From NCBI RefSeq assembly GCF_038502225.1, contig NW_027197008.1, forward strand, positions 1 to 64,000: a stretch of 64,000 nt of DNA, read 5' to 3'. The position numbers and the translations under genes are program-made. The first letter of the stretch is position 1. Each line of letters begins with the position of its first letter. Positions 1 to 64,000 of this stretch are shown one piece after another. The DNA comes from Cherax quadricarinatus. Its lineage: Eukaryota > Arthropoda > Malacostraca > Decapoda > Parastacidae. The notes beneath the pieces were generated by a model, which did not search any database, was not told the DNA's origin, and was given only the letters and a program-made list of their open reading frames with translations.

Positions 1-2
1 AC

Positions 3-1010
3 CTACTAGAGTTTTATGATAAGGTGACAGAAGTAAGACAAGAGAGAGAGGGGTGGATCGACTGCATTTTTTTGGACTGCAAGAAGGCCTTCGACACAGT
101 TCCTCACAAGAGGTTACTGCAAAAGCTAGAGGATCAGGCACACATAACAGGAAAGGCACTGCAATGGATCAGAGAATACCTGACAGGAAGGCAACAACGA
201 GTCATGGTACGTGACGAGGTGTCAGAGTGGGCGCCTGTGACAAGCGGGGTTCCACAGGGGTCAGTCCTAGGACCTGTGCTGTTCTTGGTATATGTGAACG
301 ACATAACAGAAGGGATAGACTCAGAAGTGTCCTTGTTTGCAGATGATGTGAAGTTAATGAGAAGAATCAAATCGGATGAGGATCAGGCAGGACTACAAAG
401 AGACCTGGACAGGCTACAAGCCTGGTCCAGTAACTGGCTCCTTGAGTTTAACCCTGCCAAATGCAAAGTCATGAAGATTGGGGAAGGGCAAAGAAAACTG
501 CAGACACAATATAGTTTAGATGGCCAAAGACTGCAAACTTCACTCAAGGAAAAAGATCTGGGGGTGAGTATAACACCGAGCATATCTCCTGAGGCGCACA
601 TCAATCAGATAACTGCTGCAGCATACGGGCGTCTGGCAAACCTACGGATAGCGTTCCGATACCTCAGCAAGGATTCGTTCAAGTCTCTGTATACCATTTA
701 CGTCAGGCCCATACTGGAGTATGCAGCACCAGTTTGGAATCCACACCTAGTCAAGCATGTCAAGAAATTAGAGAAGGTGCAAAGGTTTGCAACAAGACTA
801 GTCCCAGAGCTACGGGGATTGTCCTACGAAGAAAGGTTGAGAGAAATCGGCCTGACGACACTGGAGGACAGGAGGGTCAGGGGAGACATGATAACGACAT
901 ATAAAATACTGCGCGGAATAGACAAGGTGGACAAAGACGGGATGTTCCAGAGATGGGACACAGACACAAGAGGTCACAATTGGAAGTTGAAGACTCAGAT
1001 TTTTATTTAG
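3..1010 (+). CDS. CR1/L2-like LINE reverse transcriptase, partial (5' cut by window edge, 3' cut by insertion)
   Basis: An open frame runs in from the window edge. It encodes the reverse transcriptase of a non-LTR retrotransposon, which copies the element's RNA at the nicked target. RT motif A is FLDCKKAFD (residues 16-24 counted from base 24), motif B is SGVPQGSVLGP (74-84) and the catalytic FADD is at 105-108. The downstream thumb region (YVRPILEYAAPVWNP, then LEKVQRFATR) is typical of the CR1/L2/Crack group within the Jockey-related LINEs. Endonuclease and ORF1 lie outside the window. The frame loses similarity near 998, where the A-rich 3' end of the next, oppositely oriented LINE begins; the last four codons belong to that element. 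Clade assignment is by motif memory only. Confidence 0.8.
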   Translation, partial: LLEFYDKVTEVRQEREGWIDCIFLDCKKAFDTVPHKRLLQKLEDQAHITGKALQWIREYLTGRQQRVMVRDEVSEWAPVTSGVPQGSVLGPVLFLVYVNDITEGIDSEVSLFADDVKLMRRIKSDEDQAGLQRDLDRLQAWSSNWLLEFNPAKCKVMKIGEGQRKLQTQYSLDGQRLQTSLKEKDLGVSITPSISPEAHINQITAAAYGRLANLRIAFRYLSKDSFKSLYTIYVRPILEYAAPVWNPHLVKHVKKLEKVQRFATRLVPELRGLSYEERLREIGLTTLEDRRVRGDMITTYKILRGIDKVDKDGMFQRWDTDTRGHNWKLKTQIFI

Positions 1011-1586
1011 AACAATACAATACAAGAGATAGATAAAGACAATAACAGTTCTTACACAGAATAAATCATTAACAACCACACAAACATGAACTTTGAGATA
1101 ACACAAATATCCCTCCTCACCCATACATGAAAACCCCTACACCTATGATAACCAATAAACGAACAGTTCCAAAATGCATTATTATATGATTAACAAAACA
1201 CACCAACGATATGCATATATTGTCACTTTGTAAATTATAAAGTAGGACACCTTATACGTTAAATACAATTAACGTAATGTATTGAGAATAAGGTAAAAAC
1301 AATATGTTCATCAAACACAGAATATATTAATAAACAAGGATCCAACACACTGACACCTCTACAAGCATCTAAAAACATGCATATGAATAACATACATAGA
1401 ACAATGTCCCACTGCAAAGTCAAACACATATATTAAGTATACTCGTCACAAACCATGAATACACATCATACGCCCAAGTTCATACACATTCACCCGTTAC
1501 ATACCAGGAGGCGACCCCGTTTCCACCCCTGACAGCCCATCAACATAACACATTGTACCATCCCTACCCTGCCCCACCCACCTAAT

Positions 1587-4500
1587 TTACAAATTTAATA
1601 AAACCTCTAATGTAAGGTCTCTATATCCCTCAGAGAAATCCCGCTCCCACCTCCTCCCATAAAGTTCTCTATTACGGCACAACGTTTTATAAACCGTAAC
1701 AGCCAATACCCTCCTCTTCACCTCACTTACCCCTTTCCCCCTCATTCCCCACATTATGTAAACATAATCTACCATAATGTACCCCACAGCCCTAATAATA
1801 CTTTCATCCATACCCCCCACATCAAGACTCAATGCCCGCAGAACAGAGAAGTATTGACCACTTATCCTATGCAACACCCTGCTCAACCAACCCCTGACGC
1901 TCCCCAACCCCTCACAAAAATACACTACATGGAATGCAGAATCCTCCCCGCCACATATTCCACATACCCCCTTCCCCTCAACCACCCGTCTAGCTCGTAA
2001 GACCACTCCCGATGGTAAAATCCCATGCAAAAACCGATACATCACCTCACGTCCACGGGGTTGTAACCTTAACCTACCAAACCTTCTCCATATACATCCC
2101 CAGTCATACATGGGGAAAATCCCCTCCACCGGAGCCACAACCCTTTCCACTGACATCCTACACAGCCTACTTATTTTTACCTTACCCAGATCCCTAACCA
2201 TCACCACTGCCCTCAAAATAGTTTCACACTCCCTCAACTCCGTCCCAGAAAACATGCGTTTCAATTTATTGTGTACCTTAACCAACCCCCCCCCCACTCA
2301 CACCCTCCCTCATCACCTCCCTTTTAATGAAGATACATTTGACCCTCCTCTTTAAGTTCATTAAACCCAACCCCCCCTGACGCACAGGTAACATTACTAC
2401 ATCCCTTTTAAGCCAATCACAACCTGAACCCCACAAAAATTTAAAAACCCCTCTAAGTATAGTTGCAATTGCCGTCCCCGTTAAAGGGAACACGGCAGCC
2501 ACATGCCAAACCTTGCTATACAATAAAACGTTAATTACAATGGCACGCTGCACAAGGGTCAAATGATAAGGCCGCAATGCTCCCAATCGACCCAGAATCC
2601 TTTCTACCAACCTGACCGAATTATTAACACGTGCAACATCAAGATCATCTGCATAGATTAGACCACAAATTTTTAATGACATCACCCGCTTCTTTACGAC
2701 TGCACTACCCCACTCGACCCTCTCCCCCCAAGTTCCTAACCCCATAACCATGGACTTCTCCGAATTTACCCTCATACCAGTTGCACATGCAAACGTGTCG
2801 ACCACTCCATCTAAGGCGTTTATGGACATCCCCTCTCTAACCAAAACAGTGGTATCATCTACATACCCTATGAGAACAGGCCAAACGCCCCCTGTACCCC
2901 CCCAACCCCTCCACTAACGCCCATATGGCGCTCCACCATTCTATAAAAGGGGTCCTGTATGCATGCAAATAAAAGCTGTGACATAGGACACCCCTGTCTA
3001 AGACCTCTGCCCATTGCAATCCTCCCCCCTAATCTTCCATTAATCTGTACTCTCACCATTGCCCCTCTATATAACGCCTCTACCCATCCCACTATTTCTT
3101 CCCCATAGCCCTGTTTCCTAAGGATAGCTCTCAACGCCTCTCGCTCCACCCTATCATAAGCTCCTTGCCAGTCTAGTGCAACCAAACCCCCCCCCCCCTT
3201 CCCCCCCTTTTCCTTCCACGAAATCCCTTAAAAAACCATGCCCCACCCCCATAGACCTACCTGGCAACCCAAACTGGGTTTCCGATACAACCCTCCCTAC
3301 AACACACTTAATCCTATTTCCTAAAATTTTCGCAAATAACTTATAATCCGCGCATAACAACGATATTGTCCTATAGTCCCTGAGCGAACGCTGTTCCTTA
3401 CCCTTCGGTACCAAAACAACTACAGCTGTTGCCTGTCTTTCACCCAACCTGCCCCTTACCTTCATCAAGTTTAGTAACCTCACCAAAAAACCCTTTATTA
3501 ACTCCCAATGCTGTTGATAAAACTCCGCCGGCAGTCCATCGATTCCCGGTGCTTTGCCCTTTCGCATGGCACTCAAAGCTCTCCATATTTCCCCCTCAGT
3601 TATGTCCCCCCCCAAAGCTTCCCTATCACTGTGTCCTAACCTACATGGCACACTTCCACACACCCTCTCTAAATCCCCTAATCCTACCCCTTCCTCCCGC
3701 CAATACTTTTCGTACCACTTATCCGCAAACAACCCCATCCCATCCGTAGTGTGGATAACCTGACCCGCCCTATACCCTCCCACCGACTCAAGAACCTCCA
3801 AACATGGAATAGCTGTTGCCTGCTGACGTTGTTTTTGTCTGCGCAACACACACGAGGACGGCCTATCTCCCCATAACACCTCCTCCACCCCCGCCATTAC
3901 TCTCACCGCTTGGAACCGCTCGTCCTGGATTTCCCGCAACCTCTCTTTAAGTATCATAATGTTGTCCATCGGATAGATACCCTCTACTGCCCCTTTTACA
4001 TAACAACCCCGTAACCTGTCCTCCAAATAATTAAGCAACCCAAATTTTAAAGAATTAATCCTTTTCCCCTCCCTCACATAATAATGCCGAATCCGGTCCT
4101 TAGCCACACCATCCCACCACGTCACCACGTCCTCCACACCTTGTACCTCCTCAGTTAATCTCTCCCACAGCTCTGTAAAACCCCCCAACCCCTCCTCATC
4201 TTCCAACAGACTCGTATTTAATTTCCAATATCCCCTAGAGATACTAGCTAGGGAATCCCACTCTACTTCTGCTACAACCGCCCTATGATCTGAAAAAGCT
4301 AGTTCAATAGTACGGACAGACTTTGACAATACCTTATGAGATATATACAACCTGTCTAACCTAGCTGCATAACCTCGCCTCACGAAAGTATGCTCCACCT
4401 CCCACGCTCCCCCACCTACCACATCCCTCAACTGAACGTCCACCAAAAGATTGCGTAATGCTGTCAACATATGCCCCGCCCCTCGTGGTTCCACATCCGC

Positions 4501-4927
4501 TCTCCTGATCACACAATTCCAGTCCCCACCAACGATGGCCACTGCAGGTAAACCACGGAAAGCAAAAACTAGATCATCACACACAAAATCCCTCTTTACT
4601 TTCATATCATTTTCAGCTGGTGCATACACACTTACAAAGGTTACCCTCTGCCCCATCCACCACCCATCCACACGCAACACCCTCCCCCCCTCCCCCCTCA
4701 CTTCTTTGCAACACAAACGGGCTCGCCTCCTTTATCAATAAACCCACACCACCTTTCAAACGTGCCGATGGCAGAGTCAACACCTTATACCCTGCCACCT
4801 CGAGCACTCTACCCTCCCTGAAATTATGCTCCTGTAGAAAGACTACGTCCACTCTGTATCGACGTAAGAGCATACGAAAGCATTCCCTCTTCACACCAGT
4901 ACACAGTCCATTCACATTCACAGTCAT
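1587..4927 (-). pseudogene. LINE ORF2 (AP endonuclease + reverse transcriptase), Tx1-A copy 1, four frameshifts
   Basis: The ORF2 polyprotein nicks target DNA and primes reverse transcription. Endonuclease landmarks: TVNVNGLC near the start, FLQEHNF, VGGDWNCV and SDHRAV. RT landmarks: GKAPGIDGLPAEFY, motif A VALDWQGAYDRV (about 3,150-3,185), motif B RGLRQGCPMSQLLFA, and motif C GYVDDTTVL (about 2,845-2,872). A C-terminal zinc knuckle reads CGICGGEDSAFHVVYFC. The frame is split into pieces 4,613-4,927, 3,154-4,716, 2,868-3,185, 2,278-2,844 and 1,587-2,297. Every break coincides with a C run on the plus strand (about 4,681-4,699; 3,187-3,200; 2,899-2,905; 2,284-2,294). I saw no stop codon inside the pieces, so it may be functional if the runs are miscounted. 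Confidence 0.85.
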
Positions 4928-4942
4928 GCACTTAAGGCCTTT

Positions 4943-6178
4943 CTAAAGCTTCCAACCCTTTCTCCTCTCAACCTTCCCAGGGCCTCCTGCCCCAGGGTCA
5001 ACATGTGGTTTGTCACCATCCACCCCCCCCCCTTTCCGATGCCTCTTATCCTGGCTGTCTCGAGAATATACATCCTTCCTCCCAGACCTCTGCGCGGGCG
5101 TCAGGACATCATCTGAGTCTGACGCAGCCGCCCTCTTCCTCGTGACACCCTCTACCGCCATACTGTCTTCCGAAGATTCCTCACAGTGAACATCAACCTC
5201 TACTGTGACCTGTCGCACAGAGCACGGTGACTCCTCTCTGTGCCTGCAGTTGTCCTCCTTCCTTCTCGTGCCTGTCCCGCCACACTCTCCTTTCAACTCA
5301 GGCACCATTTCACGGACCAAGCCATTATCCTCGCCCGAAGAAGGTAAAGTTTTCAATACCTCGTCGAGCTCCTCCTCCAGCTCCCGCACCTCCTGCTGAA
5401 TTAGCACTTCCTCCCCCGTCACCGGCAAAGTGGCCATTTTTGGCTCCACACAACTCGTGCCTCGCCCATCATGCACCACAAGAGACTCTTCTACAATTTC
5501 ACTCCACAGACGGCCATCTCCTCGTTTTCCTTTGGAATTCTCCTCAACGACATCCACACCTGTAACTGGTGCTCCACCTGTTTGCGCCGGCGCCCTCCAC
5601 TGCCTCCCACACGTCGCCGCCATATGATCATACTCCCCACACAACCTGCATGTTCGTCGCTGCCCAGCATACGCCACTAGAATTTGGGTCCTAAACTCCG
5701 GCATCACGACGTATGACGGGATCGGGTGCCTCAGTGTCATTTTGAGGGAGAATGTACCCTCCGGACGTCCCATGTACGCACCTGCCGCCCACTTGCCTTG
5801 GGTTGCCAGATGCACGGTACCATAAGCTGCAAACACCTTCCGTAAGTCCTCCTCGTCAGCCTCGAAGGGGACATTTCGCAACTTCACCCACGTATAGTGG
5901 CGAGAGACGTCTATGAGTCGCACTTTGACAGCTGGAGTTACATCAATACTCACATGCTCAAATTTCGTCACTAACGACTCGTACACAGCCGTCGAATTTA
6001 ACTTGACGAATAGACGATAGGCCCCATTCAGGGCCACACCATAAACCTCATCATCCTGCACTCCGTACGTTTCCCTGATGATTGTCGGAAGTAACACCTG
6101 CGCCGTAGAGGGGGAAATCGCCCCACGAAGCAGCTCAACGCCGACAGTGTTCACCCTACGTCGGATACTCAGCGCCAT
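4943..6178 (-). CDS. LINE ORF1 protein (RRM-like fold plus CCHC zinc knuckle), Tx1-A copy 1
   Basis: An intact 411-codon frame starting at the ATG at 6,178; a longer frame exists but opens with GTG. ORF1 proteins coat LINE RNA and form the retrotransposition particle. The N-terminal third contains an RRM-like stretch (WVKLRNVPFEADEEDLRKVF, with YGTV after it), followed by SLKMTLRHPIPSYV and a zinc knuckle CRLCGEYDHMAATC. The C-terminal half is acidic and low in complexity, with a conserved DSDDVLTPAQRSG block found in every family member here. It ends in TAG. The ORF2 ATG at 4,927 lies in the same frame after only five intervening codons, suggesting stop-and-restart translation. Function is inferred from the family. 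Confidence 0.8.
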   Translation of the reverse strand: MALSIRRRVNTVGVELLRGAISPSTAQVLLPTIIRETYGVQDDEVYGVALNGAYRLFVKLNSTAVYESLVTKFEHVSIDVTPAVKVRLIDVSRHYTWVKLRNVPFEADEEDLRKVFAAYGTVHLATQGKWAAGAYMGRPEGTFSLKMTLRHPIPSYVVMPEFRTQILVAYAGQRRTCRLCGEYDHMAATCGRQWRAPAQTGGAPVTGVDVVEENSKGKRGDGRLWSEIVEESLVVHDGRGTSCVEPKMATLPVTGEEVLIQQEVRELEEELDEVLKTLPSSGEDNGLVREMVPELKGECGGTGTRRKEDNCRHREESPCSVRQVTVEVDVHCEESSEDSMAVEGVTRKRAAASDSDDVLTPAQRSGRKDVYSRDSQDKRHRKGGGVDGDKPHVDPGAGGPGKVERRKGWKL

Positions 6179-6281
6179 ATTGTTGCTATGAGAGCTCTCC
6201 TGACAAACAGCAGAGGGGTGCCGAGCACAACCGCACTCCACCGCAGTCAGGCAGCTAATGAAAATATAAAAAAAAAAAAAT

Positions 6282-8165
6282 CTTATCTATGCAGATGATC
6301 TGGATGTTGCACGTATGGAAAACTCGGTTAGGTTGGTAGACAGGATTCTGGTTTGCTTGGGAGCATTGCAGCCTTATCATCTGACCCATGTGCAGCGTGC
6401 CATTGTTATTAACGTCTTATTGTATAGTAAGGTTTGCACGTGGCAGCTGTGTTCCCTTCAACTAGGACGGCAATTGCAAATATACTTAGACGGGTTTTTA
6501 AATTCTTGTGAGGTTCGGGCTGTGATTGTCTTAAAAGGGATGTGGTAATGTTACCTGTGCATCAGGGGGGGGGTTGGGTTTGATGGATTTAAAGTGGAGG
6601 GTCAAATGTATCTTCATTAAGAGGGAGGTAATGAGGGAGTGTATGGGTAGGGGGGGGGTTTGGTCAAGATACATAGTAGATTGAAATGTATGTATTCTGG
6701 GGTAGAGTTGCGTGAGTATGAAACTGTTTTGAGGGCTCTGGTGTTGGCTCAGGATCTGGAGAAGGTAGTGGCACCGATGGAGGGGATTTTTCCCATGTAT
6801 GACTGGGGAAGTATGTGGGGTAGGTTCAGTAGGTTAAGGTTACAACCCCGTGGGCGTGAGGTGATGTACCGTTTTTTGCATGGGATTTTACCATCGGGTG
6901 TGGTTTTATGGGATAGACAGGTGGTTGAGGGGGGGGTCTGTGGAATATGTGGAGGGGAGGATTCTGCGTTCCACGTAGTGTATTTTTGTGAGGGGATTAG
7001 GAAAGCCAGTAGTTGGTTGAGCAGGGTGCTGCATAGGATAAGGGGTAAAAACATTTCTGTTCTGCGGACATTAAGTCTTGACGTGGGGGGTATGGATGAG
7101 AGTATTATTAGGGCTGTGGGGTACATTATGGTAGATTATATTTACATATCGAGGGGAATGCTGGGGAAAGGTGTTAGCGAGGTGAAGCAGCGGGTATTAG
7201 CGGTTACGTTTTATAAAACATTGTGTTGAAACAGGGATATTTATGGCGGGTATTAGCAGTTACGTTTTATAAAACATTGTGTTGAAACAGGGATATTTAT
7301 GGGCGGAGGTGGGAAAGGTATTTTCCAGTGGGATACAGAGAACTAACGTTAGGGGTATTATTAGACTTGTAAATCAGGAAGGAGGGGTAGGAAAGGGATG
7401 GTGTATGCTATAGTGGGAAGGGATGTCAGGGGTATGAAACAGGGTCACCTCCTGGGCTTGACAGTTGCTAAGGTTGTGTGTGATTTGATTGGAGTGAGAG
7501 TTGTTGAACTAACGCACTTTTTCTGAGGTGTAAGAAATATTATCATTGGCAGTTATTGTCACCTGGTTGAGGTGACATTATGTTATAACCTTATCTACAT
7601 AATTATGTAAATTTTGATATAAAATGTAATGTGTCTTGGTGTTATTGTGAACACCGATGATTATATATTTATTTAAGGATTCCTTCATGTTTTGTAAGGA
7701 TGTACGTAAGCATGTTAGTATATAAACATTTTGATTGTATCATAGGGTATTTAGTGGTAGGGTGTGGATGGTTTGGTTTGGGAGGAATAGAGCCTTTATG
7801 ATTGGACCTGAGTCTTGCTAGTAGAGATTTTGTAACCTGTAACTATACGTGTCTACCTATATATGCAGATGTGCATAATTTAAAATGCTCAATGTAACTT
7901 GTCATAATAGTGAGGCATTCATACCTGTTTTTTAACTAGTGGCACGTTTTGGTACTGTATATATAATGTAAGATCTTGCCTGGGGTGTTCTTGCTTATAT
8001 ATTGTTACAGACGTTTTTCACAAGTTCATTGTATATGATTAAGTGAATGAGTTTTTGATCTTGTGTATAGCCAGGTGAAACTGGACAGTTTTCACTGAGG
8101 GAGGGGGTAGGAGTGTAAGCAATCTCTGCAGTAGCAGGTCATGCGAAACACAATGTCATACTTAT
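6282..8165 (+). mobile_element. Tx1-A LINE, copy 2: 5'-truncated RT C-terminus and 3' UTR
   Basis: A plus-strand fragment beginning inside ORF2 at a LIYADDLDVAR segment and running through the C-terminal zinc knuckle (CGICGGEDSAFHVVYFC, about 6,935-6,990) to a divergent 3' UTR (7,375 to about 8,165). Protein pieces at 6,315-6,548 and 6,660-7,229 match the C-terminus of copy 1. Breaks again lie at G runs (about 6,565-6,575 and 6,648-6,658). It is preceded by an A run (6,268-6,280) and lies head-to-head with copy 1. Its 3' end meets the 3' end of the next minus-strand copy tail-to-tail at about 8,165-8,171; the exact boundary is uncertain. In 7,375-8,165 I see no gene. Confidence 0.7.
7191..7302 (+). 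repeat. 56-bp direct tandem duplication inside LINE copy 2
   Basis: CGGGTATTAG and the following 46 bases occur twice in succession (7,191-7,246 and 7,247-7,302) with very few differences. The unit covers the end of the ORF2 coding region. The length is not a multiple of three, so it shifts the frame. This is a local duplication in a dead copy. Confidence 0.85.
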
Positions 8166-8807
8166 TTTTTTTTATATTTTATTTAAAGCATCATAAATAC
8201 AAGGCTGCTTAAAAATTAAATAACATCACTATACATATTCTATAGTACACCAAGATTCACACCATAAATGCAAGAGAGTCATTTTGACTAAAACGTATAG
8301 ATGTATACGACAAACACACCAAAAAACGGATACGTACGTTTCACTAAACACACACAATACCAAAAGATATAACTGTTTGCGCAACAAATGTAAAACTGGT
8401 GGAAACCCCACTAAACCCATTATAACCTACATTCACATCATACAAACATGTTACATTAAAAATTAAACAATAGTTTATGTAATTTGCATACAAAATATAC
8501 AATTGTTTATAGAAATTCCAACTTAGACACAAATTCAATGATTTACTCTAAAACAACTTCATTAACATAATAAATATTATATAAATTGACGATCATATTA
8601 ATCGTCAGCAATTTCCATCCATTCTATATGTGTTCAATCTTGATACCTATGAACTACGTTTGAATCACAAACAAAAATCACAACATTACGAAATATTTAT
8701 AGGATAAATTTGGACGACTCAGGGTAATGTACACATGTTATATCCCTTTAATACTTTGGTGACTCACAGACTAGATTGAACAGTAACAGGGAAGGGATAA
8801 AACATGA

Positions 8808-8961
<154 letters not shown>

Positions 8962-9383
8962 GGTTTCTATACCCAAATATCTGGACCTATAAAACACAAT
9001 CAAAAACAAAATACTAAGAAAACTTGTGACAAGAAAAAACGAGTCTTTACACAAAAGGAAAGCTTCAAAAACATAACAAATACTGTAAAGGCACCACTGT
9101 CATTTTGTACACAGAATCAACAAACACACATCCATAACAACTAGAATACATCCATGCCCAATCTCATATTCACGTAACTCACACCTCCCCCCCCAAGAGA
9201 CGAGCCAGCTATTGCCCACTGACCTACATGGAAACTTACCCGGCATGCCCGTATATTTATTCACACCTTACTATACAATAAAACGTTAACAGCGATTACA
9301 CGTTGGGCTAGAGTGAGATGTTGGGGCCTCAAAACACCCAGACGACCAATGACCTTTTCCAACGTCCTTACTGAATTTTCCTC

Positions 9384-11698
9384 TTACGCCACATCCAAAT
9401 CGTCTCTATAAATAATACCACAAATCGCAGTCGTGTTAACCACGTTACAGCTCACCATTCCTCCCCCTTTCCAGGTACCCAACCCCATGATCATTGACTT
9501 TTCACTATTTACCTGCATACCCGTGGCTCGTTGAAACACACTCACATCTTCCAACACTTTCATATACATCCGTTCACACACCAAAACAACCGTATCATCC
9601 ACATAACCTATTAATGCCGGCCAACAAGTCCCTTACCCTACCCCCCCCCCCCCTCACCCCGGGAACTGACTGTGCTCTCAACCATCCTGTAAAAGGGATC
9701 CTAAAAACACACAAATAAGATCTGTGACATAGGGCACTCTTGTCATAAACCTCTACCCATCTCAAAGTCTGTCCCTATACACCCATTCATTTGTACTCTC
9801 ATCTTTGCTCCCTTATACAGCGTGTTTACCCACCGAACTATTTCTTCTCCAAAACCCTGTCTCCTAAGTATATTCTGCAGTGCACCTCTTTCCACTCTAT
9901 CATAGGCGGCCCGCCAGTCTAAGGCCAGTAAAGCCGCCCCCTCCCCCTCCCCTTTGACTCCACAAAACTTCTTAAAATCCCGTGACCTTCTAACATCGAC
10001 CTGCCCGGCAACCCAAACTGCGATGGTGAAACAACCCTCCCCACCACGCATTTTACCCTACTACCCAAAATTTTAGCGAAAACCTTATAGTGTGCACAGA
10101 GCAACGATATTGCCCTATACTTTCCAAGGTTTGGTTGCCCTTTGCCTTTCGGGACCAGCACCACAACTGCTGTATTCTGCTTATTCCCTAACGTACCCTT
10201 CTCCTTCATACAATTTAATAATCTTACCATGAACTTCCCAATCAACGCCCAATGCTGTAAATAAAATTCCACCGGTAAACCATCAATACCCGGGGCTTTG
10301 CCCCTTCTCATCTCGTGTAAAGCAATTTCAATCTCCTCCTCAGTAATATCCCCACCCAAAGCCTTCCTATCACTATGATCCAAATTGCACTTAGCATAAT
10401 TCCACTTCATCCATATCACTATTACTCCAGTATTTCTTATACCATATATCCGCATATGCACTCATAGCTTTCGAGTTTCTTATCACTTGACCTGCTCTAT
10501 GGATTCCCATCGTCTCATTTATCTCCAAGCTCGGGATTGCCGTCAGCGCCTGCTTTTGCTTTTGCTGCCGCAACACACTCGCGGATGGCTTGTCTCCCCA
10601 CAAAACTTCTTCTAATCCTGCTTGCAACCGCACTGCTTGAAACCGCTCATTATGCAACGTTCGCAAGCTCTCTTTTATGTCTACAATCTCGTCCATGGGG
10701 TAGACACCACCAACCTTTCCCTGCCCATAACAACCTCTTAATCGATCCTCTAAATAATTCACTAGCCCATATTTTAGAGTGTTATACGTTTACCCTCCCT
10801 CACGTAAAAGGATTTTATCCTTTCTTTTGCTACCGAGTCCCTCCACGTTACAATGTCTTCTACCTCCTGAGCTTCCCTTGAAAGCTCTTTCCATAGCATA
10901 GAAAAATCCTCTAAACCTTCCTCATCACTTAACACACTGATATTTAATTTCCAATAAGTCCGATAAATTTCCGCCATCCCCTCCCACCCTATCTCCACTA
11001 CTACTGCTCTATGATCTGACAAGACCGTCTCGACCATATTAAAAGACTTTGCAACTACTCCTTGAGAAATATACACTGTCTAACCTTGCAGCATATCCCC
11101 TTCTGATACAAGTATGTTCCGTTTCCTACACCACTCCCCCAAACACATCACGTAACTTAACATCGCTCAACAAATCTCTGAGAGGTGCAGACATATGCCC
11201 AGCCCCTTTGGGTTCGACGTCAGACACCCTTATGACAAAGTTCCAGTCACCCCCCACTATCGCCACTTCCGGAAGTGCACGCAAAAAATAAACAAGGTGC
11301 TCACACACAAAACCCTTTCGAACCTTCGTGCTATCCTCCGCAGGGGCGTACACACTTACCAAAGATACACGCTTTCCCATCCAAGTCCCATCCACTCTCA
11401 ACACCCTCCCCCACCCTCCCCCCACCCTCCCCCAACCCCCCTCACATCTCTGCAATACAAACGGGCTCGTCTCTTTTATTAAAAGACCCACACCACCTTT
11501 CAAATGGATAGTTGGCAGGGTCAGTACTTTATAACCTGCAACCTGCAACACTTCTCCCTCTTTGAAATTGTGTTCTTGAAGGAACATAACATCAACTCTA
11601 TGTTTGCTAAGAAAACTGTTTAACCAATCTCTCTTTAGTCTAATACATAAACCGTTAACATTAGCAGTCATGCACCTAAGGCCTGTTATATTTTCCAC
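9384..11698 (-). pseudogene. LINE ORF2 remnant (endonuclease + RT), copy 3
   Basis: Recognisable in five or more broken pieces: endonuclease at 11,126-11,698 (ANVNGLC, FLQEHNF, VGGDWNFVIR), linker and N-terminal RT at 10,391-11,076, RT palm at 9,743-10,461 (GKAPGIDGLPVEFY, LALDWRAAYDRV), and a short piece at 9,384-9,602. The zinc-knuckle end is missing. The N-terminus overlaps the ORF1 stop in a different frame, unlike copy 1, where the two are in the same frame. Decayed; no functional product is expected. Confidence 0.75.
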
Positions 11699-12767
11699 CC
11701 TTGCCTCTTCTCCTCTCGTTTTTCACCACTTGAATTGTTATTTCTATGGGTTTTCTTTACAGTATCTTCCCATTCACCTCCCTTCTTGCGATGGCGTCCC
11801 ACATTACCCTCCCCCTCTCCATCCCTTCCCTCACCCATCCTCTCAGTTTTCTTCCCAGTCCTCTGTGCTGGCGTCAGTACGTCATCTGAATCTGACGTAG
11901 ATGCTCGTTTCCTCGTTACGTTCTTATCCTCCATGTCAAGGTCTGAGGAAGCCTCACGGTGTACCTCAACATCCACTTTACAGTGAGGTATGAAGTCCCC
12001 CGATGTCTCAGTCTCGTCGTAATTCCGCTGAGTCTCATATTGTTGACAATCTGGACTCAAAAAGTCTCCAGCTACGTCTTTCGTAGACGGAGCTTCCACC
12101 ACAGGTGGTGACAAGGTCTTTAAAACGTCGTCCAATTCCTCCCCTATATTTAACACGTCATTTCGGGGTACCAATCCAACAGATGTTATTGGCAACGACT
12201 CAGGTGCAGGGAGCTGAGGGGAGGACTCACTCTCATTTCGAAAAGCCTGTTCCACCATCTCACTCCACAAACGACCACGCCCTTCCTCTGATGATCGATG
12301 CTCACCTTCATCACGTGTGACTGGGGCTACCTCTTCTTGCACAGGTTTGGTCACGTGTCTGTTCTTCTAGCATGCCGCCGCTATGTGGTCATACTCTCCA
12401 GAAATGCGACACATACGCCGTTGTCCAGGATATAAAACCATTACCTGTGTCCTAAAATCTTGAAGATACACGTATAATGGTATGGGTTGCCGCAACGTCA
12501 TTTTAAGGCTGAAAGTACCTTCCGGCATACCTTCATAGGCACCCATCAACCACTTACCCTGCTTGGCAGAATGCACAGTCCCATATTTCTCAAATACGTT
12601 TCTGATGTCAGCTTCGTTTGCCTCAAAGTGGACATTCCGCAACTTTATCCAGGTATAATATCGAGACACGTACACCAGTCTCACACGCACAGCAGGCATA
12701 ACATCAAAACACACATCTTGAAAGCGCGTAACCACCGATTCATAAACTGTCGCATTATTTTTATTTA
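11686..12767 (-). pseudogene. LINE ORF1 remnant (copy 3), 5'-truncated
   Basis: Two same-frame pieces (12,367-12,767 and 11,686-12,354) separated by one in-frame TAG at 12,367-12,369. The RRM-like block (WIKLRNVHFEANEADIRNVF) and the KMTLRQPIP segment are recognisable. The zinc knuckle reads CRISGEYDHIAAAC, so the second zinc-binding cysteine is serine. The C-terminal DSDDVLTPAQRTG block is kept. It is 5'-truncated where the neighbouring LINE tail starts. It is a dead copy; identification rests on similarity to the intact ORF1 at 4,943-6,178. Confidence 0.75.
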
Positions 12768-13658
12768 AAACATAGAACAAATACAATAATGTATAAGAGT
12801 ATAAAATTAAACCATACTAGACATTGCAAAACCTCTAGCACACAATCCAAGTACAGAAAATAAACACCATATATAATGACCATATTACAACCATATACAT
12901 AACCCACAACACATCCTACAAACCTTCCTTTTACAATAATCATTATTGCCAGTGCAGAAACACAGCTGACACTTCTCCCCCCCCCTTAACATATGTACAG
13001 TCCCCGTTCTAAATAACATACATTAATTATCCTAATTAATGGCCATACTCTGACCCCATCAAAACCTTAATGAGTATTCACCAAGAGTTGGTAGTGTATG
13101 AACAACAAGACACAAAACATAAATTTACAACTAAAACAGATATGAAACATTACATTCCTATACACATACATCGTAAAAAGTAAAAGTAATATATACCTCA
13201 ATATAATATCAATTATTAATTTGACAATCATGAAATATAAATTTTTCAAAACAACCTTACATAACGGGAAGTTGACACTCAAAATGCAAGATAATACACC
13301 ACATGCTACATATCGGTACAATACTAGGCTATGTACACATTTTAAAGAACCCAAGATTACAACATGAAAAAGTAATATCCAAATGGTCTATTATGATTTT
13401 AGTAAGTTACCAACACTAAACTCCTTATAACATCTATCACGCCACATATAAACTTAACAAACCGTGTCACACATTCCACAAGACTTCATTTTATGAGTAA
13501 TTCAAGATCTCAGTGCCACACAACGCCACAACCATACACACACAGACGTACGGAACCATTCATAATACATACACGTCACTCCCTAAAACCCGCGCTCTAC
13601 CCTGGTCTCTAACATACCGTTTGGTGCTATCACGGGGGGAGTCCAGCCCCCCGTTGCC

Positions 13659-16600
13659 TTACCCCACCCGCAGTTGCAGCAACATTTGAACAGTAAGACA
13701 TCGATACTTTGCCGGAAAACTATTATCCCAACTTCTACCATATATGAGTTTATTTCTGCAATACGTTCTGTAGATACCTGCCGCAATTGCCCTGATCCTA
13801 CCTGATCCCCCGGTTTCCCGCATACCCCACGAGATATAGAGGAAATCAGCCACCACGTACATTATTGCTCTTCGTACCTCACTTGATACTCCGCTAACTT
13901 CCAATGTTAAGGCCCGTAAGGTTGAAATACTTCCCCCACTAAGAAAATCTAAAACCCGCCCCAACCACGAACGAACTTTGTCCAAGGTATCACAAAAGTA
14001 GACAGCATGAAAAGCTGTTTCTTCAAGACCGCAACGCAAGCAATCCGCCTCCCTTACCAAACCCATCCTATTTAAGACCGATTTTGATGCTAAAATCCCC
14101 ATGACAAATCTGTACACCAATTCACGAACCCTTGGTGCCAACTTAAGTTTACAAAATCCTTCCCATATTTCCCCCCAATTATACAGCGGAAAAACAGACA
14201 ATCCCTGTACAATTTCCCTACGACAACATATGCTGACCATTTGCCCCACCTGGATCCGTTGCGCATTTCTCAACTTTAACAACAAACGCAGCATGTCCTC
14301 ACACTCTATTAATCCCCTGCCGCTCCACCATTTACGCATTTCGATCATTACCCGACCCACCCGGATGCCCTTCTCACCGCCCGCCCTAAGGAACCGCTGC
14401 TTTACATAGAGGGCCTTCACCCGTGGCCCCAAAGCCAAGAGACCTAAACCCCCACGACGAACATGGGTCATGACAACCTCCCGACTTAACCAAGCCCTCC
14501 CGAAACCCCAAACATAACGTAAGACCCTTCTCTGCAGTTCCTGAATATCCGTATCTCTTAAAGGGTACACCGCGGCCACACCCCATACTTTACTATAAAC
14601 AAGTGTATTAACCACTACTGTCCTCTGTTGCAACGAGACATCCCCAGCTCTTAACCCCCGAAGTCGATCTAAAGCCTTGTTAACCACCAATTCAGAGTTT
14701 ACCCTTCGGCTCTCCCTCTCATCTGCCATGTACACGATGCCACATATTCTAAGTTGCACCACGACTGACCACCCATACCTTTCGCCCAACCTCCCCCCCA
14801 CCCATGTACCCACCTCCAATAATTTCGATTTTGCCTTGTTAACGCACATGCCTGACTCTGCCCCAAAAAACTCAACAATCCATCCCACGATCTGCAAATC
14901 CTCCTCCCCTTTTAACAGAATTGTGGTATCATCTACGTACCCGACCACACGCGCTGCATGGTCACTGCTCAGCGTTCCACGCCTCAAACCACCATCCACC
15001 AGCTCATAAAATGGGTTTTGCATACAAGCAAAAAGCAGCTGGGAGAGGGGGCACCCTTGCCTCAAACCCCTTTCCATACGGACCGGCTGACCCAATTTAC
15101 CGTTTACCTGTACGCGTACCATAGCCGTGGCATACAAGGTATCCACCCATCTTGCAATTCCCTCTCCAAAACCCTGCTTCAATAAAATAAGCCTCAATAA
15201 ATCCCTATCAACACAGTCATAAGCATTTTGCCAGTCAAGCCCGAGGACACCCCCCCCCCTTGACATTCCTCCAAAAACTCCCTAATACGTACATGTCCGT
15301 CCCTCATGCTCCTACCTGGTATGCCTAGCTGTCCCTCGTGAATAACCGACCCCATAACCTTCCTCATTCTGTTTCCTAAAACTTTTGCAAAGATTTTATA
15401 GTCAGAGCACATAAGAGATATTGCTCTATATGCACTCAGACCCCTCCCCCCTCCCTTTTTGGGCACCAACACAACTACCCCCGTACTTTGTGACATACCT
15501 AACCTCCCCTCCGTGAGCATGCAATTTAATACATCAACCATACAATGCTTAATACTTCCCCAATGCGCCCTATAAAAATCATTCGAAATGCCATCTATAC
15601 CTGGTGCCTTTCCTTTACTCATACTAAAAATCGCCTCCTCTACCTCCTCCACTCGAATTCTACCTTCTAGTACCGTTCTATCCCTGTCACTTATAACTTT
15701 TCTGAAATCCCTCCTCACCAGGCCGCCCTCATGGACCCCCCCTACTCCCCTCCGTAGCTTTTCCCCAAACCATAGATCAGCATAAAAACTCATGCTGTCC
15801 GTGGTGAGGAGTACTTGACCCGGCAGGTAACCACCCAAACCCGTGCATACTTCCAATTGCAAGAGGGACGTCGCCTGTTGCCTGACCCTAAATTTGCGCA
15901 AGACACAACCCGAAGGTTTGTCACCCCATAGCACTTCTTCCATACCTGCTCTGACTCTAACCGCATTGAAACGTTCATTGTGAATTTCTGCAAGTCGACT
16001 ACGAAGTTGTTCAATGTCGTCATACCTACTACTCCCGCCCCCCACATAGTAATCATTTAGCTGCCCCTCCAGATAGTTTTGCAGCCCATACCTCCACCTC
16101 GCCTCCTCTTTTCCCCGCTTCTTATAATAACTCGCTATTCCGGGTTTGGCACGCGTTTCCCACCATTCCAACAAACATTCACCTGCCCGTCGCGTTTCCC
16201 AAATATTCTTCCACCAGTCCTGAAAAGCTGACCCATCCCCCTCCCCCTCCAATAGCCGCACGTTCAGTTTCCAATAACCTGGATAAACCTTGATCATTCC
16301 ATCCCAGTTCAAGTCCGCTAGCACTGCACGGTGATCTGAAATCCCCACATCAAAGGTCTGTACGTGCCCAACTCTAATTCCTTGTGTTACATAAAGTCTA
16401 TCCAGGCGGGCCGCATAGCCCCTGCGAACGAACGTATGCTCCATCCCCCACCCACCCCGCCCCACCACATCGTAAACCCCTGCATCCCCCAGCAGATTCC
16501 GTAAGACAGGTAAAACGCACCCCGCCCCCCTCGGCTCAACATCGCTATGGCGGATAACGCAATTCCAATCCCCACCCATGACGGTAATGAACGGCAAACC

Positions 16601-16985
16601 CCGAGTGTAAAACGTTAAATCCTCCCTCACAAATTCTATTTTAACTTTAGTGTTGCTTTCCGCAGGCATGTAAACGCCAATAAAACAAACCCTCACCTCA
16701 CCCCAGTACCCATCTACCCTCACCACCCTCCCACCTCCCCCCTCCTCCCATCTTAAGACACGCCAAGGGCTGGACTCCTTCACCGCTATAGCTACCCCAC
16801 CCTTTAATTTTAAAGAACTGCTAACATACATTCTGTAGCCTTTTAACCGTAAGTCTCGCCCAAACTTATAATTGTGTTCTTGTATGAAACATACGTCCAC
16901 AGCGTACCTGCGCAAGAACCACTCCATCCACACACACTTAAACTCTGCCCGCAGGCCATTTACATTGATGGTAACACACTTGAAT
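13659..16985 (-). pseudogene. LINE ORF2 (AP endonuclease + RT), Tx1-B, one frameshift
   Basis: Two long open pieces, 15,194-16,933 (open further upstream to about 16,985, where VTINVNGL starts the endonuclease) and 13,659-15,266. Endonuclease: FIQEHNY, MGGDWNCVIR, SDHRAVLADL. RT: GKAPGIDGISNDFY, motif A LGLDWQNAYDCV, motif B RGLRQGCPLSQLLFA, catalytic VGYVDDTTILL. C-terminal zinc knuckle: CLRCGLEETAFHAVYFC. The pieces overlap by 73 bp across a run of about ten C at 15,249-15,259, the same protein position as one break in copy 1. No other lesion was seen. Confidence 0.85.
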
Positions 16986-18240
16986 TCACAAAAGGAGGTT
17001 TTCCTCTATGTTTGTGGGTCTTTCCCGTTCCCACACGTACATTACACTGACCTTCTTTGACCTTTGACTTCCCAAGGCCCCCCTCACCCCCCCGTGCCCT
17101 ACCCATATGCTGGGCGCTTGCCATAACCCCGGCTGCAAGAGGCGCCTCAGCCACTTTCGACCATAATTTCTTCCCTGGCCGCTGTCCCGGTGTCAGGACC
17201 TCGTCCATATCCGACACTCCTGCCGTCCGTTTGCGGGAACCACCTTCCACACACATCTCCTCACCAGCCGAAGCCTCCTGGTGGACTTCCACCACCACCT
17301 CATGCAACCGTGTCATTGTAGTCACGTCCAGGTCTCCCATATTTGGCGAATCATCCTTCACCACTTCTTGACACTCCGGTGAAACGTCTGGGCTATGCTC
17401 TGCCCCATCCAGGAGATCGTTTAGCACGTTCTCCAGCAAACTTTCCTGTGACAACTCCACAGGCTCCGTAGGCCCCACAGGTGGCGTGGTCACGTTTGTA
17501 GTGTCCACCGACAGGGTGGCACACGCCATAGACCGCGTCTCCTCTTGTTGTACTTCCTCACTCCAAAGCGTAGGTCGTTGTTCAGGCGAGGGACCAGTCT
17601 CCAGATCAAAGGCCTCGGTTCTTAGGACCGCAGGAGAAGGTTCCCGGATACGTACAACCAGGCGTCTGGAGCACTGAGCAGCCATATGGTCATACGAGTT
17701 GCATAACCTGCATGTCTTACGTTGGCCTGCATAGTGAACAAAAACTTGGGTCCTGTAGTGTTCTAGATAAACGTAAGATGGAATCGGCTGTTTTAATGTC
17801 ATCTTTAGGGTGCAGGAGCCTTCCGGGAGCCCCTCGTATGGGCCCTCCCTCCATACTCCCTTGGTCGCTGCATGTACCGTGCCGTATTTACCAAAAACTT
17901 TCCGAATAACATACTCCTCCGCCTCGAAAGGCACGTTCCTTACTTTGACCCAGGTGACGTATGTGGAGACGTCATGCAGGCATACCTCTACGGCTGAATT
18001 CACCGCCATTTTCCTCTCTTGAAAATCTTCCACAATCTTGGAGTAAAAGCCGGCATTTGCGAATTTTACAAAAAACCTCGACATCCCATTGAGAGCCACA
18101 CCATATAATTCCTCAGTGGGGATGCCATAGACGTCGCGAATAATGGTAGGCAACAAGACATGCATCGTTGCACCACTGAGAGAGCCACAAATGAATTCCA
18201 CACAGACCGTGTTTACTCTTCTACCCTGACGATCCGCCAT
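16960..18240 (-). CDS. LINE ORF1 protein (RRM-like plus CCHC), Tx1-B
   Basis: An intact frame of 426 codons from the ATG at 18,240; the longer frame to 18,282 would start with TTG. Order of parts: N-terminal VNTVCVEFICGSLSG block, RRM-like WVKVRNVPFEAEEYVIRKVF with YGTV, KMTLKQPIPSYV, zinc knuckle CRLCNSYDHMAAQC, then a long acidic and proline-rich tail with DEVLTPGQRPGKK. It is expected to bind LINE RNA. The last codons overlap the start of ORF2 in another frame. Confidence 0.8.
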   Translation of the reverse strand: MADRQGRRVNTVCVEFICGSLSGATMHVLLPTIIRDVYGIPTEELYGVALNGMSRFFVKFANAGFYSKIVEDFQERKMAVNSAVEVCLHDVSTYVTWVKVRNVPFEAEEYVIRKVFGKYGTVHAATKGVWREGPYEGLPEGSCTLKMTLKQPIPSYVYLEHYRTQVFVHYAGQRKTCRLCNSYDHMAAQCSRRLVVRIREPSPAVLRTEAFDLETGPSPEQRPTLWSEEVQQEETRSMACATLSVDTTNVTTPPVGPTEPVELSQESLLENVLNDLLDGAEHSPDVSPECQEVVKDDSPNMGDLDVTTMTRLHEVVVEVHQEASAGEEMCVEGGSRKRTAGVSDMDEVLTPGQRPGKKLWSKVAEAPLAAGVMASAQHMGRARGGEGGLGKSKVKEGQCNVRVGTGKTHKHRGKPPFVNSSVLPSM

Positions 18241-18861
18241 CTTGCATACTGTAGTACATGGTTCACCACCAGGTGTAAGCAAGAGCAGGCTCAGAAAGCG
18301 TCCTCTCAGCCCGCAGGTTGAGAGACGAACATTTTTTTATAATTTTATTTAAAACATGGAAGAAATACAGGGATGCACAAGAGTATAATAAAATTAAAAA
18401 CTATACTGGATATTAACAATAAGTTCCATTACACCATCCCAGTACAGATAATGGCCAAATTACAACCAGATACACAACCCACAACATATCCTACACACCC
18501 CTCCTTTTACAATAATTATTATTGCCAGTGTCGCCACAGCTGACATTGCTCCCCCCCTTAAATATTTGCATTCACCATTCTGAGAAACCTACCATTAATG
18601 AGTATTTACCAATAGTTGGTGGTGCATGAACATCAAGAACACAAAAACATAAAATTACAGACTAAAACAGATATAAACATTACATGCCTACACACACATA
18701 CACTTTTATAAATATAGGAATATACACCCACAATATATATCAATAATAATTTAACAACCATGAAAAACAAACTTTTATAACAACATTGCATAACGTGAAG
18801 TTCACGTTGAAAAAGCAAGAAAATACACCACATACTACATTATCGATAAAATACTAGGCTA

Positions 18862-19150
18862 TATCGACACCATGCCTAACCCTTCTAGGGTAGGGTAGGT
18901 GCCTGAGTCAGAGCTTAGCTCACAAGACTGTCATTCCCATTAGCTCATTGGGGCAGGGATGGCAGACCAGAGAGGCCTAGCTTGTGGCTAGGCCTGGGGA
19001 CAGTTGGTCCTAAAGATGAGGAGGTACTTGTGCCTCCTCCCATGGGAGACTTAGGTCTCAGACATTCCCTAAAGAGGGAGCCAAGGCCGGGCCACCACTT
19101 GGAAAAGGCCCGGGCCGGGAGAATACCGGCGAATCTTTAATAATAATAAA
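18862..19150 (+). mobile_element. SINE-like repeat with (TAA)n tail, copy 1 of 3
   Basis: About 290 bp sharing end-to-end similarity with 26,918-27,235 and 32,080-32,375. It starts at a conserved TCGACACCATGCC-like head, has GTACTTGTGCCTCCTCCCAT in the middle, and ends in CCGGGCCGGGAGAATACC and GGCGAATC followed by TAATAATAATAA. The terminal 70 bp resembles the 3' end of the I-clade LINE at 32,376-38,318, suggesting that LINE supplies the machinery. I found no convincing tRNA-type A/B boxes, so the head origin is unknown. Confidence 0.75.
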
Positions 19151-19745
19151 AATAATACTAGGCTATGTAAATATTTTAAAAGAATCAAAGGCTATGCCAT
19201 GAATAAGATTATCCAAATGTTTCATATTGATTTTAGTAAGATAACAACACCATAACAAACTCCTTATAACATCTAACACGCCACATACAAACTTACCAAA
19301 ACTTAACACACATTCCACCAGACTAGACTTTCTCTGTACCTTCTAGCCTGTGCCTAACTAGTAATACATAAAAATAAATATACAATGAATATTAATTTAG
19401 GTTACTACTCCTTATTTACACATGATTACATAATAAGTAATTACTTCAAAAAAAAAAAAAGGTACAGGAACACGTTACAAAAATTTCCAAACCTCAATGT
19501 TTCAAGGTACATAGTGAAAGGAAATCCCTCTCAAGTTAAAATTCACTTGAAGAACAGTACAAACGGGACATAATTCGCTACCAAAAAAAAATCATGTTAC
19601 ATATTTTATATGTTATATATTTATAAATGTTATATATTTAATCTTTCATTTATACCTTCCCCAACAAGAGAACTAAACAAAATAGATCTTTCACACCATC
19701 ACATCCAGTTCCACACATGTACCTCCAGTCACACCTATCCACCCA

Positions 19746-20878
19746 TCACTTTACACTCGAGGAGGTCAGCCCGTTGAATACCCCTGACTCCCCCCTTTTA
19801 CCAACATACGCACCGAAGAAATGACTTGCAATCCCGGTATTGTAGTTGTCTGCTGTCGTACCTTCTGTCCTCGCAGCACGCAAGCCGATGGCTTGTCGCC
19901 CGAGAGTACTTCGTCCAACCCCGCTTGTACTCGTACCACTGCAAAACGCTTTTCTTGCAGATCCTTTATCCTGTCCTTCAACATCTGTATTTCCACCACG
20001 GGGTACACCCCCGCCCCCCCCTGTGTAACAATCCTGTAATCTAGATTCTAAATAATTTGACAAACCAAACCGCAATTGATTAAAATAATCAATTGACATA
20101 TTCTTACCTTAGCCGCACTATCCCACCATCCAACCACATCCTCCTCAGTCCTTCTCTCTGTACAAAGTTGTTCCCAAAATACTGCAAAGCTTTCCACTCC
20201 CTCCCCATCCCCCAAAACAATCGTATTCAGTTTCCAATAGCTTCCCTGCCTTCGAGCCAAAGCATCCCACCCCACCTCTACTATTACCCCCCTAGGATCA
20301 GAAGGCACCATCTCAATAGTTTTAAAAGACTCTACCAAAACCCTCTGAGATAAATATATCCTGTCTAAACGAGCCGCGTATCCCCACCATGTAAAAGTAT
20401 GTTCCACCTCCCACAGACCTCCCCCCAAAACATCACGTAACTGAAGATCTCTAAACAGGCCCCCTAAGACTGTGGAAAAATAACCCGCTCCTCTGGGTTC
20501 CACGTCTACCCTCTTAATAACAATTCCAATGCCCCCCACAATCGCTACAGACGGTAACATGCGTAGGAAGTACACAAGTTCCTTCCGCACAAAATCCCTC
20601 TATACTTTCACGTCACTTTCTGCTGGAGCATACGCACACATGAACGCCACTCTCTCTCCCATCCACAATCCTTCCACACATAATACTCTCCCCCTCCCCC
20701 CTTCTTTCCTGTGCAATACAAACGGGCTCACCTCCCTGATCAACACACCCACTCCTCCTCTTAAATGCTCAGACGGCAACACATAAGCCTGGTACCCAGG
20801 CACCACTAATTCACGACCAAGTTTAAAATTGTGTTCCTGCACAAAAGCTACGTCAACCTTGTATCTATTCAAAAACAC
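19746..20878 (-). pseudogene. LINE ORF2 N-terminal remnant (endonuclease only), copy 4
   Basis: Endonuclease pieces at 20,600-20,878 (FVQEHNF, GGVGVLIREVSPFVL) and 20,048-20,590 (IVGGIGIVIKR, in which the GDWN motif is damaged; then RLDRIYLSQ and SDPRGV, a broken SDH), followed by linker pieces to 19,746. The damaged GDWN and SDH motifs predict an inactive endonuclease. The RT is absent. Confidence 0.7.
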
Positions 20879-20972
20879 CCAGAAGCACTCACGTTTAACA
20901 CCATCACACAGACCATAAATATTTATTGTTACACACCTGAGGTCAGTTTAAGGATTCCCTCCCCGCCTCATT

Positions 20973-22200
20973 TCAAGACTCTTCCCTTTCTGACCATTCC
21001 ACTTGGCATTGCCTTTGCCACGTACTCCACCCTTCTTCCCAACCATCCCTTCCCTTCTGTTTTGGCCCTTTCTTAGAGTCACTCTGGGTACCATAACCCC
21101 ATGCCTTTTTCCCCGGCCTATGCACCGGCGTCAGAACATAGTCCGAATCTGATGCCGTTGCCCTTTTCCTCGTAGCTCCCTCAGTCTCCATATCTGTGTC
21201 CTGGGAGTCCTCACAATGAACTTCGACCTCTACCACCCTTAAGTCGCCTCCATGTCCTTCCATGGTACTTGCACTGTCCATCACAGGTGCCACCTGGTCC
21301 TCCCTCCTCCTTCCGCCCTGATCCCAGGTACCTGCTCACTGCGACTCTCCACCTCCGTAGACTGATAGACTGTATCACCGTCTCCAACTCATTCTCGATA
21401 GCTTTCACTTCTGCGCCCACTTGCAACTCCTCACTCGACAAATGTACTGTCAATGGGCTGTGTGAGTCACGAATCACCACGTCCCCTTCAGATTCCACAG
21501 GAGGAGCCACCACCTCTTCACTCCTCGTGGGATCATGCCCTCCTCCTTGCCTTCGTTCTTCCTCTGGCATCGTTTTCTCATGCGCAGGTGCTCCTCCCCT
21601 TGCCGGCCCAGGAGCCATATTCCGCTTGCTACAATCTGCTGCCATATGGTCATATTCGCCACACAGTCGGCACGTACGCCTCTGCCTGGAATACGCTACC
21701 ATTACCTGGGTTTTAAACTCCTCGAGATATACATACGAGGGTATAGGATGTCTCAGCGTCAACTTGAGATTGAAAGTACCCTTAGGAAATCCTGCATAAG
21801 CTCCTTTTATCCACTTTCCAGGTTGGGCTAGATTTACAGTCCCATATCTTTCGAAAACATTTCTAAGATCTGCTTCATCAGCCTCAAAAGGCACGTTGCG
21901 GAGCTTGACCCATGAATAATGTCTTGATACATCCGTCAACCTGACCCTCACTGTCGGTGTTACGTTAATGCTAACATCTTGGAAACGATCCACCAACACC
22001 TCGAACACTTGAGCAGTTAGCACTTTCACGAATATTCTGTAAATACCATTCAGTGCCACTCCATACAAATCCTCGTCTCTGATGCTGTATGTCTCTCTTA
22101 TAATTTTGGGCAATAACACATCGACTGACGTAGGCATTAAAGCCCCACTAATGAGTTCAATGCCCACAGTATTCACTCTCCGGTGCACACCTAGCACCAT
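20973..22200 (-). pseudogene. LINE ORF1 (copy 4), one frameshift
   Basis: Starts at the ATG at 22,200 (the upstream GTG at 22,257 is not needed). The N-terminal block, RRM-like segment (WVKLRNVPFEADEADLRNVF), KLTLRHPIPSYV and an intact zinc knuckle CRLCGEYDHMAADC are present. The frame then shifts near 21,211-21,293, and the C-terminal block with DSDYVLTPVHRPGKK continues at 20,973-21,293. Confidence 0.75.
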
Positions 22201-22278
22201 ATTGTTGTCTGAGTAGCTCGTCTGGGAAAACAGTAGAGGGGTGCAAAGCACGACCACACTCTACCTCATCCAGGCAGC

Positions 22279-22628
22279 GAATGTATATTTTGTCATTAAA
22301 GTTGTTAATGCTCTTATAAATGTATAAATATAAGAGATTTGTCACTGAGTATACTAAGGTGAAAGTGGCACGTTTTCAGGGGGGGGGAGTGTAAGCATTA
22401 CTGGGTAGGTATCTATCGTTTTTTATATGACACTCTTTTCACGTGAAGCACAGTACGTATAAGCAGTGTTTGATTTGAGTGCAACCAGTTCTAATGTCAT
22501 TATATATGTGCTTCTTCAGCATTTGTGTAGTCACAGTTGATTATTGTTCACTGCCTGTATCTTGTTACATATTGATCATATGCCCACATATTTTGTACCT
22601 GAGTTTTAATTAAAATATAAAAAAAAAA
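22279..22628 (+). mobile_element. Plus-strand LINE 3'-tail fragment
   Basis: Non-coding. It contains a G-rich block with GAGTGTAAGCA (about 22,380-22,400) that also occurs near the 3' end of copy 2 (about 8,110-8,125), and it ends in TTTTAATTAAAATATAAAAA at about 22,603-22,628, so it reads as the 3' end of a plus-strand element lying tail-to-tail with the next minus-strand copy. Family assignment is tentative. Confidence 0.5.
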
Positions 22629-22994
22629 TTAATATACCCACACTTCCTTTTAAACAGGCAGACGGCAGGGTAACCACCTGAAACCCTGCCACCTCCAACA
22701 TCCTACCCTCCTTAATATTATGCTCCTGAAGGTACACAACATCCACTCTATATTTATTCAGAAACGTTCTGAACCATTCTCTCTTTACACTATTGCACAA
22801 ACCGATAACGTTTAATATACCCACACTTCCTTTTAAACAGGCAGACGGCAGGGTAACCACCTGAAACCCTGCCACCTCCAACATCCTACCCTCCTTAATA
22901 TTATGCTCCTGAAGGTACACAACATCCACTCTATATTTATTCAGAAACGTTCTGAACCATTCTCTCTTTACACTATTGCACAAACCGATAACGT
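22629..22994. repeat. 183-bp in-frame tandem duplication in LINE copy 5
   Basis: Units 22,629-22,811 and 22,812-22,994 are almost identical, each starting TTAATATACCCACACTTCC on the plus strand. The unit encodes 61 residues from NVIGLC to GSVGIL, so the protein repeat is exact. The near-identity points to a recent event or an assembly duplication. Confidence 0.9.
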
Positions 22995-23733
22995 TTACTG
23001 TCATACACCTGAGGCATTTTAAAGTTTCCACCCCTGCCTCCTCTCTCCACTCTTCCCAGGGGCACCAGAGCTTGTAGTTCCACTTGTCACCTTCACACTT
23101 CCCTCTCCCCCCCTTCTTTCGGTGCCTCCTGTCGTGGCCACCACTACCTTCACCTTCAGCCCAAATCTGTTTCCCAGACCGCTGCGCTGGCGTTAGGACA
23201 TCATCTGAATCCGACGCAGCAACCCTCTTCCTCGTCACGATCACATCCTCCATAGCATGGTCTGGGTATGCCTCAGAATGGACCTCTACTTCCACTGTAC
23301 ATTGGTTCATTGATCCCGGTGATACCTCTGCCATGCTATCAACCCCTTTGTCTCTGTTGTTCTCCTGTCGTTGACGCACTGCAACCGTCAACTCGTCTAC
23401 TACGCGCTCAGGTACAACCGCCTATTCAGGCGGTGACAAAGACTTCAACACAGCCAATTCCTCCTCAATTTCCAACTTCCTCCTGTACTTTCTGCTTATC
23501 ACATGCCACTGGAAGAGTCTCTGGGCCAGTTAACTGGTCGAGGGCCTCACCCTCTCCCTCAGCCATATGCACCTCATCCACTATCTCGCTCCATAGACAA
23601 CCACGCCCTCCATCACGTACTTGTTCTCCACCTGCTTCTTCTGTTCCAGGAGCAGATGCCTCCACCTTTGGGCCAGGCGCCCGTTGCCGCTTCCCACACG
23701 CCGCTGCTATGTGATAATATTCCCTACATAGGT
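22629..23733 (-). pseudogene. LINE ORF1 C-terminus fused in frame to ORF2 start (copy 5)
   Basis: The ORF1 C-terminal block (DSDDVLTPAQRSGK) runs without a stop into the ORF2 endonuclease start (LRCMTVNVIGLC), because the ORF1 stop codon seen in the copies at 4,943 and about 62,935 has been lost here. The endonuclease piece is then repeated in frame: a 183-bp unit (61 codons) is present twice. After the second copy the element ends. The zinc-knuckle end of the ORF1 half is at 23,705-23,733. Confidence 0.75.
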
Positions 23734-23741
23734 GGAATGTA

Positions 23742-25757
23742 GGGAATATTATGTAGGGAATAGGGAATAAGAAAAAGTTTTGGAGTGAGATTAACAAGTT
23801 AAGGAAGCCTAGAGAACAAATGGATTTGTCAGTTAAAAATAGGAGAGGAGAGTTATTAAAAGGAGAGTTAGAGGTATTGGGAAGATGGAGGGAATATTTT
23901 GAGGAATTGTTAAATGTTGATGTAGATAGAGAAGCTGTGATTTCGTGTATAGGGCAAGGAAGAATAACATCTTGTAGGAGTGAGTAAGAGCCAGTTGTGA
24001 GTGTAGGGGAAGTTCGTGAGGCAGTGGGTAGAATGAAGGGGGTAAGGCAGCTGGGATTGATGGGATAAGATAGAAATGTTAAAAGCAGGTGGGGATATAG
24101 TTTTGGAGAGGTTGGTGCAATTATTTAATGAATGTATGGAAGAGGGTAAGGTACCTAGGGATTGGCAGGGAGCACGCATAGTTCCTTTGTATAAAGGCAA
24201 AGGGGACAAAAGAGAGTGCAAAAATTATAGGGGGACAAGTCTGTTGAGTATACCTGGTAAAGTGTATGGTAGAGTCATTATTGACAGAATTAAGAGTAAG
24301 ACGGAAAATAGGATAGCAGATGAACAAGGAGGCTTTAGGAAAGGTAGGGGGTGTGTGGACCAGGTGTTTACAGTGAAACATATAAGTGAACAGCATTTAG
24401 ATAAGGCTAAAGAGGTTTTTCTGGCATTTATGGATTTGGAAAAGGCGTATGACATTGTGGATAGGGGGGCAATGTGGTATATGTTGCAGGTGTATGGTGT
24501 AGGAGGTAGGTTACTGAAAGCAGTGAAGAGTTTTTACGAGGATAGTGCGGCTCAAGTTAGAGTATGTAGGAAACAGGGAGATTATTTCCCAGTAAAAGTA
24601 GGTCTTAGACAAGGATGTGTGATGTCACCGTGGTTGTTTAATATATTTATAGATGGGGTTGTAAGAGAAGTAAATGCGAGGGTCTTGGCAAGAGGCGTGG
24701 AATTAAAAGATAAAGAATCACACATAAAGTGGGAGTTGTCACAGTTGCTCTTTGCTGATGACACTGTTCTCTTGGGAGACTCTGAAGAGAAGTTGCAGAG
24801 GTTGGTGGATGAATTTGGTAGGGTATGCAAAAGAAGAAAATTAAAAGTGAATACAGGAAGGAGTAAGGTTATGAGGATAACTAAAAGATTAGGTGATGAA
24901 AGATTGGATATCAGATTGGAGGAAGAGAGTATGGAGGAGGTGAATGTATTCAGATATTTGGGAGTGGACGTGTCAGCGGATGGGTCTGTGAAAGATGAGG
25001 TGAATCATAGAAATGATGAGGGGAAAAGAGTGAGCAGTGCCCTTAGGAGTCTGTGGAGACAAAGAACTTTGTATGAGAGTATAGTTTTACCAACGCTCTT
25101 ATATGGGTGTGAAGCATGGGTGATGAATGTTGCAGCTAGGAGAAGGCTGGAGGCAGTGGAGATGTCATGACTGAGGGCAATGTGTTGTGTGAATATAATG
25201 CAGAGAATTCATAGTTTGGAAGTTAGGAGGAGGTGTGGGATTGCCAAAACTGTTGTCCAGAGGGCTGAGGAAGGGTTGTTGAGGTGGTTCGGACATGTAG
25301 AGAGAATGGAGCGAAACAGAATGACTTCAAGAGTGTATCGGTCTGTAATGGAAGGAAGGCGGGGTAGGGGTTGGCCTAGGAAAGGTAGAAGGGAGGGGGT
25401 AAAGGAGGTTTTGTGTGCGAGGGGCTTGGACTTCCAGCAGGCATGCATGAGCGTGTTTGATAAGAGTGAATGGAGACAAATGGTTTTTAATACTTGACAA
25501 GCTGTTGGAGTGTGAGCAAAGTAACATTTATGAAGGGATTCGGGGAAACCGGCAGGCCGGACTTGAGTCCTAGAGATGGGAAGTACAGTGCCTGCACTCT
25601 GAAGGACGGGTGTTAATGTTGCAGTTTAAAAACTGTAGTGTAAAGCACCCTTTTGGCAAGACAGTGATGGAGTGAATGATGGTGAAAGTTTTTCTTTTTT
25701 TGGGCCAACCTGCCTTGGTGGGAATCGGCCGGTGTGTTAATAAAATAAAAATAAGGA
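23742..25757 (+). mobile_element. RTE-like LINE, 5'-truncated, inserted into LINE copy 5
   Basis: Flanked by the 8-bp direct repeat GGAATGTA (23,734-23,741 and 25,758-25,765). It carries an RT frame and a 3' UTR ending in GGGAATCGGCCGGTGTG and an A/T-rich tail (TTAATAAAATAAAAATAAGG). Two further 3' ends of the same family occur at 30,662-31,341 (plus) and 31,712-32,079 (minus). RTE assignment rests on the RT sequence and the compact RTE-style C-terminus. Confidence 0.85.
24076..25497 (+). pseudogene. RTE-like reverse transcriptase, one nonsense codon
   Basis: The RT palm has LAFMDLEKAYDIVDR (motif A, about 24,420-24,465), VGLRQGCVMSPWLFN (motif B) and LLFADDTVLLG (motif C, about 24,745-24,777). 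The thumb and C-terminus include LPTLLYGCEAWVMN, LLRWFGHVERM and RRGRGWPRKG. A TGA at 25,168-25,170 interrupts the frame where the related fragment at 30,662-31,341 has TGT (Cys). The endonuclease is missing because of 5' truncation; RT N-terminal sequence also seems to extend upstream to about 23,760 in a shifted frame. Dead copy. Confidence 0.85.
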
Positions 25758-25765
25758 GGAATGTA

Positions 25766-26283
25766 TGTCTTTGCCCGGTGTACGAAACCATGACCTGCAT
25801 CCTCAATTCCTGTAGGTACACGTAGGATGGTAAGGGGTGTCACAATGTCATTTTTAGGTTAAAAGTGCTTTCCAGTAGACCCGCAAAGGCTCCCTTCACC
25901 CACGTACCGTGCTGAGCCAAATGAACTGTCCCATATTTCTCAAAAACTCTTCTAATATCTGCCTCATCCACCTCGAAAGGAACGTTATGAAGCTTGATCC
26001 ATGTGTAATGCCTGGTACGTCAATCATCCTCACACGAACAGCTGGCGTAGCATGAAGATTTTCGTCCTGAAAACGATTGACCAACGATTCATAGACTGTT
26101 GTTGTGAGCAATTTCACAAAAAATCTGTGAGCTCCATTTAAAGATAACCCGTATAACTCTCCATCCTGAATGCCACACGTCTCTCTGATGATCTTGGGGT
26201 AGTAATACTTGCACAGGCGATATTGCCCCTCGGAGAAGCTCTATTCCTACAGTGTTGATCCTGCATCTATGACTGAACGCCAT
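25766..26283 (-). pseudogene. LINE ORF1 N-terminal part (copy 5), upstream of the RTE insertion
   Basis: Pieces from the ATG at 26,283 down to 25,766: INTVGIELLRG block, LHATPAVRVRMIDV, an RRM-like remnant and YLQELRMQVMVSYTGQRHT, with several frame breaks. The final codons lead into the zinc knuckle, whose remainder (CREYYHIAAAC) lies at about 23,705-23,733 on the other side of the RTE element. Confidence 0.75.
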
Positions 26284-26420
26284 GTTGACTAATGGTAGTT
26301 CTCCTGGTTTGACAGCAGAGGCACGACAGCACCATCTCACACCACCGCAGACAGGCAGCTGAGGAGCGTCTGTGCAGTAGATCCTCTCGGACCGAAAGCA
26401 AAGAGGACAATTGTTGTGAG

Positions 26421-26716
26421 TGATAAGATAAGATTTCCTTCGGATTTTTAACCCCGGAGGGTTAGCCACCCAGGATAACCCAAGAAAGTCAGTGCGTCAT
26501 CGAGGACTGTCTAACTTATTTCCATTGGGGTCCTTAATCTTGTCCCCCAGGATGCGACCCACACTAGTCGACTAAAACCCAGGTACCTATTTGCTGCTAG
26601 GTGAACAGGACAACAGGTGTAAAGAAACGTGTCGAAATGTTTCCACCCACCGGGAATCAAACCCGGGCCCTCCGTGTGTGAAGTGGGAGCTTTAGCCACC
26701 AGGCCACCGGGCCTGG
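26421..26716 (-). mobile_element. tRNA-derived SINE
   Basis: Read on the minus strand, the head starts GCCCGGTGGCCTGGTGGC (26,716 downward) with an A-box-like TGGCTAAAGCTCC and a B-box GGTTTGATTCC (about 26,652-26,662; one mismatch to GGTTCGANNCC), the internal RNA polymerase III promoter of tRNA-derived SINEs. The body ends in a conserved TGGCTAACCCTCCGGGG block and a CCGAAGGAAATCTTATC tail at about 26,421-26,440. The head does not fold into a complete tRNA acceptor stem, so it is not a tRNA gene. It lies directly upstream of the 5' end of LINE copy 5. Confidence 0.8.
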
Positions 26717-26917
26717 GTGTGGTGTGTTCTGCTTCACAATAGCATGGTAGTGTAGCTATTATACGTTATTTCATGTGTTTTTACTTATTATTTCATGTAA
26801 TGTCATGTTTTAAATAAAATTTGGAAAAAAAATAAAATAAAATAAATCCTTATAGAAATTAAAAAAAACATTTATAAAATATAAGATTACAACCTATCAC
26901 ATAACGGCGAATAAAAA
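26717..26917 (+). mobile_element. LINE 3'-tail fragment and AT-rich filler
   Basis: 26,717-26,850 ends in ATGTTTTAAATAAAATTTGG plus an A-rich run, closely like the tail at 62,168-62,250, so it is the last part of a plus-strand Tx1-like LINE. In 26,850-26,917 I see only AT-rich sequence. Confidence 0.5.
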
Positions 26918-27235
26918 AAAAATCGACCCCATGCCCAGCCCTTTTGGGCAAGGTAGGTGCTTGAGCCAGAGCTTGCAGTTCACTAGACTGTCATTCCCAT
27001 TACCCCTCTTGGGGCTGAGATAGCAGGCCAGAGAGGCCTAGTTTCTCCCTACGAGCCCTGTGAGGGCGGAGAATGTGGCTAGGCCTGGGGATAGTTGGTC
27101 CCAAAGATGAGACGGTACTTGTGCCTCCTCACATGGGAGACTTAGGTCTCAGACACTACCTAGACAGAAAACCAACACCGGGCCACCACTTGGAAAAGGC
27201 ACGGGCCGAGAGAATACCGGCGAATCAATAATAAT
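26918..27235 (+). mobile_element. SINE-like repeat with (TAA)n tail, copy 2 of 3
   Basis: Same element as 18,862-19,150, with the same TCGAC head, GTACTTGTGCCTCCTC middle and CGGGCCGAGAGAATACC / GGCGAATC end before ATAATAATAAAT. It is slightly longer owing to an extra segment (CTCCCTACGAGCCCTGTGAG, about 27,045-27,065). Confidence 0.75.
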
Positions 27236-30200
27236 AAATAATACAACCTATTAGGTCTCCAAAAATAAGTATAAAAAACGTAAAATAATGAAAAGAAGAA
27301 GAAGAAGGACTCACAGGTAAGGACCCACGAGGGGCGAGGGGCAAGTGGGGACAGTGCGAAGAATAGATGGTGAGAGGAATGTCTTGAGTCGAAGAGAGAA
27401 GAGTCAGGACTAGACCCAACTGCTAAGCCTGGATAAACAATAACGAAGACGACATAAAGACAACAGGGACTCTGCGGGTGCTGACTGCAACTTGCTGGAA
27501 GCACATCAACTTGCAATGACTGGATACGGTTCAGGGACATGTTACTGCAAAGGCGACGCAAACACACATCGCAAGCACTTCAGCCCGAAAACGCACAAAG
27601 ACACAGCTCTACGGCAATGGCACTTTTAAGTTATCTGAATTTTTAAGCAAAAGTCAGGTAATTTATTTGTATTGTGGTGGAGGTGCCGGATCATACAACG
27701 ATTGAAAAAGATTTACATCATTGTAAGGACGTCTGAGAGTATCTGCTAAGTATGTAGACCAGTAGTCATGATATGCTTCAAGTCTGTCAAGTTGTTTGTC
27801 ACTAAGTGTCTTCCAGTATACGTTCAAAGCTGGTGTGTTTGTCGTGAGGTGGAGAGATTCACTGGTGGCAAATTCGTCCCACCTCACTCCCAACACCCAA
27901 CGTAATGGCACGATTCTGGATACGTTGAAATTTTAGTGCGTTTGTCTTGGCGATTAACGTCAGAGCGAGTGGAAAGTAAGAGAGTAGAGGACGAATGAGT
28001 GCTTTGTAGAGCTGTAGTTTTGTCTTGGGACTGGCTCCTCTCAGCTTATATAACCTTGAGAGTGCAGTTCCCGCCTGTATGGTCTTTGCAGTAATGTGAG
28101 ATTTTAGGTTCAGTGTGTGGTCGAGGGTAACACCAAGGACAACTGTCGAGAAGGAGAGTGGGATGGGGGTACGGGAGGTGCTTGTTTTGAGTTCGACAGG
28201 AGTGGGGACATCACGCATTCCATGGAAGTAAGTGATTTTTGACTTATGTGGGTTGGTTTTGACGCGCCATAATAATTCCCAGGCGGTAATCCTGTCGACC
28301 TCTCTTTGTGTTCTGCGTGCAAGGAAACGAAAGTTTTCTTGTGTTGTGAGCTGAGTGATGTCGTCTGCGTAAGAAGGGTAAGTGTTTGGGTAAAGAGGTT
28401 CAGGTAAATCATTCGTGTAGAGTATATATAGGGTGGGAGACAGGACAGAGCCTTGGGGTACACCCGCTTTTATTGTGAAATAGTCCGAATAATGATCTCT
28501 GAACTGTATACGCATCGTTCGGCCATCTAAAAAGTGACATAATAATTTCATCATATTTACAGTTAATTCAAAGGACGTGCAAAGTTTGTATTTTAATCCT
28601 TCATGCCAAACAGTGTCAAAAGCTTTCTCTACATCTTTGGCGACAAGGGCGGAGGTACAGTTCTGGGCTTTATTAATACGTACATAGTTCAGGATTATAT
28701 TCAAAAAGTCTTGGGTAGATCGTTGTTGTCGGAAACCGAATTGTCTTTCAGTAAGCAAGGTATTTGTCTCTAGGTGAGTCCTGAGTCGCATATTTACAAG
28801 TCGTTCAAAGGTCTTACCCAAAATTTCAAGGAGGCTAATAGGTCTATAGTTCTTGGGGTCAGTCAATTCTTTTCCAGGTTTTGGTATGAGACATGCAGTT
28901 GTAGATTTAAAGAATGGGGGGAAATAGCCAGATGCAAGAGAGGCATTAAAGAGGTCAGTGATAGCGGAAGCAACAGAAAGTGGAAGGTGACGAAGGACTG
29001 AATGTGATAGACCAGAAGCACCTGGAGCTTTTTTAGGAAAGTGTGTTAGTAAGGAGTGAACATCATTTACAGTAAAAGGAGAGTTTAGAGGATGCGTGGA
29101 AGATAGGGTGTTTAGGTTTATGATTGGATCAGGATTGGTTAAATCTTCATGGTTGGATACCCATCTCTCTATGTCTAATGTATGTGCTATGACAGCTTGG
29201 TCTGGTGGATGTGGGTGGAAGATGTTTTCCCATATGTCTTTGAAAATATGTACAGCTTCAGCAGGGTCAGAGATCTGTCTGTTGTTGTGATTTATGTGTC
29301 TAAAGGTTGTGGATCGAGGGGTGCCTGTAAGTTTCCGAATGGATGACCAGAATGCTTTGGGATCTCTTGTACGCTGTACATCTGTTGTGTTTATAACTGA
29401 TTGCCAATGTCGGGCATGGTCATCATCTAGGCTATGGATGATATGTGTAAGTAAAATAGTGAGTTCCCATCGGATGATATTTAGTCTGTTTTGGTTTGCT
29501 AGGAAACGGTGTCTGTAACATGTGAGCAATCTTTTTGTTCTTTCTGATGGGCGAAAAGAGTAACGTAATTTGTGGTGTGTCATTGGGACAACCTCTGTAG
29601 CGGTTTGGGTAATTGATTGTTGAATGCGTTGAATTTGTGTCTATGTCTGATACTGGTCTATTGTCATAGTTGTGTGTGAGATCAAGAGTGTTTAGGCGTT
29701 GTTTGAACAGATCCCAGTCCGCCTGAGAATAAGCTGGAGAGGGGCGAACTGGAATGAGTATAGGATTTGAGGAAATATGGAAAATGATAGGAATGTGGTC
29801 AGATCCAGAAAGCGGTCCTGGTGTTGTGTAGTGATGTAAGCAATTACTAGCTCTGTTTGTAAAAAATTTGTCCGGGGTGCCTTGGCCATTGTATGTATAG
29901 ACTGTTGGGAAATAAGGTCCGAGGTGTATAAGATGTTTCTGTGTTACAAGTGTATGAAGTTGCCTTCCACGCAAATTTGTGGAGTTGTCATGGAAGTCTG
30001 TGTGTTTGGCGTTGAGGTCGGCAAGTAGGTATACAGGGAGATGTGTATGACTATAAAGAATGGTTAAATCATGAATGTTAATGTTTTGGTGGGGTCTGGT
30101 ATATGTCGAGTACAAGATGATGGGTCAGTGAATCGTGTAAATTTTCACAGCCATGCTGTGAGAATATGTAAATGGAAGGGATAAGAACTCATGTTTAATG

Positions 30201-30587
30201 GTACCTTTAACAAGAATAGCTACGCCATTCCAGTTTTCAGCAGGAGATTGACAGGCTGTATATCCTAAGTGTCTGACTCGTTGATCATCACGCACACATG
30301 TGCTGTTTAATAACAACACGTCTGGTTGTTCTGATTCAACGAGGTCAGCAAGAATGTATTTGTTTGCGTTATAAGCTCGTATGTTAAATTGAATAACCTT
30401 AAGGGCCATGGTTGGGGTTACTTGATGGTCGGGAATGTAAGTCTTTCCTATTTTTGTCTTACTAACCCATCATGTGTGTACCTTCACCTGACCTATATTG
30501 GGTCGGTTGTGATTTACGGTTTCTGGATTGGGAACGGGAAGGGGAAGGGGAAGATGAGGGGGGCGTGGAGTAGGAGGTGGGACTAGA

Positions 30588-30589
<2 letters not shown>
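27236..30589 (-). mobile_element. Jockey-like LINE, 5'-truncated
   Basis: A minus-strand element with a 3' UTR (27,236-27,662; no gene seen), ORF2 (27,663-30,409) and a short C-terminal stretch of ORF1 (about 30,410-30,589, Ser/Pro-rich), cut at its 5' side by the TA microsatellite at 30,590. It is placed near Jockey because of the RT motif DVEKAFDTVWHEG and the QFGFRQQRST block. Confidence 0.75.
27663..30409 (-). pseudogene. Jockey-like ORF2 (AP endonuclease + RT), frameshifted
   Basis: Endonuclease pieces at 30,125-30,409 (ATG at 30,409; VIQFNIRAYNANK, NGVAILVK) and 29,432-30,115 (LLADLNAKHTDF, TPDKFF, GSDHIPI). The RT piece at 27,859-29,583 contains PKKAPGASGLSHSVL, NYRPISLLEILGKTFERL, motif A KDVEKAFDTVW, motif B AGVPQGSVLSPTLY and catalytic SYADDITQL. 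The C-terminus shifts frame at about 27,880-27,911. Three breaks in all; no RNase H seen. Confidence 0.8.

Positions 30590-30661
<72 letters not shown>
30590..30661. repeat. (TA)n microsatellite
   Basis: An uninterrupted TA tract between the truncated 5' end of the Jockey-like LINE and the truncated 5' end of an RTE 3' fragment. Confidence 0.95.
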
Positions 30662-31500
<839 letters not shown>

Positions 31501-31711
31501 ACCTGGATACCTGGAGAGAGTTCCGGGGGTCAACGCCCCCGCGGCCCGGTCTGTGACCAGGCCTCCTTAGGTCAGTGTCCCCACACAAGTCGCAGGGATG
31601 GGGAACATAGACCAGGTTGAAAGAAAACGTCCAAATTTCTACTCTGGCTTTCGTGTGAAGCGAGAGCGTTAAATATTTTATCATTAAGACATAAAATGAT
31701 ACGTTAACATT
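31501..31711. repeat. Interspersed repeat fragment (decapod-type, unclassified)
   Basis: Begins ACCTGGATACCTGGAGAGAG and continues with GGGTCAACGCCCCCGCGG and TGTGACCAGGCCTCC. I recognise this block from memory as a very abundant interspersed repeat of crayfish and shrimp genomes; that is recall, not a search. Non-coding here. Confidence 0.5.
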
Positions 31712-32079
31712 TTTTTTTATTATCACACTGGCTGATTCCTACCAAGGCAGGGTGGCCCAAAAAAAGAAAAACTTTCACCATCATTCATTCCATCACTGTC
31801 TTGCCAGAAGGGTGCTTTACACTACAGTTTTTAAACTGCAACATTAACACCCCTCCTTCAGAGTGCAGGCACTGTACTTCCCATCTCCAGGACTCAAGTC
31901 CGGCCTGCCGGTTTCCCTGAACCCCTTCATAAATGTTACTTTGCTCACACTCCAACAGCACGTCAAGTATTAAAAGCCATTTGTCTCCATTCACTCCTAT
32001 CAAACACGCTCACGCATGCCTGCTGGAAGTCCAAGCCACTCGCACACAAAACCTCCTTTACCCCCTCCCTCCAACCATC
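31712..32079 (-). mobile_element. RTE-like LINE 3' fragment, inverted
   Basis: The reverse complement of the 3' UTR and last codons of the RTE family: a T-rich start (31,710-31,722), CACACTGGCTGATTCC, then the same sequence as 31,000-31,340 in the opposite direction. With the fragment at 30,662-31,341 it makes an inverted pair separated by about 370 bp. Confidence 0.85.
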
Positions 32080-32375
32080 GACATCATGCCCAGCCCTTCT
32101 AGGGCAGGGTAGGTGCCTGGGCCGAGCTTGCAGCTCACAAGACTGTCATTCCCATTAGCCCCCTTGGGGCGGGGATGGCAGACCAGTGAGGCCAAGCTTG
32201 TGGCTAGGCCTGGGGACAGTTGGTCCCAAAGATGAGGAGGTACTTGTGCCTCCTCCCATGGGAGACATAGGTCTCAGACACTCCCAAGAGAGGGAGCTAA
32301 GGCCGGGCCACCACTTGGAAAAGGCCCGGGCCGGGAGAATACCGGCGAATCTTTAATAATAATAATAATAATAAT
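32080..32375 (+). mobile_element. SINE-like repeat with (TAA)n tail, copy 3 of 3
   Basis: The cleanest copy: head ATCGACATCATGCCCAGCC, conserved middle, end GCCCGGGCCGGGAGAATACC plus GGCGAATC and (TAA)7. The 5' end of an I-clade LINE begins immediately after the tail. Confidence 0.8.
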
Positions 32376-32648
32376 CTGGACAGGAGATTCATAAGGATTA
32401 TCGACTGGACGAAGATTGGAAAACAGTGTGTGTTGTGTTCGCAAATCTGTGTTAGTTTACGCACAGATTAGCGTCGTTCCTGGTGATCCTTGGACTGTGT
32501 TCAGTGCTTCAGAGCAGTGAGCCACGAGAGGGTGGCTACGGGCCCCGACTGGGGCTCTGAGCCTCACAGCTCTGCACCCAGTGTGGGCGGCTGTGAGGTC
32601 ACAGGCAGCAGCTCTGCTGCTGGCTCTGTCCCCACACCTACAGTCACC

Positions 32649-34397
32649 ATGACAGACCCAGGAGAGCGGCCTAAACGTTCATTGGAATACGGGGACGAGT
32701 TGGAGGACGACGTGGGGCAGGTGGGAGCCCCCACCAAGAAGGCCAAGGATGCAGTGGAGACTACTGTATCTACCAATCTGTCACTATTTCCGTCGACAGC
32801 CCCTACCCAAGGAGACTTGCACCCTCAGATGGCCATAGGGGTCGTGGAAGGAAGCCACGAGGCTGTAGCTCCTCAACTGGCAAGGATGGAGCCATCCCAG
32901 GTCCTTCCCCCAGTTGCGCTGGCCTCCACAGTGGACGGGGACTGGCTGATTCCACGTGGAAGGAGGAATTCCCGCTCAGCTATGGCACAAGCAACCAGGG
33001 CCTTCAACAAATTCAAGGTTCCCGATTACGGGTTTGTAAGGTACCTGGAAGGTCTACCCCGCCTCTAGTTCCGCTGCGAGTTCACTCTCAGGAACGAGGT
33101 TCTGGTCATTCCTCAGGACGAAGACTCTTAAGAGGAGTTGAAGGGGCTGGTTGTGACGCATCCCAGCATGGTGGAACTGGTTGCTTCGGAGAGGGTGTAC
33201 AAGGGGGTGCTCTTACACGTCCCTGTGCCCCTCCCACTGGACCCCATTTTGGAAGTGCCCAATATTGTCAAGGCGGAGCGACTCACTGCAACGGTGAACA
33301 AGGTGCCCACCCGCCAGGTGCTGATCCACCACAAAGGTCCACTTCCCACGCACCTGGACCTTGGGGTCTGGGGAAGATTCAAGACCCGACCATACCTGTC
33401 AGGCCCCGTACAATGCTTCAACTGTCAGGGGTTCAATCATATTGCAGCCACCTGCCAGCGAGAGAAGAAGTGTGGTGTGTGCAGCAAGGCACACGACTCG
33501 AAGGACTGCATTGCAATCCTCAAACAGCCAACTGGCGAAGCCCTTCGGCCAGAGCCCAAGTGTGCCAACTGCTCAAAGAGGCACCATGCCTGGAACCGGA
33601 GCTGTCCTGTGATGGTGCAGCTCTGGCAGCAGGTTCGTCATCCGAACGGCCCAACAGCCCCGACGCCACCCAGCCTTGGAACCGCCCAGCAACAGTCGGT
33701 ATGGGCTCCAACCACGGTTCCCCAGATACCGCAAGAGGGCAATACCAGCTAGTTCCCAGCACTGGGCTCTCAGCGGTGGCATCAGGGGGCAGGCACTGGT
33801 TTGCAGCAGCGCGGTCAACTGCGGGGTCAGATGGCAAGGTGGCCAAGAAGACAGAATCATTGGGAAAAACAGCCACATGCTGGGCACCAACATTCCTTGC
33901 CTTACCACCAGCATGCCTCTTCCCAAGGGCAGGCCACTACTGTGAGCGGCCAGAGTCAGGCAGAGGTTCCCCGCCATGGGACCTGGAAGCCCATGGCCAC
34001 TCAGGCCGGGCCCAGGGTGCACCCAGCTTATGCTGCTGCAGTGTCGACAACCACCCAGACATACCCAGTGACCCAGCCCCGACTCGACGGGTCATCCAGC
34101 TCAATGCCTGCAGAGGTAATGGTCGAATCATTTCCGGATCGACTGAAGAAAACCATCGGGGTCATCTCAGCACTCCTCTGTCGCCTGCTGCCGTCGGCGG
34201 AGGACAGGGGCGCCTGCAGGCAGCTCCTGTCATGGATGCTGGGCGTGGTCCTACTGGACAGGAAAGACTCAATGGAACTTCAAGCCATCATCCAGGAGTC
34301 CTTCCAGTCCGTGATGGAGGAGGCCCCGGAGTCGCCAACAACAGACGAGGAGTCCCAGGCAGAGATGGAATCAGTGGGCCACCTCTGCGGCCCTTGA
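32649..34397 (+). pseudogene. I-clade LINE ORF1 (gag-like, three CCHC knuckles), three stop codons
   Basis: One reading frame from the ATG at 32,649 to the TGA at 34,395, interrupted by stops at 33,066 (TAG), 33,129 (TAA) and 33,750 (TAG). The knuckles follow one another: CFNCQGFNHIAATC, CGVCSKAHDSKDC and CANCSKRHHAWNRSC (about 33,414-33,603). This nucleic-acid-binding triplet is characteristic of I-group ORF1. The C-terminal part is Gln/Pro-rich, then helical and acidic. Confidence 0.8.
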
Positions 34398-37300
34398 AGA
34401 TCCTCCAGTGGAACATTTGCGGGCTGCAGCGGAAAATTCACTTAGTGATTTAAGCTGCAGTTGAGGATGAGGTTGATGTCTTCCTGTTCCAGGAGACACT
34501 TACAAATTCATCACATCAAATGCAGCCATGTATTCCGGGATTCTCGGCCTACCTTCAGCGCCTGGAAGGGACTGGCAAGGGCACAATGATCTACGTCAGG
34601 ACCACTATCCCTTATTCAATCTCCACTGACCCCATCAACTGTGGGGAGGGCGTGGAGGTTCAGGCTGTCACCTTACACCTGCCAGATGGACCTCTCATGG
34701 TTTACAACATTTACAGAAGCTCTAGGTACGCCCTTGACATTTCAGAGGTGGCAGAACTCGCCCCATGGGAGGGTCTTGTTGTGGCTGGGGATGTCAATGC
34801 CCACCACCCAATACTTTCTTCTGTCTCTCCTACCAACGCAGCTGGGAGGCACCTTGCAGCTGTGCTGGAGGAGGTCCCTGAGATCGCCCTCCTCAACAAT
34901 GGTGAGCCAACCCATCACTACGGTGGCCGCTTGGACGTCACACTCATCTCTAGGCGGTTGCTCTCGAGTGCAAGATGGGAGGTCCACTCCCGTCTCACCA
35001 GTGATCACTTTGCAGTGGTCACCATGATGATGGTCCAGCTGTGCCCGCTCCCCACACCTACACCCAGATGGAATCTAAAAAAGGCCGACTGGCAGTGCTT
35101 CCAGGAGGTCATCGAGCGCTGGTGGGCAGAGTCTCCTCTTTCGGAAGACCCAGATGAGGCGGCTCAAAGCTTGCAGGTGGCCTTCACATGTGCAGCTGAG
35201 GCAGCTATACCTAAGATTACAGGTGGAGGGTCATGTAAACGTGACTGGTGGTTTTACAATGAGGACATCAGGGAGCAGAACCACCGCATCAATGTCGTAC
35301 GCAAGATGCACAGGCATAATCCCACGGTTGAGTCCATGCATCTGCTCAGGGAAGTGGTGCGGCATGCACGCCATGTCTCACACAGGGTCCAGCAGGCTAA
35401 ATGGTTCGAGTGGTGTGCCTCCCTCAGCTACTCCTCCACCTTATCTGAGATTTGGATCAAATTACGATTGGCCACTGGGCAGTGTCGCAGTGTAGCTCGG
35501 CTGCACCCAGACCCAGCAACGGAGGCAGAACGACTGGTGGACCTTTTCACCTCCAGAGCGGGCATGGCTCAACTGCCTCAGGATCTCTGGGGCCTCCAAG
35601 CCACCCTCCTTCCTAGAAGGATGATGGTGATCCAAGCGGCATGCCAGGCTAAGGACGTCATGGATGAAGACTTCACAGACCAGGTGCTCCTGGCAGCCTT
35701 CACATCTCATCGGGACACTGTACAGGGGCATGATGGTATCGCGTATGGCATGATCACTCGGTCTGGCCATTCTGGACATGCAGCTGTCCTGGTGGTCGTC
35801 AACCGGACTTTGCGAGCTGGCAAACTCCCTGTCGAATGGAAGGAGGCTGACATCATACCGATTCCTAAGCCTGGGGATCCTGGCAGTGTGAGACCCATCT
35901 CCCTCACCAGTTGCATCTCGAAGGTGTCTGAAAGGATGGTGTTGGAGCGCCTGAGGTGGAAGCTTGGCCCTCCTCATAAACACCTCTATGGCTTCACCAG
36001 AGGAGTGGGCACTTTCGAAAGCCTTACCACTCTACTGACCGGCATTGGGTCGGACGCCCAAGCCCACATTGTTGTCTTTCTTGACCTCGAGAAAGTTTTT
36101 GAGCTAGCCAGTGCACCTGCCATCCTCTCACACTTGGCCTGCAGGGGGGTTAAACGCAGGCTGCTTTCATGGCTTCGTTCCTATCTCCAGGACAGGCAGG
36201 CCCAGGTACGCTTCCAGGGGCATGCCTCTTCTCTCAAGACCCTGGACAACGGCACTCCACATGGCGGGGTGCTTAGTTCCACCCTGTTCAATGTACTGAT
36301 GCACCAGCTGGTGTGCCTGCCTTTCTCCAGAGGCACCTTCCTCCTCAGCTATGCCGATGACCTGGCACTTGTCGTACCTAGGAAGCGCCGGCTTTTGCAG
36401 CGTGCCCAGGAGGACCTCGATCTGCTGGCTTCCACTTGCCGTCACTTGGGGCTCAAGATATCTGCGGCAAAATCCAAAGCCATGATCCTTCGCACCAGGG
36501 TACCCAGTCAGAGGCTGCGGGTCCTGGGCATCGACCTGGAGTGGGTTCACAGTTATAGGTACCTTAGCATCTACATTGACAGGCACCTCACCTTCCAGAA
36601 ACATGTGCGCCACATTAAAGAGAGGGCTCTGCAGAGGGTCAGGGCATTGAGTGCCATGGCCAACCCTAGGGTTGGGGCCAGCCTCGAGGTCATGAGGTTG
36701 TTCTACATCCAGGCAATACGCTCCCTCGTTGACTATGGGGCACTTGCTCTGGTTCACGCCAGGCCCACAAACATAAAATCCCTCTGTGTCATCCAGAACA
36801 CAGCTGTACGGGCCATGCTGGGGGCTCCTAGGTGGGCCAATGCAGTGGCTCTGAACCTTGAGGTGCAGCTACAGCCTCTTGAAGACAGGATCCATCTGGT
36901 AGCTGCCAAGAGGATCGCAAAGTATCTCCGGCTCCCAGGGGCTGACAAACTGATGAGGGATTTACGGGTCCGCCAGGGACAGGTCATTCCACTGCATCCC
37001 GGCCGCCGATGGGTGTGGTCGGTAGCAGATGCCACACGGAAGCTCCTGCCCATGACATTGCTCCAGGCGGGTGGCTGCGACAGACTGGCAGCAAACTACA
37101 CGGTGCCGTCCCCTTAGGCACCAGAGCTGTTGGCAGTGCACTGGACAACCCTACCAGACAGCAAGAGGCATTGCACCCAGGGCATTCTGCAACGACTTGC
37201 CTCGGCTAGCATTGTGGGTGCGGAAGGCCCAGGGTGTGTGCCATATTACACCGATGGCTCCAGAGACCCAGTGGCAGGCCGCACAGCTGCTGGGATATTC

Positions 37301-38136
37301 CACAGCAATCTGACAGCAGGTTGGCGCCTCCCAGACCATTGCACCATCCTCCAGGCCGAACTCTTTGCCATCCATCAAGCTCTGCAGCATGCTCTTGCAG
37401 ACCATCAGCATCCCCCATCATCCACGTTGATTCCAAGGCAGCGATCTAAGCGCCAAAGGACAACGTACACTTAATCACATCCATCCGGGGTGACCTGCAG
37501 ACTCTCATGGCCCAGGGTCGCAGGGCTACCATCAACTGGATCCCGAGCCATGTGGGTATCCCTGGCAATGATGCTGCAGATGAGGCTGCTAGGACTGCAA
37601 CCCTCGAGGCACAGCCACGTGCTGCAATCTCCATCAGCCTCAGCCAGATTGCTCTGTGGGCTGCCGGTGCAGCCAGGCGCCCACTCCCTGACCCTGGGGA
37701 CTCACGGAGCCTCCGCTGGTATGTCAGGGCGACTCACAGGACACCCCCTCCAAGTATTCGGGCACAGTCCAGAGAACTGAGGGTGCATATCCACCGCCTA
37801 CGCTTAGGGTATCCCACCACTGCACGGATTGTTGAACGGGCACGAGAGGAGCTCTGTGCCCATTGTGACCTAATGGTTCCAAAGCCCTTGGTGCACTACC
37901 TGTTAGACTGCCCGGCTACGATGCCCCTTCGCCGTAGACACTTCCCAATGACCCCAGTGGAGCAGGCCCGAGAGGATGAAGCAGCACATCTTGTGTACTT
38001 AGCCATCAGAGACTTGGAAACCTTACTTCCAGTCGTTGCACGTCATCCGCTCCCCCCCCCCCCCGCTGAAGTGGCTGTGAGGGCCTGCTTTGGGCCTCCA
38101 TTGCACTGCACACCAGCCGCTGTTAGTGCACACTAA
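34398..38136 (+). pseudogene. I-clade LINE ORF2 (AP endonuclease, RT, RNase H), three stops and one frameshift
   Basis: Starts at ILQWNICGLQRK right after ORF1. Endonuclease: FLFQETL, VVAGDVNAHHP, GGRLDVTLIS, TSDHFAVV. RT: IPIPKPGDPGSVRPISLTS, motif A VFLDLEKVFELA (the second aspartate position is altered), motif B NGTPHGGVLSSTLFN (PQG replaced by PHG), catalytic SYADDLALV (about 36,346-36,372). RNase H: YYTDGSRDP (37,243 on), LQAELFAIHQAL and WIPSHVGIPGNDAADEAA (about 37,539-37,590). Stops at 34,451 (TAA), 37,115 (TAG) and 37,447 (TAA), with a frameshift near 37,420. Inactive. Confidence 0.85.
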
Positions 38137-38394
38137 CGTTTGGTACGTCATCTGGCCATAGAGCCGGTGAGGTACCCCCCCCCCCCCTTCCTGCTGAAGA
38201 CCTGCCACGCAGGTGCAAGAAAAGATAAACGACTCTTCCCTACCTGGGGAGCCAATGCCGGGTCACCAAAATGGAAGAGACCCGGGCCGGGATACCATAC
38301 CGGCGAATCAAATCGAATAGACTAGAAGTTTCTTCAATCCCACAATCGCTACAGAACGAAATATCGCATAACCGTCATGTACACAAAACAGACC

Positions 38395-39735
38395 CGGACG
38401 GCAAGATGTTATGAAAGAATTTATATACCGATTCACAAACTATGGTTGGGTCACAACAGAAGATCCACCAGACGGTTCCAGTTATCAGCCCAAGCATACA
38501 ACAGAAACTGACTACAGACCGGTGCCTCATCAGCTTCCAACGTCGTCCGAACTAAAACATGCAATTTACACGCCCGCGGATTTGAAACCAATGTAAGCAC
38601 GCGCAACATATCCATGCATATATGGCGATCACGCCCCTTAAACAACCCCGATTTTTCATACTATTTAATAACCGAACAAGAAACCCACGTAACTCGCCCC
38701 AGAATTCTAAATAAAATTCACATGGCAACCCGTCTGACCCAGGCGATTTTCCTTTTTTCATGTCCTGCATAGCATATAGTTGTTCATCCTTTATTAATTT
38801 ATGAGTCACCCGCGACTGGACAACATCCATGGCAACATTACGATCTCGACTACCATTAAATGTATCACGGTAAACTATGTCAGCATAAAAACTCATATGA
38901 TCGGTATCCATGATCGTCGTACCCGACGGGAAGGACTCAACCCCATCCCGCACTGTAAAACCCATTATATTTAACGCCCGACGACGCTGACTTTGTTCAC
39001 GTAGGACATACGCAGATGGTCAGTCTCCCCAAAGAACTTCATCAATTCCCACCGCAATTCGCGCCCCCTGAAATAAATGATTTCATAAATCTGACATTTC
39101 TGCTTTCAGGGCGGTGATGGTGGTTACCGGATATTCTGCAGCTCGTAACACGCACGTAATTGACGTCGTAAGTAATTCAACTTCCCATAACACAATTGTA
39201 TCGCCTCTACTCATCGCCCGAAAAAAGGATTTAATACAGGGTTTACCCCTTACATCCCACCACTCTAGAATATCTATGACACCCATCCCATTATTCCATA
39301 ATTGAGACCACATCCGACGAAATAAATCATGAATTTCATCCCCTTTTAAAAGACTAACATTTAATTTCCAAAACCGAGGAACGACTTGTTGCACACCAGC
39401 CCAAGCGAGAATTACCAATACTGCACGATGATCAGTAAAATGTTCATCACATGTCTGGACACTCTGTATGTCAATAGCACGCACTACATAGATCCTATCG
39501 AGTCGCGCCACGTAACCCTGCTGGACAAAAGTAAAATCCACCCCACCAGCTACGTCACCTCCCACATCGCACAATGCAACCCCTTGCAAAATATCACCCA
39601 AAAGTTGAGAATACAACCCACTCCCCCTGGGTTCCACATCCCGACGTCGTGTAACGCAATTCCAGTTACCTCCCACAATGGATATTGCAGGAAGTGACTG
39701 GAAATGATACACAAGCGTCTCCTGAAAATGACCCA
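38395..39735 (-). pseudogene. LINE ORF2 remnant (Tx1-C), RT palm deleted
   Basis: Endonuclease remnant: ISIVGGNWNCVTRRRDVEPRG (GDWN changed to GNWN), RLDRIYVVR and FTDHRAVLVIL. Linker: SFYADIVYRD. RT start: MKKGKSPGSDGLPCEFYLEFW and FLVRLLNSMKN. The frame then continues directly into the far C-terminal region (ICMDMLRVLTLVSNPRA in another frame). The catalytic YVDD region is gone. Confidence 0.75.
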
Positions 39736-40166
39736 TCATGTTTACCGTCAAATGTGCCATGACTCCATACCCCTGCTGTAGCCTGATGGATCGTCCCAAA
39801 TTTAGTGAAGGCCTGACGGATTGCATACTCATCAGCTTCGAAAGGAACATTTCGAAGCTTGAACCATGTATAAGTGTGGGACACGTCCCGGAGACACACT
39901 GCCACAGCTGGGCTCACCTGACAATGTAGATCTTGATATAGTTGAACAACCTCCTCATACACCGTAGGAGTCGTAAACTTGACGAAAACTCGGGAAACAC
40001 CGTTCACAGAAACACCATAGATGTCATCATAGGAGATCTTGTATGTATCTCGCAGGATTTGAAGTAGGAGGACGTCGATATTAGAAGCCAACAAAGATCC
40101 TTGTAAAAGCTCCACACAGACGGTATTAATTAACCCGTCGCTGGCTTCCCTCCATCTTGTAGGCAA
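39736..40166 (-). pseudogene. LINE ORF1 N-terminal remnant (Tx1-C)
   Basis: Shows the family blocks INTVCVELLQGSLL, YGVSVNGVSRVFVKF and WFKLRNVPFEADEYAIRQAF, ending abruptly after the KFGTIHQATAGVW stretch, so the zinc knuckle and acidic tail are deleted. An open frame continues upstream into the minisatellite, but that part is not LINE protein. Confidence 0.7.
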
Positions 40167-40258
40167 TGTTGGCCAGGCGCGGAGCATACAAACACTCACC
40201 TCGGCATCTGAGAGGCAACTGCCTTGTATTTTATTGTCCCTATTATATACCTTCTTGT

Positions 40259-40512
40259 TGACCCGGTATTTTCCCGGTCCTGGTGTTTTCCAGATGTTGA
40301 CCCGGTATTGTCCCGGTCCTGGTGTTTTCCAGATGGTGGCCTGGTATTGTCCCAGTCCTGGTGTTTTCCAGATGGTGACCCGGTATTGTCCCGGTCCTGG
40401 TGTTTTCCATATGGTGACCCGGTATTGTCCCAGTCCTGGTGTTTTCCAGATGGTGACCCGGTCTTGTCCCGATCCTGGTGTTTTCCAGATGGTGACCCGG
40501 ATTTGGCTACCT
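40259..40512. repeat. 39-bp minisatellite, six full units plus a partial one
   Basis: The unit, beginning TGACCCGGTATTGTCCCGG and ending CCTGGTGTTTTCCAGATGG, is repeated head-to-tail with a 39-bp period and a few substitutions per unit. 39 is a multiple of three, so all frames on both strands stay open and give spurious repetitive peptides. Confidence 0.95.
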
Positions 40513-40626
40513 GTCATGGTAGTGTCTGAGACCTGTCTGTCATGGTAGTGTCTGAGACCTATGTCTGTCATGGTAGTGTCTGAGACCTATGTCTGTCATG
40601 GTAGTGTCTGAGACCTATGTCTACCA
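40513..40626. repeat. 28-bp minisatellite, about four units
   Basis: CTGTCATGGTAGTGTCTGAG and GACCTATGT repeated with a 28-bp period (first unit 26 bp). It directly adjoins the 39-bp array on one side and the truncated Jockey-like LINE on the other, where a CTACCATGG remnant at about 40,621-40,629 may be the seed of the array. Confidence 0.9.
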
Positions 40627-41331
40627 TGGCAGGAGGTACAAGTACCTCTTTAAGATTGAGTTTAGGAGGTACAGGTATTCTAAATGGAGAAGTTTGTAGT
40701 TGCATTATAACAGGGATATGGTCAACTCCTACGTTTCCACCAGGAGAGATACGACAATGAAAGAGGTCACAGTCTCTGTTTGTCAGGACTATATCTGGTG
40801 TCCCTGGATGAGGTCCAATATACGATTTAAAGAATGGGCCTTGAAATGACAAGTTTCTGGCTGTCATGATATTAAATAGTTGTTTTCCTTTTAAGTCACC
40901 CAGTGGAATACCAGCTCCACAGTTAAAGAGGGCAGGGTGCTGAGCATTAAAATCTCCCGCTAGAATTGTTGGAATATTTCTACTTAATATCCTATGTAGA
41001 GGAACTGACTCTATATATTGTTGTCTTGGGGGAAAATATCCAGTTCCTATCACTAGTTGGCCATGAGACGTTGTCATTTCTATTGCAAGAATGTTATCTT
41101 CATCAACATGAATATTTTTAAGTGTATAGCCTAATTTAACTAAGATGGCTACACCACTATAGGGTCCTCTCGATTTCTCCACATTAGAGTAACCACGTAA
41201 TGTTGATCAACTCTTGCAGCTGTCTCATTCAAGAGTATAACATCGGGATTGTAATTATGTAGTTCAACCTCAAGGAGGTAACGGTTATTAAAGAAATGTT
41301 GAATATTAAGTTGGAAAATTGTAATCCCCAT
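40627..41331 (-). pseudogene. Jockey-like ORF2 endonuclease domain, truncated
   Basis: Starts at the ATG at 41,331 (ITIFQLNIQHFFNNR, LLNETA) and shifts frame near 41,160-41,180. It then continues with SGVAILVKLGY, ILAGDFNAQHPAL, GTPDIVLTNRD and VGVDHIPVIMQL, the endonuclease hallmarks (SDH changed to VDH). It runs out at the 28-bp minisatellite. Confidence 0.7.
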
Positions 41332-42859
41332 TATTTCTTGCTCTTCGGACGTGTACTGCGGACTGAACGCCTACAAGTAATGTATTTTTTGGTATACTCA
41401 CTATCCCTGCTGGACTCGTCAAGGGGAGGAGGGAAGTTCTGAGTAGTTGCTTGTGTATTGAAAGTGTCACCATCTTCACTAGAATTGGTAATATTAACAG
41501 AATCATTAGAGTCATTAGAGTCATCATCAGAAAACTGAGGTGTGATATTCCCAGTTTCAGGAAGCAGAGGCTCGTGAGAGTTAATGGGAGACTGTGGAGG
41601 CTCCAAGGGGAAATTTGGTAGGCCATTTGAATTACCTTGGGAAAGTTCCCGTTCATCAGGATCAGCTGCAATAGCGGAAGAGTAAGCACCAATCTCTGGG
41701 CATCGTTAGGGTCAGGTATTGACTCATCGGGTTGAGGGGAGTTGACATCTTGGTTATGCGAGGTGGGTGATCCCTGGACAAGGGATGAATTAGACTTATT
41801 TGTAGAAGTAGAGTAGGGAACATGGGATAGTAATGGGAGTGATCCCATTAGCCATTAAAAAATCATTTAAAACCTTTGAGCAGAGTTGAATGTCCCCACC
41901 TGCAATGTCTTTCTCCATCATATACATTAGTTGTGCTCTCGTCATATCCCCGGCTGAGGATACCTGAGACATGGGAGGTGAGACTGAACCTTGTTGTTGC
42001 GTTTGTGTATGTTGTAGGTGAGGGTTAGATTGGGGCACTCCAAGAGGGGCAGAATTCCAAACATTGGAACCAGTAGTAGAGACCTGAGGAGTCCCACTAG
42101 ATCCAGGCAAAGCTGGGAAGGAAGTTTGGGACATTGTTGGAGGTGCCTGGGGAGTGGTCTTCTTAGAAGTGGACAGTTTCTTAGCTTCTAAAATTTTCTG
42201 CATTTCCTTTTTCCTCTAGGGACAGATAGCAGAAACAGCATGATGAGTACACACTTGGGTTTAGTTTTGTTATCACATGAGCATATGCTGCAAATCAGTG
42301 CTTGGGTACTGCATTTGTTGGTGGTATGCCCAAATGCGTAACATTTGTAACATTGTGTCACACTGACAAACCGCTCAAGAGAGATTTGGTCAGGTGTACA
42401 TCTTGTGCAACAACATTTGAAGCCATTTTGGCACACTAGTTTGGCTTCTTCAGATGTCTCAATTATTAATTTTAATGTTTCCTATTTGTTGCCAGGTTTA
42501 GAAAATTTATGTGCTTGCACAGCATGAAATTCAGAATTCTCTGCATTAAAGTCAGCAAGAAGTTCATTCACTGTGCTATCTCTCATGATGCTGTTAATTC
42601 TGGCAACAAACACCGTTCGTTGTGCTTGATAGCTTTCAGGTGCAATTGGGTGGATACCCAAAGTCTTCAATTTGTCCAGGACGTCCTGCTTAAGTAGTTG
42701 AAGTAACTCTTTTTCAGAAGAGAGGAGAAGTACTACCCCAGCGAGAGTTGTAAAAACATCCACTGGAACAACTGTTGAATTTGAGCAAATACATGCTAGA
42801 ATTTCTTTCCTTGACTTTTGGTTGTCATCAACCCGTAATCTTACTCTTATCCGCGCCAT
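41331..42859 (-). pseudogene. Jockey-like ORF1 protein with zinc knuckle, broken
   Basis: Starts at the ATG at 42,859 (IRVRLRVDDNQKSR). One TAG at 42,482-42,484 interrupts an otherwise continuous frame into a cysteine-rich part with CYKCYAFGHTTNKC and CSICSC (about 42,250-42,365). Frameshifts near 42,190 and 41,800 lead to Pro/Ser/Gln-rich and acidic C-terminal pieces. The knuckle CX2CX4HX4C supports a nucleic-acid-binding role. Confidence 0.65.
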
Positions 42860-43469
42860 GATGTCCAGGAAAGTACATCTGGCAGAGAAGTTACTTTAAC
42901 AAAAAGGGTCTTTCCTTAGTGTTAGTCTAACTTCCTATTTCAGCTGACTTTTGAAGGTCAGCCCCTAAGATAGCCTACCTTCGAATGGTGAGGGGGAAAG
43001 GGCCCAAGGCAAAGATCGGCCGGATTTTAAAAAACCACACGGGCTATTGGATGGTCAAAATGCCTTGTGTTAACTCGCCAAAGCGAAGTTTCCGAGAAAG
43101 AAGATAGGAAAGTCAGAAGGACAGCAATGTATGTAGTGTGTTAGTGTGTGGGCCAGTGTAGATGTTTGGGTGAGGGGAGGAAGGGGAAGGATGGGGGGAT
43201 GGGGAAGAGAGGGGTGAACAGCAAGCAAGTCACCACCTTACCCTCTTGATGGGATGGGGCTCGAAGTGACTGGAAGCAAGTTTCCTCTCAGCTCTGGTGA
43301 AGAACAACTCAGGATAACCCAAGAAAAATTTCGAGTAACAGTGTTCAGAGTTGCTCAGCTCGAGAATTACTCAGGATAACTGAAGAGCAGGAACGACGAC
43401 GTCTTCTCTCCACGGTGGCTGGGCGGCTTCCGTGTCTGTGTCTGTGTCGGTATTGTGGTCCTTGTTCCG

Positions 43470-44827
43470 AAAAAAAACTAATGTACTGATATACATGATT
43501 ATAGGGCGATTACCCTGTTAAACACTGACTATAAATTATATGCAAAAATTTTGTGCAATCGCCTTAAACCCATCTTAGAGAAGGTTTTACATCCAGGTCA
43601 AGCTGGTATCCCGGGACGATCGCTGTATTTAGGCCAAAAGGTACTTGGTGATTTTGTTCGCGTCCACCAAAGTGAAATGGGTAGGGGGGAGGGATTTTGG
43701 TGTTAGACTGGAAGGCTGCATTTGATAACGTTGATCATCTTGTGTTGAAAATGATAATGGAGCAGCTGGGTTTCACATGAACGATTGTTAAGTGGGTTAT
43801 GTCTTTGTATACTGACGCGAGTTTGCGCGTCCAGGTAAACGGGAAGTTAGGTACGTCCGTATGTTTGCATCATGGGATTCGCCAGGGGTGCCCGTTATCA
43901 CAAATTTTATTTGCTATTTATCAAGAGCCATTATATTGGGCACTGGCAGCCAGGTGTGAGCAGAATTCATGTAATGGGCAGTGCAGTAGGCCTATCCATA
44001 TTGTTGGCTATGTTGATGATACAACGCTCATGCTTACAGATGCCGGTAGTTTGTCTGCCGTAGATCATATTGTGTACTAAGGATAAGTCTGGACTCTTAC
44101 TTTTAGGGCCGTGGCAACGAGGTCCATTCTCCGTGGAGAGTCCGTGGGTTGTGCGTGAATCTTTGGAAATATGCGTGATAATTCAGGCGGCTAGTAGAAC
44201 TGAAGGACATGCGCTCAATTCCAAGATGGTGGTTGATAACGTTATCCGGCGTGTCGGTATGCTAAGGTTACATCAGCGGGTGATAGTTACTAATTACATC
44301 CTATATGCTAAAGTGAGGCATGTAGTGCGTGTGTCCTTGTTGTGTCCAAGAGATGAGACACGTTTATTGGTGCATGTTTTTCGGTTTATCTCGGGAAGTC
44401 GTTGTTGCTGGTTACGACGCAGTGTGCTTAGTTTAAGTGTTCGCAAGGGGGGTTTGGGATTATTAGATTTTCATGCATCAATGCTTGCTCTTTTTGGCAA
44501 GCATACATATGTGCAATACCTGCGAGTGGCAGGTAATCCAGTTAGTGAGACGTATCAATACCTGTGCGAGTGTGTTAAGGGGAGTGATCGCCATATATGC
44601 GTGGATATGTTGCGCGTGCTTACAGTGGTTTCAAATCCGCGGGCGTGAAAATTGAATATTTTAGTTTGGGTGACTATGGAAGCTGACGTGGCACCGGTCT
44701 GTAGTCAGTTTCCGTTGTACACTTGGGCTGATAATTGGAACCGTCTCGTGGATCTTCCGTTGCGACCCGTAGTTCGTGAAACGGTATATAAATTCTTTCA
44801 TAACATCTTGCCGTCCGGGTCTGTTTT
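43470..44827 (+). mobile_element. Tx1-C LINE fragment interrupted by the Polinton
   Basis: A plus-strand piece covering the RT palm to near the ORF2 end: YRAITLLNTDYKLYAKIL and PGQAGIPGRS (about 43,500-43,620), HGIRQGCPLSQILFA and VGYVDDTTLML (about 43,865-44,040), then the C-terminal region (44,070-44,827) with several frame breaks. Similarity to the other Tx1-C copy ends at GTCTGTTTT (44,819-44,827), where the Polinton terminal repeat begins. Confidence 0.8.
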
Positions 44828-45643
44828 TTGGTCGATCTAGGAACACTGCCGGATAATGACCATGGAAAATGAGATAATGATGGGGTCTGTATGACCTTAG
44901 GGCTGACAGGGTAATTGTTTAATATGATTAATCATGCCCCAAGGGGATAGAGAGACTTATTCCTATACATTAATAAGTAGGTACATAAAGTAGAACAAAG
45001 GATTCGGGTGTGCAGGTGGCAGATTCCGGGATAATGAGTGTGGAAAAGAATGTGATAATGGGTGGTCTGCATAAGCACAGGTGCTGTCAGGGGGTACAAG
45101 TTTAATATGTTTAATCATCCCCCCAAGGGGATAGAGAGATTTATTTCTGTGTAATTACTAAGTATAAGAAGGTAGGTAATGATCACTTCTGACACCCCAA
45201 ACTCAATCACTCTGATAGATGGGGGAGGCAGTACAAAAAAGGATTCAGGTGAGCAGGTGGGCAGATTCCCAGGATAATGAGTGTGGAAAAAGAATGTGAT
45301 AATGGGTGGTCTTCATAAGCACAGGTGCTGTCAGGGGTACAAGTTTAATATGTTTAAACATCCCCCAAGGGGATAGAGAGAGAGAGGCTTATTTCTGTGT
45401 AATTACTAAGTATAAGAAGGTAGGTAATGATCACTTCTGACTCCCCAAACTCAATCACTCTGATAGATGGGAGAGGCAGTACAAAGGATTCAGGTGACTG
45501 GGTACAAGCTTACCATCTCCGAGGGAGTCCCCCCCCCCCCTTCCCGGGGCTGCGACTCACTGACGCGACTGTTGCTACTTCACAACAACACTGCTGGGTT
45601 TAAAGAACGCGGTAATGGATGGGTAGCTGGTCCCCCGAGGGAG
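44828..45643 (+). repeat. Polinton left terminal inverted repeat
   Basis: 816 bp matching the right end in reverse complement with only short indels and scattered substitutions. It contains a motif family repeated about three times at roughly 200-215 bp spacing, each unit holding CCCAAGGGGATAGAGAGA, TAATGAGTGTGG-type and CACTCTGATAGATGGG words. A unique inner part (about 45,490-45,643) contains a C run and GCTGCGACTCACTGACGC. It is the presumed protein-primed replication origin. Confidence 0.92.
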
Positions 45644-46056
45644 TGTTGCTCGCCCGTCCGTACCTCAGCAAAAAAAAAAAAAAAAAAGGTTCTTCCGGGT
45701 ACTACGGTAGTGTTTATTCTTGCCAGCTGCTAGATCTTTCCAGGTGGGGGAGGCTTAAAGCAGTGAGAAAAGGTCATCTAGGGAAGACCTTTGTGCTGAT
45801 AGAGCTCTTATAGGAACTTTGACATATACATTTTCCTCTTACCCACTCTCAGATGGGGAGAGGCTTAAGTGGTGCGATATTGTTTATATATATATATATA
45901 TATGTTTAGACTAGAGAAGATAGTAATATATAGTTATATGTAAATAAAAATCAGAGTTTGTCAATATTTTTATTAATTCACATACAAAAGGGCAAAAAAA
46001 GCTGTGCAAAGTTTTTTAGCGCGAGCAAAGGGGCGAAACTGTGCGAGTTTTACTGG
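45644..46056. other. Non-coding spacer between left terminal repeat and first gene
   Basis: Holds an A run (45,670-45,687), a short TA tract (45,884-45,903) and AT-rich sequence with an AATAAA-like signal for the minus-strand gene near 45,960-45,980 (read in reverse). No open frame worth calling. Confidence 0.5.
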
Positions 46057-46992
46057 TTAGACTGAATGACTGCGCTCCTCCTGTTCACTTTCTGTAAGAT
46101 TGATAACCTCCCGCTCGAAAATGATTTCCTTTTCAGGTACATCATCTGCCTTTACACCGTCTGCGGTCTTTACCCCTTCTGCTGGCTTTACTGCGTCTCC
46201 AGCATTTACTCTCACGTCGGAGGTTTTCCCTTCCTTCTCCGACTGACCGTCAGGGTGCGCTTCAAGGTCGCCAGTTTGTTCAGCACCTGCTGCGGCAGTG
46301 ACCTCAACAGAGTCATCAGATTGAGCAGTATCGAGCGTAGAGAGGTCCACAACGAGGTCATCAGACTGACATGAGGGAAGGCTCTGCGTTTCATCGTTGT
46401 CGAGATCTGGTTCTTTCTTCATAGGCTCCTCTATATCAGATGAACTGATCCCATCTTCCACAGGCTGTAAGTCATAAAGAGAACATATTTATCACTTTCA
46501 AATAAAGGAGTGGGACTCGTCTCTAATCTACCAAAGGAGGGAACATAGAAAGACATACCCTTTCCTGAGGAAGTCTATGTTTGCGTTTCCTGCTATCATC
46601 ACAATGACACCGCTTTAGGAGTTTGAAGCCGGTGTGTTCCTTCCCTTCCAATCTACCAGCCGATAAAATCAAAACTTTACAAATTCTGACTGGCCCAGTG
46701 AAAACTGTTGAAGAAAAAAAAAGGAGACTCAACTTTAAAATTATTATAAGTCTCTTGCGCTCGTTTTGTTTCGTTAATATTCAAAGAGAAGTATCCAATC
46801 TACCAGCCGATAAAATCAAAAACTTTACAAATTCTGACTGGTCCAGTGAAAACTGTTGAAAAAAGAGACTCAACTTTAAAAATTATTATAAGTCTCTTGC
46901 ACTCGTTTGTTTCGTTAATATTCAAAGAGAAGTTTTTAGCAAAATAAAATGTCTCGCTTACCAGAATCGAGAATGTCTGCTTCCTTCACCAT
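46057..46992 (-). CDS. Polinton accessory acidic protein, three-exon gene, unknown function
   Basis: Predicted exons: 46,962-46,992 (ATG at 46,992, donor GTAAGC), 46,559-46,644 (donor GTATGT) and 46,057-46,464 (acceptor TTACAG). Phases agree: 31 + 86 nt is 39 codons, and the third exon opens in frame. The second exon encodes a basic patch (SRKRKHRLPQER) suggesting nuclear entry. The third encodes about 135 residues rich in Asp, Glu and Ser with no recognised domain, resembling an activation or scaffold region in composition only. A TATATAAG box lies 68 bp upstream of the ATG. The second acceptor is the weakest point: it is purine-rich and sits at the edge of a tandem duplication. Function unknown. 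Confidence 0.55.
46648..46932. repeat. 148-bp tandem duplication in the first intron of the acidic gene
   Basis: CCAATCTACCAGCCGATAAA starts at 46,648 and again at 46,796; the two units are nearly identical to about 46,932. On the minus strand the unit includes the candidate acceptor region of exon 2, so a second, slightly altered acceptor exists upstream. Confidence 0.9.
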
Positions 46993-47059
46993 GATGAGAG
47001 TAAAAGGCTATGGAGAGGTCAGCCTCTATCTTTTGCGGGGAAGACAGCTTCAGCGGGCT

Positions 47060-47067
47060 CTTATATA
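47060..47067 (-). promoter_or_regulatory. TATA box (TATATAAG) of the acidic gene
   Basis: TATATAAG on the minus strand, 68 bp before the ATG at 46,992 and about 55 bp after the protease stop. The same octamer precedes the ATPase gene. Confidence 0.6.
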
Positions 47068-47119
47068 CAGCTCAGAGAGGGCCTTACCAGCCAGGAGGGG
47101 TATTTGGGGGATACTCTCG

Positions 47120-47698
47120 TCAGAGGTGACCTTCCTCACAGAGGGAAGCACAAAGATAACCTTGTCTACTTAGGCAAAATGTATTTTCACAAGGAGGTAA
47201 CATTTTAAAATTCTCTCTAGCATATGCTATCACTAATCTGTCATTGATAAAAAGCGATTTTTCCGAGAAATTTTTTTTAAAAAAATATAAAGCTCTTTCT
47301 AATCCCACAAGGCTTGCTTTATGAATAAACATCATAACATATAGACCGCAAGTGAGTGAAAAATCACTTTGTGTTCTGCCAGATAAACGATATAAATATT
47401 TAATTTTATTTAGTTTAAAATTTTTTTTTAAATTTATGCCATAATTCTCTGGTTTTTTCCCGTAACTGTCAAAGAAGAAGGATAGACTATTTTTCTTGTC
47501 CAAGAGAAGAGAAAAAAAATGACCCATTACTTTTGAGCTGTACGAAGGAAGAATATTACTTACAAGCACTATGGGCCTGTCTGAGGGATAGTCATCTAAT
47601 CTTATTTGCTGTAGAGCGTCTATAGTGAAACAGCCAATATATGTGACTTTATTTCCTAGGGCGGGAATTAAACTATTATTTATTTCTGCGCAATTCAT
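47120..47698 (-). CDS. PRO: Adenain-like cysteine protease (Polinton PRO)
   Basis: A 192-residue protease of the adenovirus endopeptidase/Ulp1 clan (C5-like), expected to cleave capsid and core precursors during particle maturation. The catalytic series is visible in order: His60 in MGHFFSLLL, Asp77 in FFFDSYG, Gln110 in GRTQSDFS and Cys117 in LTCGLYVMMFIH. The length matches adenain (about 200 residues). The ATG at 47,698 follows the major capsid stop by 7 bases, so the two may share a transcript. The Cys-rich C-terminus (CENTFCLSRQGYLCASLC) is unusual. The match is by motif; I am confident of the family. Confidence 0.9.
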   Translation of the reverse strand: MNCAEINNSLIPALGNKVTYIGCFTIDALQQIRLDDYPSDRPIVLVSNILPSYSSKVMGHFFSLLLDKKNSLSFFFDSYGKKPENYGINLKKNFKLNKIKYLYRLSGRTQSDFSLTCGLYVMMFIHKASLVGLERALYFFKKNFSEKSLFINDRLVIAYARENFKMLPPCENTFCLSRQGYLCASLCEEGHL

Positions 47699-47705
47699 TT
47701 TTTAT

Positions 47706-49067
47706 TTATGCTCGCACATCACAATGAACAGATCTATTCTGGTCGATGGATAAAACACCAGTGGTCTGAGCAAATAATAAAACTACCTTATTATGAGGGG
47801 CGGGCTTAGAGAACTGTAATTCAATTCTCAAGTTACCAGATTTTTCAATCGGGAGAGCGTCTTCCACTTGGCTGTCGGTTAAATTGAAAATATTGATGGT
47901 TCGCCCGGAGGCGAATGATTCATAGAGAATTAAATTTTCTTCCTCAATGCCCAGAGAGTTAATTGCCTCATAATATAATTTACTATAATGATGGGGGAAA
48001 TCACTGCTTATGCGATAAACTGTATTATTATTAATACATACAGATAAACTGGCTAGATCCCCATGCTCAAAATATAGACCATTCTCCTTATGTTTTCCTG
48101 CATAGGCTGTCATGGGCAAAATTACCATGAAAATTTTGGCGGGAATTACATGACCCCATGGCTGATCTATTAGGAGGCTCGTTTGATTGTGACCTAGCAC
48201 ATAATTTTTACTTAGAGTGCGATTAAAAGTATATATTATCGGCTTTGCGTCTAAGGCTAGAGACTTGTTCAAGGCCATATAAGCTGATGTATATGGGTAT
48301 ACCCTATTAAGCCACAGTTTAGCGTAATTAATATGGAGCTGGTATGTGCTGGCATCATCGTCTGTTTTCAGAGTCCACGCTTGAGGGGATAATTCCAGCC
48401 TAATTTTTAAATCGATATTGTCAAGCAGATATTGGTCCAGAGTGGATATGTCCAGAGCCAAGGGAAAACACAGAGTTATGCCCTGTTCTTTATCATTCTT
48501 TGTCAGTATCTGTGGTTCTTTTGCCGATGTGCGGGCGAAATAGGCTGTATCGAACAATTTAGTTATACCTTCTCCTCCTTTAAAGTCGGGCAAGAGATAC
48601 CCCAGTCGGGCGATACTCGGCAACTGGCTTCGTTTTACTGAGCTGCAGAGTTTAATGAATGACCAGTAATTAAAACTAGAATTTGTTTCCGTTATTTGCT
48701 CGCCCAGGAAACACTGGACACTTTTAAATAACGTGTTGGAAAATCCATTGATCAGTGCAATGTTGCTTGTTTCCCCTAGTGGACTTTGCCCATCAGCCTC
48801 TGTTAGAGTCACTCTAAATTCTATAACTATTTTGCCTAAATCTAGAAATGCTCCGGGAACTCCAGGAATTCTAAATTCTAGAAAATTATCTTTTAGTTTT
48901 TGAGAGAGAGGAAGGTTTACTGGTAGAGTATCAAAACTCTGAGTGCGAGCTATGGAACTCTCAACTTGTCTCAGTCTATGCGGTCGCGGGAATTGATTAA
49001 TGACGCTGGAAGAATAATCATTTAACGGGACTTTGAGTCCACTGTTTTCAGCCCCGACACCCGCCAT
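47706..49067 (-). CDS. MCP: Major capsid protein, double-jelly-roll type (Polinton PY)
   Basis: 453 residues from the ATG at 49,067. Position (between minor capsid/core genes and protease), size and sequence texture match the Polinton major capsid protein, which forms pseudo-hexameric capsomers. Recognisable family-like segments include LEFRIPGVPGAFLDLGKIVI near residue 70, FNYWSFIKLCSS near 130, RLGYLLPDF, and YSKLYYEAINSLG near 375. Beta-strand-like alternation runs throughout and there is no signal peptide. The TAA is followed by ATAAAA and the protease ATG. The fold is assigned from family knowledge; structure prediction would confirm two jelly rolls. Confidence 0.8.
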   Translation of the reverse strand: MAGVGAENSGLKVPLNDYSSSVINQFPRPHRLRQVESSIARTQSFDTLPVNLPLSQKLKDNFLEFRIPGVPGAFLDLGKIVIEFRVTLTEADGQSPLGETSNIALINGFSNTLFKSVQCFLGEQITETNSSFNYWSFIKLCSSVKRSQLPSIARLGYLLPDFKGGEGITKLFDTAYFARTSAKEPQILTKNDKEQGITLCFPLALDISTLDQYLLDNIDLKIRLELSPQAWTLKTDDDASTYQLHINYAKLWLNRVYPYTSAYMALNKSLALDAKPIIYTFNRTLSKNYVLGHNQTSLLIDQPWGHVIPAKIFMVILPMTAYAGKHKENGLYFEHGDLASLSVCINNNTVYRISSDFPHHYSKLYYEAINSLGIEEENLILYESFASGRTINIFNLTDSQVEDALPIEKSGNLRIELQFSKPAPHNKVVLLFAQTTGVLSIDQNRSVHCDVRA

Positions 49068-49084
49068 GGCTAATAAGCAACTGT

Positions 49085-49516
49085 TTATACGAGAGAGAAT
49101 ACATCCGTTTTATAAGCAACTCGGCTTCGTCGGCGTTTATTTAACTTGCATTTATTATTCAGCCGTCGCTTAGTCACCCTGCTTACTCTGCCGCCCGTAA
49201 TAACCTTCTTTGCAACACCTTTTAAAGCATCTATCCCGTGAGATTTAAGAGCAGCTTTCATGTCTGTTTTTCCAGACTGATAATCATCGAGCATTTTAGT
49301 TCCAAATTCTACTGCACTTGGCGCAGCCACTCTGAAAAGAAAAGGTAAAGCTCTTTTAGCTAGGCCCGCTAAAGCCGAAAAAAATCCCCCACCTCGGACT
49401 CTGTATGGCGCGTGAAAAGTTTGTATATCTCCCAGACCACCTCCCACCTGGGAGGGTTTTAGGGAGAATAAACTCCGAAATTCCTGCTCAGAGGGCACTT
49501 GAAAGGGTACACGCAT
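49085..49516 (-). CDS. Small basic pVI/core-like protein with GG processing motifs
   Basis: 143 residues, strongly basic at the C-terminus (RRLNNKCKLNKRRRSR). The middle has GGGFFSALAGLAKRALPFLF followed by a predicted helix and a KSHGIDALKGVAKK segment, a pattern widespread in Polintons and reminiscent of adenovirus pVI/pX precursors. A VRGG/G site at about residues 39-43 resembles an adenain cleavage site (hydrophobic-X-Gly-Gly), so the neighbouring protease may process it. It lies 18 bp upstream of the major capsid ATG in the transcript direction. The role (membrane lysis, DNA packing or both) is inference. Confidence 0.65.
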   Translation of the reverse strand: MRVPFQVPSEQEFRSLFSLKPSQVGGGLGDIQTFHAPYRVRGGGFFSALAGLAKRALPFLFRVAAPSAVEFGTKMLDDYQSGKTDMKAALKSHGIDALKGVAKKVITGGRVSRVTKRRLNNKCKLNKRRRSRVAYKTDVFSLV

Positions 49517-49562
49517 GTTTGGCGGTTAGAGAAACAATAACCATTTTTACGCAGAGTTGGTT

Positions 49563-50441
49563 CTATTTATTTATCGGTCTTACATGTAACACTACGGTAG
49601 TGGAATGACCGCTTTCAAAAGACAGATTACGACCAAACTGATCTGTCATTTTGATAGCTATTTTATCTAATTTAGTTACGCATAGAGGTTTGTACATCAT
49701 AGGATGAGCACCTTTTGAATAACTCTCCTGAAAGGCGAAAGCATCCAGAATATTGACTAACTGACTACCGTATATTTGCGGTTCCACAATATCACTATAT
49801 ATTAAAACATAATCAACTCCGGCAGTGGGATCAGGTTTGAATGGGGCAATCTGCTTGGGGAAGGAGGTCCCCTCGGGCGCGTCACTACGAAATAAATAAT
49901 ATTTTTCAGCGCTGCTAAGCCCAAGCACCCGAGCTATTCTCGGTTTAAATTGAGCTTTAAATGAAGTGGCAGCATTGTTTTTTCCCGTAAAGGTTCGCGA
50001 TCTCGTCGAAACTAAAACCCTCCCAATTCCGACATCATAATTGAGTATTTTCCCTTTCGGGAAATGTGCCGAATAATTATCTCTAAAGGCTTTTTTTAAA
50101 TCTGCTGTTAGCTGTCGATTAATTTCTTCAATAATATGGCTGGCATCTGTCGATAACACATCATTTTTTGGTAGAAAGTGATGGACTATTTCTTCTGTAC
50201 TTATTCCTGTTTCAGTAATGTGATTTTGTATAATGTCAATACCGCATTCGGCATCGTCTCTTGTTAGAACATTGAATTTTTTGGGATACAAAACATTAAG
50301 CAAGGCTATTTCGTAGTTCAAGGATGGATTTAAAGGCGTTGCAGTAATTATATTTTGAAAGGCCGAAGCTGTATTGTCGAAAATGTCAATATTTTCTAAA
50401 CTGCTCAAATAGATATATTTCCCCGGACCCCCTCTGTCCAT
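49563..50441 (-). CDS. mCP: Minor capsid protein, penton-type single jelly roll (Polinton PX)
   Basis: 292 residues from the ATG at 50,441. The C-terminal block VDYVLIYSDIVEPQIYGSQL, then YKPLCVTKLDKIAIKMTDQF and a VVLHVRPI ending, is typical of the Polinton minor capsid protein that occupies the five-fold vertices. The N-terminus (YIYLSSLENIDIFDNTASAF) is also family-like. An A/T-rich TATATATA stretch lies about 50 bp upstream (near 50,490-50,500). The gene is intact; assignment is by motif memory and gene order. Confidence 0.8.
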   Translation of the reverse strand: MDRGGPGKYIYLSSLENIDIFDNTASAFQNIITATPLNPSLNYEIALLNVLYPKKFNVLTRDDAECGIDIIQNHITETGISTEEIVHHFLPKNDVLSTDASHIIEEINRQLTADLKKAFRDNYSAHFPKGKILNYDVGIGRVLVSTRSRTFTGKNNAATSFKAQFKPRIARVLGLSSAEKYYLFRSDAPEGTSFPKQIAPFKPDPTAGVDYVLIYSDIVEPQIYGSQLVNILDAFAFQESYSKGAHPMMYKPLCVTKLDKIAIKMTDQFGRNLSFESGHSTTVVLHVRPINK

Positions 50442-50532
50442 GTTGAGGGACAGAGACAGTATGAGGCAAATACAAAATATAGACCATTATATATATTTTT
50501 TAAAGGCTTAAAAAAACTTTAGTTTGAAGAGT

Positions 50533-51525
50533 TTACATTTTTATTTTTTTATTAGTTACAGCATTTAGGAATAAAATATCCACATCATCGTGCTGTCGTT
50601 TGCGTTTTCCGCGTGAAGTGACCTCGACTCCATCAGGCATGTCCATTTCACGCATGCCACTGTCTCGTTTAGTTCCAATCCCACCGGCTGGTCCGACGTC
50701 AGCACCGTTGACACCGCCGCTGCTGCTGCTGCTGCTGTTGCCGCTGCCGCCACCGGCACTGCTGCCACCGCTGATGCTGCCAGTGCCTTGCTTCTCCACA
50801 GACAGCTGTAGTATTTCCCGTTCTAGAGCTTCGGGGGAGGCGCCGCGTTCAATTTCCACCTCATCTAGGATGATTTTAGGTACTGCCAAGTATGGGCTCA
50901 CTGACGGTACGAGCAAGCATGTCTGAATTTCCCGTTTCAGTAATATGTCTTGAAATATGTTAATGAGAGGGAGATATTCAGTGTGCCATTCATCGGCCTG
51001 TTTTCTGCTCATGCCAATGTACTGGGGTAAAATTACCCGTTTGATGTTGCCATTGGCTATCACCGCCCGTCCCAGGGACACCAGACATAATTTAAACCAA
51101 ATTCGTCGATTCTGTTGCGTGTCCTTGCTCAAACCGCGTACATAATGCGTGTCGAGACTACGCTCTAATTGCTGTTGCGCAATTTCATTCTTTTCAAGAC
51201 AAGGACCCGCTGAGAACTGACATATTAGTGCTGCAAGGTGGGGTCTTAAAAAATCCTCTGGCCTGTCATCAAGGGTGTTGGTGCATGGTGGGGGTGATTT
51301 TAGGACAATTTCCCCGGGTGTGCCCCGATCTGCAGCTATGGCACGGTTCACCAGGATTAGCGATTTTCGCTCAATTTTGGAAAAAGGATATTTTTCCCAG
51401 AGTGAAAGAGCCGGCTCGTAGGGGCGAGCAGAAGTAGCGTTGTGGGGATACACGATACAATCCCCATATTCCAGGAATTCTTCACCCGTTATTCCCCCGA
51501 CAATTACTGGAAATTTATATTCCAT
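50533..51525 (-). CDS. Macro-domain-like protein with low-complexity basic tail (candidate)
   Basis: 330 residues from the ATG at 51,525; the longer frame would use TTG. Residues 1 to about 215 follow the macro-domain plan: a GDCIV-type first strand, TPGEIVLKSP, LAALICQFSAGP, then a helix (RRIWFKLCLVSLGRAV), VILPQYIG, and a final helix and strand (EWHTEYLPLINIF, QTCLLVP). Macro domains bind or hydrolyse ADP-ribose marks. The usual NAAN and GGV loop residues are not obvious, so catalysis is doubtful. The tail is Gly/Ser-rich (CTG/GCC repeat DNA, about 50,700-50,780) and ends in RGKRKRQ and NKKIKM, nuclear-signal-like. A TATTTAAA lies about 80 bp upstream. I do not know of this as a standard Polinton gene; the call is tentative. 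Confidence 0.45.
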   Translation of the reverse strand: MEYKFPVIVGGITGEEFLEYGDCIVYPHNATSARPYEPALSLWEKYPFSKIERKSLILVNRAIAADRGTPGEIVLKSPPPCTNTLDDRPEDFLRPHLAALICQFSAGPCLEKNEIAQQQLERSLDTHYVRGLSKDTQQNRRIWFKLCLVSLGRAVIANGNIKRVILPQYIGMSRKQADEWHTEYLPLINIFQDILLKREIQTCLLVPSVSPYLAVPKIILDEVEIERGASPEALEREILQLSVEKQGTGSISGGSSAGGGSGNSSSSSSGGVNGADVGPAGGIGTKRDSGMREMDMPDGVEVTSRGKRKRQHDDVDILFLNAVTNKKIKM

Positions 51526-51605
51526 TCTCGTCAACAGTTGGGTTCCTTAGAGTCCTCGCTGAGGGAGTGAGACGGATAATGTTTATCGGTACGTCGGCGG
51601 CGGGG

Positions 51606-51613
51606 TTTAAATA
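51606..51613 (-). promoter_or_regulatory. TATA-like box (TATTTAAA) of the macro-domain-like gene
   Basis: TATTTAAA within a GC-rich context on the minus strand, about 80 bp before the ATG at 51,525. Confidence 0.45.
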
Positions 51614-51673
51614 CCGCGCTGCTGTAGCCTCCCACTCCTGCGGGTGGGTTTGGTAGGGGTTTGGGGGACCTCT

Positions 51674-52048
51674 CTAGGTCGACATTCGTCTAAGGTGCTT
51701 ATACAAGCTTTGGGCCCCTTCAAAAGCTTCTATCATATCCCGGAAATCATGCGTAGCATATTCTAAGCGTCTGATTTCAGCCGTCAGTTCTTTCTGATTA
51801 AAATTGTCATATAATTTTTCAATTTCATCAAAAGTCTTAGTAAATCTGGTCATGGGGCAATTGACTTTGAAGGATTCGTAGGTTTGCCATAAACTTTGTA
51901 TCACACGAGCTTTGTAACACACTTGCTGATAAATCTTTCGTCTTGACGTTAATTGATGTAATAATATCGACAAACTGGGGTCCTTTTCTCCTTCTTCATT
52001 CAACGGGAGATTAATTCTCTCGGGATAATCAACTGATGGCTGGTCCAT
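51674..52048 (-). CDS. Polinton small helical protein, unknown function
   Basis: 124 residues from the ATG at 52,048, predominantly helical with coiled-coil-like heptads in the C-terminal half (FDEIEKLYDNFNQKELTAEI). No known motif. The ATG is directly preceded by a run of about 14 A on the coding strand. It lies between the macro-domain-like gene and the Gly-rich protein in the leftward block. No function can be assigned. Confidence 0.55.
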   Translation of the reverse strand: MDQPSVDYPERINLPLNEEGEKDPSLSILLHQLTSRRKIYQQVCYKARVIQSLWQTYESFKVNCPMTRFTKTFDEIEKLYDNFNQKELTAEIRRLEYATHDFRDMIEAFEGAQSLYKHLRRMST

Positions 52049-52162
52049 TTTTTTTTTTTTTTTATGAATAGCACTTCGAGAAGGAACTTCTTGTCTCTAT
52101 CCTGTCCCGGTATTTACTAAAGCGGGCAAAGCTCTTCTCTCGACTTTATGAAAGCTTAAATT

Positions 52163-53092
52163 TCAATAGGCTAGCCAGAGCGGCTTTTTTTCCGCGGTCT
52201 TTTTAACATAAAAACCGCCTAATAATTGTTTTCTCGCCTTGTGATTTTTTATAAATCTTGGCTCTAATCTAATAAGGCTCACTAATTCCCCTACAACGGG
52301 CAAAAGTTTTTTATCGATGTACGCTCGACTGCTTGTCAAAGATTTAATGATTTGTAAGATGTTTAAATTATGGTATGGAGGGAATAAAATACCTCTCTTA
52401 TCCCACCGAATGAAAGAATTATTCTTGAATAGATTCAGCATAGATTTCGCGTATGGCAATTCTTCTCTCGTGAAATACAGATCAATTATTTCATTTAAAT
52501 TTGGGGAAGAGTCCTCAGGCGAGAGAGAAAGACTGTTGTTTTTTCTTGATATTAAAGATAAAAGTATTTCCGGCGGGAGTTTATTATTATTGGCTATTAT
52601 TTTCTGTTTCGGATTTTTTTTTTTTTTACTCTTAGACTCCTCGCGGCAACTACCGCGGGCGCGCCCGCCACCGCAGCCGCCGCAGCCGCCGCCACTGCCG
52701 CCACTGCCGCCACCGCCGCGGGCGGCATTACAGCGAGCGAGCTTATTTTTTTTTTTTTTTTTTATGGGGGACTCACCAGTCTCAACAAAGAGCTCGGGTG
52801 GGTGCCCGCTCGTGGGAGGTGGTAGCTCGAAGCGGTAATTACCCTTATGAGGGCGAGTTGCTATGCTGGGGCAGGAGCTGACCTTCTCATCCTTGCTTTG
52901 GGCTGGTTTCACTTTCACTCTCGAGAGGCTGGAAGATTCCTTCCTACGCGCCATAGTGGTGGTTGCAGTGCTTCTGCGAAGGCGGGGAAAAGGAGATTCG
53001 CGCTTAGGAGTGGGTAAGATATTTGTTCCATTTTTAAAAATATATTTTTCGGCGGTTAGCCGAGGGATGAGACAAAATTCCTTTACCACCAT
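52163..53092 (-). CDS. Polinton conserved protein with Gly/Cys/Lys low-complexity linker, unknown function
   Basis: 309 residues from the ATG at 53,092. The N-terminus (KEFCLIPRLTAEKYI) and the C-terminal region (KRGILFPPYHNLNILQIIKS with later SLIRLEPRFIKNHKARK) resemble, from memory, the two ends of a small protein common in animal Polintons. Between them is a long insert with KKKKKNK, a Gly/Cys-rich stretch from GCC-type repeat DNA (about 52,660-52,735) and a second Lys run. An internal ATG (MARRKES, about 52,954) is an alternative start, but the conserved N-terminus argues for 53,092. Function unknown; a basic DNA-binding or scaffold role is a guess. Confidence 0.6.
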   Translation of the reverse strand: MVVKEFCLIPRLTAEKYIFKNGTNILPTPKRESPFPRLRRSTATTTMARRKESSSLSRVKVKPAQSKDEKVSSCPSIATRPHKGNYRFELPPPTSGHPPELFVETGESPIKKKKKNKLARCNAARGGGGSGGSGGGCGGCGGGRARGSCREESKSKKKKNPKQKIIANNNKLPPEILLSLISRKNNSLSLSPEDSSPNLNEIIDLYFTREELPYAKSMLNLFKNNSFIRWDKRGILFPPYHNLNILQIIKSLTSSRAYIDKKLLPVVGELVSLIRLEPRFIKNHKARKQLLGGFYVKKTAEKKPLWLAY

Positions 53093-53104
53093 TTCGATTA
53101 TTTT

Positions 53105-53446
53105 TTACTTTATAAAACTACTAATCAGCGAGATGACCAGAGGTAAGAGTGTAGTTAAGATGGCTCCTCCACGCTTCGAAAGAAGAATATTTTTTTTTTT
53201 ATAAAGTGGAGTTCGTTTACGGGCAACGGTGAGAATGTCTCCTCTAAACTTCTTTAATTTGCTCAAAATAGTCGGTTCTACTGTTAGATTTTTCTTAAGA
53301 AAATTAGTAAATATCTCAGATATGCAATTAATTTCTTTTTTTTTTAATTCCTTAATAATACGATTGCGAGCTTTAGCTGGAAGTTTGTTTAATAAAATTA
53401 ATAACTCTCTGTGTTGCACTGCTAGGGGCTTACCCCTGTCTGACAT
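53105..53446 (-). CDS. Polinton conserved small protein with C-terminal GG motif and hydrophobic end
   Basis: 113 residues from the ATG at 53,446; an upstream in-frame start at 53,482 lies inside the integrase gene and is less likely. The N-terminal half is helical and basic (LLILLNKLPAKARNRIIKEL). The C-terminus has NILLSKRGGAILTTLLPLVI, matching a pattern common in Polintons and adintoviruses: basic residues, GG, then a hydrophobic helix. The GG may be a protease site and the helix membrane-active; both are inference. It overlaps the integrase 3' end by 17 bp. Confidence 0.65.
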   Translation of the reverse strand: MSDRGKPLAVQHRELLILLNKLPAKARNRIIKELKKKEINCISEIFTNFLKKNLTVEPTILSKLKKFRGDILTVARKRTPLYKKKNILLSKRGGAILTTLLPLVISLISSFIK

Positions 53447-54557
53447 TTTGCATGTCCTTCTCGTGCACCCAGCTATCTGCACTTCGGGGATAACCCACCC
53501 AGCTCACCAGATATTCTCTACTGCCGTCAGTTTTTCTTCTCCGTCTCAATATTTTAATGGGAAAAAATTCAGGTAGAGATGTTTCTATTAATTCCTGAGC
53601 GTAAAATTGCCCGAGTATTTTTTCCCCGCTCAGGTCGATAAGAGAATATGTGGGGATTACTTGCGAATTATCAACCGATTGGATTTTAAAAATTTCTTCG
53701 GTGTTTTGAGGCCAATAACTCTTGTGAAATATCCCCCGGTGGCTAGTTATCCGCACATGCGCTCCAGGAGTCAGTCGTGGACTAGTACGAGGCTGATGAG
53801 GACGGGCATTTAAATACATTAGCCCAAACTGCCGACGAATGTCTCGAGGAAGACTCAGAGAATGCACTTGTTGTGGAGTTTGACCTTTCTTGAGAGAGGA
53901 GTGAGGAGTTGAGTTGTAAGTTTCTACTATGGCTGGTAATACCTCTATATATTTTAAAGAATTTGTTAAAGTCATATAGCGGTAGATTCTATGCTTAAGC
54001 GTGCGAATAGCTCGTTCCGCTATTGCAGCCTTAGTGTCCGAGAAGGTACTGTATAATTTAATATTTTTTTTTTTTAGGTAATTCAGAAGAGGACGATTAT
54101 AAAACTCGGTCCCTCTGTCCGTGTGTAATCTCGAAATTCCACGGAAGGTGGGGCTTTCTATAATATTTCGTAAGGCTGACAAGACGCTTTTTGAGTTTTT
54201 TCTGACTAGTCCTACCGCCTTCATTAACCTTGAAAAGACATCTATGCATAACAAAATATATTTAATGCCACCATTGTGGGAATGTAATAAAGTCATGTCC
54301 GCCAAGTCGCAGGTGAGTATAATGCGAGGGGCAGCGGCTATGATTTTCCGTCTGGGAAATCGCAGAGGCTGCAATTTATGCAAAGTATAGGCCCTCTGAG
54401 AAGAGAGATAATCTACTACGTCTTTATAAGTAATAGAGGCGTTTTTCTCCCTAGCTGCTCTAAAAAGTTTGTTAACATTCCCAGTAAAGCCCCCGGGGCT
54501 ATTGACGTCTCTATATACTTTTTCTAGAATTTTCTTTTTATGTGAATTTAAGGCCAT
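53430..54557 (-). CDS. INT: Polinton retroviral-type integrase with chromodomain
   Basis: 375 residues from the ATG at 54,557. It inserts the element into chromosomes by strand transfer at the terminal repeats. The DDE catalytic triad is visible: Asp84 (LTCDLADM), Asp147 (LHTDRGTEF) and Glu181 (AIAERAIRTLK), with the Asp-to-Glu spacing typical of Polintons. The C-terminal chromodomain (RRRRKTDGSREYLVSWVGY, about 335-370) would read chromatin marks and steer integration. The N-terminal zinc-binding HHCC module is not evident. It overlaps the following small gene by 17 bp and starts 8 bp after the ATPase stop, so INT and ATPase are probably co-transcribed. Confidence 0.93.
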   Translation of the reverse strand: MALNSHKKKILEKVYRDVNSPGGFTGNVNKLFRAAREKNASITYKDVVDYLSSQRAYTLHKLQPLRFPRRKIIAAAPRIILTCDLADMTLLHSHNGGIKYILLCIDVFSRLMKAVGLVRKNSKSVLSALRNIIESPTFRGISRLHTDRGTEFYNRPLLNYLKKKNIKLYSTFSDTKAAIAERAIRTLKHRIYRYMTLTNSLKYIEVLPAIVETYNSTPHSSLKKGQTPQQVHSLSLPRDIRRQFGLMYLNARPHQPRTSPRLTPGAHVRITSHRGIFHKSYWPQNTEEIFKIQSVDNSQVIPTYSLIDLSGEKILGQFYAQELIETSLPEFFPIKILRRRRKTDGSREYLVSWVGYPRSADSWVHEKDMQNVRQG

Positions 54558-54565
54558 TTTTGTTT

Positions 54566-55222
54566 TTACCAGCGGTATACAGTTTCACAGTTGCCCTCTC
54601 CGGTAATGAAGCTTCGTAATTGAATTTCCTCTGGAGCGGTTAAATCAACCAGAAGATAGCCGTATTTATCCGCAGTGACGTGACGATATATCTCAACAAA
54701 TTTCGGGGCTAGATTTTTTCCATAAATTTGTCGCCCGAGACATTCCAACTGAGACAGATCTCGTTGTCTTAATAAAATATATTGACTACAATTAAGCGTG
54801 ATCGTGCGAGCGTATTTTCCTTGTGGAAATAAATTTTGAGATATGAGAATTACGGATATTTGCTCGTGTCTTCCTCTAGTAAAAATATTAGCTATAACAT
54901 CACTCTTAACTGCTTCATTAAAAAGGTCATCAATTATATACAGAGAGCTATTGTCTGTCTCAAGGGGATTTTGGTAATCCGCCGGGTTAATGAGACCTTT
55001 CACTAAAATGATTTTCTCACTAAGAGAGGTGATTTGTTTCAAAGGGTGAGTTTTATCATCCAGACTGGAAATGATTATTCTCGCGAAAGAACCGGCATAT
55101 TTTTTACATAAACGCTCCACTAGACTGCTCTTGCCTGCCCCGCTAAAACCAGCAACAAGTATTCTTGCAGGCTCTCTGAAAATATTCAACTCTTCCTCTG
55201 TAAAGGTACAGACCTTGTCCAT
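54566..55222 (-). CDS. ATP: FtsK/HerA-type genome-packaging ATPase (Polinton ATP)
   Basis: 218 residues from the ATG at 55,222. It would pump DNA into the capsid. Walker A is GFSGAGKSS (25-33) and Walker B YIIDD (95-99), followed by SVILISQNLFPQGKYARTI, the sensor/arginine region conserved in adenovirus IVa2-like and Polinton ATPases. It is the first gene of the leftward block. A TATATAAG box at 55,261-55,268 lies 39 bp upstream of the ATG, giving a very short leader. Confidence 0.92.
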   Translation of the reverse strand: MDKVCTFTEEELNIFREPARILVAGFSGAGKSSLVERLCKKYAGSFARIIISSLDDKTHPLKQITSLSEKIILVKGLINPADYQNPLETDNSSLYIIDDLFNEAVKSDVIANIFTRGRHEQISVILISQNLFPQGKYARTITLNCSQYILLRQRDLSQLECLGRQIYGKNLAPKFVEIYRHVTADKYGYLLVDLTAPEEIQLRSFITGEGNCETVYRW

Positions 55223-55260
55223 CTTCCCATCTCAAATGAGCCTTTTTGTGGAAGAATCAT

Positions 55261-55268
55261 CTTATATA
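55261..55268 (-). promoter_or_regulatory. TATA box (TATATAAG) of the ATPase-integrase block
   Basis: TATATAAG on the minus strand, 39 bp before the ATPase ATG; identical octamer to that of the acidic gene. Confidence 0.6.
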
Positions 55269-55896
55269 TAAACATTTCTTTTTAGTTCAAAGCAGAGGGG
55301 AGGGAGGGGGGAGTTTATCCCGGAGATGAAGATAACAATGGCGGCATGGCCTTCTCCCGCCAGAAGACCATAGAAAAAAAAGCCCGACCGACAGTGAAGG
55401 TCGTCTGGATATTACGCAGTTTCACTACCTTCCCTACGCCAGGTGGTGGTGGGTCGAATGGAGGTCACAGACAAAGAGAAGCAGGCCCCGCCACTTTCTG
55501 CCGGCTGATGCCTATTTATTTTTATTTTGGGGAAAAATATATTATTATTATTATTATTTTTAAGAATATTTAGTTTTGGCAATGGTCAGAATCTATAAAT
55601 TAATTAATTAATCTTTCCCTCGCCTCGGCTTTATACAAATGGGAAATTCACATGACTATGGCAATTTACGTAATCCTCCCTACTTGCCCGGTCTAAATTC
55701 TTATTTTTTCGTTCGGGAAAAGAGTTCTTCCCAGATTTTATCCCTCTTACTTTATTGACAATAAGAAATCTTTTCTAGATTATATTTATAATATATAGAC
55801 TTGCAGGGATTTTTGTTTAAAAGATTCTCGTGAAAATAGAGAGAGACTGATGTGAAAAACTGTACCTCTACTTTGGGGAAAATTAAGCATCTTATG
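55269..55896. other. Divergent intergenic region, no gene seen
   Basis: Lies between the leftward ATPase block and the rightward polymerase. AT-rich, with an ATT repeat (55,541-55,558). A 75-codon plus-strand frame (55,346-55,573) has no recognisable features and is not called. Confidence 0.5.
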
Positions 55897-55957
55897 AGCA
55901 CGCTATCCTAAAAGCGTGCTATAAATACGCTCACCTTTTCGTCTAGGGCGAAAGGTG
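55897..55957 (+). promoter_or_regulatory. PolB promoter: TATA box flanked by two hairpins
   Basis: TATAAATA at 55,920-55,927. A perfect 8-bp inverted repeat, AGCACGCT/AGCGTGCT (55,897-55,904 and 55,913-55,920), ends on the TATA box. A second inverted repeat, CACCTTTTCG/CGAAAGGTG (55,932-55,941 and 55,949-55,957), covers the expected transcription start. A donor-like CAG/GTAAAA at about 55,999-56,006 and an acceptor TTTACAG before 56,091 suggest a short 5' UTR intron. Confidence 0.55.
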
Positions 55958-56093
55958 CTCTTCCCGCTCACTCAAGAAAGTTACCAGCTTAGATTAGAGC
56001 AGGTAAAAACTTCTCTATCTATGGGAGATTAAAATATTATCTATAATTTAAATAATTTATGGAATATGAGAGTGAGAGTGTGTATTTACAGAT

Positions 56094-59000
56094 ATGACTC
56101 GTCACCCAGCTCGCAGATGCCACCTATGCGGGCGATTATACCCTCAGGATGCAGCTCACCACACTTTCTCCTGTAGTTTCTGCGGGCTATCAGTGTGTGT
56201 AGCGAATGTCACAGCTCATCGCAGGAGATGCGTGACAGGTGAGATTACCAGGTTATTGCTCTGAATTGATGTTTTCTTAAAACTGCTATTTTCAGATAAT
56301 GAAATAAGTCTTTGAGCTAATAATAATTTTTTCCAACAGTTGGGGCGGGGCAATACTCCAAGCAGATGATCCGGGGGGCGGGCCAGGAAGAAAGAGGTCA
56401 GCGCTCTTTTCTTAATCAATTATTTTTATTAACAGTCAAACATTTTTAAGATATGTTTATAAAGTATCTCACTAACAAGAATAAAAATCATTTTGAGAAC
56501 CGCATATATTCCATAGATTGCTTAGCTTCTCCCAGTTTTATACTTTAACAGTAACATTTTTTTAAAAGATTGCTCGAGTTATAATTAGTCTAGTATGGCT
56601 CTAAAACAAAATAATAATAAATAACTTTCTCTAATTATATTATGCAGATCAGTCTGTGTCCTCCGATGAATCTTCGACCGTAACACTCCCACAAGAGCAA
56701 GTTGAGCCGATTGCCGGTCCCAGTGGATGGAGACCAGCCGCCACAAGTGACAGCTCCTCTTCCAAGGATCATTACTACTCTTTCTTGGGTTCCCCCTCCT
56801 CTGCTAATCGAAGGTTCACTTCAGGTAAAAAAAATTTTTGTTCAGATGAGGAAGAGAGTGAAATGGGAGACGATTCCATTTCAGAGGAACCACACATTAC
56901 GAGTCGGTCGGAATGTTTTCAAGGTCACTTCTGTCGAATAAAATATTCAATTCCTGCCTCTCATAAACACGACCCCATATTATTTCTTCAGTCCTTCGCA
57001 ACAACATTTATGAGGCACATATTACAGTTTTTCACTGTTCTATCAGGACGAGCACTTTATGAAAATGCTCTTAGGATTTATGCCGAACTGAGCCTTATTT
57101 TGCGCAGACAGTCGCTACTGGGAGAGGATGACAGTCGTGAGCATTATATAACTTTTCCCGCGCAACTAGTTACACGAGATGATATATCTCGGCTCTTACG
57201 GTCATGGAGGGAGTACCTTAGCATGCGATTAGAAACTGAAATTTCATCGGGCGAGGGATCAGGCTTCATACTAGATTATATAAAGGGTTTTCATATTGTA
57301 ATATGCAAGAATGGAGTGCGTGGATACCTAGGAGACTATATAGAATATCCCACATCTTTACGAGGGAAAAATCAGATATTTAACCCGAGAGGAGTAAAAA
57401 ATAGCTGTTTTATTCAATGTCTGGCGGCCTTTTTCTGTCGTAGACTTGGCTGGGGCTGGTATAAAATCAGACGATATTTATCTAGATGTGATAGCCTTCA
57501 GAAATTTGTCAATTACTCGCGAGTGACTCTCCCTGTCCAGTGGAGTGACATCCACAAACTCGAGTCTGACAACAAAATATCAATATTTATTTATTGCTTA
57601 ACTTCTCATGAAGGGACCTATCATGCTACTTTATGTCGTAGGGGTAGTAATAAATATTCACTGGTAGTGCCCCTGTTATTGTTGGGAAAGACTCATGTAG
57701 CTTTAATCAAACACTTCCAGAAATATATGAGAATTTTCTCCAGAAAACATTCACGCAATAAGCACTTTTGCTTGAATTGTTTAAGTGAATATAGTGACAT
57801 TTGCAACTTAAAAACTCATTTCAATTCATGCGACAACCAACAAAAGTTGATTTTTCCCCCAGCTGGAAGCGTTTGTAAATTCAAAAATACTCACAAGGGC
57901 TACTTGCCCTCTCATACTGCCTTTGTGGATTTAGAAGCTTATCTCGATAATCGTAAGCCAGAGGGGGTAATAACAGCTAGACACGTAGCAATAGCTTATG
58001 GCTATATAGTGATAGACAGAAATAGCACTATAATAGATAGATATGTCCATCGGGGGGTACAGTGTATTGATCATATGTATGATAGACTTTCGTCTTTATG
58101 GGATTGGATAAAGATGAACACTCCCTGTTATCCACTTCATATGACCAGGGAGCAGCATATACATTTTGCCATACAGAAGAAGTGCAACTTCTGTCATCAG
58201 GACTTTACTCTTACCAAACCAAAGGTGAGGCATCATGACCATCTAATGCCTAAGGCTAATTATTTAGGAGCACTCTGCAATAATTGCAATTTAAGGCAGA
58301 AAAATTCAGGTAAATATTTGCCTGTTATTATTCATAACCTATCATATGATATGGCTTTGATAATTAAAGAACTAAGTGTTAAAGCCCCAATCAATGTTTT
58401 AATGAAACAGGGATATAAATTCCTAAAGGTAGAAATAGGAGCACTACGTTTCCTGGATAGTCTAGCCTTCTTGTCCGCTGGTTTGGCTAGTTTGGCTCAG
58501 GCGCACATAGCTTCAAAATCACCCTTGAAATTCACAGAGGCGATGATAAGTCATCTACCCCCCGAAAGTTGGGGATGCTTATTAACCGGCAAACAAGTGT
58601 TTCCTTATGAATATTGCAGCTCCCCAGAAAGGCTCGAAGAGAAGACTTTACCCCCAAAAAGAGCTTTCTACAGTTCTCTGTCTAAGAAGCATATTAGCCA
58701 AGAAGAATTCGATCATGCTCATCTGGTTTGGGAGAAAACAGCTTGTCAAACTCTAGGAGACTATCTCCTAGTATATCTCAGCTGTGATGTAGGACTTCTG
58801 GCTGACATATTCACCTTGCATAGGAGATTATTATACAACATCTATAATCTAGATGTTGTTCACTATGTTTCTCTCCCCGGCTTTGCCTATGATGCCTTCT
58901 TAAAAACCAGTGGAGTGGAATTAGAATTAATTACTGATCAGGAGCTTTATAACATCATACAGTCTAATATAAGAGGCGGCTTCACTACTGCTGTTAGGAC

Positions 59001-60627
59001 GTTTGCTCAGGCCAATAACCAGTTCATTAATCCCAATTTTGATGAGAAAAACTTAGTAAGTAAATTTTTGCTATACTGGGATTTTAATTCTCTTTATGGT
59101 TCTTGCATGACTGAGGCGCTGCCCTACGCAAACATTCGAAAACTCTCACCCGCAGAAATGGCGAGTTTTCTCGCAAATGGCGGTCTTCTCCAGAAGAATC
59201 CTCAAGACTCTATAAAAGGTTACTGGCTTCTTATAGACACTCTAGGAATAGCCCCAGAATTAGCTCGCTACACGGATGACTTACCACTATGTCTCTATCA
59301 CAAACAGATAACATTAGATGATCTATCTGAGTACAGCAAACAGCTATTGGCTATCAGTAATCAAAAACTACCCCGTAAAAATACTAAATTAGTGGGGGAC
59401 CATCTCCCCAAACGAAACTACCTAATATCATTGCCTTTATTGCAGTTGTTCTTGGAGATAGGTCTACAAATTGAGAAAATTCATAGCATATATGAATTCT
59501 CACAAGGAAAATATCTGGCGGGCTTTGTTGAAACGAACGTGAGGCAACGCAATAGTAGCACTAGTAAAGACTGTCAGCGATTATTTAAATTGTTGACCAA
59601 TTCTGTATTCGGCAAGACATTGTTTAATCCATCAAAATATGCCAACAAAACGAAGCTCATAACATCAGCAGGAGCATTTTTGCGAGCGGTGAGTAAGCCA
59701 CTATTTAAGAAAGCCATAAAGCTTTCAGAAAACAAAGTATTGGTTACGACGGGGACGCCAGCCATAAAACTCACTTACCCTAATTACATAGGTTACCAGA
59801 TACTAGAACTTGCCAAATTTAAGCTGTACCATTTTTGGTATATGATTCTTAAGAAAACATACCAAGACAAAATAAAACTAATCTATTCAGATACCGATAG
59901 TGTCATCGCCTGTTTAGAGGGCATCAAAAACCTTACTGATGAAATCGGTAAGGAACCATTGAGGAAATGGATAGACACATCTAATTTCCCCACAGATCAT
60001 CCTCTCTACAATGACTCAAGGAAGGGATCTCTAGGCTTACTTAAAAGTGAGGTGGGGGACCGCCTTATTTCAGAAATAGTCTGCATTAAACCCAAAATGT
60101 ATAGCATCCTGCTAGCAGATAATAACAACACTATCGCTGCAAAAGGAGTTCCTCAGTCTGAACAACAATTATTAACTCATAATAACTTTAGAAGTGTGCT
60201 GGAAGACGGTTCTAAACATACCTTCCAATATAGTCAAATTAGAAATTTAAAAGGTCAGATGACCACTATCACCACTAGGAAACGAGGTCTTAGCTCATTT
60301 GATGATAAGCGCTTTTACTTAGATGCCTATCACTCTGTATCCTATGGTCATCCAGATGCCAGAGAAACAAAGTTTAAATTATTTAAAGATAAAACAGATG
60401 ACAAAGTGGAGGAAGACGAAGAAGCTAATAGCAGTACTGAAGAAGGGAGTACAGAAGAAGAGGAACTAGAGATGAGAGACAGTTGCAATCTTTGGCGGGG
60501 AAGAGAAAAAACCGTAAGAGATTTTTTCCCCAGGGTCAAGCATCGACGCGAGAGAGGTAGATCTTCCGCCACTGCTCGTAGTTTCATGCTCTTAGAAGCT
60601 AGCTGTTCTGAGGGAGAGGAGGAATAA
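56094..60627 (+). CDS. POLB: Protein-primed family B DNA polymerase (Polinton PolB), spliced
   Basis: Predicted exons 56,094-56,238 (donor GTGAG) and 56,648-60,627 (acceptor ATGCAG); phases match. Exon 1 encodes a zinc ribbon with CHLCGR, CSFCG and a C-terminal AHRRRC. Residues below count from base 56,656. Exonuclease: FVDLEAY (423-429), NLSYDM (561-566), YLSCDVGLLAD (707-717). Polymerase: motif A DFNSLYGSCM (809-818), motif B TNSVFGK (about 980), motif C YSDTDS (about 1,077-1,082). Before the exonuclease lie a zinc finger (CLNCLSEYS...HFNSC, 372-392) and an HNH-like block (CNFC, VRHHDHL, LCNNCN, 510-544). The acidic tail ends near an AATAAA. It replicates the element from a protein primer at the terminal repeats. 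Confidence 0.92.
56340..56396 (+). other. Possible 57-bp cassette exon in the PolB intron
   Basis: Within the 409-bp intron, an acceptor (TTTTCCAACAG) at 56,339 and a donor (AAGAG/GTCAG) at 56,397 bound 57 bp (19 codons) with no stop, in the same phase as the outer exons. Inclusion would insert 19 residues without changing the frame. Entirely a splice-site reading. Confidence 0.3.
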
Positions 60628-61046
60628 AACAATGTAATGTTAACTAATAAATATATTTGCTAAGAGAGACTTTTTTGTTTTCACCCTTTGAAAAATTAGG
60701 TTATTATCCTTTTTCACACAGATGCCCCCGATGTAGCCGGAGAGCGGGCGCAGGGCTGATAATCACACCCGATGACCTCCAAAGAAGCAGGCCCGCCGCA
60801 ACACTCCATCAGAGACCCCAGTCACCTGAATCCTTTGTACTGCCTCTCTCTCCCATCTATCAGAGTAATAGAGTTTGGGGAGTCAGAAGTGATCATTACT
60901 CTACTTCTGTTCCTACTTAGTAATAAGACTCTCTATCCCCTTGGGGGATGATTAAACATATTAAACTCCTACCCTGTCAGCCCTAAGGTCATACAGACCC
61001 CCCATTATCTCATTATTTTTCCATGGTCATTATCCCGGAATCCGGT
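60628..61046. other. PolB 3' flank and extra terminal-repeat unit
   Basis: AATAAA at 60,623-60,628 overlaps the polymerase stop codon, and a second AATAAA lies at 60,646-60,651. 60,652-60,824 shows no supported gene; a short frame with a CPRC motif is not convincing. 60,825-61,046 is an additional diverged copy of the terminal-repeat unit, including the terminus-specific word TCCATGGTCATTATC. Confidence 0.7.
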
Positions 61047-61851
61047 TCCCTCGGGCGACCAGCTGCCCATCCATTACCGCGTTCTTTAAACCCAGCAGTG
61101 TTGTTGTGAAGTAGCAACAGTCGCGTCAGTGAGTCGCAGCCCCGGGAAGGGGGGGGGGACTCCCTCGGAGATGGTAAGCTTGTACCCAGTCACCTGAATC
61201 CTTTGTACTGCCTCTCCCATCTATCAGAGTGATTGAGTTTGGGGAGTCAGAAGTGATCATTACCCTACCTTCTTATAATTAGTAATTACACAGAAATAAG
61301 CCTCTCTCTCTCTCTATCCCCTTGGGGGATGTTTAAACATATTAAATCTTGTACCCCTGACAGCACCTGAGCTTATGAAGACCAACCCATTATCACATTC
61401 TTTTTCCACACTCATTATCCTGGGAATCTGCCCACCTGCACACCTGAATCCTTTTTTGTACTGCCTCTCCCATCTATCAGAGTGATTGAGTTTGGGGTGT
61501 CAGAAGTGATCATTACCTACCTTCCTATACTTAGTAATTACACAGAAATAAATCTCTCTATCCCCTGGGGGATGATTAAACATATTAAACTTGTACCCCC
61601 TGACAGCACCTGTGCTTATGCAGACCACCCATTATCACATTCTTTTCCACACTCATTATCCCGGAATCTGCCACCTGCACACCCGAATCCTTTGTTCTAC
61701 TTTATGTACCTACTTATTAATGTATAGGAATAAGTCTCTCTATCCCCTTGGGCCATGATTAATCATATTAAACAATTACCCTGTCATGCAAGACCCCATC
61801 ATTATCTCATTTTCCATGGTCATTATCCGGCAGTGTTCCTAGATCGACCAA
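61047..61851 (-). repeat. Polinton right terminal inverted repeat
   Basis: 805 bp, the inverted match of 44,828-45,643. It ends CAGTGTTCCTAGATCGACC plus AA. It lacks a short segment present on the left (about 44,886-44,896), while an extra internal copy of the repeated unit lies just inside it at 60,825-61,046. Confidence 0.92.
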
Positions 61852-62151
61852 ATTACATAGGTCACACTACACATACATGTACAAGCATATATATACACAC
61901 CCCTCTGGGTTTTCTTCTATTTTCTTTCTAATTCTTGTTCTTGTTTATTTCCTCTTATCTCCATGGGGAAGTGGAACAGAATTCTTCCTCTATAAGCCAT
62001 GTGTGTCGTAAGAGGCGACTAAAATGCCGGGAGCAAGGGGCTAGTAACCCCTTCTCCTGTATATTACTAAATTTAAAAGGAGAAACTTCAGTTTTTTCTT
62101 TTGGGCCACCCCACCTCAGTGGGATACGGCTGGTACATTGAAAGAAGAAGA
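61852..62151 (+). repeat. LINE/SINE 3'-end repeat (decapod-type)
   Basis: Contains GTCGTAAGAGGCGACTAAAA and GGGCCACCCCACCTCAGTGG followed by GATACGGCTGGTACATTG, a tail related to the RTE 3' ends at about 25,700 and 31,310. I recognise the block from memory as common in decapod genomes. It forms the right flank of the Polinton and shares nothing with the left flank. A short TA tract follows at 62,152-62,167. Confidence 0.5.
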
Positions 62152-62167
62152 ATATATATATATATAT

Positions 62168-62250
62168 CCGTTGTTGTTTTTGTTTTTTCTGTTTTATTAA
62201 TTATTCCATGTGCTGAAATGTTTTAAATAAAACATAAAAAAAAACTTGCA
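62168..62250 (+). mobile_element. Tx1-like LINE 3' tail
   Basis: Ends ATGTTTTAAATAAAACAT plus an A run, like the tail at 26,717-26,850. The 5' end of the next Tx1-A copy starts 31 bp later. Confidence 0.55.
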
Positions 62251-62439
62251 ATATGAACAGACTGACTGATGTTGACATTCGCTGCCTGACTGCGGTGGAG
62301 TGTGGTTGTGCTCTGCACCCCTCTGCTGTTTTCAGGCGAGCTCTCATAGCAACAACAGAGTGGCTGTCTGTGGAGTGACATAGTTGAAGATACCATTGTG
62401 GTGAATGATGGCATGCCAAGAATTGTTTAGAGCCAGAAA

Positions 62440-62936
62440 TGGCGACTTTGCCGGTGACCGGGAAGGAAGTGCTTGTGCAGCATGAGGTGAAGGTGCTGGA
62501 GGAAGAGCTGGACTAGGTTTTGAAGACTTTAACTCCATCTGTGGAGGATGACGTCCCTATACGGGAGACCGTCACTGCGTTGCAAGGAGAGAGTGTCAGG
62601 ACGTGCATAGGAAGGAAGGAGGAGATCAGCAGGCACAGAGAGGAGTCACTGTGCTCTGTGCAACATGAAACAGTGGAAGTTGAAATTCATTGTGAGGAAT
62701 CCTCGGAAGACACCATGGCGGTGGAGGGCGTCACGAGGAAGAGAGCAGCGGCGTCAGACTCAGATGACGTCCTGACGCCAGTGCAGAGGTCAGGAAGGAA
62801 GGATGAATATTCTCGAGGTAGCCAGGATAAGAGGCATTGAAAGAAGGGGGGCAGGGTGGATGGTGCAAAATCATGTGTTGATCCTGGGGCAGGAGGCCCT
62901 GGGAAGGATGAGAGGAGGAAGGGTTGGAAATTTTAA
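62440..62936 (+). pseudogene. LINE ORF1 C-terminal remnant (copy 6)
   Basis: Resumes at ATLPVTGKEVLVQHEV. A TAG at about 62,515 and a TGA at about 62,838 interrupt it. The DSDDVLTPVQRSGRK block is kept, and the end (RRKGWKF then TAA at about 62,934) is followed in the same frame by five codons and the ORF2 ATG, as in copy 1. Confidence 0.75.
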
Positions 62937-62951
62937 GAAGGCCTTAGATGT

Positions 62952-64000
62952 ATGACTGTGAATGTGAATGGACTGTGTAATAGAGTGAAGAGGGAATGTT
63001 TTCGTATGCTCCTGTGTAAATATAGAGTGGACGTCGTATTTCTACAGGAACATAATTTCAGGGAGTGAAGAGTGCTAGAGGTGGCAGGGTTTAAGGTTTT
63101 GACTCTTCCATCTGCACGTTGGAAAGGTGGTGTGGGTTTATTGATAAAGGAGGTGAGCCAGTTTGTGTTGGTACGAAGTGAGGGGGGAGGGGGGGAGGGA
63201 GTTGCATGTGGATGGGTGCTGGATGGGGCAGAGGGTAACCTTTGTAACTGTGTATGTGCCAGTAGAAAACGATATGAAAGAGGGATTTTGTATGTGATCT
63301 AGTTTTTGCCTTACGTGGTTTATCTGTGGTGGCCATCGTTGGTGGGGACTGGAATTGTGTAATTAGGAGGGCTGATGTGGAACCACAAGGGGTGGGGCAC
63401 ATGTTGGCAGCCTTACGAAATCTCTTGGTGGATGTTCAGTTAAGGGATGTGGTAGGTGGGGGGGCGTGGGAGGCAGAGCATACTTTCGTGAGGAGAGGTT
63501 ATGCGGCTAGGTTAGATAGGTTGTACATATCTCACGGGGGTTTTGTCAAAGTTTGTCCGTACAATAGAAGCACCTTTCTCAGATCATCGGGCGGTAGGGG
63601 CAGAGGTGGAGTGGGAGTCATTAGCTAGTATCTCTAGGGGATACTGGAAGTTAAATACAAGTATGTTAGAAGATGAGGAGTGGTTGGAGGGTTTTACAGT
63701 ACTGTGGGAGGGGTAAAGTGAGGAGGTAAAAGGGGTGGAGGATGTGGTGATGTGGTAGGATGGTGTAGCTAAGGAATGGATTCGGCATTATTATGTGTGG
63801 GAAGGGAAACGAATCAATTCTTTAAAATATGGGCTCATTAACTATTTGGAGGACAGGTTAAGGGGTTGTTATGTAATGGGGGCGGTGAAGGGTACTTATC
63901 CTATGGACGACATTATGGTAATTAAGGGGAGGTTGTGCAAAATCCAGGACGAGAGGTTCCGAGCTGTGAGAGTAATGGCGGGGGTGGAGGTGTTATGGGG
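62952..64000 (+). pseudogene. LINE ORF2 endonuclease and linker (copy 6), partial
   Basis: Recognisable: MTVNVNGLC (62,952 on), VFLQEHNF, LEVAGFKVLTLPSARWKGG, AIVGGDWNCVIRRADVEP (63,329-63,385), HTFVRRGYAARLDRLYIS, and the linker to DERFRAVRVMAGVE at the window edge. Several stops (for example TGA at about 63,067, TAA at about 63,714 and TAG at about 63,757) and frameshifts; inactive. Confidence 0.75.

Follow-up and report, generated by a model that had tools for sequence, protein, structure and literature searches.

The element described here raises the question of whether a Polinton with capsid genes, found among tens of relatives in one genome, can still move and spread as a virus. The existence of such virions was put forward in 2014 (PMC4028283), and by 2021 none had been seen, according to PMC8097293. 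The window, i.e., the whole stretch of 64,000 nucleotides that was analysed, is part of contig C2082, which is 71,434 bp long and one of the 7334 contigs that make up a genome of 3.95 Gb. It holds one member of a young family of Polintons (Mavericks), which are virus-like dsDNA elements of endogenous kind, and we consider it likely that this family spread, at least in part, as particles. The pattern described below fits a virus that makes particles or has recently made them.

Gene content of the element

With a length of 17.0 kb and terminal inverted repeats of approximately 0.8 kb, the window copy has the dimensions of a Polinton (15–20 kb with terminal inverted repeats). Collinear pieces of the two repeats are 95–100% complementary. 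The repeat comparison and the list of frames agree with the earlier note, which had described such repeats and long open frames. Its span of 44828..61851 correctly located the element; the limits have to be moved to about 44827–61857, and both ends fall short of those of the siblings. Ten or more frames run leftward on one strand, while the DNA polymerase (PolB) runs rightward on the other. In the direction of leftward transcription, the order is ATPase, integrase with chromodomain, 125-aa, 309-aa, 124-aa and 333-aa genes, candidate penton, 143-aa gene, major capsid protein (MCP), protease and an acidic frame (Table 1).

Table 1. Features of the Polinton in the window
Feature	Position	Strand	Basis or remark
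Polinton element	about 44827..61857	.	17.0 kb, both outermost ends missing; end comparison with 30 siblings
Left inverted repeat	about 44827..45642 (repeat alignment from 44822)	.	Holds internal 248-bp tandem unit
134-aa open frame, acidic, GTG start	46057..46461	-	Uncertain gene; no match in Pfam
Putative adenain-like cysteine protease, 192 aa	47120..47698	-	Weak Peptidase_C57 match; MCP-adjacent also in second family
MCP, double jelly-roll (predicted), 453 aa	47706..49067	-	AlphaFold model and structure comparison
143-aa basic protein	49085..49516	-	Second family: 110-aa frame in same place
Candidate penton (minor capsid) protein, 292 aa	49563..50441	-	Position and second-family relative
333-aa accessory protein, unclassified	50533..51534	-	Sequence, Pfam, AlphaFold
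124-aa accessory protein, unclassified	51674..52048	-	Open frame; Pfam search
309-aa protein	52163..53092	-	Second family: 178–179-aa frame in same place
125-aa basic protein, hydrophobic C-terminal tail	53105..53482	-	Second family: 120-aa frame in same place
rve integrase with C-terminal chromodomain, 375 aa	53430..54557	-	Pfam rve E 8.3e-9, chromodomain 1.3e-6
A32/FtsK-type packaging ATPase, 218 aa	54566..55222	-	Pfam Pox_A32 E 2.8e-7, above cut-off
Family B DNA polymerase (PolB), presumably of protein-primed type	56656..60627	+	1323-aa open frame, start uncertain
Right inverted repeat	61047..61857	.	Repeat comparison

The earlier note had credited the element with every core Polinton gene. 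This holds for the integrase, the ATPase, PolB and the MCP; for the protease there is a weak match to Peptidase_C57 in Pfam (E 0.0064, below the curated cut-off). PolB is recognized by a DNA polymerase family of PHROG (E 7.7e-9), and no polymerase family of Pfam matches it at E ≤ 0.5. What we take to be motifs A, B and C are visible by eye in its translation. An OTU-like domain at the N-terminus, as described for the PolB of adintoviruses (PMC11071308), is a reading by eye against that description. NCBIfam matches the integrase to insertion-sequence transposases, gives weak P-loop matches for the ATPase and returns nothing else. PDB searches by sequence yielded no relevant match for PolB, the protease or the MCP.

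The capsid assignment of the 453-residue protein is based on its predicted structure. Comparison of the AlphaFold model (pLDDT 80) with known structures gives a double jelly-roll fold, which answers, for this one protein, a check proposed by the earlier note. The best match of the model in BFVD is R9XLG5 of Cotesia sesamiae Mombasa bracovirus (E 3.9e-22, 17% identity), with a poor global superposition (TM 0.34), and Foldseek also retrieves a protein of Adintovirus sp. (E 2.4e-19, 11% identity). The nearest named relative in sequence comes from Procambarus clarkii (56%). Together with the TTAGG-type repeats and the size of the genome, this points to an arthropod host, probably a decapod. The neighbouring 143-aa basic protein, judged by eye, we take to be pVI/pX-like. 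For the 292-aa protein, a role as penton is probable, since it lies one gene away from the MCP, where the penton is placed by PMC4028283, and a second Polinton family has a 32–33% relative at the corresponding position. A PDB profile search with this candidate gave no relevant match.

Nine frames surrounding the element were scanned, and for six of them the matches are to LINE-type families of reverse transcriptases or endonucleases. They had been described as decayed, which is contradicted by the LINE at 34520–37117 of the window: its 865-aa frame is open and matches both endonuclease and reverse transcriptase. Elsewhere in the window, a 183-bp unit is perfectly duplicated in tandem (22629–22997) and a 39-bp unit is repeated 6.2 times (40259–40500).

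Siblings of the element and the state of the window copy

As to further copies, for which the earlier note had proposed a search, the genome holds dozens that are nearly identical. Searching it with the MCP gives 94 matches, 88 at 91–100% identity and six, from the second family, at 40–41%. Among 1171 PolB candidates, the best 35 were scored, and all 35 are full length (1323 aa), 99–100% identical and free of stops. The recurrence of the same genes and ends tens of times is well beyond chance.

The ends were read in all 31 copies for which both are listed, leaving out 11 single-end loci. In the 30 siblings, a motif of the (AGT)2//(ACT)2 type, which has been reported for vertebrate Mavericks (PMC8097293), is found at 60 of 60 ends, with its first base altered in one. 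An exact 6-bp target duplication flanks 16 of the 30 siblings, where approximately 0.007 would be expected by chance; one of the 16, on C90, is ambiguous, since its duplication equals the end motif. The other 14 may be recombinants or assembly chimeras. Contig size makes a difference: of 18 siblings on large contigs, 13 have the duplication, whereas on contigs under 400 kb it is present in 3 of 12.

Among all 31 copies, truncation is confined to the window copy, where it affects both ends. It has neither the end motif nor the 6-bp duplication, unlike the family at large; these absences are read as secondary loss, which makes the copy a truncated member of the Polinton family. On the left, the junction falls within a LINE. 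The sequence up to 44830 is matched at 39 other places, and all four that were read further carry on as LINE sequence. This LINE sequence was not found in the 2.1 kb to the right of the element. The right flank is a different repeat, with 39 other places, 38 of which match from 61855. Since the ends are missing, there is no target duplication and the flanks come from two different repeats, the integrase is unlikely to move this copy, and the earlier suggestion that it may still be mobile is not supported. Its proteins might act in trans.

The copy may have arrived by a joining route that trimmed its ends, or have been rearranged, or be partly an assembly chimera. In the last case, two or more siblings would have been joined inside the repeat, so that flanks and mixed ends do not represent one natural insertion. 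We regard this as possible, at somewhat less than an even chance: the contig is small, siblings on small contigs lack the duplication more often (see above) and the two ends find their best matches in different sets of siblings, but a misjoin within the element alone does not explain a truncation at both outermost ends that is unique among the 31 copies. An origin by end joining, or a rearrangement, is probable, and the copy would now be stationary with its genes still open.

Selection during spread and the case for particles

Variants were grouped by the number of copies that carry them, which allows selection acting while the family spread to be told apart, inside one genome, from the decay of copies once they are inserted. 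The MCP set comprises every match that covers at least 452 of 453 residues (n = 60), after 34 rows (28 partial, six from the second family) had been dropped; five of the 60 copies contain stops. Counting variants, which are not independent tree events, those private to one copy comprise 51 nonsynonymous, four stop and 27 synonymous changes, with a dN/dS of 0.70 that is not different from neutral (p 0.13). The ratio falls to 0.29 for variants in two copies (nine nonsynonymous, two stop, 13 synonymous), is 0.30 for those in three to nine copies (13 and 15) and reaches 0.08 for those in ten or more (6 and 25; p 2e-10). The contrast between the private class and the class of ten or more is strong (Fisher p 6e-6) and persists when the five stop-bearing copies are removed (p 2e-4). 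The protein of the window copy is common to eight copies, itself included, and the seven others differ from the window copy by silent bases only, 4–9 in each. The MCP is thus shown to be under purifying selection in the lineages that spread. As private variants are nearly neutral and shared variants are purified, the lineages that spread needed the capsid protein, and decay follows insertion.

The ages of the copies bear on whether this spread continues. In the tree of the 60 MCP copies, the median terminal branch is 0.0015 substitutions per site and 29 of the 60 are at most 0.001; seven copies have MCP DNA that recurs unchanged in one or more of the others, which makes five identical pairs. 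With a substitution rate between 1e-9 and 1e-8 per site per year, this median corresponds roughly to 0.15–1.5 million years. Recent activity, which the earlier note had inferred for this copy, is upheld for the family, given its near-identical copies, the exact duplications at 16 of 30 siblings and the purified MCP. That the family is an extinct invader, with young copies and no lineage moving today, is in our estimate quite improbable. Near-neutral private variants are what copies decaying once inserted should display, and the window copy is truncated, yet the identical pairs and the very short branches argue against it.

Three further genes were compared in 28 copies, an incomplete and partly hand-picked set, which for the candidate penton and the 143-aa gene consists of the window copy, seven high-scoring siblings and 20 chosen for variety. 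An MCP ratio of 0.06 over 28 copies was set aside as evidence because those copies score best by MCP protein. The 143-aa gene is constrained too within this incomplete set: variants shared by at least three copies comprise six nonsynonymous and 14 synonymous changes (0.16), and private ones three and 14 (0.08). For the candidate penton, the variants shared by at least three copies are too few (three and four; 0.25, p 0.07); private ones amount to 12 nonsynonymous, one stop and 15 synonymous (0.29), and three of 28 frames are broken or partial. A clear difference between the private and the shared class was seen in the MCP only, as private variants of the candidate penton and the 143-aa gene look purified too. 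The protease is without constraint, with 12 nonsynonymous and two synonymous variants shared by at least three copies, and seven nonsynonymous, one stop and no synonymous private ones, which weakens the simplest virus model. In Mavericks of cyprinids, by contrast, constraint on the protease is reported to equal that on the rest of the core genes (PMC8097293).

These data bear on a transposon that multiplies intracellularly only, keeping its capsid for a job inside the cell or as part of a replication–integration machine and releasing no infectious particle. We judge this unlikely. It would account for an unconstrained protease, an enzyme expected to mature particles, whose frame is broken in six of 28 copies, and for the outcome of the IMG/VR scans, in which no free relative was found. 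Many of the protease variants lie in A/T runs, though, where sequencing error is a plausible source, and the constraint on the MCP in propagating lineages, together with the retention of the ATPase and the penton candidate, speaks against it.

Under the favoured reading, in which the family spreads at least partly as particles, PolB would replicate the element by protein priming and the chromodomain integrase would insert it. The MCP and the penton would assemble into particles loaded by the ATPase; we infer packaging of the element.

Accessory genes and comparison with known systems

The 333-aa gene looks like an accessory gene of an exchangeable kind. Searches of protein databases with its product returned only a 99% copy, and the AlphaFold model of the protein alone is uninformative (pLDDT 34). 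A reading as a macrodomain, suggested by a resemblance in motifs, was rejected: no Pfam family matches at E ≤ 10, and PF01661 occurs at three places in the genome, none of them at genes of the 333-aa type. Beyond the Polinton copies, at least 26 places in the genome encode a 34–35% relative, and 25 of these 26 are without stops. Four of these loci were fetched (L031, L032, L034 and L035), and the last three lie in large palindromic repeats. The repeat at L032:2397-7442 carries two genes related to the 333-aa gene; the second, of 205 aa, aligns over 160 columns (hhalign E 1.5e-4) with a probability of only 51%. PDB sequence searches with the 333-aa protein and both L032 relatives gave nothing relevant. 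The L032 unit has TAACC/GGTTA arrays (TTAGG-type, i.e., telomere-type) on both sides; the sequence fetched around L031, L034 and L035 showed no such arrays. Endogenous nimaviruses of crustaceans insert into this type of repeat (PMC10871703).

A more far-reaching proposal is a DNA virus that exists today and integrates into the genome of a decapod-like host. Particle spread would select the capsid, copies would decay after insertion, intact siblings would perhaps provide the protease in trans, and the accessory gene would have been exchanged with a separate palindromic repeat, which has telomere-type flanks in one copy and contains two diverged relatives of this gene. We put this forward tentatively, as doubtful in its entirety. 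With its tens of near-identical copies, most of them open, this genome of a living arthropod-type host is a good place for a particle search.

Other groups in the same genome can be compared with this family. The second Polinton family (L029, L030) has the same order of integrase, 120-aa, 178–179-aa, penton-like, 110-aa, MCP and protease genes, while its MCP is 40–41% identical and the 333-aa and 124-aa genes are absent from that place. It accounts for the six distant MCP matches, and its MCP and integrase frames are open. The protease search detects 27 further matches at 29–30% identity, all open and with near-equal scores (e.g., C28:27278101-27278604), which probably represent a third, recently multiplied Polinton-like family.

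With adintoviruses, the window element shares the rve integrase with C-terminal chromodomain and, judged from domains and the fold model, an MCP of the hexon-type double jelly-roll (PMC11071296). With vertebrate Mavericks (PMC8097293), it has in common the gene set, the size (a mean of 16.9 kb versus 17.0 kb here), the end motif of its siblings, the intact copies in some hosts and, for the cyprinid elements, purifying selection on core genes including the MCP. It differs from them in its arthropod-type host, the ten or more leftward frames opposite PolB, the 333-aa gene and the unconstrained protease. The kind of Polinton is already known from those vertebrate elements; what is found here is many young open copies of it in an arthropod-type genome.
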